Shown here in pieces: positions 1 to 64,000 of a stretch of 64,000 nt of DNA (position 1 is its first letter; each line of letters starts with the position of its first letter). Source of the DNA: Ischnura elegans (Eukaryota; Arthropoda; Insecta; Odonata; Coenagrionidae); NCBI RefSeq assembly GCF_921293095.1, contig NC_060253.1:97977073-98041072 (forward strand), in the 5' to 3' direction. The translations under genes and the position numbers were made by a program. The notes under the pieces were generated by a model that did no database searches, had not been told where the DNA came from, and saw only the letters and a list, made by a program, of their open reading frames with translations.

Positions 1-556
1 AGTAGTGAAGTACTACTTCTGGGAACTTACATTTGTTGGCTAGGGCAGCTTGGAAGACTTTCATTGAGACTGCATTACGGTTAAAGATGACTGAAACTGT
101 TCCCTTGAAACTTATTTTGTACTCTCATAGTTTGAATCTTCAGTCTCACTCTGAGAAAGGTGATAGGGGTCACTAAAAATTTATCATGATATAGTTTTTT
201 ATGGTGATCTTTCCTTACAAGTGTGATCTAGCATGTATCCACGAGTATATCTACCCTCATCAAAGCTAGTTATCGATGGATGCAACTTATATGTATATTT
301 TACTGTCTTTTTATTGCATTAATTTATCATATTGGCTTATATAATTTTTGTACTCATTGCTCCATTATTAAGACAAATTAACAAAAATATTAATTATATC
401 TAAAAAATCATTCACAAATAACATGAATTAGCCAATAGATTGGTATATCAATTATCTTCTTAACATGTTTACAAGAGGGGTTTGGGTAATAGTATAATCT
501 TCTTTTGATTTAATAGCCAGAAATAATACTCACTAACTCATTATTGCATTTTGCAG
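1..556. other. intron of MAK/CILK1
   Basis: AT-rich sequence upstream of the first visible exon. No kinase N-lobe exon, repeat boundary or RNA gene was recognised. Confidence 0.5.
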
Positions 557-769
557 GAAAAAACCTTTTCCTGAGTCAGCTGTAAGAAATATTGTTTATC
601 AGGTTTTGCAAGGGTTGTCATTCATGCACAGACATGGCTTCTTTCATCGAGATTTAAAACCAGAAAATCTGTTATGCTGTGGTCCAGAATTGGTGAAGAT
701 AGCAGACTTTGGTTTAGCCAGAGAAATACGATCCAGTCCGCCGTACACTGATTATGTGTCAACAAGATG
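557..769 (+). CDS. MAK: MAK/CILK1 exon: catalytic loop to activation loop
   Basis: The acceptor is TTTTGCAG and the donor is GTAATAAG. It encodes 70 whole codons, from [11 protein letters not shown] through [10 protein letters not shown] and [10 protein letters not shown] to YTDYVSTR. The tryptophan codon of TRW is split TG/G across the next intron. No earlier exon was found in bases 1-556. Confidence 0.93.
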
Positions 770-3700
770 GTAATAAGATAATTCATGTTGAGTGCCTTAC
801 TTTATTATATGACTCTTATATAATGTTATTTTTCAAGGTCTTGCTACATGCTACACATGTAAGAGGTAAAGATGAATATGCGGAGCCCTAATTCTGCATC
901 ATTGTGACTGTCACTTATTCCAGTATTTTATGGAACCTATTTTTCAATTTGCTTTAAGGAAGAATGGGGTTTGATTTTATGCTTCAGGCACATGTCTTGT
1001 CTTCATGCATGATATGCTTAGCTTGTAGCAAGTATGATGATGAAAGCATCATGCTCTAGATGGTTATGGATCCGTTTTTAATCTAATCCTGACTAAATCT
1101 ATGGCTAATCTTCTATATTATTTCTGCTGTATAGATACCTTTTTCTCAACTTGTATACGCAACCAAACTCTACAAATGAAGTACCAAAATGCACCAGATT
1201 TATCAGAGAACATGCAATGGCATACCTTACTTCCCAAATATTGCTATTGTTACCTAAAATTGGTTTTTAAATAATTAAAAAAAAAACCGGTAAATATTCC
1301 TGACGTTAACGGCGCACAAACTGATACATTTGTTCATTTGCAACAATATCTCACATTCTTTAAATAACTTTTATCAAAATGCGGCTGATTCCACATTCAA
1401 GTCTCCTGTTGATACGTAAGTATGAGTAGTCATCATTAGAGCGCGGAAAAAAAGTCTCTTTAAAAGTCTGAGTTATTTCCATGAGAAAGTGGCTGAATTT
1501 AACTGAATTGATGGAGAAAAGAGGGTAGAGATGCGGATTCGTGGGTTTACGTTTTATTTTATGGACTTTTAAGACAGCAGATCACCATAATTTACAAAAT
1601 ATTTTTTTTGATTCTGAATAACACTTTCTTTGATGATCAGCAATTGTTCAAGAATACAGTTGACCCCTGTAATTTTTTTTAGCTGATCAATAACTATCTT
1701 TATTTTGAAATAGGGCAATTAAAGTCAAATTACAGGTTATGGATAAATAATTTAATTATTAATTGCATGATATAAAATAAAGGAAAAAAATGTATTTTCA
1801 TTCACTTTGAGCTGCATTGCCAAAAGATTATTTAATGAAGTAGTGGCAGATAAGGTATTTTTCTATGTTTTCCATGGTAAATTTTGTGCGACATTCGGTC
1901 ATAATAAGTTTATACGGCAAAAACGATCGCTCAACTTCACATGTTGTAATAGGAGCATATCGTAGTGTAGCCACTTCACTTAAGGTGAGTTTTTGTAAAA
2001 CATTAGATGCCTGCCTCTTGACCTCTCTGTTGAGAATCTGAGCTATATCAGTCATTAACTTGAAGCCTTCGTTTGTATCCAAAACTTTGCACAATTTGCC
2101 ATAAACACTTACGGCTTGTTCACCCTTTACACATTCAACTTCTTCACATCCATCATTGTCACACCGAATCACTGAGGCTCAGGATGGAAGATTTAAGATA
2201 TTTGATTTTTTCTGCCAAAAACCCAAAGGATGCTGAAATACATATCATTTCCAGTTGAGTGTGCTATCTTCTAAGAGTTCTCGAGCGATTTGTATACATT
2301 CTGCATCGTCTTCAGGGTCAACATTCTGTATAACCTGAAGTAAAAGATTAAAATACAGTTTTCCTCTTTAATTTAGAACGTGCAGTTGCAGTTATTTTTA
2401 ACTGAGCAAAATTGCAGGAATTCTATTTCATATAATGAAATTGATTCATCAGTCACAATCATAACTACAAACAATTACTTACATTCTTAATTTTCTCGAA
2501 GTGTTGTGCATTGAACATGCAAGCTTCCAGCCATGTTCCAAATTTCGTGAGGACTGGATCCGGAGGCAATGGCAGATTACAGCAAAATAATTTGTATATT
2601 TCCACGCGATGGTGCTTTCAAAAATACCTACGAAAATATTAAATATTATTTCTGCAGTAATATATAAGAAAATTTATTTTTAGTTTTATTAACGGCAAGT
2701 ACCTACCTTCTTAATGGTAGAGATCCACTTATTTGCAGTGGGAAATCTTATGCGAATTTCTTCGCATACTCTGTGAAGAGCATGCACTGTCCTCCTTAAA
2801 CATTTTTCCATAAACGATGTGAATAGAGGGTGTTTTGATTTGTGAGTGAGAATGTTCAATGCCACAAATAGCTCGCACAAGTCCAAAGCAAACTCATCGC
2901 CGGTGGCTGCAAACGATAGTTGGCTCTGTCGTAAACTCTGCAAGCTCACGGTCTCCTATAATTTCACTTGATAGATAGATGCGATGAGCTGTCAATGTGC
3001 TGTTTCACATGTGACTTTTTGTCCGATGATATCTTGAAAAATAATGAGAAAGATAAATTATTATGGGCATTACTTTTAAAGTTAATTATTCAGCAAAGCT
3101 CAAAATAGGTCTTCGTATTTTTATAAATAATTATAATTAAAAAAACACACAATGTACAGTTAAAGATTTATCTAACAATTATGACTTATTCGGGAATGCC
3201 AAAAAATTCTTAAGATAATAATTATAATTATTAAAGTCGTCAGATTCAAAAGTTGTATTGATACGGTTTTTCACAAGCATTACAGTAAATACTATTGCTC
3301 AGTACTTGCATAGTGAAGCATACGCAGTCAGCTTGGCTTCTGAAGATGCCTGTCCTTTCACCTAGTACATTTTCTTGGGCTGGGCTGCACAAATGAGCGG
3401 ACAATGGTCTTGCGACGCTTGGGGACCTCAGCAAATGACTGAAATTTTATGCGGCTTAATCGAATATATAGAATTGTGTTCATACAATGTGTAAACATTC
3501 ACCAGTCCTTGTTGAGCCTTCATTTTTCCTCTTCGACCGAGTGCCAAGAGTGCATTGTTTGCCTGTCTACAATGTAGGCTCATTTCGTAACCATCTACAC
3601 TCAATGTGAGACATTCACTTAGTCGGAAATAGGGTAGTTTCTTTCATCAAGGAAAACGAAATGCATTATTACGGAGGCTTCCGCGGTTATTTATTTGGTG

Positions 3701-6700
3701 ATGGTTTTCCGGGTTTACACCGCGTTGATACATGTTTTGCGGACGACAGTTTCGGGCGCGTTCCAGCTCCCGTCTTCGGGTCCAAATGAAATGACAGATC
3801 TGCAAATCATTTGGACCCGAAGACGGGAGCTGGAACGCGCCCGAAACTGTCGTCCGCAAAACATGTATCAACGCGGTGTAAACCCGGAAAACCATCACCA
3901 ACGAAATGCATTGATTGCGATTCCTTACCCACCATTAGTGTATTCATAATATACAAATTATTCGGTTTTAGAAATCCCAGTTTAGACGAATGGCAATGGT
4001 GAATTTTAACCTCATTTGAAAAAGGCCAGATTAGCGCCAATGTGATTCCACTCAACGTGACGAAACAGGGACCTAGTTTCTATACGAGTAGATAGGAGTT
4101 TTACACTGTCTGAGATTACTAATGTATGCATGAGGCACAGAGCTCAGGGAAACATCTCTTAATAATCAAGCATTAAAAATACCTAAGCTCGGAAAGTTTC
4201 CTTTGTTTGATAGGGGAATAGTAATCCTTATTTAAGACAAGCGCTACCTGCTAGCACAGTACTCAGCTACCTGCTAGCTGCCTGCGTCATATCAGCGCTC
4301 AAGCCTCGCCCCAAGGTCACCTCACCGCAAGGGAACCAGAAATATGTCACAAGGACTTTTCCCATCATTCCTACTTAGCCGTCGCGTTTTCGCACGCTTG
4401 AAAATTTTCACCTTTCATTTAATCGCGAAAAATAGATATCGTCATTCTAAATTCTAAGAGCGTGAAAAGCGCACTCCAGGAGTATAATCTTTCGATTTAG
4501 GCAATAAAAAAATATGTAATAGGAAACCACCCTATTCTTGATAACCTTTCATATATTTGTATCATTTTTCACTAATCTCCTGCAAAAAAGCAGAGTGCAA
4601 GCATAGAGTGTAGCGCTGTCCCCTTGTCAGCAGACCACCCGGGTTCAAATAAGTTGGTTCATAATGTTCCTTTGTGAAGTCTTCGGACACCCCTAGCAAA
4701 AAAGGGTGAGGTGGCCCAAGGAAAGAAACAATATGCGAATTTAACATGTAATTGGATAATTACGTGGTGAGCTCTTCCCTCACATATCCAAACCACCTTC
4801 GAGTTGAAGCACTGCATGGGTTTACTTCATGAACGGTGGAGTAATCGAAAGAATTCTTTGCAGTTTCAGGAGCTATTAATAAAATTCCGCATTAGCAATT
4901 GTTAGTAGCTTGCATTTTACGGTAAATATCTGCTCCGTGTAGTATGTACCGCATTAAAAAAACAAGATTTGTCCGACACAAAGTTGAACAAATGTGGTCA
5001 CAACAGCCAAATATTAACTTTGGCAGGTATTTTCAATAAAAAGTCCCAGAAAAGTCTCTTTTTAAAGAAAAAGTCCCGCCACAGCAAAAAAAGTCTCTAA
5101 GAAAGTCATTAAAAACGGTTTTATTTGATGAGATTGGTGAAGAATTGTATTTAAAACCACGAAAGTCCCACTTTTACAAAAAGTCAAAAGACTTTTTTTC
5201 CGCGCTCTAGTCATCATATGCGTTTAACAGAGGATAGTGTAATTACTTCCAATGTTGTGTTTAAAGAGGTCCTCTGACCTCAATTTGTACATGGACATTC
5301 CAATTAAATTTGTACATAAGACCCTGCCTTTTTTTCTACATTTTAATATTAGAAACGTGCCTATCCCTCTGTAGACCTGCATTGCAAAGAGCGGGGGAAG
5401 CCCGCTGGGAGCGGGCGCAGCACGCTCGTCAATGGTTATTTTCATTTGTCTATAGACACTGATGTTTGCATTGACGAATGAAAAAAAAGGAAATATGTAT
5501 GAATGTAATTTGCTCTCAGCCTCAAAAATGTTTTCTTTTTCTGTTGGAAAAATCTTATAATTAATAATGAGGGAACAATAATTATGCACCTATTTTATTT
5601 GCCTACAGTTCAAAGCTTTGAATAATTAGCTTACTTAACTTTCTTGTGCTTACTTAGGTATCGAGCGCCTGAGGTTCTGCTGCACTCCACTACTTATGGA
5701 AGCCCAATAGATCTTTGGGCAGTTGGCTGTATTTTGGCTGAGCTGTATACATTTCGGGCCTTATTTCCTGGTAGTAGTGAAATTGATCAGCTTTTTAAAG
5801 TTACATCCATTCTTGGGACACCAGATAAGGTATTTATTTTTTGGACCATGATAACTTATTCTTATAGCCTGTAGCGAATCCAGGATATTTTTTTTCCAGG
5901 GGTGGGGGGAGGAACAAGGGTCTGACAGGCAAACAATCTTCTCATACTTGAGATTAAAAATAAGATACAACAATTGCTAAACAAAATATTCTCTTTCTTT
6001 TAATATGAAATTGAACGATTGAGGCTACAAAAATACACAAAAAACAAACAAAAAGTCTAAAAGTTTATAAGTCAGCTTGATAATGTTAACCCATCTCTCA
6101 TTGAGTTACCAAATCTTGCCAAAATCTTTTGCAAACTTTCTAAATTTTTTGTTCATGAAAAGAAAATTACCTATCTTGTAAAGTGCTTAAGCACAGAAAC
6201 ATCTCAAATTTTGTTTTTACCTGTTTTGGAGAATCTTTTTTTCTTTAAATAATTTAATGAATTGCATGTAAATATTTAACTATTAGGTGTAAAAATAATG
6301 CTCCATTGATAAATTTTTAAAACATAAGTTGTGTGTTGGGTTTTTTAAAGGTAAGGCAGTCAATATCTTTCCTACAGCCCCTTTAACAAAATAGCTCAAC
6401 ACCGAGCCAACCTTCTTACTAATACTTTCCTAAATACAGTAGATTCCGTTTAATGGGTCCACCGGTTACTTGGGGCAGCCGCTTGATTGGGGCAGATCTT
6501 GAAGAGCAGAACCCAACAGAGGAATATTCCAGAGTATTCTCCGCTTAATTTGGACAGCATGCCGCTTTATTGGGCCATGAGTCGGCGACATAAACTACAT
6601 ACTCGCGACGAAATTAAAATTTTTTGTTTTCAGAATACTATTTGTTTATATTTTCCTCCTTCGATTTACTCTTATTTTTCGAAAATGTTCCTTTTACTGC

Positions 6701-9700
6701 CCTATTTTGAAAGCTCTTGTTATTATTATAATACCCGCAAGAGGATAGGACTTATCTTTAATTGGACTTAGAAAAAAGACATTCATTCGGCGTCGCCCGA
6801 GGCTGTGAGAAATATTTTTAACTTACTTGATATAATTCTTAAAAATGATAATAAATTAACTAAACACGCTGATTTATTAATCAAATGAAGAGTTCAATAT
6901 ACTTATGTTGCATTATAAACATTCTTTAGTCTTCTTTCTACCATTTCAAAGTTTTTTATGCCCATATACGAGGGAGTTCGCCTAATTGGGGCAGCCGCTT
7001 AATTGGGGCAAAGTGCACAAGTCCTGATATGTCCCAATTAACCGTAATCTACTGTACTATTTTCATTACATGATGCTCTCTATGTTTGGCCTCTTGTGCT
7101 GACTAGGTATTTCCTTATTATTTGTCTTTCGTTGGTCACTTAGCTTCAGAAAAGATGGAGCTCCTTCAAATCCTCAAGTTTATTGTTTCGTAGATTTTGG
7201 TTGGTCTTTGCCGCATATCTTGTACTGCAGGTCATAAAATTCATTTTCTTTGCATGATTTGTAGTTCATATTTAGTGGAATCACTGTATTACTCTGAATA
7301 TAGACCCCCCCCCCTAATTTTGAGGCCTCAGTCTCGAGAAAATTTTTTGAAAATACACTTGAATATATTCCCCCCTTTACTTTTATCACGGACATTTTTG
7401 GAAAAAAAGGGGGGGACTACATTCAGATAAATACGGTACATACTTAAAATTAAAAAGAAATTTGTGCTTTCACATGATTCTGTTCACAAAGCACAAAGTT
7501 CTTTTTAATTTTAATAATGAATCGCTTTCACCAAGTTACGCCTCAAACAATCAATTTTACGGTACATACCTTCAAGTCTCTTTGCTCTGCTATGACAATT
7601 TTGGACAGTGGATTTTCTTATCTGGTGCTATCTCTGTGATTTTATTGATAGATTTCTCAATGAACACATTGAAATTTACGTTAAACAGACAGCACCCTTG
7701 TCTCCCTCCTCACCTCATTCTTGCTTCTTTGCAGCCAGGTCCAGATTTAATCTTGGTTTTTTGTTTTCACATGTGTAAATTGCATTGATTTCCAATCAAC
7801 ATTATCAAATAGCAGCAATATTGCTACCCTAGTGCCCTTATATTACTCAAATCCATAATTGTCTTCATAAAGAAATTCCTGTTCACATGTCATGCCTCTC
7901 ATCTTTTAGGGGATAGGAATGTTGATGTCTGTCTTGAATTCCCTTGGCTTGTTTCTTGTTGTTTAAATGCCACAGATAGTCTTGTGGAACCGACTCAATG
8001 TCTCATATTCTACATTTTTCAATAATTTCCAAGAATATCATCAATTCCAAATGCTTTATTCATCCGTGAGTCCTTCTTTGCAGCTTCAAATGTGTATCTT
8101 AAAATGGAAGCTCTCATATCATCCAATCCAAATTAATATCCTCTTCAGTTACTATTTTTGGTTATTATTTCTGTTGATTTTGGTTTGGTTAAGAATATTT
8201 CCATTGCGTAACTCTTCCTGGTATTCCTTCCTTCTGTTCAATTTGTCTTCATTTTCAATCAGGAGATCTCCATTCTTGATATTGAGGGTTCCCACTCAAC
8301 CATGAAAACCTTAAAACCGTGGATAAGCCATGAATTTCATATATGGTGAAAAAACCTGAAAAAAGCCATGAATTTCATCATTAAACAAATCAAAAGAAAA
8401 ATCAAAATGTCCATCATATTTCAACGTCAGTCACATGCAGACACTGTCCACGAATTTATCTGCACACCTATATTTGAAGTGCAATTATTGGTCAGTGTGC
8501 CATGATGACACATTGACCTTAAGCCTATACCAAAGAAGAATGGTAACCAAGGTATTCATTAACCCTGGCAAAAATTCAGATGCTTCTTAATTTCCCTGGC
8601 ACCCTGGTCCCTCCATTTTCCCACTCACAAGCTTAAGCCAGGGCTGAATTTTGCTATCGATAGGTGACGTCATGAGAGGTAAACACTTTTATTGCTGCGT
8701 TTGCGTTCACGGTTCCTGTCGCGTTTGTTAAAGTTTTAGTTAACGTGCAGCCGATGTTCATTATGCGATCAATACTTCTGCCTAAAATGGTTAATCAAAA
8801 AATCGTGAATTTGACGTGTTAATAGCCTGGAAAATAGCATGAATTTTGTATTTTAGTTTGAGTGGGAACCGTGATTTCATTGCCTCTTGCAAAGGTCCTA
8901 TGGGCAGCTTTCATCTTTCCACATGAGAGGTTTTCGTCCACATCATCGGAAAAATTCTTCATCCATATTTTTTAGATTTGCTCGCTTTTTGACAGGCTAT
9001 ACCATTCCTCATTATCTTTTAGTTATGTTTGCCTTCTTTGGATTTTGGATTTGTTTACTCTGCTTTTACTCTATTAGTTGTGAGACTTCATCTGTGATCC
9101 TTTGATTTTTCTAGGCAACTTTTATTCTCTCAAAAACTTCTGTTGTAGCCTCCTGTGGTTTTCTTTTGGTTTATTCTCTACTGCTTCTTGAAATGCTCAC
9201 TTATTTTTATTCGCCTCAATTTTTCTACTTGCCTCAGGTTCTTCAGTTTTCTTCACTTGAATTATAAGTTAGATTTCATCAACACTCAGTTAATGTCACC
9301 ATGGTGCTTCACCAAAATATAGTCAATTTGAATAAAATTATCTGTAAATAATTGGCTAATTTTATACTCATTGCATAATTACATCCCTTTCATTCAATCA
9401 CAATTGGTCACAATCCACGTAACATACTGATAAATGGTATAAAAGCTGTTTATTTTATAATGATGATGTACCTGCATTGACCAAGATATCAATTTAAAAT
9501 ATTCACATGTTATCATTAAAAACAAAATAAATCTGAGAAAATTTTGATGCAATTTGGTTTCATGTGCAGTCGCTGATGATTCAATTGAATTGAGGTGGAA
9601 ACTAGAGAGCACATTATTTCATGTCTGTTTCTTGTGGTTAGCGCACATCTGTCTCGGTAGCCTTTACATGTATGGATGAACTGTAGCTTGGTGGGGCCAG

Positions 9701-12700
9701 GCTCTACCACTTGCAGATAATCTGCACTCATAAGATGGATTCCATTTACACCAATCAACTTGTAAATTTCCATTGAACTGAATTTCAGAGAAGACCATCC
9801 AGATTAAGAGATTGCAAATGGGTCTTGCCTTAAACATAATAACACTATGCATATTTTTCTAATGTGTATTTGTGGTCAAAATTAACCACAGTTGCAGAAT
9901 TTAACAACTCGATATATGTTTATTTCATTTCAGCGGGACTGGCCAGAAGGTCATTATTTGGCTAGTGCAATGAAGTTTAAATTTCCTCAGTTTCCTAGCA
10001 TCCCTCTCCACTCAGTCATAAAAAATGCTAGTTCAGAAGCTATAAATCTGATGAATGATATGCTGAACTGGAATCCTACTCGAAGGCCTTTGGCCCAGCA
10101 ATCACTCAGGTAAAAACATACTAACTACATTCTATGCTGCCTCAAGTATTTTTATCTTCATCACAATTAATACTTATTATGTAATTCATGTACTCAGATC
10201 TATAATTTTTCTTCCTTGCACAATTCTTTCTTGAATGTTTGATATTTCCATGCTTTATTTCATATTTGGATCTAAAAATTGTGTTGGAGGATGCTCAGAG
10301 CAACCACCAACAATCTGTTGAAATACATGCATGTGCTTGGAAAGAAGGGCATTCAATCAACAGTACAGTTACCAGAATTGATATTTTTGGAGACTAATTG
10401 CAATTAATTTAATCCATGATTTGAAAGAAAGTAGAAAATCATGTTTGAGCTGGATATACAAAATATTACATGGTATTGTTCTTCGTTGTTATTTGTTCTG
10501 GAAAATTCATCGGATACACTGTGAGGGATTTTGGGGAATAGCTAATTAGGCTATTCATTGAGTCTTAAGCATTTTAACATCAGACAATTTTTCCTTACAA
10601 AAGCTTTTTATTTCTTTTCAAGTACAATTTCTTTCCTCATCTCCTTCCTTCAAGATCTTTTCTTCATGGCTTCTCTCACAACAATCCCCCTCTCATTCCA
10701 CAGCAACCCCTTGGCAGCCTTCCATCCCTCTTCATTACACATAAATGTAAAAATCAACATAAAACCCAAATAAATAACAGTATTAATTAAACATAAAAAT
10801 AAATACAAAAAATTACAGCATATGTTAAATAAAGTCAAAATAAATGGAGGTACCACGTTGTACATGTATTAACAAATTTACCTAAAATTGCAAATAAAAG
10901 TACAAAGTAGTTTAGAATAGGATCTTGTATTCATTGATGATAATAATGATTTCTGTAATGCTAATGGGCTCCCCTATTACTAGCATTTTAATATATAAAT
11001 GAACACACATTCAAAACGACCCATGCTTTGGATACTCAGGCTGGATTCAAACCCGGGACCTTTGTTAGCAGATTAAAACTTTTTAAAACCATGTCACATG
11101 GTAAGAATCTGCTAAGCTAAGAATCGTAAGAATGGATCTTGGGTGGTTCCACGTTCTCTGGGTTCTTTTACCAACATCTCCTCTCTGTTGCTGGAGGCCA
11201 TCTCAGGTCTCCATTCCACCTTGAAGAGTAGAAAGGTTAGCTGAAGAACCAAGAGAATGCAGAATCACCCAAGATCCCATTAACCTTACCCACAACCTTT
11301 GGTTTGGTGGGCAAGGCCCCACTGCTGCTGAGTGGCATTGATTGGAATACCCTGATCATTAAAGCTATAAACTTTTTTTTTAGCCATAGCCTAGCCTTTC
11401 TGACTGATCTGATTCCTTGGAGCTGGTGTTTGAGTCAAACTTTTGGAGTCAGGTTTTGATTGCATAATGAAGGAGATCATAGCAGTTATGATCAAAAGCC
11501 CTTTAAAACTGGAATCATGATGAGGAAAATGCTTTCCCTGTTAAGGGCACCATTCTAGCTATTTTGACTTCTCTGTGCAGGGGCTCTTGTGGGGGTTCTC
11601 TTGAGGCATTGAATCCCACATATAAGCTCATTGCCAGTCTCAGGATCCAAAGTAAAGGAATGACACTCCCATCCTGTAGTCTTGACCCTTCAATGGATGA
11701 GCAGCCTTTTTCACATCATGATTAGGTGGTGTTTTTCCTATTTATTGTAAGATTTTTTTACATAAAAATTGGGGTATATTCCAATACTTTCAGTTTAAAT
11801 ATGATGTCCTCATATTTTGTTGGGCTATCAAGTTTTTAAAACTAAATTTTAGTGTCAGTGATATGTAACTACTACCTTGTGAATTATTTTCCTCTATTAA
11901 GATGCGAAACCGTATTTCACATCCTTCATTTTTGTCTGGGTTTGGACATGCATTGTTGAACTAGTAATTATTAGTTTCTAATTTTGGCCTAATGTGTTTT
12001 TTGTTATTCTTAATCTTTATTAAATTTATGAGTTCACATGATGCAATCCTGTTCAAAGTTTATTTATTGCCTGGTGAATTATAAAAATATGGATATTTAC
12101 GTAATCCTGTGTCACACTCCAGCCATACAAAAGATGACTCGTTGATGCAAGTGTTAGTGTCAATATTGGTGGACATGAATTTAATTAAATTAATTTTCCT
12201 AAAGCAACCAACCCAGGTGGCATGCTAAACCTGCTGCACACTTGCATCAACTTTATTATGGCATCATTGCAAGTTTGCAATATGTTTGACATAACAAGCC
12301 TGGAAACTTGAATTAAATCTCCTAGTTACACGTTTACAAACTTGCTGTAAACTTGTTGTGTCATACCCTCTACATACTTGTCATGTCATACCTGCCGAAT
12401 TATATCATGCACGACTTATACTTGCCATATTGCTGGAAACATGTATCATCATGTGCAGAAAAATACCATTTCACACCTACCATTTCTGTAGTGACATTTG
12501 CTTAAGGAAAAAACGCTTAAATTGTGTCCTACTTTAATATTGACCGTGAATAACCTCAAATTATGATAGCCAAAATTGAAAAATTCTCCACCCAATTATA
12601 TCTTAGTCGTTCCTCTTCATTTCACGTGCACAGAAGTTGGCAGAAGTGGTTAATTTGATAAATAATTAATATTTTAGGAGAATAAAATAAATATTTACCA

Positions 12701-15700
12701 TCCTTCATGATCTGCATTGATGAGAAACTCTCCTCTGTTTCTCCTCCACTGTTTAACCTTCTCTCACCTTCTTTGTTTGCTATAGTTGACTCTTCTTGTT
12801 GATAAATATCGCTGTGACCTACAAAGTAAATGATAGAGGCAAGTGTTTATATATGTAAATACTAAATAAGATGCTCCAAAAGACATAACAAGTTATACTT
12901 ATCCGTTTTATACTGACCTGGATTTTGCTGCGATGGTTTGCGAAATGGAAAGGACTGCAGGGACCAAACATAGCCTCCCAACCAGTAAGCCTTTGCACTC
13001 ACTCACTCACACACACACGCCAAGCTGAAACTGCCGAGAGAATAAGCTCAAGAAGAGCGGTCAAGATGTATAATAGGAAAGTGAGAAGCGTACACTTACA
13101 GTTTTACACCGACCCGGGTTTGCTGCAATGGTTTGCGAAGATGGAAAAGGACTGCTGGGGCCATACACAGCCTCTCCACCAGCCAGCCTTTGCACTCACT
13201 CATTTACTCACAATCACACGTAGACAGCAAAACATACAGGCTAACAAGCTCAAGAAGAGTGGGTCAAAATGTATAACAGGCAAGTGAGATGTGAATAGTG
13301 CTATTTCGGTATCCAAGAGGACCTTTACAGTGCGGAAAAGAGATCTTCATGACAACACATATCTTAAGTGATAGCTTTCCTATTACTGCTCTTGACCACT
13401 CTTCTTGAGCTTATTCTCCCAGCAGTTTCAGCTCGGCGTGTGTGTGCGAGTGCAAAGGCTTACTGGTTGGGAGGCTATGTTTGGTCCCTGCAGTTCTTTC
13501 CATTTTGCAAGCCATTGCAGCAAATTCCATGCCAGTGTGAAACGGAGAAGTGTAACTTGTTATGGCTTTTGGAGCATCTTATTTAGCATTTACCTGTCAA
13601 GGCCGTAGAGCTAATCACTGCATATTGAGTTTTTATACTTTTCTGTGTATATCCATATAAAGCATGCTGTTTGCTGCAGGCATGATATGACAAGTCTCCG
13701 GCAGGTGTGATATGTCATGTTTTCTGCCTGTGAGATGTACAAGCTAGTATGTATTCACATAACTAGCAATCTTTATTCAATTAAATTAAATTTTATTTAT
13801 GTGGAAAATTGCAAGTCAGTGTTTCATTATCTTTATTCAAGCTTGCAAATAGCTTTCAAGCTAGAATTAGTTTGTCATAGCAAGTTTGATACAAACTTAC
13901 CATTACAAGTGTTGTCATGACAGCCCTATGACAGGTTTGTCGCAAGTTTACATGCAATCAGGGAAAATTTCAGCACTAAGGTTGAGGAAGGTACTCGAAT
14001 TTCAATTAAAAGTTACAGAAGCTCAGCAGAAAGCAAATAGGTCTGTTTAGTTTTAAAAATTTTCAACGATGTGTCATATATTTGTTCATAAAAAAACTGC
14101 CAATACTATCTGTTAAATGCAGGTTAATTGTGCTGGAGTCATAAAATGAGGCAGAGGGTTGAGCCTAACACCCGAAGAGGGGCTAATCCCATTTTGAGTC
14201 TCACGGGGTAGCAGCGTACCCTAACTCACTATTTGAGTAGCTGTCACTTCCCGTCAGTTACAGCTAACATCTTTCTTTCGCAAAAGAGAAACAGCATTAG
14301 CTATAGCCAACATTTGGTGTGAAAAGGTTTAATTTGTAATTTGTGGTCAAGGTTAGAATTGCTTTTTCAGTGGTTCTGTTAAATATGCTGGCAATATTGG
14401 CATTGGAATTGGTTCTATATCCATTATTGAGAAGGTTGACCACTGGAATTAAGAGAGAATACTTTTTATCTTTTGAGTGGTTGAATGTGTTTGCTAGAAG
14501 TTAAGTATAAACTCTAAGCTTGAGAAATTGAATGAAAATAACATATTTTTTCAGGTATCCCTACTTCATGGTGAGCCAAAAGCTAGGCCAAATTCAACCT
14601 CATGAGTCAAAGAGTTTATCGCATCTTAACACCGGTTCCAAAGTAAACCCGCTGCTTCCAAAAAGTGTTGTTCCACAGCCTCTAGCCTTGCATACTGTGC
14701 CATCTCATATCACCCGCAAGAGGTTTCAAGAAGAAGGAGACTACATGTTTGAGTAAGACAGTTCTTTTCTGACTCAGTATTTTTCTGATATTTTTGTGTG
14801 TGGCAGTATCACTTTGAAGCTGGGGTTTCTGTCTATGCTAGTTGCCTTAATGCCCGGTGTTTTTTGTTGTGAACTAAGGCAAATTGAGTGGTGAATTCAC
14901 ATGGGTGTAGGCAGAGAATTTGGCTTGGTTGAGCCAAGGGAACACCGCAGGAACACCCACCTTCTGGGGTTCCCCAGCTTCAAGAGGGAGTGTTCCTCTT
15001 CATAAAATTTTTTAAATTTAGTCTTCTCAGAACTTATATTAAGCCTAATATCCAAGAACATTTTTGTATAATACTAAAGGTGTTGAACATAAAGGGGTTA
15101 CCAGCATTGTGTGAAGCATGGCTGCCGCAGCTTCAATTTGTCAAATTTTTCTGGGAAGGGTGAGGTCGTTGGCATTTATATGTACAGTATACTCTTGATT
15201 ATATGAAGTCAGTGGACTGGAAAATTGGCACTTCACAATATTGAATTTCGTAATTTCAAAACTTTTTAATAAGTTGCTTTTGTTTCTACCACACTTTTTG
15301 TTTCTTTAATGGCCTTTTTTTAAACATTTTTGGTGGTTATTTATGATAGAATTCTTAGAAAATTCTTTTTGTCATTGATTTTTATTGATCTTATAGATCA
15401 TTAAATAATCTCCCACCACAAACTTCCCATTATTTATAGCTAAATGCCAGCGATCTTAATGCCAAAGATATTGCGGTCCATTTTAGAAAGTGACATATTG
15501 TAAATTTTGTAATTAGAATTTGATCTTAGAAATTTGTGGTCAGTAGCAAAAAGCAACTATTATCTATGCATAAGATAGATACGGTTAAACTCTCGACTAT
15601 GTAAAGTAGGATATTATGAAATTTTCAATAATATGTATGTAGTGAAATTGTGGTCCCGGCGAAAAGTCTATGGTAAATTCTTGGGGCTATTCAAAAATAT

Positions 15701-18700
15701 GAAAAGTTTTGAAATTATGAACATTGGGGTCAGTCCCCAGGATAAAATGGAATTTTTTTAATTCGAAAAATGGCAAAAATTTTGTCAACACAACTAGTTA
15801 TTGCAGCGAAAGCAGCAAAAAAATCAATGGTCTGAAAAAGCAGTGGTGCATCAAAGTGTGAAATAGTAAATAATAGTAAAACTTTCGAGGGAAAGGGTTG
15901 CCTAAAAACTTATGATGGGAATCTAGGGGAAGTAGGAGTTCAGTAAAAATATCGTGGCTAACACAATGCCCCTATTTATGTGCCTACACATAAACATTGA
16001 CACAAACAATACTTCGTATTTTAATATGTGAGGAAGGTTGCTTAGGGTATTTCTTACACTACTACTCAAACACTATGTAATTGAATCATACCGAGTAAAT
16101 ATTTTAAGTCCATAAAATTGCACATTTTTCAACATTCTTGTGGATTAATAAGCGACCTCGTGACAACACTTTTCAATTCAACAGTTGGAAGTATGAGGAA
16201 AGAAGAGCTTTAAGTCACTCAATGATAGAAGAAATGTTTTTCATTATAAAGATTCATTTTAGAGACAATGTTACATTTCAAAGGGGGGAAAGGTTGAGGA
16301 AAATACTGTGGTTGTCAATGACGAGAAGTGGGTAGAGGTAGTAAAGATATCACTGATGATATCATAGTTTATACGTGAGCCCGTGTTGAGGGTGAAACGG
16401 CTCCTCTATTGCCAATTTGAATTTGATGATTCTGTACATTAAGATGTGGGAGGGGGTGGGAGTGGGTGACGGTTGAGGGAAAAGGAGAAGGGGAAAGGGA
16501 AACCACTAATGTGTGAGGGTATGGGGTTGATGGAAGAGGTTGAGGAGCGGGGAATGGAAAGTATACCAGTGATTTTTACACACCTGTGATTTTTCCTTGG
16601 AAATCCTGCATTGTGAAAGTAAAGGCCCTAGGCTGGATGCTCTGGAGCAAGTGGAAATTTTAAAATGTGTAAGATCCAATTATGATATTGTTAATGACCT
16701 TCTGTATATTTCCCATTCCCTGCTCCTCAACCTCTCCCTCTTCCATCAACCCCATACCTTCACACATTAGTGGTTTCCCCTTCTCCTTTTCCCTCAACCT
16801 TCACCCACTCCCACCTCCGCCTATGCTCACAAACATGGAAAATGTTGTACTCCGTTAACACACTCAATGCTGAGAAAATTTATCATAACACACTGCCACG
16901 TGGAAAAAATATTTTGCAATAATATCAGATATTATGTCTTCCTTAATCGTATACAATCATACATAGTTCAAAATTATTAAAATTTGCACTATTAATAAAG
17001 AAAATATTAAATATTATAATAAAATTATAATAAATATATTATAATAAAAAGGCAAAAAATCTGCTGCAAGCAAACGACTTGTATCCAGTCATAGGAGAAG
17101 ACACACTGAGATGCTGGGCACAATTGCAGGGTCTAGTAGAAGATGCAGAGGCAGATGGCGGGCCGAGAAACCTAATGGGACCGATGCCTTGTATTCAAGG
17201 CATCCGCGTCCTAGGCTAGCGCGGGATGCCTTGAATTCGAGGCATCCGCATTGAGTGTGTTAATGTCCTATTGTATTCTTCCCTCTCTCCCCTACCTCTC
17301 ACTCCTTGCCCGCCTTTCACTGCAGTTAGTCAGCTTGGGTGCATCGACCCTACCTACCTCCCCATCCTCTCACATCCCCTTGGCTTTTACAACCAGGGAA
17401 AAACCTAACCCCTCCCCCTCCTCCCTCCCAACCACACCCTACCTCTTGATTGCCCCCCCCAACTACCTCTGGTTTATATGGTCAGGTATATAAGACGACC
17501 TTCCATTGTACTCCTCGCCTGAGGATGACGCAGTGCTTTGAAACTGCGGTCGTGATTAAATAAATATATATGTGGAAAAACAAAGTTCAATTTTCATTCA
17601 TCATGAGTAAATTCCATAAAGTGACGCCTCAAACCATCAACTAAAAATTAAAATTACATTAGCCACATCCAATGCTAATTTTTATGGATAGAGAGCTTGT
17701 TAGCAGCAGAGAAAGCCAGAATGGAGGCATTTGAAATGTGGTATTACGGAAGAATGATGAAGATATAATGAATCAATCGAGTAGGTAATGAGGGTGTTTT
17801 TAGGGGAGTGGGAGAAAAAATAATTCCTCTAAAAACCTTAAGTAGAAGAAAGAACAACTTAGTTGGCCACATTATGAGGCATGATGAGGATTAAAACTAT
17901 CATAGAAGATCAGGTGGAAAGGAAGAAGTGTAAGGAATGGCCCCGAATGAATTACATAGGACAGTTTGTAAAGGATGTATAAGAGAAGAAATGCATTGCT
18001 ATAAAAAGGCTAGCTGATGGGAGAGCTGCATCAAACCAATCTTAGGTTTTTTGACTAACGATGATGGTGATGAAAGAGCTTTAAACTTAATTCAACTAAC
18101 AAAGGATTTAAATGACAAGAGTTATATTTTTAAGCGACAAGTTATATATTTAGGAGTATTACAAAAAAGCACATTTTGAGGCAAATTGCCTTTACACAGT
18201 AACTGAAGTTTTAATGAACCTTGATTTACAAATAATTACTTGCTGATTTTTGATCCAGCATTCCTAATGTTCACATTTGTTTTAAGTCTTAAAAAATAAA
18301 GTAATTGAACTTTGATTAACATACTTATTGTTATTTCATATGTTCTGCTTAGCAACAACCATATTAACCCCAACAGTGATGGCAAGTACTATGTACTGTT
18401 TCACTAAAATATTCTAAGTTTTTATATATTTCTTTCTTCTCTGGATGAAAACAGAACCTGCACATTAAAAGTTGAGATCCCATAAGTGATCCCATTCATT
18501 GAAAAACTGCAGTTTAACTCAATGGCAAGTTCAATTGGTTCTGAAAAAATTATTGTAGAGATAGCCAAGAAAAATTTTACATAGTTTCATTCCTACATTG
18601 ACGGTTAAAAATGCCAAGTTTAATTGAAATCTGAGTTGGTGGGTGTCACGCCTGGATGAACTGACATGGAATGACCTCTATATGTCTTCTTCCTTGTATA

Positions 18701-21700
18701 CTCTCATCTCAGTGCTACACACCTCTTCCAATGTGGTCCCTTCCGGGATTATTTGTATGCCGAGCTTGGAAAGTCCTTTGATCAAATCTCTTTGGTATTC
18801 CATATGTGTAACTGTTTTTAACTGCTCTCGTGTATGTGGGTGCACTGAACGTTACATTCTTTGGCCACTGAACATTACATAGTTGTTTGGCCGCTGACGT
18901 GTGGGGTGGCCTATACTGTTTGGTGTACAAATCGGAAACGCTGCTTCAGAATCCCACAAGACAGGCACTTAACTGGGCTATAGCTCCACCTCCCCCAAAT
19001 TTTTACACGTGTGGTGACTGGCAGAAATTCCGTTAAGTGTCTTAAAACATTAGACCTAGCCTCCCCCCAAACCAAATTTATGGCTATGTAACTGCCACAA
19101 GATATACATGTAAGCAGTGTAGGAAAATATAAGCGCATAAACCGCATTTCTTGGTGGAGTGAAAAGTTTCCCGCAACGCCTAGTGAGACAGTTTTCCGAG
19201 GAACCTGTGAATGAGGAAAATGGCGGTTTTCTGCGAGTTAAATGAGATTGTAAATTTCCGAGAAATAATATTCCTCACGTAATTTGATGATTATAAAGGT
19301 TGAAGTTGATGCCGATGAAAATTAGTTTGCATATTTCCGAGAAAAGAAACAATATCCCTTTTGTGAATTAGTGAATTAAAAGGGAAAGGGTGCATGTTGG
19401 ACATGAAGTAAGGCCAATGGGGAAGGAGCATCTTTGAGCTTCAATATGAGGTATAAAGCATGGCAGTAAATGTAGTGGGAGCAGCACCCGAGCATTAGGA
19501 ACCGGAAACAGAAACCTACTTCCCTAGTTAGCGAACAAATTAAATCTCAAGGAAAGTAATTGTAATTGTAACTGTAATTTCCTTGATTACTTTTTATGAA
19601 ATAACTGCAATTGAGCCAGGTTAATTTTTCTCAGTACTTTTACCAACTCTGGAGATAAGCAGTTCCATGAAGGCCACCCTGCATTACATCATAATTGAGT
19701 TGAACGTTAGGTAGGTGACCTCCTCCGCGCAGCCTGCAGCCTGAAGGGCCTCTCTTTGAATGAGTCTTGCAGACTAGTTGAAAATTGTTTATGAAGTTAA
19801 TGCCAAGTAGTTTTTCTAAAATATTCATGTTCTCTGCATTTATAAGATTTGCTGTGACTACTAATATTAAATTCTATAGTTAACATTCTCAAGCGGTTAT
19901 TATTTACAGTAACGTATTCGAAGTTGGGTTATCTCCGATCGGAGGATTGGAAAGGTATGGAAGGGCGAAATATTGATGTTCTTGTCGGATTTTAAAAATG
20001 TGCTATTTTCCCTCAATTTACAGGTGGTGTTATCAAGATTACTTTCACGGCTTATATTCCTTCGCGATTTATGCATGCAGAACTTTTTAAAATGATTTTT
20101 ATCTTTTTTAATTATGAGTTTAATCATAAATTGTATGAATTTGATCGTTATTTTCTCATTACTTGACTCTTAACTCAACAATGCATCATTTCCACTGACG
20201 CCAATGCATGCTCCCAAGGCCGTAGCCAGAAAATATTTTCGGGGGGGTTTTAAGGAATAGTAGGCAAAGGTAATATTATTTTTATAAGATAAATAAAATA
20301 GCATATACAGTTAAATATATGTGTACATTAATTATAAACCCTTAAAGGAAAATATAAACATATTATTAAAAATTAAATTTAGCCTTTACTTTTTTTGTGC
20401 AGCGAACAAATTAATTTACTCCTCGGTGTCAATGTCAATTCTGCGGTGGATTGACATCAAAGCCAAACCACCTTAACCCTCTCTAACCCAGAGCTGATTC
20501 TGGGAGAAATCGAATTTCAAGATTTTTCATTTTGAAAACTTCAAAATTTGACTCTCGATTATAATTATCATTGCAGCTTAATATTTCGTCATTAAAATTT
20601 ACACTACAAAATAATGGGTAGTTTACATATTTCCTAAATAGAGTTGAAAATTTAAACATTTTTGATGTTGCTTGGAAGCAACATTGGGTTATTTATTTTA
20701 TTTATTTATTTATGTCACACCAAAAACAGCACTAAGGCCTTTACATTGGGCTTATAAACAAAATAAATTACATATATAAATATAATAATGAACATGTAAA
20801 AAAATGATATCATAAATAACAATCATTTTCAGCTTATACAACAGATACAAAAGGTCAGTGTCAGAAAGATAGACTTTTCACTTGGCTATTAAAATTAGAG
20901 CGGGAGGCGAAGATGTCAAGGGAGGAAGAAGTATTGGAGACTGAATTGAAAATAGAAGGTAGGCGGGAAAAGAGGGATCGTTGAGATATTGCCAGACGGA
21001 AGTTGGGCTGGTGTAGAAGTTCAGTATTGCAGGTTTTGCGAGCAGGAATGCGTAGTGAAAAGAAGGACCCATTTAAATGGGGTAAAGAAATTTGATGTCT
21101 ATCGTCAATCTGCGGTGGTTGGGGTGTAATAATCCAAGTGAATGAAGTATTTCGGCACGTGAAGAGAATCTGAGGTGAGGTATGCGATGTCGAACTATTG
21201 CTGAGAAGAAATTGAGTGGACGGTTGATTAATTTTAGTGTGGTGGGAGAAGCAGTTGACCAAATGGGGGAGCAATATTCAAGAATGGGTTGCACACATCC
21301 AATGAAGACTGATTTCAAGGCACTCGGTTCGGATATACGCTCAGACGATATAGGGTCCCAACCACTGCCATAGCCTTGTTAACAACGGTTTTTATATGTT
21401 CGTAAAAGGTTAACTTTTGGTCAAAAGTGACGCCTAAATCGGAGTGGGATAAGACAGAGGGAATGGGTTGATTATTTAGAGTATAAGTGGAGGTGATAGT
21501 GCTCTTCTTCAGCGAGAAAGACATCACAGTAGATTTTCCAGGATTCACACACAACTGCCATTTATTGCACCATTTCTCTAGCGATTGAAGAGCAGTTTGT
21601 AAAACCAGGGCATCAGCCGCGGTGTTAACCCTTTTAAAATATTTTACAATCGTCGGCATAGAGGAGAACACCACAACTAGAGGGAAGAATGTCATCAACA

Positions 21701-24700
21701 ATGTCGTCAACGTAAAGAGCAAACAGAAGTGGGCCTAATACACTGCCTTGAGGCACGCCAGAAGAAACGGGTAAGTAATTCGATGAAAAACCTTGTATTA
21801 GAACTCTTTGGCTACGGGAACTCAGGAAATTAGAGATTAAACATAAGAGTGTGCCATGGATATTAAAACGCGACTGGAGTTTGTGGATGAGGAGGGTATG
21901 ATTAATAGAATCAAAAGCTTTAGAAAAGTCAATGACCGGCCGTATACCACCTGTGTACCTTTACATCTGTATCACCTATAAATGTACAAGCTTGAACTAT
22001 TTTCAACAAATAGAGATAAATTTTAACAAAAATCGAGGGTTATCATATAAATGCATGTATCGTGGGCAAAGTACGCCATGCACGCGGCCGTGTAAAATTA
22101 CCAGGCGCGCCCGCTCGATAGTTAACAAATCAAATTACAAGTATCTACGTACCTTCAAATGTACCAATAAAGATTTGTGATCCTTATATCAAACTATTTT
22201 TCTCCGAAACAGCTTGTTTTATTTAACATAAAGCTCTAAAAATACAATGCAAAATTAAATACCTACTGATTCATATATTTAACGGGTTGATATTGATATA
22301 CTACACTTCGCAAGTTTCACGTAGTATGGACCCTTACAAAAATCATAAGTCACTCACCTCTACTAATTCGCACACTTCACTGTAACTACACACACTGTAC
22401 CTACAACTTCGCTCAGATAATTATTGACTTAAGTCGCATTGGATCAGTGGCGCAGCGAGGGGAAGTTTTGGGGGATAAACCCCCCCAGAGACCTACAGAA
22501 ATTTTTATGTTAAATCTATTTTACGTAATTGGATTAATATTGCTTTTAGAACATTGTGAGGATTAATAAAATATCCTTCATAAGGCCGTAAAAATCAACA
22601 TTTTGAACCATTTATCTTAATTTTTTTCCGGTGGAAGGCCTCCGCACCTTCCGCTTACCCTGGTGGATATGCAATACTTCCAAGCCCCCCCAGTATTAGT
22701 TGCGCGTAAAACCCCACTTGCCTTGATTTTACTGGCTGCGCCCCTGCATTGGATCACTACAAGACGGAACTGCCACTCCGTGCTTGACAGCGCGCTTATA
22801 TATTTAGTAGACCCGGCACCACGAAACATCGAGAAAAATCTCTAAGTCTATCGACTACTCCTTAATTCAATTCCAACACCCCGAAGTTTGTGACTGCGTA
22901 GGCCGTGACCCCGAAGTTTCGTTGCTTGCGTAGTTGGCGTAGCACGTGCTATCTAGTGACATTTACAATCAGTAGTGAGCAGTGATATTACGTACTATCA
23001 CCACTCACTACTAGATGTCACTGCGCTGCTATATGAGATTGTTGTGTGAGCACCGAGCGAGCATAAAGTAGATAATATCTATCTAATTTTTTTTTAAATT
23101 TCGGAGGGGTGATCAATCCCCCTTGATTCCCCCTGGCTACGGCCTTGCATGCTCCATAAAAATAATATATTTCCTGTGTTGCGGTGTTGCCTACATCCAG
23201 GCAGCTGATCTATTCACTGGAAATATAGTCTAGAATGTGTCTCGTAGGAAGCATTCCAGATTATTGATATTCTATTGTAGTTTGTGGATAACAACTAAAA
23301 TGTCATTATCAGTGCCAATTGACCAGTCTCAAAGGTGATTAAAATAAGTGGATATGTGGTCTGACAAGTCAACTTTAAATGCACTATAGCGTGCTGCTGG
23401 TTACTTTTGTTGATAGGTCCTTGCAAATTCATCATTTCCACCATCTCATCTGGGTGCTTCCTTGAGAGCATCAGAATATTTATGGTGATCTTCTCATTCA
23501 GTAATTTCCATGCGTACTTCGTTTGCTGCCATGCACGCTATTCTCATTTACTAATTGTTGATGGTAACATCTTTCAGCATTTGTCTGTGATTTGTTCTTC
23601 TTGGTGATCACCAACAAAATGAGCTATTAATAGCTGAACATTGAAAAGATTACTCAGTCTTGTCTATGGTGCAGATTAATTCTAATGAAGTTTGTCTTTG
23701 ATCTGGTACATTTCTTCTGTGGGCATTTTCATGAGACTGATAAAGACCACACATCTTAAATATTTCTTTGTATTCATTGCTGCGGTAGGAGTCTTCTAGT
23801 GAAATCTTGTTTCAATGTGTTTATTTGCATAGCTATTCATAGGCTTGTAGATGTGATGAATTTTTTTTTCTTCTGCCTTAGTAATTACTCGTAATGAGTA
23901 GGCTCTCAGTTGGGAATTTTTTCAGTTATAGCTGGGTTGACTTGAAAATGTCAAAGGAATTGCCAAGCTGTGAATTTTTGCCTTTCATATTAGAATGCTG
24001 AAATATATCTTCTTTTTCCTCATTTCTCTCAGTCTCTAGAGGGTACCAATGCTCATAAGTCTGGAACATTTATCATGGGAGCATCTCACGGCTGAAACTT
24101 CATTCTTTTCGAATTGCACGATAAAAGAATTGATGGCTCCAAAGCTGATTCTAAATCCAATGCATGTCTTAATTCTTCTGAGTCTGTAGGTGAAAAATTA
24201 CGGCCTAATGCTTCATTTCCAAACTTATTACATTCCACTTCATTGCATTACCTTTTCTATCATGTGTAAGGCCTCTCACATTGTACCCATTAAATGCTGT
24301 TTAGTCACAATTAATAAATGAATAAATGAAAATTACGACTTACAATCATGATCCAAAATTGGAAACTTCATAGAAGGCAATGAATTTGTCTGATAGATGT
24401 GAGAAATAAATAAAGTGTAACCATGACCTTTGGATTTAAACCTGAGCTGGTCCCCTGAAGGTTGTAGGCTCCTGGGAAATCACTGACCTTGACTCCCTCT
24501 TGCTAAGGCTCTTTACTTATTGAAACTACAAAAGAAAAATCTCCCCATGTCCACGAGAATTATGCATGTCACATGTGCTATCTTCCCCATTATTGATTAG
24601 TGTATGCTAGTCCATAATGACTTACCTAGTGTATTTGAAATGTGTCTGCATCGGTTAATTAACTCCTGTGTTAGATTTATATTTGATTTACGTAGAGATG

Positions 24701-27700
24701 AACATTTGTCCAAATTCTACTCTGATTTGAATTGGTTACCTCTTCTCAGCTGAAGGGATTATATCCTGGGATCTTTTCTGTTCTCCTTATTCCAAAAACA
24801 GACTCCTGTATACCTGTACGAATTATTCATCCCCCGCAAAAAAAGTTACTGAAATTTCCACCCGCCGTGTTTCTGACCTTCAAATTCCTCAAGCCTGCTC
24901 CAATATATATTTCAAATCTTTTCATCCAGCTGCGTCTAGATTCTGGAACTCTCTTCCGCCAAATGTAAAGACGTCACAATCACTTCTGTAGTTTAAAGGA
25001 AGGTTGTACTCCTATTTGAAGTCTGGGGTTTAATTCAGTCTCCTCAACTCATTAGAGTTATCATCTTAAAGCTGTGATGTTATCAAAACTGTCTACATAA
25101 ATGTGTATATGTATGTGTGTTCATTACTGTCTAAGTTAAAACTTATATTTTTGTGTTATTAGTATTGAATATTTTACATTTTTTGTATAAATATCTGCTA
25201 CTTGTTAGCCTAACAATAATCTCCATAATGCCTTATTTTTGTCGAAATGCCTTTTATTAAGAGCTGAACATTTCCTGTATTTTCCATTTTTTGCTCTCAT
25301 AGATTTTATCTAGAGCATAATAAAAATATTCTATTCTCTTTACCTTGGGGTAAGCCTGTGCATTAGCTTAACTTAAAAAAACACTCTGGAAAAGTTTACT
25401 TTAATTAGTTTGTTAGTGCTGATCTGATTGCCTTTAGTCTCATTGTGCTTTATTTTTCAGCTTCACTCACCAGCAACCTGACTTCAGAAGTATTTTACCT
25501 TCAAAAGAAAAACTGCAGTGGGAACCTATTTTGGCACCAGCAGCATTCCCTTCCCAGACAAAGTTGAACACAAAACAGCAATGTTTGAATATGGCAAGAT
25601 ATGTAGCTGGTCAAAGCAATAATGTTGCCAGGTTTGTTAATTTTCATGCTAATGTACTTGTGACTTTTGTTAGCTATTATATAATATGACTTTACTCTTA
25701 ATGGTAAAATCATTGAGTTATGGGAGAGGTTGATTTGAATTTAGGGCCAAAAGCCTGAATGACCTTCTACTTGAACTTGTACAGCCCAGAGTATAGTACT
25801 GGCGACTATCCATGGGTATGAACAAGGTCAAGTGTCATGCGATTAAGATTTAGCGTGATGGAAATCCTACATCATCAGTTGAATCCTAGTTGGTATGTAT
25901 GCTTGTTATTATTATAGGTGTGACCTATTTTCCTTCTTGTTCCCTGTGGGACCTAATAGCAGTCAATCAATCAAGGTAGTTCTTTACAACATTTACAAAT
26001 TAATTGGTCAATAATTTTTATCAACGTTTCCATTCCATTATGTGAAAGTGGAAGTAGTGGCGGCAGATGGTTTAGACCATTCTCGGTTTGGTCCTGGAAA
26101 TTCTGTACTCACTAGCTTCTTCTATTGTGTGCAAAGTCAATTATCAAGTGATTCAGGCTTAAATTTCACTCACTGATTTAATCCAAAGGTTGGTTTGGAT
26201 AGGTGAGTATAGAGCTCACCCCAAATTAACACATTCAGTACCGTTTCGGTCACGATGACTGAAGAATGAGCCTTTCTTTTGGCCGCTCATAGCGCACCGT
26301 CAGCCACAGCTACTTCGGCGACGCGTATATGATGTGATGCGGTCTGTGGAGCCGAATGCACATGAAAACTCAAATGGAAAGGATCCAAGTATTAAAAGGA
26401 AAGAAAAACATGTTGGCACAATGGGCGAATTTATCGAAAAGTCAATGACACGGAATCTGTTAAGCTGCTAGTGCGTGAACTTCACATATCAGGGTGGGAG
26501 GGCCAGTTCCTTTCCATGGATCACTTCGCACCTCAAGGATTTGGCTTGGGGTTGACCGAGGGCTTCATCTGGGTTTGGGGTGCTGGTTTGCTGGCACTCA
26601 AAGAATATGGTAACCTAGGGGGTATGGTGCTTGGTTCCTGAACAAGTTTCACAATTTTATATTTTGAGGTTGTTTTTACATTGAGTTGGTTCATGTTGTG
26701 AATGAAATTTGTGAGTGATTTTCAACAGGTTCACTGCAGCCTGTGACCCCCAGTGAGTCACACCTGACTTCTCTGCATGGCAGAAAATTTACTGTTTTTC
26801 TTCATTTTTGTGGCTTTCGCTATTTTGGGGAAATAAGGAGTTATAGACATAAAACTTGGTGTGCCTACACTATACAATTTAACCTATGTGGCGTAACTGG
26901 AAGTTAAGTGGGACCAACTGGCGCATGGCCAAACGGCCTTCAGGACAAAACTCCTTTAACAAGGAGCTGAGTGTAGGGAATGTCATTTTGTTGGTAAAAA
27001 TCTTTCTGAAGTCCATATCCTAAGCCAGTGTGCACAATGCATAATACAGACTATTCCAGTGTGTATCATGGGGTTCTTGAATTTTTTTTTAACCTATCAC
27101 AACAGTCTTACTGCCAGTGGTGGATCTATGGGAGGGAGAGGATGAAGGGGGCTATAGCCCTTCCATTGGGTGGAAACACACACTTGATAAAATCTAAATT
27201 TTTGGAGGTTGCCACTTTGTACAAAAGTATTTAGTTATATTTTCTGATATATTTACCTACTTCAATGAATTGAAATATAAATTATGTATCTCTAAACTTA
27301 AGGCCTTTTTTTACATGCTTTTGGTATGTTAAAATCGAGTGCCTAAGGGGGGCTATTGCCCCTCTGATATCCAATTTATACTAGATAGAATGTTAATTTT
27401 CTTTGGACCTGTACTACTGCTGGGAGGTTACTCCCCACTTAGCCCCCCCTCTTGTCCCTCTCCTGCATCCACCACTGCTTACTGTTAACAGTTTTTTTCA
27501 TTTTAGTTGATTTAAAGTTTTATTGTATTCATTGATAGTATGTAGTAATATTTTAATAAGCTTAGTAATACATAGTCATAATTTTATATTTACAGACAGA
27601 AGAAAGAGATGGAGTATAACGAGAGGAGAGCATCATATTTGAGTCCACAATGGTTGATGAATTTGGATATTGGACGACCTGATCCTGAGGGGGGTGCTTT

Positions 27701-28045
27701 TGTTCCACCTTCCCAAAAGAGCCCTGGCTTACCCAAGCAATCAGGCCCAAACAAAGGGAGTAAGGTTGTGATATACCAAGAGCATGAACAGAGTAAATTG
27801 TCAGAGAAAAGTGCCAATCAAGGCCTTTCTGAGAATAACATAATTCCACGAAGATTAAGTGTTGTACCAGGGAGTCTTAGCATGAACAGTGGTCGAGGAA
27901 TCCCTGGCAGAATTGATTGGGCTGCAAAGTAAGTATTTTGGGTTGATACAAATTTATAATTTCTCACATTAATACTAATTTTATCATTGAGTATTTGGAT
28001 ACAGTTGTGAAAGAAGTGTTTTTATATTACAGGTACCTCAAATGA
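557..28045 (+). CDS. MAK: MAK/CILK1-family Ser/Thr kinase (RCK group), 3' part of gene
   Basis: Joined coding exons are 557-769, 5658-5829, 9934-10109, 14555-14752, 25461-25631, 27596-27928 and 28033-28045. All have GT-AG borders and compatible phases, giving about 424 residues plus stop. Seen in order: catalytic loop HRDLKPEN, metal-binding DFG in ADFGLARE, activation loop [11 protein letters not shown] with the TDY pair, YRAPE, the DLWAVGCI helix, and the lobe ending [11 protein letters not shown] long low-complexity tail follows, ending DWAAKYLK. TDY (not TEY) and the WAAKY tail are typical of MAK and CILK1. In animals these kinases act in cilia, limit cilium length and tune intraflagellar transport; the TDY threonine is phosphorylated by CDK20-type kinases. 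That role is family knowledge, not seen here. The glycine loop, catalytic lysine and start codon lie left of the window. Introns carry many transposons, but the reading frame is intact. MAK and CILK1 cannot be told apart from this part alone. Confidence 0.93.
1828..2949 (-). pseudogene. hAT transposase remnant
   Basis: Reading from right to left on the - strand, three blocks are recognisable. The first is 2949-2689, ending in [14 protein letters not shown] and apparently followed by a donor. The second (about 2640-2480) gives VFLKAPSR, then [17 protein letters not shown] and [10 protein letters not shown] in another frame. The third is 2172-1828, with [20 protein letters not shown], the hAT C-terminal dimerisation block, where the family usually has C.VERSFS.YK. 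The frame shifts between VFLKAPSR and VEIYK, so the copy is inactive. The N-terminal zinc finger was not found. Confidence 0.85.
3632..4532. mobile_element. TA-flanked TIR element (family C), copy 1, nested in hAT
   Basis: The ends read GGGTAGTTTCTTTCATC and, inverted, GGGTGGTTTCCTATTAC. TA flanks both sides (3630-3631 and 4533-4534), as for Tc1/mariner-like insertions. The same family recurs at 36,987-37,692. The extra length here is a 232-bp insert (3668-3899). No transposase is visible, so the element is non-autonomous. Confidence 0.82.
3668..3899. mobile_element. short inverted-repeat insert, Penelope-like
   Basis: The insert is an almost perfect inverted repeat with arms of about 100 bp around position 3793. 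Its ends read TACGGAGGCTTCCGCGG and, on the other side, AACCATCACC. A 13-bp target duplication AACGAAATGCATT flanks it (3655-3667 and 3900-3912). The family C copy at 36,987 lacks the insert and so shows the empty site. The CGGGTTTACACCGCGTTGAT text and a GAAAC core are reminiscent of Penelope-like element ends. That assignment is inference. Confidence 0.75.
5658..5829 (+). CDS. MAK: MAK/CILK1 exon: APE motif region
   Basis: The acceptor is CTTACTTAG and the donor is AAG/GTATTT. It completes W and reads [16 protein letters not shown], then [15 protein letters not shown], ending SILGTPDK in phase 0. The APE glutamate and the helix F aspartate are present. Confidence 0.93.
6437..7054. mobile_element. 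pogo/Tigger-like MITE, 618 bp
   Basis: The terminal inverted repeats read CAGTAGATTCCGTTTAAT and, inverted, CAGTAGATTACGGTTAAT. TA flanks both ends (6435-6436 and 7055-7056). Subterminal repeats of the type TTGGGGCAGCCGCTT occur near both ends. CAGTA termini with TA duplication are typical of the pogo/Tigger branch. No transposase is present. Confidence 0.82.
7283..7437. mobile_element. small TIR MITE with poly-C subtermini
   Basis: The left end (ACTGTATTACTCTGAATATA then a run of C) matches the inverse of the right end (ACCGTATTTATCTGAATGTA then a run of C). It is about 155 bp long, with no coding content. The flanking duplication is probably TA. Confidence 0.55.
8287..8870. mobile_element. 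TIR element family A, copy 1, 584 bp
   Basis: The ends are inverted repeats GGTTCCCACTCAA and TTGAGTGGGAACC, each followed inward by CRTGAAAACCT-type repeats. The interior (ATTGACCTTAAGCC, GGTGACGTCAT, TTAGTTAACGTG) recurs at 38.97-40.96 kb, where a second copy is split by element B. No ORF is present. No clear target duplication was found. Confidence 0.75.
8871..9933. other. intron sequence, no feature
   Basis: AT-rich intron of the kinase gene. No repeat border, exon or RNA gene recognised. Confidence 0.45.
9934..10109 (+). CDS. MAK: MAK/CILK1 exon: kinase C-lobe
   Basis: The acceptor is TTTCATTTCAG and the donor is AG/GTAAAA. It reads [20 protein letters not shown], and later [16 protein letters not shown]. 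This is the CMGC C-lobe with the conserved arginine of the RRP motif. Confidence 0.92.
10110..12855. other. intron sequence with possible old SINE
   Basis: AT-rich intron. Around 11,020-11,130 there is a B-box-like GGTTTGAATCC on the - strand that may mark a decayed tRNA-derived SINE. At 12,190-12,470 there are repeated AAACTTG and TGTCATACCT motifs, which recur inverted at about 13,670-13,960. This suggests that the 12,856-13,593 inverted repeat is the core of a larger palindromic element. Confidence 0.35.
12856..13593. repeat. long inverted repeat with an internal direct copy
   Basis: The left arm (12,856-13,079) and right arm (13,381-13,593) are inverted copies, with GATGCTCCAAAAG, CAGGGACCAAACATAGCCTC and AATAAGCTCAAGAAGAG in shared order. 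The spacer (about 13,083-13,290) holds a third, direct copy of the arm (GGTTTGCGAAGATGG, TTTGCACTCACTCA). It could fold back as a foldback or MITE-type element. Confidence 0.7.
14555..14752 (+). CDS. MAK: MAK/CILK1 exon: end of kinase domain and linker
   Basis: The acceptor is TTTTTCAG and the donor is GA/GTAAGA. It reads [12 protein letters not shown], the last kinase helix, then a Ser/Pro/Lys-rich linker ending [13 protein letters not shown]. The phase joins the next exon correctly. Confidence 0.88.
14753..16440. other. intron sequence with pogo-like fragments
   Basis: A motif TACAGTATACTCTTGATTAT at about 15,183 and a related ACTCTCGACTATGTAAAG at about 15,590 resemble pogo/Tigger ends and their interiors. 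No matched right terminus was found, so no element border is claimed. Confidence 0.3.
16447..16821. repeat. inverted repeat, G/A-rich arms
   Basis: The arms 16,447-16,557 and 16,711-16,821 are inverted copies (left GTGGGAGTGGGTGA, right TCACCCACTCCCAC; both carry CACTAATGTGTGA or its complement). A spacer of about 150 bp separates them. It may be paired terminal fragments of a Penelope-like element whose 3' region appears at 17,280-17,590. Confidence 0.7.
16859..17259. mobile_element. piggyBac-like MITE, TTAA-flanked, 401 bp
   Basis: Inverted repeats CACACTCAATGC and GCATTGAGTGTG sit directly inside TTAA on both sides (16,855-16,858 and 17,260-17,263). The right subterminal part carries two palindromic blocks of the type GATGCCTTGAATTCGAGGCATC. 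TTAA duplication is specific to piggyBac. No transposase is present. Confidence 0.85.
17280..17590 (+). mobile_element. Penelope-like element 3' fragment
   Basis: A C/T-rich stretch is followed by GTATATAAGACGACC, then GCCTGAGGATGACGCAGTGC, GAAACTGCGGTCGTG and ATTAAATAAATATATATGTGG. This order (CTGA.GATGA, GAAAC, then an AAATAAA-type tail) is characteristic of Penelope-like 3' ends, which can carry hammerhead ribozymes. No reverse transcriptase remains. Confidence 0.45.
17690..18085 (+). pseudogene. LINE C-terminal domain remnant
   Basis: The broken frame reads [17 protein letters not shown], then [18 protein letters not shown] and [16 protein letters not shown]. This matches the tail that follows the reverse transcriptase in many insect LINEs (RLEAFEMWCYRRM..., GHILRHE...). 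It has stops and frameshifts and is on the kinase sense strand within an intron. Confidence 0.6.
18090..20206. other. intron sequence, no feature assigned
   Basis: Intron of the kinase gene. Bases 18,640-19,150 are less AT-rich and carry open - frames without recognisable similarity. They may be an old repeat. Nothing else recognised. Confidence 0.35.
20690..21945 (-). pseudogene. LINE (Jockey/CR1-like) reverse transcriptase 3' part
   Basis: On the - strand from 21,945 leftwards the text reads [36 protein letters not shown] and [10 protein letters not shown]. It then continues as [17 protein letters not shown] and [15 protein letters not shown]. After a frame change come [16 protein letters not shown] and [17 protein letters not shown] is the catalytic pair. 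The 3' tail at about 20,690-20,715 is a TTTATT-type simple repeat. It is 5' truncated and frameshifted. Confidence 0.88.
22445..22746. mobile_element. hAT MITE family M, copy 1
   Basis: Termini CAGTGGCGCAGCGAG and, inverted, CAGGGGCGCAGCCAG. The exact 8-bp duplication is CATTGGAT (22,437-22,444 and 22,747-22,754). It is 302 bp, noncoding, and nested in the 20.2-23.1 kb element. Confidence 0.9.
23156..24640. other. intron sequence, no feature
   Basis: AT-rich intron of the kinase gene with no recognised exon, repeat border or RNA gene. Confidence 0.4.
24640..25290 (+). mobile_element. LINE 3' end fragment
   Basis: This aligns by eye with the 3' part of the LINE at 38.7-41.25 kb. Shared text includes ACGTAGAGATG, GAATTGGTTACCTCT, ACTCCYGYATACCTGT, TCTAGATTC and AAGGTTGTACT. 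The translated end of ORF2 reads [10 protein letters not shown] with a broken frame. It lies just upstream of the kinase exon at 25,461. Confidence 0.65.
25461..25631 (+). CDS. MAK: MAK/CILK1 exon: C-terminal tail
   Basis: The acceptor is TATTTTTCAG and the donor is AG/GTTTGT. It reads [20 protein letters not shown] and then [15 protein letters not shown]. It is joined by an intron of about 10.7 kb that holds several transposons. MAK and CILK1 tails are poorly conserved, so support is mainly phase and splice sites. Confidence 0.8.
26230..26459. mobile_element. piggyBac-like MITE, 230 bp
   Basis: TTAA flanks both ends (26,226-26,229 and 26,460-26,463). Termini CACATTCAGTACCG and, inverted, CAGATTCCGTGTC are related but imperfect. 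Insect piggyBac MITEs often begin TTAACCCATTCCG. No ORF is present. Confidence 0.6.
27115..27477. mobile_element. hAT MITE family N, copy 1
   Basis: Termini CAGTGGTGGATCTATGGGAG and CTGCATCCACCACTG. The 8-bp flanks are CTTACTGC and CTTACTGT (27,107-27,114 and 27,478-27,485), 7 of 8 identical. It sits 119 bp upstream of kinase exon 27,596. The second copy is at 61,370-61,698. Confidence 0.82.
27596..27928 (+). CDS. MAK: MAK/CILK1 exon: long C-terminal exon
   Basis: The acceptor is ATTTTACAG and the donor is AA/GTAAGT. It encodes 111 residues with [19 protein letters not shown] near the start and GRIDWAAK at the end. The Tyr-Leu-Ser-Pro and DWAAK motifs resemble the conserved patches in animal MAK/CILK1 tails. 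Confidence 0.9.
28033..28045 (+). CDS. MAK: MAK/CILK1 terminal micro-exon with stop
   Basis: The acceptor TATATTACAG is followed by 13 bases: one base completing K, then YLK and TGA. The phase fits the previous exon, and the product ends WAAKYLK as expected for the family. Confidence 0.82.
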
Positions 28046-29651
28046 AAATCATGATGTTGCAACAGTTTTTGGCTAATGTAAATGTGTGAAATCGGGTGTT
28101 TTATGATCGATGACTATGTCATTTCATAATCCTTACTGGTTCTTCTTCAAGTGTTTGGAAGTACTCCTACTGAATAATTCCTTTGATGAATTATGCAGGA
28201 AAGGTACTATATGTGTCATCATTTCACCAAATGCTCAAATCAAAATTGTCTCCCTCTTTGTCTTGATGCAAAGTTAGACAGACAGGCACCATCTATTTGC
28301 TATGTTAATCAAAATTTTTATTATCTTCCAAAGATAGACTAACACTTATTTGGTGGCGGTACATCTGTAATACTGGTAAACAGGAATTTAGCTTGACAAA
28401 GTTGGACATGCTGTAGGCATTATGTCTTTACTTATATTTGTATATTTTGAATTATGAATACTGATTTTATGTATATGCATATAGTAATAATTTGTACATA
28501 TGTAAATATAACCAATTTTCTACAAATTTGAAATGACTAACCTTGGTATTGCATTGTTGATTAATTTGATTTCTCATAGATTATGATGTGGTGCAAGGAG
28601 ACCAATGGCAAGTTCTTTTTTGCCAGATCTTTACTTTCACCCATCAGTAGTAACGTTAAGTTATGCTGGAATTCAGTGTTTGTGGCTTAACTCCTCAATT
28701 CGGGTGGACACTTTGTACCTTCCACTCACAGGCTTTATTTATGCCAACCATGGTTTTGTCATGCTTTGCCATTATCAGAGTATTCAAGATAGGGTAACTT
28801 GAATGTGGCATCTTATGCCAAAACCTTGGTTTAAAAAATTGAAGCCTATGCGTGGAATGAGCGTAACAATGTTTTCTTTCCAATTCTAAGTTCTGTCAAC
28901 TATTCATACACAGGAAAGGACTCTTTTTGTGATGGTACTTTTGACATTATTTTCGAAAAATGTTACTTTGGTATGTATGAATATTAGCAAGGATATACAT
29001 AATTATGAAAATATAATGAGGTGTTTCATTTATCTAAATTTCTTTGAAGGCCCAATTAAATTATGTTCTAGCCATTTGCATGCATCATTGAAGGTCTTTG
29101 AGGAATTTTGGAATACATATAACCTGATGTTACGGGCTGGAAGGCTAACTGATGCCATCACATTTACACTGATGAACTGCTGGTTTTATTTTTTCATACA
29201 CAAAGCTGGAAACAAATTTTGGGCATAGATAATTGTGAGCAGAAGTACAATGACCATAAAGTATTTTTTGTGGCATTTTAGTTAGTGTTGAAGGTACTGT
29301 GAAATCTCTGTTTGTGGACACCTCTGACTTAAGGACAATCCCCAGCTGAGGGATATGCATTTATGCAAGGATAGAACCTATAATATTTATGTACTCTCCT
29401 ACTTGTGACACAGATGCTCTTTAGGTGCAATTTTACTCTTGTATGCACACTATCCTTATGGGTTTTCAGACCTACCTCTAAAAAATTTAGTTTAAAAAAA
29501 TTAATTCCTATAATAATTGATTCCCATTCAAATATTATAGTGTGTACGCTATTTGCATGATAATATCAAGCGTAAAAATAAGGTTATCTTTAGGCTACCT
29601 CCAACTTACGAACACCTCTCAATTACAAGTACATTTTTGAGGTCCATTAGT
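28046..29651 (+). other. kinase 3' UTR and downstream flank
   Basis: AT-rich sequence after the stop codon. ATTAAA at about 29,054 and AATAAA at 30,307 are possible poly(A) signals. Which is used cannot be told. No coding exon recognised. Confidence 0.35.
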
Positions 29652-29957
29652 CCGTGGCGCAGTGAGAGGGGATTTTGGGGGATAAAACTCCCTCAGAGCT
29701 CAGAGAAATTTTTTAGTTTAATCCATCTTACTTAATTGGATTGATATTACTAATAGCATAGTATAAGGATTAATAAAATATCCCTCAGAAAGCCGTAAAA
29801 CTCACCATTTTGAACTATTTATCTTAAAATTCTGCAATTTATTAATATTGCACCTACCACTTATACTGGTGGGTATTCCATACCCCTACACACCCTGGTA
29901 TTAGTTGCATCGGTTGCACCTAAACCCCCCCAGCCTTATTTCCTTGCTGCACCCCTT
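29652..29957. mobile_element. hAT MITE family M, copy 2
   Basis: The exact 8-bp duplication is CCATTAGT (29,644-29,651 and 29,958-29,965). Termini CCGTGGCGCAG and CTTGCTGCACCCCTT. The interior GGATTAATAAAATATCC block is shared with copy 1 at 22,445. It is 306 bp and noncoding. Confidence 0.88.
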
Positions 29958-29965
29958 CCATTAGT

Positions 29966-31276
29966 GTCCGTAAATGAGAGGGAATTCACTGTGTGCTTTT
30001 TTTCCATTTGCCAAAATGTGATGAAAATTTCCATGAATGAAGAACCTTGTGGTGAAAATGGCCTGATATCCGTGTAGGGAGATATATTCAGTACTTGGGA
30101 AAGGAGACACCAGAAAAACCAATTTAAAGGTACTCAGCCACTAGGGTGTTTAAAAAGTATTAAAAATCAGTCCTAGATTGAACTATTGTCACTCACAATC
30201 ATCACAGTCCATTTGTATTCAACCATTCAAGATTTTTATGCAGAGATGCTGATGAATGGAAACCTATGGCTGAAGTTAGCAACAATTTGGTGCTATTATT
30301 TGATAAAATAAATATTTAGTCATATCACTTTCATATTATATACCAACAGAATCATCTATACAAATATGTACTTTGAAATTTCTTTGGCATTAATATTTTC
30401 TACTTATTATGAAAAAAATGCATAAAAATATTTAAAAAAACTTTGTAAAAAACCCTTAATTAGTGGTAAATGCTATGATATGTGGTAAATGTATGGATGC
30501 TGACATCATAGAGTAAATTGTGGCTCACATTTAGATGTGAGCTATGAGAACACATCCTGAAGGTGAAAAACAAGTTTTTTTGTTAAGTATTGGATTTGTT
30601 AGGAAACATCACTTTACGGTAAGCAGGAGACACTTTTTTGCATTTAATGCTCAGAAATACCTCAAAATCATTTGTTAATTTTGATTTTTTCATCTCCTAT
30701 TTTAACATCCATTAACATTTTTAAAAATAGCTAAGTTTCTTCTTACAATTTAGTGGAGATGGAATATTTGACATGAGAACGTATAATTTCTATCTTCATG
30801 CTATTTGTAACGAAAGCAACTTCTTTCCATTTCTTATAAATTATTGTAGTTGTCTTTATAGCAAAATTGGTGAAGCAATTGTAGATTCTAAATAAACTCA
30901 GTTTTTAGTTGAAATAATTTTATAAAATATACCCCAGCAGCAATCAATATCCCAGCAACATTCAGACACAATTATCAGCGTTAAAATATGACATCCGTGC
31001 AATATCCATGTTGTTCCAATGAACATTGTATGGATATCTATCAAATATCCCGAGGACCCGGCAAGCAACATTGCAGTCCATGTCCAACAGTGGACATGGA
31101 GGTCCATACAAAAACGTTTCTTAGATATCTTCACAACATCTAATGAGTATAATCAGATAATGTGCATGATTATTACGGTTTTTGGTAATCCCTAGACGTA
31201 CAAACTAATCATTTGTGCTCATCAATTCTGTATGGAACATATGATACGTATGGATACTAAGTGGAATAACTATTTT
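29966..31276. other. intergenic, no clear feature
   Basis: AT-rich. AATAAA at 30,307-30,312 and at about 30,892 may end kinase transcripts. A less AT-rich block at 30,900-31,140 has no recognised borders. Confidence 0.35.
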
Positions 31277-31280
31277 TTAA

Positions 31281-31496
31281 CCTTTATTGTCCGTGCGGTC
31301 CCAAAAGGGACCACCTAATGTTTTCGTTTATGGTCTTGCAGTCCCTTTAGGGAACACTGAGACACACTTCGTTTAAAATCGGCTTGTAATGAGTTTCGTC
31401 GCTGAGTAAATATTTTTTTAGGCTCACGGAATGACACTCGCTAAGATCAGAAAATAGGTTACACTTGCCATTTGACTTTAAGCTGTCCTTTAAAGG
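31281..31496. mobile_element. piggyBac-like MITE, 216 bp
   Basis: TTAA flanks both ends (31,277-31,280 and 31,497-31,500). Termini CCTTTATTGTCC and, inverted, CCTTTAAAGGACAG. The internal palindromic motif GGTCCCAAAAGGGACC lies near the left end. No ORF. Confidence 0.65.
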
Positions 31497-31500
31497 TTAA

Positions 31501-33032
31501 TATCAGGGATATTACAACTTTGATATTATTAACATTATTATTTTTACCTCTCTTCCTGGATGATACAAATAGGATATGTATGTAGCATTGTCGAAATACC
31601 CATCATGTAATAACAACATGTTTTGGAAATATTAACCTTATTTAGAAATCCAATGGTTATCGTCTGCTGCTTGGGTACTGACAAATGAGCTTCTAAGAGT
31701 AATAATGACGAAAGTAATGGAGTCGTGGCTTGAATTGATTATGACATTAGATTCAAAAGGTATTCGTGAAGATGCATCTTCTGGTGTCTCTTTATTGCTT
31801 TAGTGTAATGGAAGTTCATTGCGATTATGTGACCACTTGAAGCTGAAATTCGATACTTTTCTGCTTATTCAAGATTTATTCATGATCAAGGAGTTTGGTT
31901 ATAGTTTGACCTTTTTTCTTAAACTAAATACATATATCATTTATCCTTATGATTTCTCATTTATTTAACTTTATGTAGGTAATTCCTGGTACTAAATTTT
32001 TTTCGCTTGTACATACTTATTTTGGGCTTTACATGCTTAGAATAAGTACCCCAAAGATAACCTTAGGGTTGTATTAATGTGTTACTTTTTTATGATGCAT
32101 AAATTTCATATAATTAGTCAGCAAAATTGTGATGATATCTATAAACTAAATTGCATAAATTAAATCATATTTTTCCTGATACATCAATAACTTTTCAGAT
32201 TGCTTGAGGAAGACCTAGAACAAGGGTTGGCGATGGCAGCAAGCGAAATTTTCCACTAGAATTTCAGGCACAGAGGAAGATGAAAGTTACATTTCGCGTG
32301 AGCCCTCATTTTTTCCTTCTTTATATTTTTTCATTGTTTTCTCTTTTTTAATACTTGATTTCTTTCATTTTTCATTAGCGACTAGTATTCGTTGACATAA
32401 CCGAAAAATAACTGGTTTTAAAAGGTGTCTTCGACGCAAAGTTCAGGAACTCTTCGGACACTAAAGTTCCTCCGTTTTAAATATTTCAAAACGTATGGAG
32501 AATAAATCACCAAGCTCCAGTACCTGCCCGTTATGGCAAAAAATAGTGATAAATGTAGCATTCAAGGTTATATTGACAAAGTTGAAAGTTCATCTAAAGA
32601 ATTTAATGGTTTGCAATGAGTGAGAGTGATCAACATATATTGAGCGTATGCAACCCACGTGTCACCCAAAGTATCTGCCTGGGGTGGCACGCACTCACTC
32701 TTGGGGCCTTATCTCGGGAACCACTGGTAAAAATTGGAAAATATTTTAGGTGCAGCATATAAAATGTCCAATGTATCGTTAGTTACCATATACAGTCAGT
32801 TGAAAAATACCAGCGCCTTCTTATCGCCATTCATATCCCAATAACAGCCAAAGATTCCAAAATGTCTCAACTTTGAGTGTGATGCGGCACGTCTTCCCTT
32901 TATTCAATTGCAATAATATTTAACAGAATATGCTTTTACACCAGTTGGTATAAAATGAGGGGGCATCTCGAAAGAAATTCGAAAAATCGAAAAATAAGGA
33001 CCATCTTATTCAGCATAGATATCAGGGTTCCA
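31501..33032. other. intergenic, possible orphan exon only
   Basis: AT-rich. One short splice-like exon candidate (32,199-32,259) is discussed under findings. Nothing else recognised. Confidence 0.35.
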
Positions 33033-34464
33033 GCAGGGCTATTCTACTAAACGGGGCCATACGTATGGCCGGCCGTAAGTTTCTTATGGTCTGACCCGAA
33101 ATTACGGCCTAAACCGATTCCACTCTCGAGGGGCCATATCGTATGGCCCGGCCAAAAGTCTTAACGCCCTTTCTGCAGGCGAGTATGAGAATTATAATTG
33201 GTACTATAAGTTTGGTTCACTTTTTTATATACTAGTCATTTTTTTGAGAAGGAAGTTTGTTCCAACGTGAATAAAAAATTAATTATATGTTCCTTAACCG
33301 AAATGTACTCTTATTTAAGGATAAATTTGGATTTTCTTTAAACACTAATCTAGCGGCAGACGCTGAAGATCTTTAAAACAAGTGAAGAACGCAAATCACG
33401 GGCGAGAAGAAGCAGAAGAAATTTGTACCGTGCAGTATTATAATATTCGTGAATTGTGCATGTTATGGATAGAGTTAGAACATGACATCCTATTGTAGTT
33501 CTAACCCCCTTCCTCTCCTTCCAATGGTGTAACTATTGTCTCGTGGCTGCAATCATTTGCCCCCAAAAGCCTTATAAATCCTGCCAATGTACGAAATCTA
33601 AAGATGAAATTGAAACTTTAAGTTTCATTAATTTTATTTTCAGAGGCTTATGTTTCGGTAGCTGTATAAAGTTAAAACATCAATATGAGACTATCATTCT
33701 TTCCTTGATTTGTGGACGACATTTGTCCTTTACGCATCGACCTACTGAAGATTGCCTTACTGCCAAAAAAAATTTCTTGCCCTATGTTTCTTAGATATCC
33801 TCCCTCATGAACCGTTATGCTACGAGAATCTTAAAATATAAAACATTTAATAGCGGATATTTCAAACTACCTACAGCTTTTCGAAACAAGTAAGGAATCT
33901 GCTAGAAAATGGAGCACAGAAAGCAAATAAAAGCCGGGTCCGGGAAGAGCAGAGCATCCGTTAAAAGTATTCCTAACTTTTTAACTACAAGCGAACTTTT
34001 AGCTCATCCGCTATATCTACTTAAAAATTAAGTAACAACTTTTGACGCACGGAAATAGTTAATGAAAATATCGTCATCGTATGCGAACGGATTACCTACA
34101 CGTATCCCGTATCCTCCTTATGAAATCGACGTCTTTTTTAAATATATCTAGCCAATGCCCGTCGAATCCGTATGTGCTCACCCACAATATTCATATATTT
34201 CTTGAAACAATCGCTATGTAATCGATGACACTTCGTAAGTTTCTTTTATAACACCTTAGGCGAGCAATGTTATTTCGTATGGCCCGAGTTATGACCGCCT
34301 CTTAGGCAGGCCATATTATTACGGCCTTTAGGCCATAGCTACCGCCCGACTTATGGCCTTTCGCTCAGAGTAGAATCGCTCGAAGCCATACGTATGTCTC
34401 GAGGCCGTAGTTATGTTCGATTTCGACTTATGGCCCGGCCATACGATTAGTGGAATAACCCTGC
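33033..34464. mobile_element. TIR element D with palindromic subterminal repeats
   Basis: The left end GCAGGGCTATTCTACTAA and inverted right end GCAGGGTTATTCCACTAA match closely. Both are followed by many copies of GGCCATACG/CGTATGGCC and CTTATGGCC in both orientations over about 150 bp on the left and about 200 bp on the right. The interior (33,190-34,240) is AT-rich with no recognised transposase. No clear target duplication was found. Confidence 0.72.
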
Positions 34465-34469
34465 AGGCT

Positions 34470-35060
34470 CCCTCAGGTAGGGTCCCAGCGTCCCCAGAAG
34501 AATCGTAGCTTCCCTGAAAAATTCGGGGGGGGATGGGACCCCCCTAGTTGTTTGTAAAAGATCAGTTTATGTTAATTAAGGATGTCTGCGACATCGGAGT
34601 AGCTGAGGGGCAACGGTGGCCCATAAGCCTCGTAGCCCCTCCAGAAAAATCCGGAGGGGCGGGCCTCCCTAAGTTTTTGTTGAAAATTCTGTTATTTTCA
34701 AGCACGGCTGTATCTGCAGGGGTCCTGGCCCCTCTAAAGGATCGTAGTCCCCCATAAAATTTCGGGGTTAGGGGAGTCGGCTCCCCCTAACTTTTTGTTT
34801 TAGATTTAGTTATATTCAAGTACAGCCGTAGTTATGGGGCCCTGGCCCCCCGGAAAGCTCATAGTACTACTATAAAATTTTTGGGGGGGGGGGCGTGAGC
34901 CCCTTAGCTTTCATTTAGTTATTTTAAAGCATGTCTGCAACGTAGGAGTAGCCACTGGATCGCTGTGTACCCTGCCCTGCATAAGACTCGTAGCCCCCCA
35001 AAAAATCTGGAGGGAACGCCCTAATTTTTTCCCGCCCTCCAGATATTCTAGTGGTAATCT
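34470..35060. repeat. degenerate G-rich tandem array, units about 110-125 bp
   Basis: About four to five diverged units repeat the order: TTCAAGCAYGGCTGTA-like block, GGGGYCCTGGCCCC, CGTAGCCCC, AAAATTTCGGGG, GGGAGYCGGCYCCCC, CTAACTTTTTGTT. Unit starts are near 34,573, 34,695, 34,817 and 34,927. Each unit carries short palindromes of G and C runs. It abuts the right end of element D. Confidence 0.7.
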
Positions 35061-35420
35061 TTAGCACATAACTATAACTTAAGGTTTTCGAGGGGCTCGG
35101 TCCCCCTTACGAAACTCTTGAAGTGACAGTACCCCTAAGACTCCTGTAAATCGAAATCGAACGGCATAATCCTTTCTAAGTGAGCAGTCTCAGCGCCAAA
35201 CCTGAAATACCGTTATGAAATATGAATAATAAATGGGCCATTTGTTTCCTAAAAAAAGTACAGGCAGTACCTACGTTCGACAACCTCTTGAAACCCACCG
35301 ACAGAACTTCGTCCTGCTTCTAGCATACCATTCAACCGAAAATCTGGTCGAGAGCATGAAATACCTAAATTCTCTGACAAAGGGCAGTGATGCGGTTATT
35401 TTGCCTAGGTTTTAAATAAT

Positions 35421-35567
35421 TACGGAGGCTTCCGCGGTGAGTTGATTGGTGATGGTTTTCCGGGTTTACACCGCGTTGATTCATGTTTTTGCGGACGACA
35501 GTTTCGGGCGCGTTCCAGCTCCCGTCTTTGGACCCGGAAAACCATCTGTAAACCCGGAAAACCATCA
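35421..35567. mobile_element. short Penelope-like insert, copy 2
   Basis: It shares both ends and the body with the 3668-3899 insert (TACGGAGGCTTCCGCGG, CGGGTTTACACCGCGTTGAT, AACCATCA). The inverted second arm is shortened to about 40 bp. An exact 17-bp duplication CCTAGGTTTTAAATAAT flanks it (35,404-35,420 and 35,568-35,584). Confidence 0.8.
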
Positions 35568-35584
35568 CCTAGGTTTTAAATAAT

Positions 35585-36986
35585 CTAGAACTCGCGACGA
35601 GAAAAACCAAAATCATCATAAAGTATGAGCGATGTAAAGGTCCACTACTCTCCGATTACTACGAATACGCGACCGGGTTGGAAGAGGGTCGGACGCCGCT
35701 GCCGACGAATACGTATTTGATGCCCTTGTCGACTGTTGCGGCAGTTGACTGTTATTTACAAAGGCTGCTGAAACTCCCAGGCCAAGGCATTTAACGATCG
35801 ACCAGCTTTACTAAGGATTATTTCGTGAGTTTGATGATAGCGCTTCCTGTTGGCAGATTTCTAAATCTACTGGCCTCGGCAGCTCCGTAGCCTAAACTAC
35901 TCGACATGAATTTTCGAGTACTCGCATATCCCTAAGTAAAACTTTCAAAAACATTATGCATTCAGCAATGCCTCGCTCATGAAGATCAGCACTATGATTC
36001 AGTGCAATGAATTTTCATTTAAATTAGTTGGGAGGTTAAATAGGTGCATGTCACTTCTCAACCGATAGTGATAATTTCGTAATGTATGTCGTCTTAAACT
36101 TGCACAAAATAAGTGGAACTCTTTGGATGCTTCAGTGGAAAAATCATATATACATAACCAGGAGCTAAAAAAATATGCTCTTCTTTCCTTGGGCAGTATG
36201 TAGTGCACAAAAATTAATTTAAAAACCCATGTTTTTGTTTTGAAATAAAAACGAGAAAATACCACCCTGTCCTGGCCCAAGGTCAGAGGTTTAAATTTTA
36301 CCGATAAAAAGCTACATTTTCTAAATCCAAAACGTGGTGCTTATTTCCTCTAAATTTGGCACTGGAATGATGTAAATTCATCGTCATAAACTTGATTTTT
36401 AGTTGTAGTGGTGTACGGATTAAACGGATTAAACGATGCTACCAATTCATCTTACTTTCGCTTCTCTTGACTGACTTCTCTTCTTCTGTTGGAAGTGTAT
36501 TTGGATCATTTAAATTTTTGGATTATTTGATCAGCGGAAAAGGCTTTATTTTACAATTTTATTTACTGTTTTTATCGCAAACTGGATCCTTATGCCAACT
36601 TTTAATGCAGATTTTTTGCACTTTTTTATAAAATTTGTCAAGTTGTTATTTAACACAACCTAGGAGCCCTACTAATAATACAGTGTAATTCTGCAGTGCA
36701 AAGCTTCCTTGAAAAAAACTCCTTAGCTATTCCAAGAACCTGAAGACCAGTGCATATCATGCCAATGAGGTAAGAGCATTTGAATGACCTTTAGAGTTAT
36801 TTTCATATGAGGTCTACGGCTCAGCCCCATCTTGACCAGTAAGACCTGTGTGAGTTTTTTTCTGGAATCATAATGTCCCGCCTCCCTTGGGTTAGACCTT
36901 TCTTCCTGTGAGATTGGCCCTCCCTTCTCTACCAGGTCCTTGCGCTACCCTGCACCACGCAATGTGCAGTGTTGTACCCAGCAATA
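35585..36986. other. intergenic, no feature
   Basis: Mixed-composition sequence without recognised exon, repeat border or RNA gene. Confidence 0.4.
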
Positions 36987-37692
36987 GGGTGGTTTCCTAT
37001 TATTTTTTTATTGCCTAAATCGAAAGATTATTACTCCTGGAGTACGTATTTCACGCTTTTAGATTTTTAAATGACGATATCTATTTTTCGCGATTAAATG
37101 AAAAGTGAAAATTTTCATGCGCGCGAAAACGCGACGGGTAAGTATGAATGCCGGGAAAACTCCCGTGTGACGTCGTTCTGGTTCCCGATGCCGCAAGTGA
37201 GGTAACCTTGGGGCGAGGCTCTGAGCGCTGATACTACGCAGGATGCTAGCAGGTAGCAGAGTACCATGCTAGCAGGTAGCAGAGTACCATGCTAGCAGGT
37301 AGCAGAGTACCATGCTAGCTGGTAGCGCTTGGCTTAAATAAGGATTATTAATACCTTATCAAACGAGGAAAACTTTCCGACCTTAGCCAGTTTTAATAGG
37401 TGATTATTAAGGCATGTTTCCCTGAGCTCTGTGCCTCATGTATGCATTGGTAACCTCAGACGATGTAAAACTCCTATCTTCTCGTACAGAAGCTAGGTCC
37501 CTGTGACGTCACGTAGAGTGGCATCGCATGGGCGCCAATCTGGCCTTTTTCAAACGAGGATATAATTGACCCTTGCCATTCCTCTAAAACGGTATTTCTA
37601 AAACCAAATCATTTGTACATAATGAATACACTAATGGTGGGTAACGAATCGCAATCAATGCCTTTCGTTTTCTTTGATGAAGGAAACTACCC
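36987..37692. mobile_element. TA-flanked TIR element (family C), copy 2
   Basis: Termini GGGTGGTTTCCTATTA and, inverted, GGGTAGTTTCCTTCATC. TA flanks both sides (36,985-36,986 and 37,693-37,694). It is homologous over its length, in opposite orientation, to the 3632-4532 copy, and lacks the 232-bp insert seen there. Contains a 23-bp minisatellite. Confidence 0.85.
37243..37326. repeat. 23-bp minisatellite
   Basis: About 3.6 units of ATGCTAGCAGGTAGCAGAGT plus ACC follow each other almost without change. Copy 1 of the same element (about 4,240-4,285) holds only one to two related units. Confidence 0.88.
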
Positions 37693-39411
37693 TATTTAAA
37701 GCTAGTGTCGGAGAAGACTGCCGTCGGGGGAAAAACAGTTAGTACGAGTAATCTTGGATTTTTTTTCAATCGTCTTTGCCTTGAATACTACTCACTCATG
37801 AGTGTGCTTTGAAGTACCTGAAGCTTACCAAATCTAAACCCCAGAGTATAATCAAATTTCAATAATGTTCGTTCACAAGGCCACACATGTTCTTGTCATA
37901 CATATATTCTCTAAATTTTTTACCTTTCTTAATATTATTCTCAGTTTTCAGCTATGCGGGAAAAGGACTTCATTAAACCTCTACTCAAGGTCAGTAAACC
38001 CGAAAATTTCTCTGATTATCGACCTCAATCCCTCTGAATTTCGACATCAATTCTCTGTGGCTTATCAAAAACACCGGAGAAAATTGTTCATACTCAAGTT
38101 GCTGAACACCTCAAATTGCCCGATAAAATTGATTCTTATGATTGGGCTTCCCCAAAGGCTTCAGTACCCGGACTCCTTGCTCAAGTGACGCAGGACATTC
38201 GCCTCACCACCCACAGCAAATTGATCACAGTAATGGTCTTATTTGATTTCAGCATGGATTTCGAATATGTGAGTCGCTCTCTGCTCCTGCGCAAACTGAA
38301 ATCCCTAAAGTTCTCTAGTTCCGCCCTTAGCTGGTTCCATGTTTACTTGTCGGGTAGAACTCAAGCAGTTAAGGGCCAGGGTAGTAAGCTATCTTCTTGG
38401 CTCCCGGTTTCATGCGGTGTCACTCAAGGATCCGTCTTCGGATCACTCTTGTTTAATCCGAATACTCTCGATTTTGATTAAGAGCATCAATGACGGTAAA
38501 TATACGCTGTACGCAGACGACTTACAAATCTGTCCTCATTCTACCGTAGGAGCTCCTGGGAGCTCTAGAGCTCCCATGCAAAAAAATTGTAATAGAATTT
38601 AAATGATGGCTTGTTATAAAAAAGCACCCAGAGTAATATTTCACTTCTAAAAAAAGTTAATGGCTCTGCTAATTTTGCCATGACGTAACTGTATTGTATG
38701 TCTTGATATGGTGTTGCATCAGCTAATTGACTCCTGCCTAAGATTCATTGTTAGCTCACGTAGAGATGGATTTTTGTCTAAGTTCTTCATTGTTTTGAAT
38801 TGGTTACCTCTGCTTGATTAATGCTGGAATAATTTCTCTTCTACGTATTCCAAATCCAAATCCAGACTCCCGCATACCTGTGCGAACTATTGTTCCCACG
38901 CAAGAGAGTTACCGCGATGTCCCCCCTTCAAATTTCACAAGCCCGCACTAAATATACTTCAACTCTTTTCACTCAACCGTGAAAACCTTAAAACCGTGAA
39001 TGAGCCGTGACTTTTGTCTGCCGTGAAAAAACCTGTAAATAGCCGTGAATTTCGTCATAAAACCTTAGAAATCTCTCAAACTTGAATGTAGAACCACGAT
39101 GGACAGATTAAAAGATAAATCGATGTTTCGATCATGTTTCAAGGTCGAGTTACGTGCAGATACTGTCCACGCATTTTTTTGCACACGTGTATTCGAAGCG
39201 CAATTATTAATTGGTCCGTGTTCCATGACAGCACATTGACCTTAAGCCTGCGATTGGAAGACATTAACCCTGGCAAAAAATCAGACACTACCCTAGTAGA
39301 AAAAAGTGTGTTCATTCAGTGTTCTTTTTATGTTCATTTAATGTTCAAATTGTGTTCCTTCTATGTTCACCGAATGTTCACTTTATGTTCTTTTTATGTG
39401 TTTTGTGACAG

Positions 39412-39500
39412 AAAGAACATAAAAAGAACACAAAATGAACACTCGTCTGTGAACATAAAAAGAACACAAAATGAACACTCGTCTGTGAACATAAAAAGAA
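39412..39500. repeat. short GAACA tandem repeat
   Basis: AGAACACAAAATGAACACTC plus GTCTGTGAACATAAAA occurs twice in tandem (about 36-bp period) inside element B. More GAACA units continue to 39,575. Confidence 0.8.
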
Positions 39501-40102
39501 CATAATTTGAACACAAAATGAACAATTTTTTGAACATCAAAAGAACACAAAATGAACATAAAAAGAACATTTTGTTGAACAACAAAGAAAAAGCTTTCAC
39601 GAAAGTCCCATCATCACCATGATCACTTTCACATCTTTGCGAATTAGATGTCAGTGTTTGGATATGTTTCAAATTATTTTATTTCCAGCTTTATTTATTA
39701 GAAACTAACTTAATAGTAGAAGCCAAATGCTCAGGCCTTATCCCTGTTTAGTATGCAATAAAGTACATATTGAGAGTGTTTTCAGGTGTTCCTTGATTGC
39801 ATTCTCGGATCGTTCAATGTCCATTTTTTGATGATATGCCTTCATTTTGGGATAATTTTCCCGGAAATTCATTATTTTAAATTTCTAGAAATATTATGGA
39901 AAACTGCTAAAAAATACAGTTTTGTGGATTTCAAGATGGCGAAATTCAAACTCATTTTTGGTAGACAAAGTCTCCAAAATCATCTGTATTACTTGTTTTA
40001 TGTAAAGCTACTTGTCATGACACATGAACTGCAGTTATCCACAATCACCTCCAAGGAATGAGAATTTTTATACTGGTTTATTTTAAAGAACAACAAAGAA
40101 AA

Positions 40103-40530
40103 ATGTTCATTTTGTGTTCAACATAGTGAACATAAAATGAACATATAAAAAAATGTTCAATTTGTGTTCACCATGGTGAACATAAAATGAACACAAAGTG
40201 AACATAAAATGAACACATAAAAAAATGTTCATATTGTGTTCACCATGGTGAACATAAAATGAACTCAAAGGGAACACAAAATGAACATAAAGAAAAATGT
40301 TCATTTTGTGTTCAACATAGTGAACATAAAATGAACATATAAAAAAATGTTCAATTTGTGTTCACCATGGTGAACATAAAATGAACACAAAGTGAACATA
40401 AAATGAACGCATAAAAAAATGTTCATATTGTGTTCACCATGGTGAACATAAAATGAACTCAAAGGGAACACAAAATGAACATAAAGAAAAATGTTCATTT
40501 TGTGTTCACTGAGATGAACATAAAAAGAAC
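40103..40530. repeat. 194-bp tandem repeat, about 2.2 copies
   Basis: Equivalent positions 40,103, 40,297 and 40,491 give a period of exactly 194 bp. Each unit holds several everted or inverted TGTTCAC/GTGAACA pairs, including the palindrome TGTTCACCATGGTGAACA. The units are nearly identical, so the duplication is recent. Confidence 0.9.
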
Positions 40531-41250
40531 ATAAATTGAACATCAAAAGAACACACCAAGAAATTGGTGAACATAAAAGAACACCAAAAGAACATCAAAA
40601 GAACACTTGAACACTGAATGAACATATAAAGAACACCAAAAGAACATATTTTTTTCTACTAGGGTATGTACTTCACTTCCCTGCCACCCTGCTCTCTCCA
40701 TTTTCCCACACACACCCTTTAGCAGGACATGAATTTTGCTAACTATAGGTGACGTCATTAGAGATAGCACTTTCATTTCTGCGTTTGCATTCAAGGCATC
40801 TGTTGCGTTTGTTACATTTTTAGTTAACGTGTGGCCGATGATTGATACGTGATCGAAATTTCTGCCTAAAATGCCTCATCTACAAACTGTGAATTTGACG
40901 ACATTTAGACCGTGAAAACCTGGAAAAAACCGTGAATTTTGTAATGTAGTTAGAGTTGGAACCCTGTTTCAACTTACCGCTTCTAGATTCCGGGGTTCCC
41001 TACCACTAAGTGTCATATCATCGCAATCCCTTCAATCCTTTGAAGAAAGGTTGTACTGTTAATTGAATACCCGCATTTAAGTTTATTTACCATTCATTTT
41101 GTTCTCATCAACATTTTATATTCATATATGTGTTAGTTACGATTTCTTAAAACTTATGCTATTGTATTGTTGATATTGAATATTTTTTGTGTCCTAGTCA
41201 AAGCATTTTTTCTTGTGAAGCCTCGCTATGATTTCATTAAAGCCTAAAAA

Positions 41251-42649
41251 AATTATTTTTTGCAGCGCTGATGTGGACTATTTTGTTGAAATGATATTTG
41301 TTTTCAGAGTGGAACATGATATATAATTTCCTTTATTTGCTCCTACAGGCTATCCTAAAGTATTATAAATATTCGTTTATTCACATCAGGTCAGTTATAG
41401 CATATATACCCTGTAAATGCATTTCAATGTGTAATTAATTATCTAGTAATATAATAAAAGGGAAAGTAAGGTGGCCTGTTAAGTTCCAATTATTTTCCAG
41501 CTTACTTTTGATTATTCCGTTCTTATTTAACTTCCTTTCTCCTCTCCACAACAAGCGCGGGAGTCATTGCGCTCAAAACACCCCGCAATGTTTTGGGGGT
41601 TTGAAACTTTTAATTAACCCTCCCCATCCCCGCTCGTTACGACTTTTCATCCAAATGAACCCCCCCGAAATGTATTCTCACCTCTTAGCGTAACCCCAAC
41701 CCTCCAAAAATGTTTATGGCTACCAACTTTATTATAAGTATTAGAACTCATTCATATATAGCTTATACCTTACCAGTTTTACCTTAAAAGTAAAAATATA
41801 TCCGCTTCTAAAATAGTTCGTCTTTGCCCGTGACGTCATTTTTTTCCATCATTATTATGGCTTCAAATATCTGGTCCCAATTTTTTCTCTGGTTAACCTC
41901 TGGGAAAAATGCCGTCCAAAAATTGTCCTATCAGCGCTCCGTTATCGTGAAGCCCTTTCATTAATCATCAATGTCCGTACCAAAAGTAGAGTTCGAACGC
42001 TTATTAAAACCATTTCTTTTGAGCTATTTTCACTTTTTTCATACTATTAGTTTTCTTGCCTTATTGCGCATTCATTAATATGGTTGAAAATTTTTTATCC
42101 TTCTTAATAAATATAGATATTAGTGCATAAAATAAAAAAAATACAGGTTTTTTAAAAGCCTTTCCAAGTAATCCTCAACTTATTGAAACCTAAACCTTGG
42201 CCAGCGTAAAGTGCGCATTATTAACTTTACCAAATTTATATACCGCATGGCTTAAGGCTCTTTTGTCATCAATCCTAAGTTTCATGCGTCTCCCGCATAC
42301 AACAATTATTATTGCATTTTTTATGAAACAGTACATATATTTGGTGAATAATTTCTGAGCAACGGTTGGCCGTAAGAGGTGAATTTTGACACTGTTGTAA
42401 TTGCCTAGTCTTCCGTATCTTTTTACATACGTCATCAATTGTTCACAATTATGCGTTAACTTAATAGCGATATTTATTGGAACGCTGTCAGATTGGACTC
42501 TTCGGACCGCTCTACCAACCCGGCCCGAATCAGCCAGTTCGATCTCAGCTCCATTGGTAAGCGTAAGTGTATGCTTGGTTGCGATAACTGATGTTGAACC
42601 ATAGGCTGGTGAAATGAGGTTTAGTCAGGCTGCATGTACTTGAAAGTTT
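41251..42649. other. intergenic, no clear feature
   Basis: AT-rich with a C/G-run block at 41,550-41,700 typical of degraded repeats. No exon or border recognised. Confidence 0.35.
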
Positions 42650-42916
42650 CAGTGGCGTAAACATGGGCGTAACTATAGGAAACGATGAAGGTTATAGATT
42701 CCCCATCCCCCCAAAGCCTCAAAAGCACAAAAAAATATTTAAAACTAATATTTAGTTTTGACATATAATAACTGCATATGTTTAAAGTTAAATTTTAAAT
42801 GCCAAAATGATTGAAATTGTATTTCCTGGCATGTCATTTTTTTTTATTTCTCGGACCCCCCTGCCTGGCGGGGTCGCCCCTCGAGGGCCCAAAGCATATT
42901 CCCAGTTACGCCACTG
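42650..42916. mobile_element. hAT-like MITE, 267 bp
   Basis: The ends are inverted, CAGTGGCGTAA and TTACGCCACTG, with G/C-run subtermini. It is noncoding. No matching 8-bp duplication was found, so the class is tentative. Confidence 0.5.
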
Positions 42917-43528
42917 GTAGGTATCATGGCATAAAATATCACTTAGCCGGAAAAAAATTATATAAATAAATTAAATGAAACCATATTATTTCAAGAACAA
43001 ATTTTAATGCATCAGTTACGTAATTGAATTTTAATGATATCACCTCTTATTTTGCCTACCAATTATCTCACTGATCATGCAACTGAATACCATAACAATT
43101 ATTATTATTGATGCCATTTTATAATTATTCCCGTAAGCGAATGGAACCTAGTCTAAAATGAGCCGTACTTGTATGATTTATTTTTTCGTGCTGCGTCGTT
43201 GGTAACAACAGTAGACGTGGAGCGAAAGCTGTTGAGTCATGTTTGCCATGATTTGCATTGCCATAGCTGCATTCCGACCTTAATTTTATTTAATTGACTA
43301 TTATTGTGGACGCTAGGTTACAATAAACTTTCGTCTCTTGTAATGTTATTTACATTGTTACTGCTGTGAGGTTTAATTAGGTTAATTTGATCAATTCTGC
43401 GACGAGAGAAGTTAATTGGGCACTGCTCCCAATGCCAAGGAAATTATTCATCGTTTGCAACAATAGCTATTTCGAAAGCTCTGTGTAATATTGTGTACCT
43501 CTACTAATTGAGAGAGTGGTATGGTGAC
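42917..43528 (+). promoter_or_regulatory. probable promoter/5' UTR region of the six-exon gene
   Basis: About 600 bp between a MITE and the start codon of the next gene. No TATA box or initiator stands out. Called only by position. Confidence 0.3.
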
Positions 43529-43624
43529 ATGTCAGCATTAAGAGAAAAGGTTGCAAATAATCCGGGCAACGTCATTGTACAGCCTTTCTTTTGCTGTACT
43601 ATTATCGAGAGCATGCAAAAAGAT
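43529..43624 (+). CDS. uncharacterised gene, exon 1
   Basis: 32 codons from ATG, reading MSALREKVANNPGN, then QPFFCCTIIESMQKD. The donor is GAT/GTAAGT. The 87-bp intron that follows has no in-frame stop. Confidence 0.75.
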
Positions 43625-46600
43625 GTAAGTTTGATTTCATCGCGCCTGGGAAAACATTATTTAAAGTTCCTATTCGCCTTAATTGCGTTCAATTCTTTGT
43701 TTCTATTCCAGATCGTGATGCTCCAAAGAGAGCTGATTAGACTTAGTCCGTTGGAGGAGCAGTACAAGGAATCACTGAAGGAATTTTTGCAGCTAACTCA
43801 GTTGGTTGATTCTAAACTATACGCTTTGTGGACTGCGGCTTCTTCATTGGAGGCAACGAAAAGTGCGAAGGTAAAAGAATTCGTGCAAAGCATTTCTTCA
43901 ATGTGGAAATCGGGTGATGAAGAAGTGCGGAAGACTTTAAAAAATACGCACCTTGTGAGCCAAAGTTATCCAGGTACTTAACTTTTTTATTGCATAGACT
44001 TTATATTTGATCTGCCGAAAGATTCAGTTTAAAAAGTGTAAGGAGTTTTCTTTGAAAAGGTGAAGAATAATTTTGAGATAGTGATTTTTTAATGTGTGAG
44101 TGAGATTTTTAATGATTGTTTTATTAGAGTGCTTAAAATTGTGATGTAGGCGTATGCTAAACAGTGTACAAGTGGTAACAGTGTATCCTTTTATCGAATT
44201 GCCAATTTTCGTCGGATATTGCCAATTTGGATTCGTAACTTATTTCACGTTCCAGACAATACTAATAAAACCTGCGTTATGGTTGATCTCGGTCGATGTC
44301 TATTTAGTTAAAAAGTTTCGCTAGCTGCGATTTATATGCACTCCTGTAATTCGCTGAGGTATCAGTCTTATTTTGAAATTTCCAAATGCCGTTTTAAATG
44401 GAGAATTTATATATTCATTCTAATCTAGGCGCTGGATCGCAGCGAAAATGAATGGCGCTTAATAGCAAATTTAGGGAGCGAATGTTCAAATGCATAGGTG
44501 CCTGACTTCTGGAACGTCTAATCCGACTTTTACCGGGGCCCGTTGGACTGCATGATATTTTTTCCTCACCAGAGCATGCTTTTCGGAGAAACGATCGACG
44601 TATGAGGTGCCGTGATGTGGTTTTTCTAGAAGAAAATTTCTCAATTCCTGCAATAGGGAAAGTATTCATAATCAGTGAGTAAGTTGTTCACTCCCACTCG
44701 TGGTGTCATTTTTTCTGACGTTCCTATTACCAGTTGAAAATTTCGCCGCGCTGAAAGTACTAGGATAGGATTATTGGATAGACTCTTTCAACATTTGGAT
44801 GCATCCCAAAAATTTTTTTCTTTATTTTTTCTGATCCAAAATTTTTGTTCTTATACTTTTATTTATTTTATTCATTGTAATACAAATTTAATTTTCGTAT
44901 AAATTCCCTGTCCACCGCAAAGTTACTTCCGGTGCCGGAGATTTTCTGCTACGACTATAGGTTTTTACCGTTTGGTATTCATTTGCAAATATAGCGATTC
45001 TAAGGAATTCTGGCGCAAAAAATACGATTAAATGCAGAACAATCCTCAGGGGCATAACGGGCGTAGAAAATATATTTGCCACAACGAAATTCATTATGAT
45101 CGCAATGTTCTCCAAAGAAACCCCTGAATAGTATGTATTTTTGCTGCATTTTAAGGCTTGTGCGGCATACATTATTATGACTTCCAATGCGTGGAGGAAG
45201 GCTTGGTTATTCCCTGACAAAATAAGCAATATTGTGTGATTTTAGCGGCGTATCTCCCTTGGGCAACTTCTGATTTCTAGCTAATCTATTGCTGGGTCGA
45301 TGAACTAGACACATTCCTTCCTATTTAAATGAGTTATTTATTTCAGCCGTAATTTACTGTAAATGTATAGAAGTTGAAGACATAGAAATGAATTTTTCAG
45401 TTTCGTGTTTAAATTTTGAAAAATCGAAATAAGTGAGACATTGTCATATTTTGCTAACTAAAGCTTAAAAGTTCTCCTTTGTGAACTTAAATATTTCAAG
45501 AATTACAAATTTCTGGTTCAAATAAGATTATAATCTTCAGAGATTTTTTATGCCCAATCCAATACTAGTAGCTTAAGAAGAGAGAATTTTTTTCTTTGGT
45601 TTCATTATTTTTCGAAAAAAAAATTTGGTGGTAATAATAAGTGATCATTTCAGGGGTGCCAACTTGGGGGATTTTATTTCTCTGAGAGCCCCACTAAAAT
45701 AAAAAAGAGAAAAGAATGGGACTTCATGAAAATGTATTTTAGGTGGGGTAATAAAATATGATCAATAAACTAAAGTATTTTTTAAAAGTATAATTTATAA
45801 TGGAGCATAAGTTTTTACTTTTCTTCTACTAACAATATCCATGCCTAACTGCCATAAAAAACATGGCACATATGAGGTAATAGAAAATATATCTAATCTG
45901 GGTGCAAAATGGTTGGAAGAGCAATTGAGTAGTCCTTAAAAAAAGTGATGATGTATCCATCACTAAAATATGGTACACTGTCACTGTTAAAACGTTGCAT
46001 GGAACTAAGAGAATCGACAGGGAATTCACACAATGTGCAGCACAAGATAGGAAAGAGCACTTGAGCCAGCAGGAATTGCAGGTTATGCATCAGAAGGATT
46101 AATGTGTTTGAAAATTCAACTTGATGATTCAAACTAATGCCATGTGGTTGCATTTAAGTCCCCCAAAAATAGCCAGTGATCTAGAGTTGACATTCTATTT
46201 AGGCTTCACCTCAAGTGTGTCAACTTTACTCTTTGTTACATGATTAATGGCTATGACCTTGGGTAGCTTATTTTGGCTTTTCTCATAGAATCTCAATGTT
46301 TGTATTTAGTGTTTATGCACCATACACTGAGCATTTTTACTCACCTATACTCGAAAGGATGTTAGAGAAAGGTTACTTTAAAATAACAGTGTTGAATTAT
46401 GTCCCATCAATTTTCTTGGCCCATTGACTTTTAGTAACTTAATGTTGAACTATATTATGATGCTGAAAATTTCTCTCCTTATTTCAACTTTTCTTTGGCC
46501 TAAAAATATTATCGTAGTTGATCACTCTCCCATTTGAAGTGGAGGACATTGCTAATATTATGTGTCCTGCTACAGTTTTCCCCACACCTTATCCGGTAGT

Positions 46601-49600
46601 GTCCGCAAATATCTACAGGGAAGAATGACGCCGCGGTAGCTTAACTGGCTAAAGCACTCGACCGGAAATCGGGGGATCCGGGTTCGAATCCCGGTCAAGG
46701 CGAATGATTTTTTCTCTGTGGATCTTTCGCACGATTGTGCATTGCGGGTGACTCCCGTATAAGTTATCACCGTGGCTAGTCCTGGTATACTTTAAAAACT
46801 CATCTCTCTCAAGTTATGGATGTTTGCTGAGCTTAAACGTAGTCTTTGCATCTCCAGTGAGTGTGTTCGTGTAATTCAAAATAAAATGCCAAAGTTAGGA
46901 AGCTTGTTCTCATTTGCTAAATAAATTTACATAGATCCATTCTCAGAAATAGATATCTCTTTTTCTGTTATAATATTTCTACCTACTTTGTAAGTTAACA
47001 TAGCTTTGAGGGGACTCCAGGTTACACATGCTTTAGCATGTTTGAATTTTACATTATTGGTCAAGATGATGGATTAAATGAATTAAACATAGCTTCTCTT
47101 TCAGATACATGAACTATTTGATGAGGAGGATTTGGGAATTTTTATTATTATGAGCTTGATTTTCATTTCAGATATACCATTAGATGAATTCATCCAAGCC
47201 ACGCATAAGCATTACGCTGTTTTGAGGAGGCACCTTGATTCTGTTCCTCGTCATGCTCGCTGTAATCATATTGCTTATTCAAAAAATAGTGAGGTATTTT
47301 TATTTACATGTAATTCATTTAATGTAATAACAATAATAGTGCCTCGCATTAGTCTACAACCTCCGCTCTTCTGACTACATTTCTCTCAGTAACTTTCTTG
47401 AACTGAGTATGTATTGTGAATGCGGCATCATAAATGTGATAATCCAACATTAAGCAGATCATCCTTTATTAATGTATGAAGTTTAGTCTGTTACAAATGG
47501 TAAATTTATCTTTATACAACTTTGGAATTTGATTATGCCCAACTTCTTTGTCCATGATCTATTCATTTATAATCATAGGAGAATGTAAACTATGGGAGAC
47601 TTAAAGAGAAATGTTTGTATATTTCACAAAATATTGATAATGATCTGATTTTCCCTTGTATTTAAATTTACAGCATCTTTAAATTTTTAATTTTATCACA
47701 GATGATTCACTTACTAAACCACTTGAGCCAGATGGATTACATTCTGCAGTATTATATTGCTCTATGCCGAGTCAATCCTTTCCTGCGAAGCCTTGGTCAA
47801 GCCATTGATCAGTATATTATCCAAGAGGGCTACCTTGCCACATTGTATGGGCCGACTTTTGCTGAAAAGGTACAACCTGGTGCTAGCACATGGAAAAACC
47901 CTGCATCTGGACCAAGTAATCTTTCAAAGGCTAAGTCTGAACTATCAGCGTTTCATTCATTGACAAAACTACTGACTGGAGAACTACTGGGACATCAGCC
48001 ACTGGATCCCCTAACTGGACTTGAACCATTGGTAAGTAAATATGTAGGTGATTCAATTAGATTTATTACTATTTTTTTGCACCCAATAAAACATTCCTAC
48101 CATGAAATACGTTGATCAATACATTCACAGGAATGCCAACTTACCAAACATATTGGGGTGGCCCTAACCGGGGATCTTGCACTGGGAAATTGTACAAGTA
48201 GTGAGTTTTAAGTTTTTTAAGCATTTTACCATAGTCATATGATCAACATTAGAGCCCTGATAACTCGAATCTCGATATCTGGGCACTCCGGGGAGAGTCG
48301 AGAAGCCTGAAAAAATGTTTTCCTCACACCCATAACGAATTTTTGAGGGGGCTCGGGCCCCCTCAGGCCCCATGGAGTCGGTGTCACTGTACATTCAGTG
48401 TGGATCATAGCAACTCTTGTCTGTTCTACCCCCACAAATGGATTGCATCAATTGAGATCTGGCTGATAATTTACTTCTAAATATGTTTTGTATGTAGGTA
48501 TTTACTTGCTGTTCACTGTGATTCATATTATGATGCATTAATGTATTTTTTTTATTAATAAGGCTTTTGGTCTTTTAATTCTCTGTCTAGGGATTCTGCA
48601 GACATGTACTTTTTTCTTAAGTTTCACATTTTGATGTATGTTTTATGATATGAATTTAATTGTGCTCTGTCCCTACAAAGTATTGCTATTGAAATTAGAG
48701 CAATTCATGAAATAATGGTTAGTTGTATAATTTTCTAAGGGAATTGGAAATTTTAAAAAAATATCCCTCAGTAGCTGACCACCTGGTGTTGCTTGGCAAG
48801 GGTGGTACCCAGATAAGTGGGAAGCTTGTTAATTGAAATTCATGGTCAAATAGCAGAATTTCTATATTTTCTTTTTGAGCCTATCAAGAGGTGTGCCTAC
48901 TGGGCAGGATGCCCAACCACAGAAGTTGTATGACGTGATCTAACAAACAAAATTGTTGCAAAGGACGTGTCGGACACAACCGAAAGTAGCACCATAGCAA
49001 GAATTAGATGTATCTATGTATTAACGTTGGTTGAAATCTGTGCAGCCTATAAAAGTGCATCATGGGCAAACAAACAGACATCCTTTTTTATATGTATAGA
49101 TTTTATGCATTGTTATTTTGACTTTGTTGAATACATACCTATTTGGTGCAAAAAATCCACACAGGAAAAATCATTCGCCTTGACCGGGATTCGAACCCGG
49201 ATCCCTCAATTTCCACCCAAGTGCTTTAGCCAGTAAGCTACTGAGGCATCAATCTCCCCTGTAGAAATTTGTGGACTATACCGGACAAGATGGTATGGAC
49301 TCCTGAGCATATTATGTGACTAGCAGTCGAAGTCGTGCACACGGCGCTACAGTCGGAGAGCAAAGCCCGAACTTTGAACACGAAGAGGGGTTTGCTCTAG
49401 ACTTATTTAAGTATACCAGGACTAGCCACGTGTGCATTGCGGGTGACTCCGTAAAAGTTATCAGCAGGGTGTCAGCAAAATATGTGACATGTGATGAGCT
49501 CTGTGCAGGCTACTCTGTCAATTCACTACAGTGAACTTCGAGGAATTGTGATTATTATCGTCTCGGTCAGAAGCAATGCTCAAGCGTAGCTTCTGACTGG

Positions 49601-50609
49601 GACCACCTTCTATTGGCTCACCTTGGTCCTCACTATTAACTTTGAGGATTCTCTTCTCTGTTTATTGACCCTGTATATTGATTCATCTGGATCCTGTACA
49701 TGGCTTAGACCACTAGCTGTTCCCTTCTTCCATTGTGTATAGTCTATTTTGGACTCAATTTTTTCCAGAAATGGATTAACAAGTTTCTTCCTTTTTGTAT
49801 AACAGCGGGAGCATAATAACTTGAGTACCTAACGAGACTTTTTACAAAATTTGTAGTGCAAGTAAACTGGATTTAGGCTTCTAGTGAACTTTGTTTTTAA
49901 AAAATCCAATCTCTATTTCAGTTCTTTGCATGGATCTTTGTCATCTTTTTTGTCCATTCTGAGGTTATTTTGAGACTCCTTGGTGATCTATTTTGATGGT
50001 GTGAGGTTGTAGGCCCACATCCAATACCATTTTTGATGCAATGTTCTCATAGTGTTTGTTTAAATAGTACTTTTATTTTGAATATTGTAAGCCTATAATT
50101 TGTTTCTCACTCTTTTCTAATATAGGTAAGGGATTCCAAATTGGAAGTGTATTTAGTTCCATCAACTACTGTGAATAGTAGTGATAAATCTACAATTTGG
50201 AAAAACTTATTTGAAGCTTATCAACCTGTCATGAGCAACAGTGCTGCGATTAAGAGGGTTCCAGATAGTGTTGAAAATAGTGTTCCATTGAATTTCACAA
50301 AAGAAGCCCTTTCAGGAAAGGAGAATATTGGAACAAAAGAGAGAGTGATTCATACCATTAAGCTACCATATAAAGGGCCTATTTTGAGCTTCAGGAATAA
50401 GAAACACAAATTGAGGTTTGTGACTGTTTCATGTAGAATAAATTAAGTTACTATTTTATTTTTGTGTTAGCTTATATTTTTAAAATTATTAATGATGATA
50501 AAAATTGTTATTTCTCTTCAGGAATGTTATGGGCTCATCAGTGGATACTGACCTGCAGCCAATCAAAATCCCTCGCATTGAAGGTGCATTACTTCCTCCC
50601 TTACCATAG
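43529..50609 (+). CDS. uncharacterised helical protein, complete six-exon gene, 395 aa
   Basis: Exons 43529-43624, 43712-43973, 47172-47293, 47702-48031, 50126-50415 and 50522-50609 join in phase with GT-AG borders. The ATG at 43,529 is the first in this frame after an upstream stop-containing region. No signal peptide is evident. Residues 1-32 include QPFFCC. Residues 33-119 form an amphipathic helical stretch (LQRELIRLSPLEEQYKESLK). Residues 120-160 carry LDEFIQATHKHYAVLRRHLD and RHARCNHIAYS. Residues 161-270 are helical and hydrophobic (MDYILQYYIALCRVNPFLRS), then GYLATLYGPTF. The rest is polar and Lys-rich, ending PRIEGALLPPLP. The long frames, clean splice phases and lack of stops argue for a real gene. 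I do not recognise the family; a scaffold or complex subunit is only a guess. Confidence 0.82.
43712..43973 (+). CDS. uncharacterised gene, exon 2
   Basis: The acceptor is TTCTATTCCAG and the donor is CCAG/GTACTT. It encodes 87 residues, a Leu/Glu/Lys-rich helical region with ALWTAASSLEATKSAKVKEF. Confidence 0.8.
43974..47171. other. intron 2 of the uncharacterised gene
   Basis: AT-rich, with one tRNA-derived SINE (about 46,575-46,795). A G/C-run block at 45,655-45,745 may be an old MITE. No exon recognised. Confidence 0.4.
46575..46795 (+). mobile_element. tRNA-derived SINE, copy 1
   Basis: The internal tRNA-like domain (about 46,627-46,703) carries the A box TAGCTTAACTGG (46,637-46,648) and the B box GGTTCGAATCC (46,681-46,691), with a 7-base loop CCGGAAA between pairing arms. 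It is preceded by a leader with CCGGTAGTGTCCGCAAAT and followed by GAATGATTTTTTCTCTGTGG and a tail ending GTGGCTAGTCCTGGTATAC. Repeated copies with the same tail make this a SINE, not a tRNA gene. Confidence 0.88.
47172..47293 (+). CDS. uncharacterised gene, exon 3
   Basis: The acceptor is TTTCATTTCAG and the donor is GAG/GTATTT. It completes D, then IPLDEFIQATHKHY and VPRHARCNHIAYSKNSE. The His/Cys cluster HARCNH is notable. Confidence 0.8.
47702..48031 (+). CDS. uncharacterised gene, exon 4
   Basis: The acceptor is TTTTATCACAG and the donor is TTG/GTAAGT. 110 codons, from MIHLLNHLSQMDYILQYYIA to HQPLDPLTGLEPL. The most conserved-looking part of the protein. Confidence 0.85.
48032..50125. 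other. intron 4 of the uncharacterised gene
   Basis: Contains a reverse-oriented SINE (49,150-49,400). A G/C-run block at 48,340-48,380 (GGGGCTCGGGCCCCCTCAGG) looks like part of an old repeat. Otherwise no feature. Confidence 0.4.
49150..49400 (-). mobile_element. tRNA-derived SINE, copy 2, reverse
   Basis: The B box (inverse of GGATTCGAACC, about 49,188-49,198) and A box (about 49,230-49,241) lie on the - strand. The 5' leader extends to about 49,390, including the inverse of TGCTCTCCGACTGTAGCGC. This copy shows the full leader of about 140 bp upstream of the tRNA-like domain. Confidence 0.82.
50126..50415 (+). CDS. uncharacterised gene, exon 5
   Basis: The acceptor is TTCTAATATAG and the donor is AG/GTTTGT. 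It reads VRDSKLEVYLVPSTT, later KLPYKGPILSFRNKKHKLR. The basic end may bind nucleic acid or act in nuclear import. That is inference. Confidence 0.8.
50522..50609 (+). CDS. uncharacterised gene, terminal exon
   Basis: The acceptor is TTTCTCTTCAG. It completes R, then NVMGSSVDTDLQPIKIPRIE and GALLPPLP, with TAG at 50,607-50,609. Confidence 0.75.
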
Positions 50610-51300
50610 TAGTAGTGTCTGGAAGAATACCCTAGCATCAAGAAAGTTATAAGTTCTTGTTAAGTGGTCATCAGGTTTCAATGAATTGTAAAAGGTTAGC
50701 TATCATCCAATATTTTAATGTGCGCAAGATGGATGGAATGAAGGCTTGCTGAAATAGTAGTTTGCTAATGAGGATATAGAATCCATTAATTCAAATCGAT
50801 TTTGGATCAAGAAATTAACTGGTGGACAAAAAGTGGGAGTAAATGTCTTGGGTATTGAATTGTACCATTGAAAAGTGAGAGCACAAGTCTTGAAAAATGT
50901 CTTGGCAAGATATACAAGTGCTGGAGAGACTTTGCTGGTAGAGTGAGCATGAATATTATTAATTGGTTATGGTGCTTCTAATTTCAAGTAATGCAAACTG
51001 TTTGGTATACTTCACATTTTTGTTTTACACTGGTACTTATGTTTTTCTTCGACATCTTTCTGTTTCTGCAAAGCTTTAACAGATCTAACATATGTTTAGT
51101 CTTAACATTATTATTTATTGCAGTCATATTATTAATTAACCCAGCTTTGAATGTTGAGTACATTAGTAGTTATTTGGTTCTTTGTACTAACATAATGCTT
51201 ATCATCTCAAGCAGAAACTAACTCTTTAATCATTGTACTAAACTCTGTAAATATAAATTACTAAGAGATAAATAAAATATATTTTAGTGACTTAGTGTCT
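50610..51300 (+). other. 3' UTR of the uncharacterised gene, with poly(A) signal
   Basis: AATAAA at 51,271-51,276 (GATAAATAAAATAT context) is a good poly(A) signal candidate about 660 bp after the stop codon. The region also contains the first copy of a duplicated segment (50,715-50,960). Confidence 0.45.
50715..50960 (+). repeat. duplicated segment, copy with empty Helitron site
   Basis: It matches the flanks of the Helitron at 51,627-53,313: GCTTGCTGAAATAGTAG before and GGATATAGAATCCAT, GATTTTG, AAAAGTGAGAG after. The A/T junction at 50,768/50,769 corresponds to the Helitron insertion point. Confidence 0.8.
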
Positions 51301-51451
51301 TTAAACATTTTCAACTTGAATTTTTATGCCGTTTGATTACACTTTGAATTGTAACAAGCATGCGCATATAAATCCTCACTAGCAACTTTGGTTTTTGGCT
51401 GATATAATGAATTTGCTGAGTTTAATTTGATCACTATTTTTCATTCTTCAG

Positions 51452-51518
51452 ATTTTCAAAATTTACAATGTGTTTGTGTACAAAGACAAAATTTTCAAAA
51501 TTTACAATGTGTTAGTGA
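51452..51518 (+). repeat. short direct repeat
   Basis: ATTTTCAAAATTTACAATGT followed by GTT occurs twice, about 37 bp apart. Simple local duplication. Confidence 0.8.
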
Positions 51519-52081
51519 CTGATCATTTGTCTTTTACTTATATTCAAATTCAATTTTTAATTGGGATCAAAAAGCACATCAATATGAAGGATGACAGAAA
51601 GCTTACAGAAATAGGTAGCTTGCTAATCTATATATATAAAAGAAAGTCGAAAATCGTGTTAGTTAGAACACTTATAACTCGAGAACGGCTGCACCGATTT
51701 TAGTGACATTAGCTTCTTTGGATTCGTCTCAGCCCCGGATAACATATAGGACATTAAAAAATAGGAAAAGTTCACAAAAAAAATTCAACTTTATCTTATT
51801 GTTAGAGATATGTTTTTAGGAGTTGATTGTTAAGACGGCCAAAATAACAAGATTTTTTTTCGTTTTTACTAATGTATTGACTGATCTTTTTAGCAATATT
51901 AAAAAAATTTAAATGTTCAAACATGTTAAAAATATTAAAGTAATATTAAAATAGTATTAAAATAATTGAATTAGAGGTAAGCTCAGCTCAAATTGAGTTG
52001 TCAACAAACACATAACTACCGTGTGTGTAAACAAATCTCCAAGCAATTGTTGATTATAAGTAATGTACGTGTACTCTGCAT

Positions 52082-52363
52082 GAATTCAAATCTTTTAACT
52101 TTGTAATAAACGAAGACGAAGTTAGCAACTCTCTATCTGAATATTTAAAGTCCTTGGACGCACCTGGCTTACCACGGCACGATTTACAGCTAAAGGTAGG
52201 CTCTGTGTTCATGATCTTTCGAAACCTAAACCAACCAAAACTATCCAACGGAACGTGTTTGGTTATTAAAAGAACTGATAATGAAAGTGATTCACGCCAC
52301 TATACAGTTGAAACGGAAACTATCAGTTATAATGATATTATCTGTATATCATTTAATATATAA
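52082..52363 (+). pseudogene. Helitron Pif1-type helicase C-terminal fragment
   Basis: The open frame reads EFKSFNFVINEDE, then LSEYLKSLDAPGLPRHDLQL, KVGSVFMIFRNLNQPKLSNG and TCLVIKRT. This matches the C-terminal helicase region of Helitron RepHel proteins (L.VG.P.ML.RNL....L.NGT.L.V). Only this end remains; the Rep domain and Walker motifs are absent, so it is not functional. Confidence 0.85.
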
Positions 52364-52472
52364 TAAATCATATATGATTAAAACGGTGCAGCCGCTCTTT
52401 ATTTATAAATGGTGCAACTAAAATATAAGTTTATTGAATGTTAGGCGGTACGAAGTTCGCCGGGTCAGCTAG
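52352..52472 (+). repeat. Helitron 3' terminus, internal copy
   Basis: A 121-bp segment from TTTAATATATAATAAATC to CGGGTCAGCTAG is repeated at 53,193-53,313 with few changes. It includes the hairpin-like GGCGGTACGAAGTTCGCC. Confidence 0.92.
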
Positions 52473-52510
52473 GAATATCTTCACCATCCGCTGTATATCT
52501 TCCTTCGCTT

Positions 52511-52782
52511 CAAGCGCGCAGCTAGGAATTAAGGATAGGCTAATACTGGCGGGTCTGTAGGGTATAGAAAACTCACCAAGGTAAGCGAGAGGTGTGGGGG
52601 CCCTCCCGAGACATTCTTTAAGATAAAAGGATCAAAATGGTAGGTTTTGCGGCTGTGTGAACAGGTAAATATTTTTTGACTCATCCGTCCCCCTAATATT
52701 AATAACCTAATGTTTTATAAAAAGATTCTCTGAGATTTTGGGGGAGTTTTAACCCCCCAAAACCCCCCTCGCTGCGTCCCTG
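52511..52782 (-). mobile_element. hAT MITE family M, copy 3, nested in Helitron
   Basis: Exact 8-bp duplication CTTCGCTT (52,503-52,510 and 52,783-52,790). Termini CAAGCGCGCAGCTAGG and GCTGCGTCCCTG. Reverse orientation relative to copies 1 and 2. 272 bp, noncoding. Confidence 0.88.
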
Positions 52783-53192
52783 CTTCGCTTCGCTATTTTT
52801 ATTTAGCTTCATTCGCTTTATCTTGCGCCTGATAACAAAACAAAAACTGTTGTTTATCAGAAGGCGCTTGACGCAAGACATTAAACCCGATTGTGTAGGG
52901 CACACCAAGGTGCGTTTACGCATGCAGCACGTTTACGCAGTGCATTTTTTCCAAACAGAGATACTATAACTGGCGCGCCTAAAGTCATTTGATATGAATG
53001 CTGCTTCATAGGGGCTTTTCTTACAGTATTTTGAGCATCAATCAAGCGTCGGTCAAGCGTAGCGTTAACCTGCCCCGTGAACGAGCCAAGTTTACGCTAC
53101 GGACTTAGACCTTAAAACATTTTTTTACGGTTAATAACACAAATAGCCAACAACTGAATGCGTATAATTTTTATTTCATCAATATTTTCTCA

Positions 53193-53313
53193 TTTAATAT
53201 ATAATAAATCAGATATGATTAAAACGATACAGGCGCTCTTTATTTATAAATGGTGCAACTAAAATATAAGTTCATTGAATGTTAGGCGGTACGAAGTTCA
53301 CTGGGTCAGCTAG
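53193..53313 (+). repeat. Helitron 3' terminus, outer copy
   Basis: Second copy of the 121-bp terminus, followed by T as expected. It carries CACTGGGTCAGCTAG, while the inner copy has CGCCGGGTCAGCTAG. Confidence 0.92.
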
Positions 53314-53545
53314 TAAGGATATAGAATCCATGAATACAACTCGATTTTGAATTAATAAATTAACATGTGGACGATTAAAAAGTGAAAGTCAATTGTATTG
53401 GGTATTAAATTATAATGTTGAAAAGTGAGAGTGGAAGTATCAAAAAAAGCCTTGGTAAAGTATAAAAGTGCGAGAGAAATGTTGTGTTGTCCAAGCTGGG
53501 GCTATGTAGAGTTTTTTCTAGGCAGATTAGCAATTCATATAACCT
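53314..53545 (+). repeat. duplicated segment, part right of the Helitron
   Basis: Diverged copy of 50,769-50,960 (shared GGATATAGAATCCAT, GATTTTG, GGGTATT, AAAAGTGAGAG). Its left part lies at about 51,590-51,626, across the Helitron. Confidence 0.75.
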
Positions 53546-54639
53546 CATTGCCACTAACATTTAATTACCTTCAGCATCAACTAATGCATAAAATCTATAG
53601 CAGCTAATATTTGTACTCATTAAAGGCAGGGTTTGCAGCAGCAGATCCTCCTTGCCTACAGTAAATAATTATTCTTTAAGTTGCCCTGATTTCAAGGGTC
53701 CTTTGTCTCTACATTTTTCTTCAAGTGCTAGTTGGTTCACCACCTGTGGTTGAGACCTTGTGGATATGCTCTTATCTGTTGGAGATCTTTGGCGTACTAA
53801 ATTTCAAGTCCAGTTTTTTTGCACTGTAGTGAGCCATACCATACCATTCACTTATCTTTTTAATCCTGCCTACCAAAACATTTATACCTTATTTTTTCAC
53901 AGTAGCATATTTTCAATGGTAGCCAGATGTCTAGGAAAGGGATTTTATTTGTTTTGTCGTAATTAAATTTCGATATTAGTGGTGTTGGACAACAGTACTT
54001 ATGGCACGAAAATTATAATTTTTCGATTATCGTATTTTAATTGTACTGCTAGTTTTCGTCTTTCGATACTGGTCAACAGAAAAATATTTAGAAATATCTC
54101 CAGTTCGCGCAAAGAGTATTATATAAAATTACCGCGTAAGAATATTTTCATTTGCGCTTAAATTGTGCAGTTAGCCTTTTATGACCTTTTAACCTTCGAC
54201 AGGGGCCGCTAAATCGTAAGTCTTCCATTTCAGTGCGGGATATATTGAGAGGAAGCTAGAACCTCGCTTCTGCCTGAAGGGGCAGTAGGTGGAAAACCCA
54301 TGTGGTCCCCTCCCAGTTTTTTTCGCGAGGTCCTCCAGAGAAGGATCTGGCAACTAGGTGACGAATTATAGGCTCCTGCAATAATTGGGTCAGAATTTCG
54401 GTCACAAAACAAAAACACTACAAAACAAGTACATCATAAAGTTTTTTTCGTTCTAATAGTATCGATGTGAAGCACTTAGGAAAGCCTATTTTATTTGCCT
54501 AGTTCTGGGGAGACTCCCAGAGCGCATAGAAGATAATTTGAAGAAGGGCTCTTCGATAAAGAAATGCGACTCCTGCAGAGGGAAATTAGTCACCTGAAAC
54601 ACAAACCTCTATGGCTTTAATTGTAATTTCGGGCTTTGC
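53546..54639. other. intergenic, no feature
   Basis: AT-rich. A less AT-rich block at 54,180-54,370 has no recognised similarity. Confidence 0.35.
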
Positions 54640-54950
54640 TCTCCGGCTGTGGCGCAGTGCTCACGACTTGGACTGCTAATTGCATAATATGCTCAGCAGT
54701 CCAGACCATCTTGTCGGGATAGGGGTCAACTTATTGTCCCGTCCGGGATAGTCTACAAATTTCACAGAGGGGAATGACGCCTCGGTAGCTTAACTGGCTA
54801 AAGCAATCGACCGGAAATCGGGGGATCAGGGCTCCCGGTCAAGGCAAATGATTTTTTTCTCAGTGGAGTTTTCGCACAATTTGTACATTGCAGGTGACTC
54901 TGTAAAGTTATCACCGTGGGTAGTCCAGGTATATTAAAATTATTGAGAGA
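54640..54950 (+). mobile_element. tRNA-derived SINE, copy 3, framed by an inverted repeat
   Basis: The leader GCTTTGCTCTCCGGCTGTGG, the A box TAGCTTAACTGG (about 54,787-54,798), a damaged B box (GGGCTCCCGGTC) and the usual tail are present. A 20-bp inverted repeat, AGGGGTCAACTTATTGTCCC at 54,721-54,740 and its inverse at 54,955-54,974, brackets the tRNA part. Confidence 0.82.
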
Positions 54951-55299
54951 GGGAGGGACAATAAGTTGACCCCTAACCTCCCTCATTACTCACCTCCCCA
55001 GTAAAACTCTCTTCCCCCAACCTTACTGCCCTTCTCTCTGTGCTAAACGGTATAAATAAAGCCGCTTATAAAGAGGCTCTTTTTTCTTTTTCATCGATAA
55101 TGGCATACAATGTCGAAACCGGGCGAGTCAGCATTAAAAATTGTGTGAAAATATACAACTGTCTTTCATTCTCTTCCCATGGAGATTAGGAATTTACATT
55201 AAGGTTCGGTGGATACTCTGAAATACGTCGGTGAGGGTGCCTGCACAGTTCGTCATTGCGTTGACGCAACTAGGCGGTAACGGCAATGTTTGCCCTGCG

Positions 55300-57110
55300 T
55301 AGCAACAATAAATGGAGCATATTTTTGTCTAAAGAAACTGTTTTAATGCCATTAATGTACTTCCTCAGTATAAATTCGATGTCTATCCCACTTGTCTCTG
55401 TTTGGTACACGTTAACCTTTTATTCATTCTCTCGTCGCTCAGTAAACATTTTTCAACCGCTTATTCTAAAATCATCTAGTCTTATATGAGATATTTTAAA
55501 TTTTCATAACCAGATGTGATACTTGAGTCTATTTTGGTGATCTTTTCTGGTCTGTGATCCGTGGATTGTCATTTTTCGCCAAAATATCTTCACATGCTGT
55601 CGCCATATTTCAATTCTAATGCTCTTTTTCAATTCTAATGCTAAACATCGGAATTTTAGCCATTAATGTCGTCTTAGCTTGGGCTGTACGACGCTTTATG
55701 TCTACTGTGCTTCCTCAATCCGAGGTGCTGGTACTCCCGAGCTAGGTGAATAATTCCCTTGCTCCAAAATATTTCCTTGGAGGTGGGATGTTGACCACTG
55801 CTTTCTCTCTCCCTTATACCATTGTATTCGATTTCTTTTTCTTTAATTTTATGTTGTGTTCCGGGAGCACTACTACTGCGACTTCGTTCATTATTTCTTA
55901 ATTCTGGGCCCTACACTGCTTCCTTATCCAAACCAACCTTCATATTAAGCGAGCGAGTGAATGGTACTTCTTCCTTCCTTCGTTCGAAATGTGGCCTCCT
56001 TATCATGGTATAGGCGATTTATAATTCTAATTATTCTGTCATTTTAGTCCAAGCCAATTTTTTTGCTTTATACTGAACATCTTATTGCAGTCTATGCTAT
56101 CAAATTCCTTCGCTAAGTCCACGAAGGCTATAAAAAGTATTTTTATTTTCACGTGAATCAATGTCTCCGCCAGTAGTTTAGGAACTTTGCTTCCTAAATT
56201 CATCCATTCTTCCTAAATATGAACTGATTTTCTGAGATGTTTGCTTCGAGTTTACCTTCGATGTGCCATTGGTGTGAGGATTTCGGAGACCTGTGTCGCA
56301 AAATTTGGTTTTATTCATTTTTTTTCAAATTTGGTTTTATTCAAGACGCAAAATTTGGTTTTATTCATATTTCTCATCTCGTGTTCTCTTTGGGATTTTC
56401 ACCATTTTGCTCTTCTTGATATCTCCTGTTGGCTTCCCAGTGTTTCTCCCACTCTCGGATTATTCCATAAAATGCATCTTGCACTCATCCACTCACCAAT
56501 TTGATTACCTCTCCGCTAATTTAATCTTCTCGATTATTTGTTTCCCTGGGCCAAGGTAGTTGCACTCAAATTAGGTCTGGTCATCTGTGAACCCTTCATA
56601 AAGGGAATCTGACCTTCATATAGCTCTTCAATGTACTGTTAGCATCTATTGCCGATTTATCTATCCTCTGCTTGCAGTTTCTTATCCCGATGTTCTTTTT
56701 TTGCATCTAATCATCTCTTCTCCAAAGTGTATGCCGTTTCTGATATACTCTTTCTCATGCTGTCGTTGTTTTCGGAGTAGTTTTTGAGCCTTATCTCGTC
56801 GGCCTTGTTCTATTCTTCGATTACTTGATTCCTTAGCTTTTTATAGAGCATTTCTACGTTTAATTTCCTGCAATATCATTCTGTCTTTTTTCTTCTAAGA
56901 AGGCTTTCTTATAATATGCTCTTTCATCCATGATTTCTTGTTTTTAACTGGACGCTTTTCTAGTTGTTGTTCTGCTACTTCTGTGATGGTCCTCGCGAGA
57001 TTATGCCACCTCTCTACCACTCTTTGGATATTATCCGTTGCTATTCCAGCTGGTCGTGGAAAAGCGAATTCTCTTTTGCCTTCCTCCTCAACCAGTGGCC
57101 TTAGTTTTGC
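55300..57110 (-). pseudogene. LINE remnant, reverse strand
   Basis: At about 56,095-56,140 the - strand reads FIAFVDLAKEFDSID, matching the catalytic block A of LINE reverse transcriptases (AFVDLEKAFDSVD). To its right, QLEKRPVKNKKSWMKEHIIR (about 56,890-56,965) resembles the linker before the reverse transcriptase. Many stops and frameshifts. The borders are approximate. Confidence 0.55.
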
Positions 57111-57129
57111 TTAGTTTAGTAATGCTCAA

Positions 57130-57400
57130 TAACGAAGGGCGAGAAGACTCGAGGCGTTTCAGATGTGACTGTGAAGGAGAATGGAGAAGGTGAAGTAGAC
57201 GGATAGGAATGACTAAATGGCGGTGGAGGAACATTTTAGGCTATATTTGGAGGAGATAGACAATTTGGGAAGAGAGAATAATAAGCGTGGAGGGGAACCT
57301 AAAAGCCACCTTATTATATTCGGAATATCAAGGAACAGGAGAATATAATTTATGGATAATAAATGGAAGGCAATAGATGTTAATGAAAACTGAGGGTGGA
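57130..57400 (+). pseudogene. LINE C-terminal remnant, + strand
   Basis: Broken frames read RRLEAFQM, RRMEKVK and, after a shift, NLGREN-like text, as in the C-terminal LINE domain also seen at 17,690. It lies next to, but opposite in orientation to, the LINE remnant at 55,300-57,110. Confidence 0.5.
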
Positions 57401-57535
57401 AATTCAACTTGGGAGCGGGGCAAATCTGGGTGATTCGCTAAATGCTCCTTAAATTTTTTTTTCGGCAGAATACCTCAATAATATACTTAACTATCCTTAT
57501 CCTCATTTAGATTTCTTATTCGCTCAGTAAAATGT

Positions 57536-57742
57536 TTACATCGCTGTTTTATCAATATTTTTTGATATGCGATATTTTGTTTTATTATGCCCTGCCACAC
57601 TTCTTTGTTGGACACTCGATGCTGTGCTTATAATGTCGTAAACGCGTCGATACGTAATCCCTATCGATTCGGATTCCCGGGCCGAGAGTCGTGACAATGC
57701 GGTCGTTGAAGTCACCGGCTCACTGCCGCCACCGGAGTCCAT
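57536..57742 (-). CDS. candidate antisense first exon or small ORF
   Basis: An ATG at 57,742 with strong context (GAAATGG) opens MDSGGGSEPVTSTTALSRLS, then ARESESIGITYRRVYDI, for 68 codons to a stop. It begins in the CpG island. The real end could be an earlier donor (for example GATTAC/GTATCG). No family recognised and no further exon found on this strand. Confidence 0.22.
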   Translation of the reverse strand: MDSGGGSEPVTSTTALSRLSARESESIGITYRRVYDIISTASSVQQRSVAGHNKTKYRISKNIDKTAM

Positions 57743-58910
57743 TTCAAAGCGGCCGCCACTTCTTGGGAGATGGACGCGTGATCCTGTAACGTGCGTCCTC
57801 CACCGGCCTCCGGAGGAACTCCTCGCGTGGTGAGGAGGATGGGGGAGGAGGGTGGGAAGGCAGATGCGAGTGGGGCCCCTCTCTCTGCCTCTCTCTCTCT
57901 TTCTTTCTCTCCTCCTCGTATCCCTTCCCGGATCGCCTCAATCGCTGGACCACTCTCGCGCCTTCCGCTCATTATCCGTCCTTCACACCCCGAGAGCCTA
58001 TCGGCCGGGGAAACCCTCCGCGCTATGACACGTGCGTGACGGTCCCTCGAGTGTGCTAGAGGGGAGAGGCCCTCGACGTCTTCCCTCCGAGGAACTTGCC
58101 CGCCGTGCTTCTCCGTGACGACGCGACCGTGCCATGTGACCGCATCCCCGCCGAACTGCTGCACCGCACCCAGCCTGCGCCCGCCTCCTGGATGGACTTC
58201 GGGGCGCGGCAGCGGCGGTGCGCGGGAGTGGATGGCGAGGCGGTGGGCGGTGGTGCCGTGGAAGCCGCCTCCTCGCCCGCGCAGCAGCCGCTCAACTGCG
58301 GCCCACCGTCAGCGGCGGCGGCGGCGCCGTGCCGCTCCCCCGGCTCCTCTCCCGCGGGTGGGTCCTCCTCGCCATCGCCCCCGCCCCACCCTCGCCTGCC
58401 TCCGCCCGCCACCTCGCTGCGGCTCTCGCCCCTCCTCGTGAGGCCTTCGTGGTCCGCCCCGCCGCCCCCGATCGAGCGCGGCTGGGGCGACGCGACCGCC
58501 GTGCTGGACGGCCGGGGGATGCCTGGGGCGGAGGACTCGTCTGCCGGCAGATGCGGCTGGATCTCTTGGGGCGGCGGCGGAGCGGAGAGCGGCGGCAGTT
58601 GGAGGCCGGCGTCCGTGGTCCCGGCTCAGCCTTCGTCGGACGTGGTGAGGAGACGGGGAGGAGGAGTAGGAAGGGAGTGTGGGCGGACGGGAGGTGGACC
58701 TCGTTGTTTACCTCCGTGTCGGCAGTCCCCATCCAAAGATCGTTTTAGCTTGTCCTCTGGTCAATTTCTCGGCGTGATACCCGTCGCCGTAGGTCTCGGA
58801 TTTTCGCTCCTCACATTTCTGTGCTACGCGAGGAACATTAGGAGCGGGGTGGTCTCTTGCGTGAGGAGGATAGGTTGTGGGTCGACTTGTATTGCGCAGT
58901 AGTCATGGGA
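57650..58910. promoter_or_regulatory. CpG island, probable promoter
   Basis: About 1.2 kb of strongly GC-rich, CpG-dense sequence in an AT-rich window, with CGG/GCG runs and no repeat borders. It is probably the promoter and first exon of a gene. The exon candidate at 63,882 suggests transcription to the right; an antisense frame (57,742 leftwards) leaves a bidirectional promoter possible. Confidence 0.65.
58192..58902 (+). CDS. candidate N-terminal coding exon in CpG island
   Basis: An ATG at 58,192 opens 236 codons without stop (MDFGARQRRCAGVDGEAVGG, long Pro/Ser/Ala/Gly-rich part). GC-rich DNA gives long open frames by chance, and two other frames are also open here. It may be the disordered N-terminus of a protein continuing right, with a donor before the stop, or only 5' UTR. 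Confidence 0.25.
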   Translation: MDFGARQRRCAGVDGEAVGGGAVEAASSPAQQPLNCGPPSAAAAAPCRSPGSSPAGGSSSPSPPPHPRLPPPATSLRLSPLLVRPSWSAPPPPIERGWGDATAVLDGRGMPGAEDSSAGRCGWISWGGGGAESGGSWRPASVVPAQPSSDVVRRRGGGVGRECGRTGGGPRCLPPCRQSPSKDRFSLSSGQFLGVIPVAVGLGFSLLTFLCYARNIRSGVVSCVRRIGCGSTCIAQ

Positions 58911-60196
58911 ATCTACGCAGTTTTTCCTATTGTGACGAGCTAACAGAGAGAACCGTGCTTTATGGATTCCAGGTGGATAACGCGTATTAGAACAATAGAA
59001 TGGTGCCTATCTCTCCATAGCGAGTCCGTCTGAAATTTACACTCAATTTAAACTCATTTGTCTCAACCGCAGTGCTTGAAGTGTCCCTTAGTTCATCATG
59101 CTTTCACAATAATCTTAATGGGGCGGCGCGTTCTTGCTTGTGTTTTAATGGTAAATTATTCAATGAGGTCATGTCTCTCTGATTTGATCAGTTCAATAAT
59201 GGCGGAGCTCATTTTTTTGGGATTTCAGGTGACGCCTTCAAGTGAGAAAACTTCACTTGTCATCCGAAGACGCCTGATAAAATGCCGATGAAATACACAC
59301 GGAGGAAATCCTGAAAAATATGCTACGACTCTTCTGTTGCCCCGCAGAAACCATCATTTTTGATACCAATAATCTTTTTGATGTCATATATTTATTATTA
59401 ATTTGAAAATATTATTAGAGGGAAGACCTAGGGCTGATTTACATTGTTAACACCACCGTGACTTATCAAGGGGATTTATGAAAACGTCAGATTCGTGAGA
59501 CAATGGGGTTGTAATTCCTTATAAATAATTGAGATTGCTCACCTTGCGCAAGGATGCCTTATCTGCTACTTATAATGGATAAACGTAAATTTCAGTATAG
59601 TTCCAACTGTACATATTTTGTCTCGATACTTATCCATTCAACCACGATTTGATTCTTGTTTTTCTAAAGGCCGCAGTATTGAATTACCCTAGAAATGTTT
59701 TTGGTATGGGATTTCTCGTTTTAACGGAAGCAATGGCATTTCCCGCTTTGAGAACTTTATGTGCTCCAATGTCCAAAAGGAGATCTGCATTCTATCACCT
59801 CGCCATGATTAAAAAAGTAGAACTTATTGTTTTTAAAGTATCCTTCATGTATATATTTAGATAGATTCTATCAAATCATGAGTAAATACGACCCTAGAAT
59901 ACCTATATTAAAGTGACTAAATAGTTTTAAATAGGTGTAGTGGCGGCCGGCTCTTATTGGCTGAATTGATGGAAAAATTTTAAATTCCTAAATTGATGAA
60001 GTAATCCTAAGTTGGGTGGTTTCATAAGGGTAATACAGGGATGCGATTTTGAAGCCTCAAGGTGATTATGATGAAATAGTGCTCTGATTTTGATTTTCAT
60101 GCCCCGATTGAATGGAAATAGTGTCTACTTTGCCCATCGTTTTCCTGCTGCCACATTATTGTCCGTTAAATTATTACAAAATAAGAGAATTTACAA
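58911..60196. other. no feature
   Basis: AT-rich, likely first intron of the gene starting in the CpG island. Nothing recognised. Confidence 0.35.
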
Positions 60197-60208
60197 AAGT
60201 CTGCGAAA

Positions 60209-60548
60209 TATTCAAGTATACCGGGACTAGCCACGGTGATAACTATTTACGGAGTCACCCGCAATGCACAAATAGTGCGAAAAATCCACAGAGGAAAAAT
60301 CATTCGCCTTGACCGGGATTCGAACCCGGATTCCTCGATTTCCGGCCGAGTGCTTTAGCCAGTTAAGCTACCGAGACGTCATTCTCCCCTGTGGAAATTT
60401 GTGGACTATACCGGACATCCATACGGAAAAAACAGGGGAGAATGACGCCTCGGTAGCTTAACTGGCTAAAGCACTCGGCCGGAAACGAGGGATCCGGGTT
60501 CGAATCCCGGTCAAGGCGAATGATTTTTCCTCTGTGGATTTTTCGCAC
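60209..60548. mobile_element. inverted dimer of tRNA-derived SINEs
   Basis: A reverse copy (about 60,209-60,415; B box inverse at about 60,317-60,327) and a forward copy (about 60,430-60,548; A box TAGCTTAACTGG, B box GGTTCGAATCC) face away from a short centre. A 12-bp duplication AAGTCTGCGAAA flanks the pair as a whole (60,197-60,208 and 60,549-60,560). The forward copy lacks part of the anticodon arm (CCGGAAACGAGG). Confidence 0.88.
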
Positions 60549-60560
60549 AAGTCTGCGAAA

Positions 60561-61361
60561 GTTAAAAATATGGTTTAGCTAATTAGCTGAGCAATAACTA
60601 GTAATCATGATACTCAAATTTCTTCCTAATGCGAGGAATTTCTCGCTTATTTCCTTTTGTATCCTTAAAAAAATTACTAGCTGTGTTGTAACTACGAAAC
60701 AGTTCTAAATTGAAGCTATATCACTGATATTAATTTAACTCTTCACTCCTTAGAAAAGAAATACATTTCTGTAATATTTGCCTCTATTCTCCGTCAGTTC
60801 TGTGTGGTTATACATTTTTGGTTCATGATTAGAATTCCCTCAAATGTCATATGAAAATATAATGGATATTAAAAATACACCATTGAGTTTTGAGCAAAAT
60901 GTCGTACTTCGATGATACGTAGCAATATAATTAGATTGACGTTGATGGAAACGTGATTATAGAAATATCGATATTAATATTTGCGATTGATCTAATTCTA
61001 TTGAAATAATTAAAGTAAAAAATGAAGGTTTTTTTTTTCACGCCCTCAAGTTTTTTCACTGGGCATTTTCTGGAAGCTGAACAGTTTATTTGTATTTGTG
61101 TTTACAAAGGATTGATGCATGAGTTCCTTATTACGATATTTTCAGTATGTTTTCAATTTCGAAGACGGATTCAAGAAAATCTAAGTGGAGATGAGAGTTT
61201 GCGGATCGCCCGTATAGCTTTGTTGTAATCGTGAATATTTTGAAAATGCACGGTGCATATTTTTTAATTTTCATTAATACATTTTTTCTATATTTTCGTG
61301 TGAAAAATAGTCCTGATACTGAAAGCTATACTGTATCAAGTTCTGAAGATTTTAAATATCA
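60561..61361. other. no feature
   Basis: AT-rich sequence without recognised exon or repeat. Confidence 0.35.
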
Positions 61362-61369
61362 TCCATAGA

Positions 61370-61698
61370 CAATGTCGGATCTATTGGGATTGGGGGGGGG
61401 GGGGGAAGGGGCTAAACGGGCTATAGCCCCCCATAGGTTCGAAGCACTAGATAAAATCGAAATTTTTAGAGACTGCCACGTTGTACAAAAGTATTTAGTT
61501 ATATTAACTACTGCTTAGCTACATTAACTAATTTAAATACAAATTGCCTCTAAATTTAGGGTCTATTTTACAGGCTTTTGGTATGTTACATTCCAGTGTT
61601 AGTTAACTACCACAGGAATTACTCTTGGGTACTCAATTTAGACTAGATAGAATCGTAATATCAGCTCCCCCCTAGTCCCTTTCCTGGATCCGCCACTG
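61370..61698. mobile_element. hAT MITE family N, copy 2
   Basis: Exact 8-bp duplication TCCATAGA (61,362-61,369 and 61,699-61,706). Termini CAATGTCGGATCTA and, inverted, CAGTGGCGGATCCA. The interior GTACAAAAGTATTTAGTTAT is shared with copy 1 at 27,115. 329 bp. Confidence 0.9.
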
Positions 61699-61706
61699 TC
61701 CATAGA

Positions 61707-63881
61707 TAAGGAGGACCAGTCATACTCCATCTAATTGGAGGTTTTTAAAGTCATTGAAAAGTCGAGGTCTCAATCAAAATCAAGATTCAAAAGTATCGTG
61801 TGACTTTAGATTAATTTTGATTGTTTATTAAATATCAGTTTTATTTATTTAGCATGTTTTATGAATTTTTAAATTTGTTTTTGGTCGTAAATTAGCATAT
61901 TTTTAATTGTTCTCTCCGTCTCAAATGAACGCACAGTAATTTTATGCGTGACTTAGTCTAAATAATAGCATTTCGGTACGGTTGTTACTTCCTACCGAAA
62001 GAAGTAGGATACGATAGCTTAAGAGGCATTTGGCTTAATGTACTAATTTGTACAAATTAATCACAATTAACAGAAGGAATAGGGATACATAAAACTAAAT
62101 GGATAAGGACTACGGTGATGTAGAAAATGATATATAATGAAAATCATGGGGTAAATATGTGGCCTGAAAAAAATGTAAACAAAGGTTCTTTGAATCGATG
62201 TACGTATTTAGTTACTACAAAGGCTATGTACGATCATGAAGAAATTGTCTTGTCGGAAAATTTATAAGAACTGTTCGGGATATTTACGGTTGCATCAAAT
62301 TTTGGCTTCATAAACTCATGTGCATGGTTTTATAAGGGAAATTGCGTTGATTTATAAAGTTTTAAACTGTTGTGATGACAACAAAGTGATCGTGGTGGCC
62401 GATAGTTTGAGGAATTTCGTTCCTGAAGGAGTGTGAGCTGGATAAGTAAAAAATTTGCTAGGTGTTTATATTTTTTTGTGGGTATAACACGGTAGTAGTG
62501 AACGATGGGAAATGTATCCGAAACGGCGCTCATCGGATAATGCTCCTGTGCGCAGTCTTATAGCGTTCCTCGACAAGAAGTTTCGCCATAGGAATTGATA
62601 TAGGCCCCCATATGTGATAAATTTCACCTTATAAGCCACTCTCCAGCATCGTCTCTACGAGTGCATCCCCTTCGCGTGTGAAAGATATTCTTCTCATACG
62701 GATCTCATCTTCATCGTGCTTAGAAAGTGCACACAAATTTAACTGGCCGTCCTTAATTTTCATTTACCTACCCATCCTTTCACTAAGATCACCTTTCCCG
62801 CTCCACAATCAGTCAATTAAGCGGGGGAGCTGTCCGGGCAACCGGCTTTTTCTGAAACACAGTACACCGCAGCGAACGTCACTATCTTTCACACTGAATC
62901 ACTTCTCTCGGAAATTTTCAATCATTGTCTCGCCCGCTTCATATGCTACCCTTCCTTTCACTTCTAGCTCCATTTTAAGACACTCCGATGAGGCAGTCCC
63001 ATTATTCAGACTTCAAAGGAGCGGAATGAACAATGCTGCCTTTTCAGTCTCGTGTTTTTATTTTCTCCGAGCAGAGTTGCGCTTTCTTCATCGATTTCGT
63101 TGCTCACGTGATCTGATTTTTATGTGTTCAAAATAAGCATCCCTAAAAAGAATTTTGGTTAAAATATCTGTAAAATTTATTGGTTTGAGCAGTAAATTAG
63201 GTAAAAATATATATTTAGATAAAATAGAAAATATATATGATAAAATTTTCAATCGGAATATTCATTATCTATTGCCTGATGGTTGTTGGCTTTTTTTCCG
63301 TTCCTTGAATGGTATCGTGAAGCATCTAAATCAACCGACATCGGAATTATATTTACTCACTGTCCGCTTTTTGTTTTTTATTATTTTATATGATGCAATT
63401 ATTTTCTTTAGAAAAAATAGTGTGAGACAAAAATCAACTAGCTCTTCAACCTTTTCTATCCCGCGAATGATTTTTCATCTGCTCTTACAATCTTCCTTCC
63501 ATCGAGTCTGATATCTTGGAACTCGTTTCTCTACCTCTTTCTTGCTTTCCATTTATATTCTCTGGAATGAGTCTTGTATGAAAGCATTTTCTTCAGAACA
63601 TACACCGCAGTTATATGTATTACCTTCTCAAGGCAACGGCCAAACTGATTTCAATACTTTTGTTGGCATTGACTTCGTTTGCTTGCACCTTTGCAAATTC
63701 CCTGGTATCCACAGATTTTTGGTGAATACTCTAGAACATTAGCATAACTGTTTTACAAAAGATACCCATAATTAAAGAGCGAATATCATGCTGCTTGACA
63801 TCCTTAAGGTAATTAATTGCACTCGCAAAAAATCACTAAAAATGTCAATAGCTTAATATAATAAATAATTAATGTTTATAG
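61707..63881. other. no feature
   Basis: AT-rich, with one moderately C/T-rich stretch at 62,640-63,130 that is open in one frame for about 150 codons but resembles no protein. Probably intron. Confidence 0.35.
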
Positions 63882-63983
63882 GCGAAATTGATACAACTGT
63901 TGGTTAGATTCAGGGACGAGCTGAATGCCAGCCCTGAATCTCCAAGAATACGATACTTTTTCCTTGCCGCGCAAATCAATGCT
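63882..63983 (+). CDS. internal exon of an unidentified gene, right edge
   Basis: After the acceptor AATGTTTATAG the frame reads AKLIQLLVRFRDELN, then ASPESPRIRYFFLAAQINA. The donor GCT/GTAATA gives 34 codons; an alternative donor AT/GTAGGT at 63,992 would add VI. The composition (alternating charged and hydrophobic residues, no stops, good borders) is exon-like and unlike the AT-rich surroundings. Start, end and family are unknown; it may be spliced to a first exon in the CpG island near 58 kb. Confidence 0.45.
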
Positions 63984-64000
63984 GTAATAATGTAGGTATC

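Follow-up and report, generated by a model that had tools for sequence, protein, structure and literature searches.

Within the window, by which we mean the whole 64-kb stretch of DNA that was analyzed, lies an element, here called element B, that is bounded by terminal inverted repeats (TIRs) and has TA on either side. Its parts, and the second copy of the repeat that hosts it, are as follows.

39291..40664, element B, TIR-bounded, with TA on either side
39289..39290, unstranded, left TA, by its sequence presumably one half of a 2-bp target-site duplication
39291..39305, plus strand, left terminal inverted repeat CCCTAGTAGAAAAAA, a perfect match to the right end
39309..39390, minus strand, left outer array of 8 TGTTC sites in exact 11-bp steps
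39415..39581, plus strand, left inner array of 15 GAACA sites in the opposite orientation, with two identical 36-bp units
39590..40085, unstranded, core of 496 bp with 1 pentamer and no recognizable coding sequence
40095..40533, unstranded, right array with a 194-bp higher-order unit and 4 palindromes TGTTCACCATGGTGAACA
40516..40646, plus strand, right outer array of GAACA sites, reaching the right end
40650..40664, minus strand, right terminal inverted repeat, the reverse complement of CCCTAGTAGAAAAAA
40665..40666, unstranded, right TA by sequence
8293..8888, plus strand, second copy of the host repeat, lacking element B, its empty site near 8581-8585

The inverted ends of element B are perfect over 15 bp, with CCCTAGTAGAAAAAA starting at 39291 and the reverse complement of it finishing at 40664, and with TA on both sides they bear out the original observation of matched ends in TA flanks. 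Compared without gaps, the arms at 39289-39348 and 40607-40666 are 87% complementary across 60 nt. A search with the first 14 bases of the end, allowing up to 2 mismatches, found only the element's own two ends in the window, both exact. Shuffles averaged 0.89 matches in this search and reached 2 or more in 23 of 100 cases, so that the argument is carried by the exactness and position of the ends and not by their count. The copy of the host repeat at 8293-8888 aligns with the left flank (228 of 268 aligned bases matching, gaps excluded) and with the right flank (246 of 298, gaps excluded), and it holds nothing of element B between 8580 and 8586. Because this copy is without the element, element B is a true insertion. 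At the insertion point the filled and empty sites differ by an indel of a few bases, so that a 2-bp duplication, with one TA before insertion and two afterwards, can be presumed from the sequence, but a TA inside the TIR with no duplication fits equally well. The empty site also bears on whether the locus could be a non-mobile minisatellite that expanded locally and lies by chance between inverted repeats. Clear recent internal duplications are in keeping with such an expansion, but the perfect 15-bp ends lie outside the array and border an insertion that is missing from the other repeat copy. A plain minisatellite was rejected on the ends and on the empty site, which largely refutes it, and we regard it as very improbable.

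Element B is the innermost layer of a three-layer nest at 38680-41186, where its immediate host is a dispersed repeat (about 38970-40982), which in turn interrupts an older repeat. This interruption lies downstream of a reverse-transcriptase-like ORF, and an uninterrupted copy of the older repeat is present at 24617-25175. Further repeats are scattered through the window. A hairpin at 3689-3907 has 101-nt arms that are 98% complementary with 17 nt between them, and a partial copy of it is found at 35416-35531. The regions 3627-4484 and 37032-37697, about 33 kb apart, share inverted blocks of 41 to 379 bases that are 86-93% complementary, and a 23-bp tandem repeat lies within the second of them at 37243-37326. 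Another inverted repeat, at 12855-13593, has 156-nt arms, 90% complementary and 427 nt apart. SINE-like dispersed repeats with tRNA-like parts occur at 46592-46795, 49146-49374, 54625-54834, and 60211-60556; four reach the Rfam tRNA threshold, and of these ARAGORN gives three as tRNA-Ser and one as undetermined. The copy near 54764 received no ARAGORN call, and two copies form an inverted pair at 60275-60548.

GAACA/TGTTC pentamers set element B apart from its surroundings: 68 fall in 1378 bases, where 2.6 would be expected from the density in the rest of the window. The remaining 62,622 bases hold 116, with a maximum of 7 in any other stretch of equal length. Some 60% of its sequence belongs to a GAAC/GTTC core or adjoins one, in agreement with the earlier estimate that short GAACA-type repeats occupy over half of its length. 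The basic unit of the array is an 11-bp motif, TGAACATAAAA, and not the 194-bp period. Gaps between same-strand neighbors are exactly 11 bp in 41 of 66 cases (27 of 44 on one strand, 14 of 22 on the other), and TGAACATAAAA is the commonest unit among 73 GAAC cores, with 14 exact occurrences. Subterminal 11-bp units are present in both orientations and at both ends. Counted inward from either terminus, GTTC cores one to four stand at +20, +31, +42, and +53, the last four GAACA sites of the right outer array having the same register to their end as the sites on the left; beyond the fourth core the two sides diverge. From left to right the parts hold 8 TGTTC pentamers, 15 GAACA pentamers, 1 pentamer in the core, and 44 on the right, and the element is lopsided (23 on the left against 44 on the right). 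The 8 sites in one orientation followed by 15 in the opposite one refine the earlier description of inverted repeats near the left end.

Because the half-site of steroid receptors is GAACA/TGTTC, the array could be read as a set of steroid or nuclear-receptor response elements controlling nearby genes, and half sites of this kind were among the possibilities first raised. The inverted, 3-bp-spaced forms GAACAnnnTGTTC and RGNACANNNTGTNCY both occur 0 times in element B, however, and direct spacing of 11 bp is not known for steroid-receptor sites, which leaves receptor control scarcely credible.

Within the right array, TGTTC sites come in pairs spaced 11 bp, and these take turns with groups of two to four GAACA-type cores; the distances from one core start to the next follow a set pattern of 11, 12, 11, and 16. 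The 194-bp tandem period originally reported on this side extends over 40095-40533 in 2.3 copies with 97% matches, and the palindromes reported with it are present as well, TGTTCACCATGGTGAACA being found 4 times. A single base in 194 separates the two full 194-bp copies, and this unit is a recent duplication. No difference is seen between the two 36-bp units of the left side, and further periods, of 50, 72, and 122, show 85-93% matches. These repeats suggest that the arrays grew by local duplication in several rounds, of which the latest was recent. In single-strand folding against shuffles the arrays form stem-loops, with z -19 for the right array (0 of 100 shuffles as good) and z -10 for the left 300 bases (0 of 200 shuffles as good).

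The core at 39590-40085 has no other match within the 64-kb window. Twenty-four ORFs of 35 aa or more overlap element B, and a Pfam scan of 7 of these 24, with an E cut-off up to 10, gave no transposase match, in line with the original statement that the element lacks one; the sole match in the 7, to a zinc finger at E = 7.4, is without meaning. Since the element has no recognized coding sequence, we infer that it must be moved in trans. Among 10 window ORFs scanned, 1 had a LINE-like match to RVT_1 (E 3.2e-6; 27.4 bits, under Pfam's 29.6), and this reverse transcriptase ORF, taken with what is known of such LINEs, suggests an animal host. Structure searches with 4 window ORFs left 3 without a match; the ORF at 47666-48112 matched an engineered protein (E 5e-7) and a second designed protein (0.0018), with no stretch passing alone.

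The ends and subterminal units of element B have counterparts in published transposons. According to the relevant parts of the sources, plant CACTA elements are recognized by short inverted ends together with subterminal units of 10-20 bp, direct and inverted (PMC8978399), while the animal TRC (Transposons Related to CACTA) start with CCC and are bordered by 2-bp repeats (PMC1636069), as does Hydra Spongebob (PMC4298943). Element B has a CCC core in the TIRs at both ends, as in animal CACTA/TRC, and its 11-bp subterminal units in both orientations are of the kind stated for plant CACTA. Eight published ends were compared, those of Tribolium TRC, Aedes TRC, Hydra Spongebob, and five Chenopodium CACTA elements; the end of SmTRC1, which is spelled out in a figure only, was left out. 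As these ends are quoted in their sources, the Tribolium TRC end, which starts CCCTAGTAGCACC (PMC1636069), has CCCTAGTAG in common with element B, the first 9 bases being identical and 11 of the first 15; Jozin ends read CACTAGTAGAAAAA (PMC8978399), that of C. pamiricum being the best match at 14 of 15, and the four other Chenopodium ends reach 12-13 of 15. Shuffles of the element's 15 bases equaled these six good matches, five of which are related Chenopodium ends and not independent, in 0 to 8 of 20,000 cases. Their scores were reached at 2 to 4 of 127,970 places on both strands of the window, including the element's own two ends, in a comparison that is post hoc in that lookalikes were sought first. 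The two other ends, as quoted, are at shuffle level: that of Aedes TRC has CCC and one further base in common with element B (4 of 10; about 6,100 of 20,000 shuffles as good), and that of Hydra Spongebob matches at 6 of 15 (about 4,800 of 20,000 as good). A CCCTAG-like start is also known from piggyBac, a candidate that was dropped because it needs a TTAA target and the flanks of element B are TA only.

We conclude that element B is probably (at about 0.72) a non-autonomous CACTA/EnSpm transposon, most like the animal TRC branch, with arrays that would bind a transposon-encoded protein. As neither a transposase nor a second copy was seen in the window, its membership in CACTA/TRC rests on cis features. 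The ends, the 11-bp grammar, the register shared by both ends, and the empty site argue for this assignment; counting against it are TA flanks that also suit Tc1/mariner, a 2-bp duplication that is no more than presumed, and the two animal ends that match at shuffle level. The likeness to CACTA/TRC ends would be coincidental if element B were instead a non-autonomous element of Tc1/mariner type or of another TA-specific kind. Tc1/mariner elements insert at TA, which stands on both sides of this single copy, and two of the three animal CACTA ends compared match element B no further than CCC. Against coincidence stand the 14 of 15 bases shared with a CACTA end and the 9 of 9 leading bases shared with a TRC, together with densely packed arrays whose short units run in both directions, a CACTA hallmark that to our knowledge is not a Tc1/mariner trait, and we consider a TA-specific element of this sort to be a minor possibility.

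As a member of CACTA/TRC, element B can be set beside its described relatives. Like TRC (SmTRC1, Tribolium, Aedes), it has a CCC start, 2-bp flanking repeats (here TA, as a presumed duplication), and an insertion into repeats, and TRC insertions were likewise revealed by empty paralogues, as described in parts of PMC1636069. The same source describes for SmTRC1 an internal 15-bp repeat in the TIR, a tandem-repeat region in the element, truncated copies, and a 2-bp repeat visible in 7 of 14 copies only. Unlike element B, the TRCs described there are 4.5-9.2 kb long with a Transposase_21-type gene, and none that appears in the parts of PMC1636069 considered contains an array of the 11-bp unit TGAACATAAAA or is occupied by arrays for most of its length. 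Plant CACTA elements differ in starting with CACTA and not CCCTA, in their 3-bp duplication, and in unit sequence, the C. pamiricum Jozin unit being the 12-bp TATTTGTAACTA (PMC8978399). The heavier array on one side and the stem-loops of element B are paralleled in soybean Tgmt*, for which the relevant part of PMC2613891 gives 4 subterminal repeats on the left and 24 on the right that can form stem-loops. The original view that no described family has such a design does not survive this comparison, since subterminal arrays of short units running both ways are a CACTA hallmark and the ends match some of the CACTA/TRC ends given in these sources. Its overall reading holds for a TIR element with TA flanks and without a transposase, and fails on the novelty of the design and on receptor sites.

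Arrays covering about 60% of the element, and its strong self-pairing, would also fit the foldback type (FB, TU, or Tetris-like), in which long arms contain tandem subrepeats, the transposase would be unrelated, and the array could seed a satellite. A satellite seed was also among the readings first offered, and the 194-bp unit stands at only 2.3 copies here. Duplications made by FB and TU are longer (9 and 8 bp), whereas only TA is repeated at the borders of element B. Its well-matched ungapped arms extend for about 60 bp (87%), and its inner arrays are not mirror images. A parallel lies in the repeat content: Tetris, a foldback of Drosophila virilis, is apparently non-autonomous with tandem repeats inside inverted ends, and its TIR tandem repeats of about 220 bp (against a 194-bp unit in 2.3 copies here) became a satellite, according to the pertinent part of PMC4079207. 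Foldback also names a shape and no exclusive family, and we judge an element of this type, moved by an unrelated transposase, to be quite unlikely.

The CACTA/EnSpm assignment suggests how element B may be mobilized. In maize Spm/En, as summarized in part of PMC2613891, TNPA binds the subterminal repeats, which determine excision in cis, and the transposase is TNPD. By analogy, a transposon-encoded DNA-binding protein with a TNPA-like role would bind the TGAACATAAAA motifs and bring the ends together, and a transposase from a full-length relative would cut at the CCC ends. The 11-bp spacing is close to one helical turn, so that bound proteins may line up along the same side of the helix, and opposed motif pairs would permit protein dimers. 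The arrays would afterwards have been enlarged by local duplication, of 36 bp on the left side and of 194 bp and shorter units on the right. Transposase-binding sites, as a putative function, are the best of the three readings first offered for the array. Element B most likely belongs to an ordinary kind, here strongly expanded.

Relatives were also sought outside the window. Viral contigs gave 0 matches to the full end followed by TGTTC; a looser end pattern gave 2 stretches there, with no array in the bases inspected, and prokaryote genome contigs gave 1 stretch without an array, all taken as chance. A bare TGTTC array in exact 11-bp steps is found in at least 120 viral stretches (e.g. L003, L026, and L043), which by eye, over 44 matches, we take to resemble phage or replication iterons; they have the core and spacing of element B, presumably not through common descent. 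Literature text searches found no description of element B, either with the end sequence (CCCTAGTAGAA occurring only in a paper on rodent DNA, by its title) or, as judged from the listings, with the 11-bp unit.

In Spm/En alleles, TNPA on subterminal repeats blocks nearby transcription. Element B could represent an animal CACTA lineage that has kept a plant-like end (14 of 15) and turned its ends into a docking array of about 70 sites, which, in binding much more protein than transposition requires, would serve as a sink damping its autonomous relative or would block nearby transcription in a protein-dependent way, a speculative proposal to which we give a low probability. If it is true, the end sequence would be a trait inherited in common by plant and animal CACTA. 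The part of PMC1636069 that treats the likeness between Tribolium and plant ends leaves undecided whether it reflects coincidence or descent, and the ends of element B, in which the CCC start of animals is combined with the CTAGTAGAAAAAA run of plants, bear on that question provided that the host is an animal. A likely family can be given to a seemingly unclassifiable element, the array of which follows a known cis-organization and not a new design.
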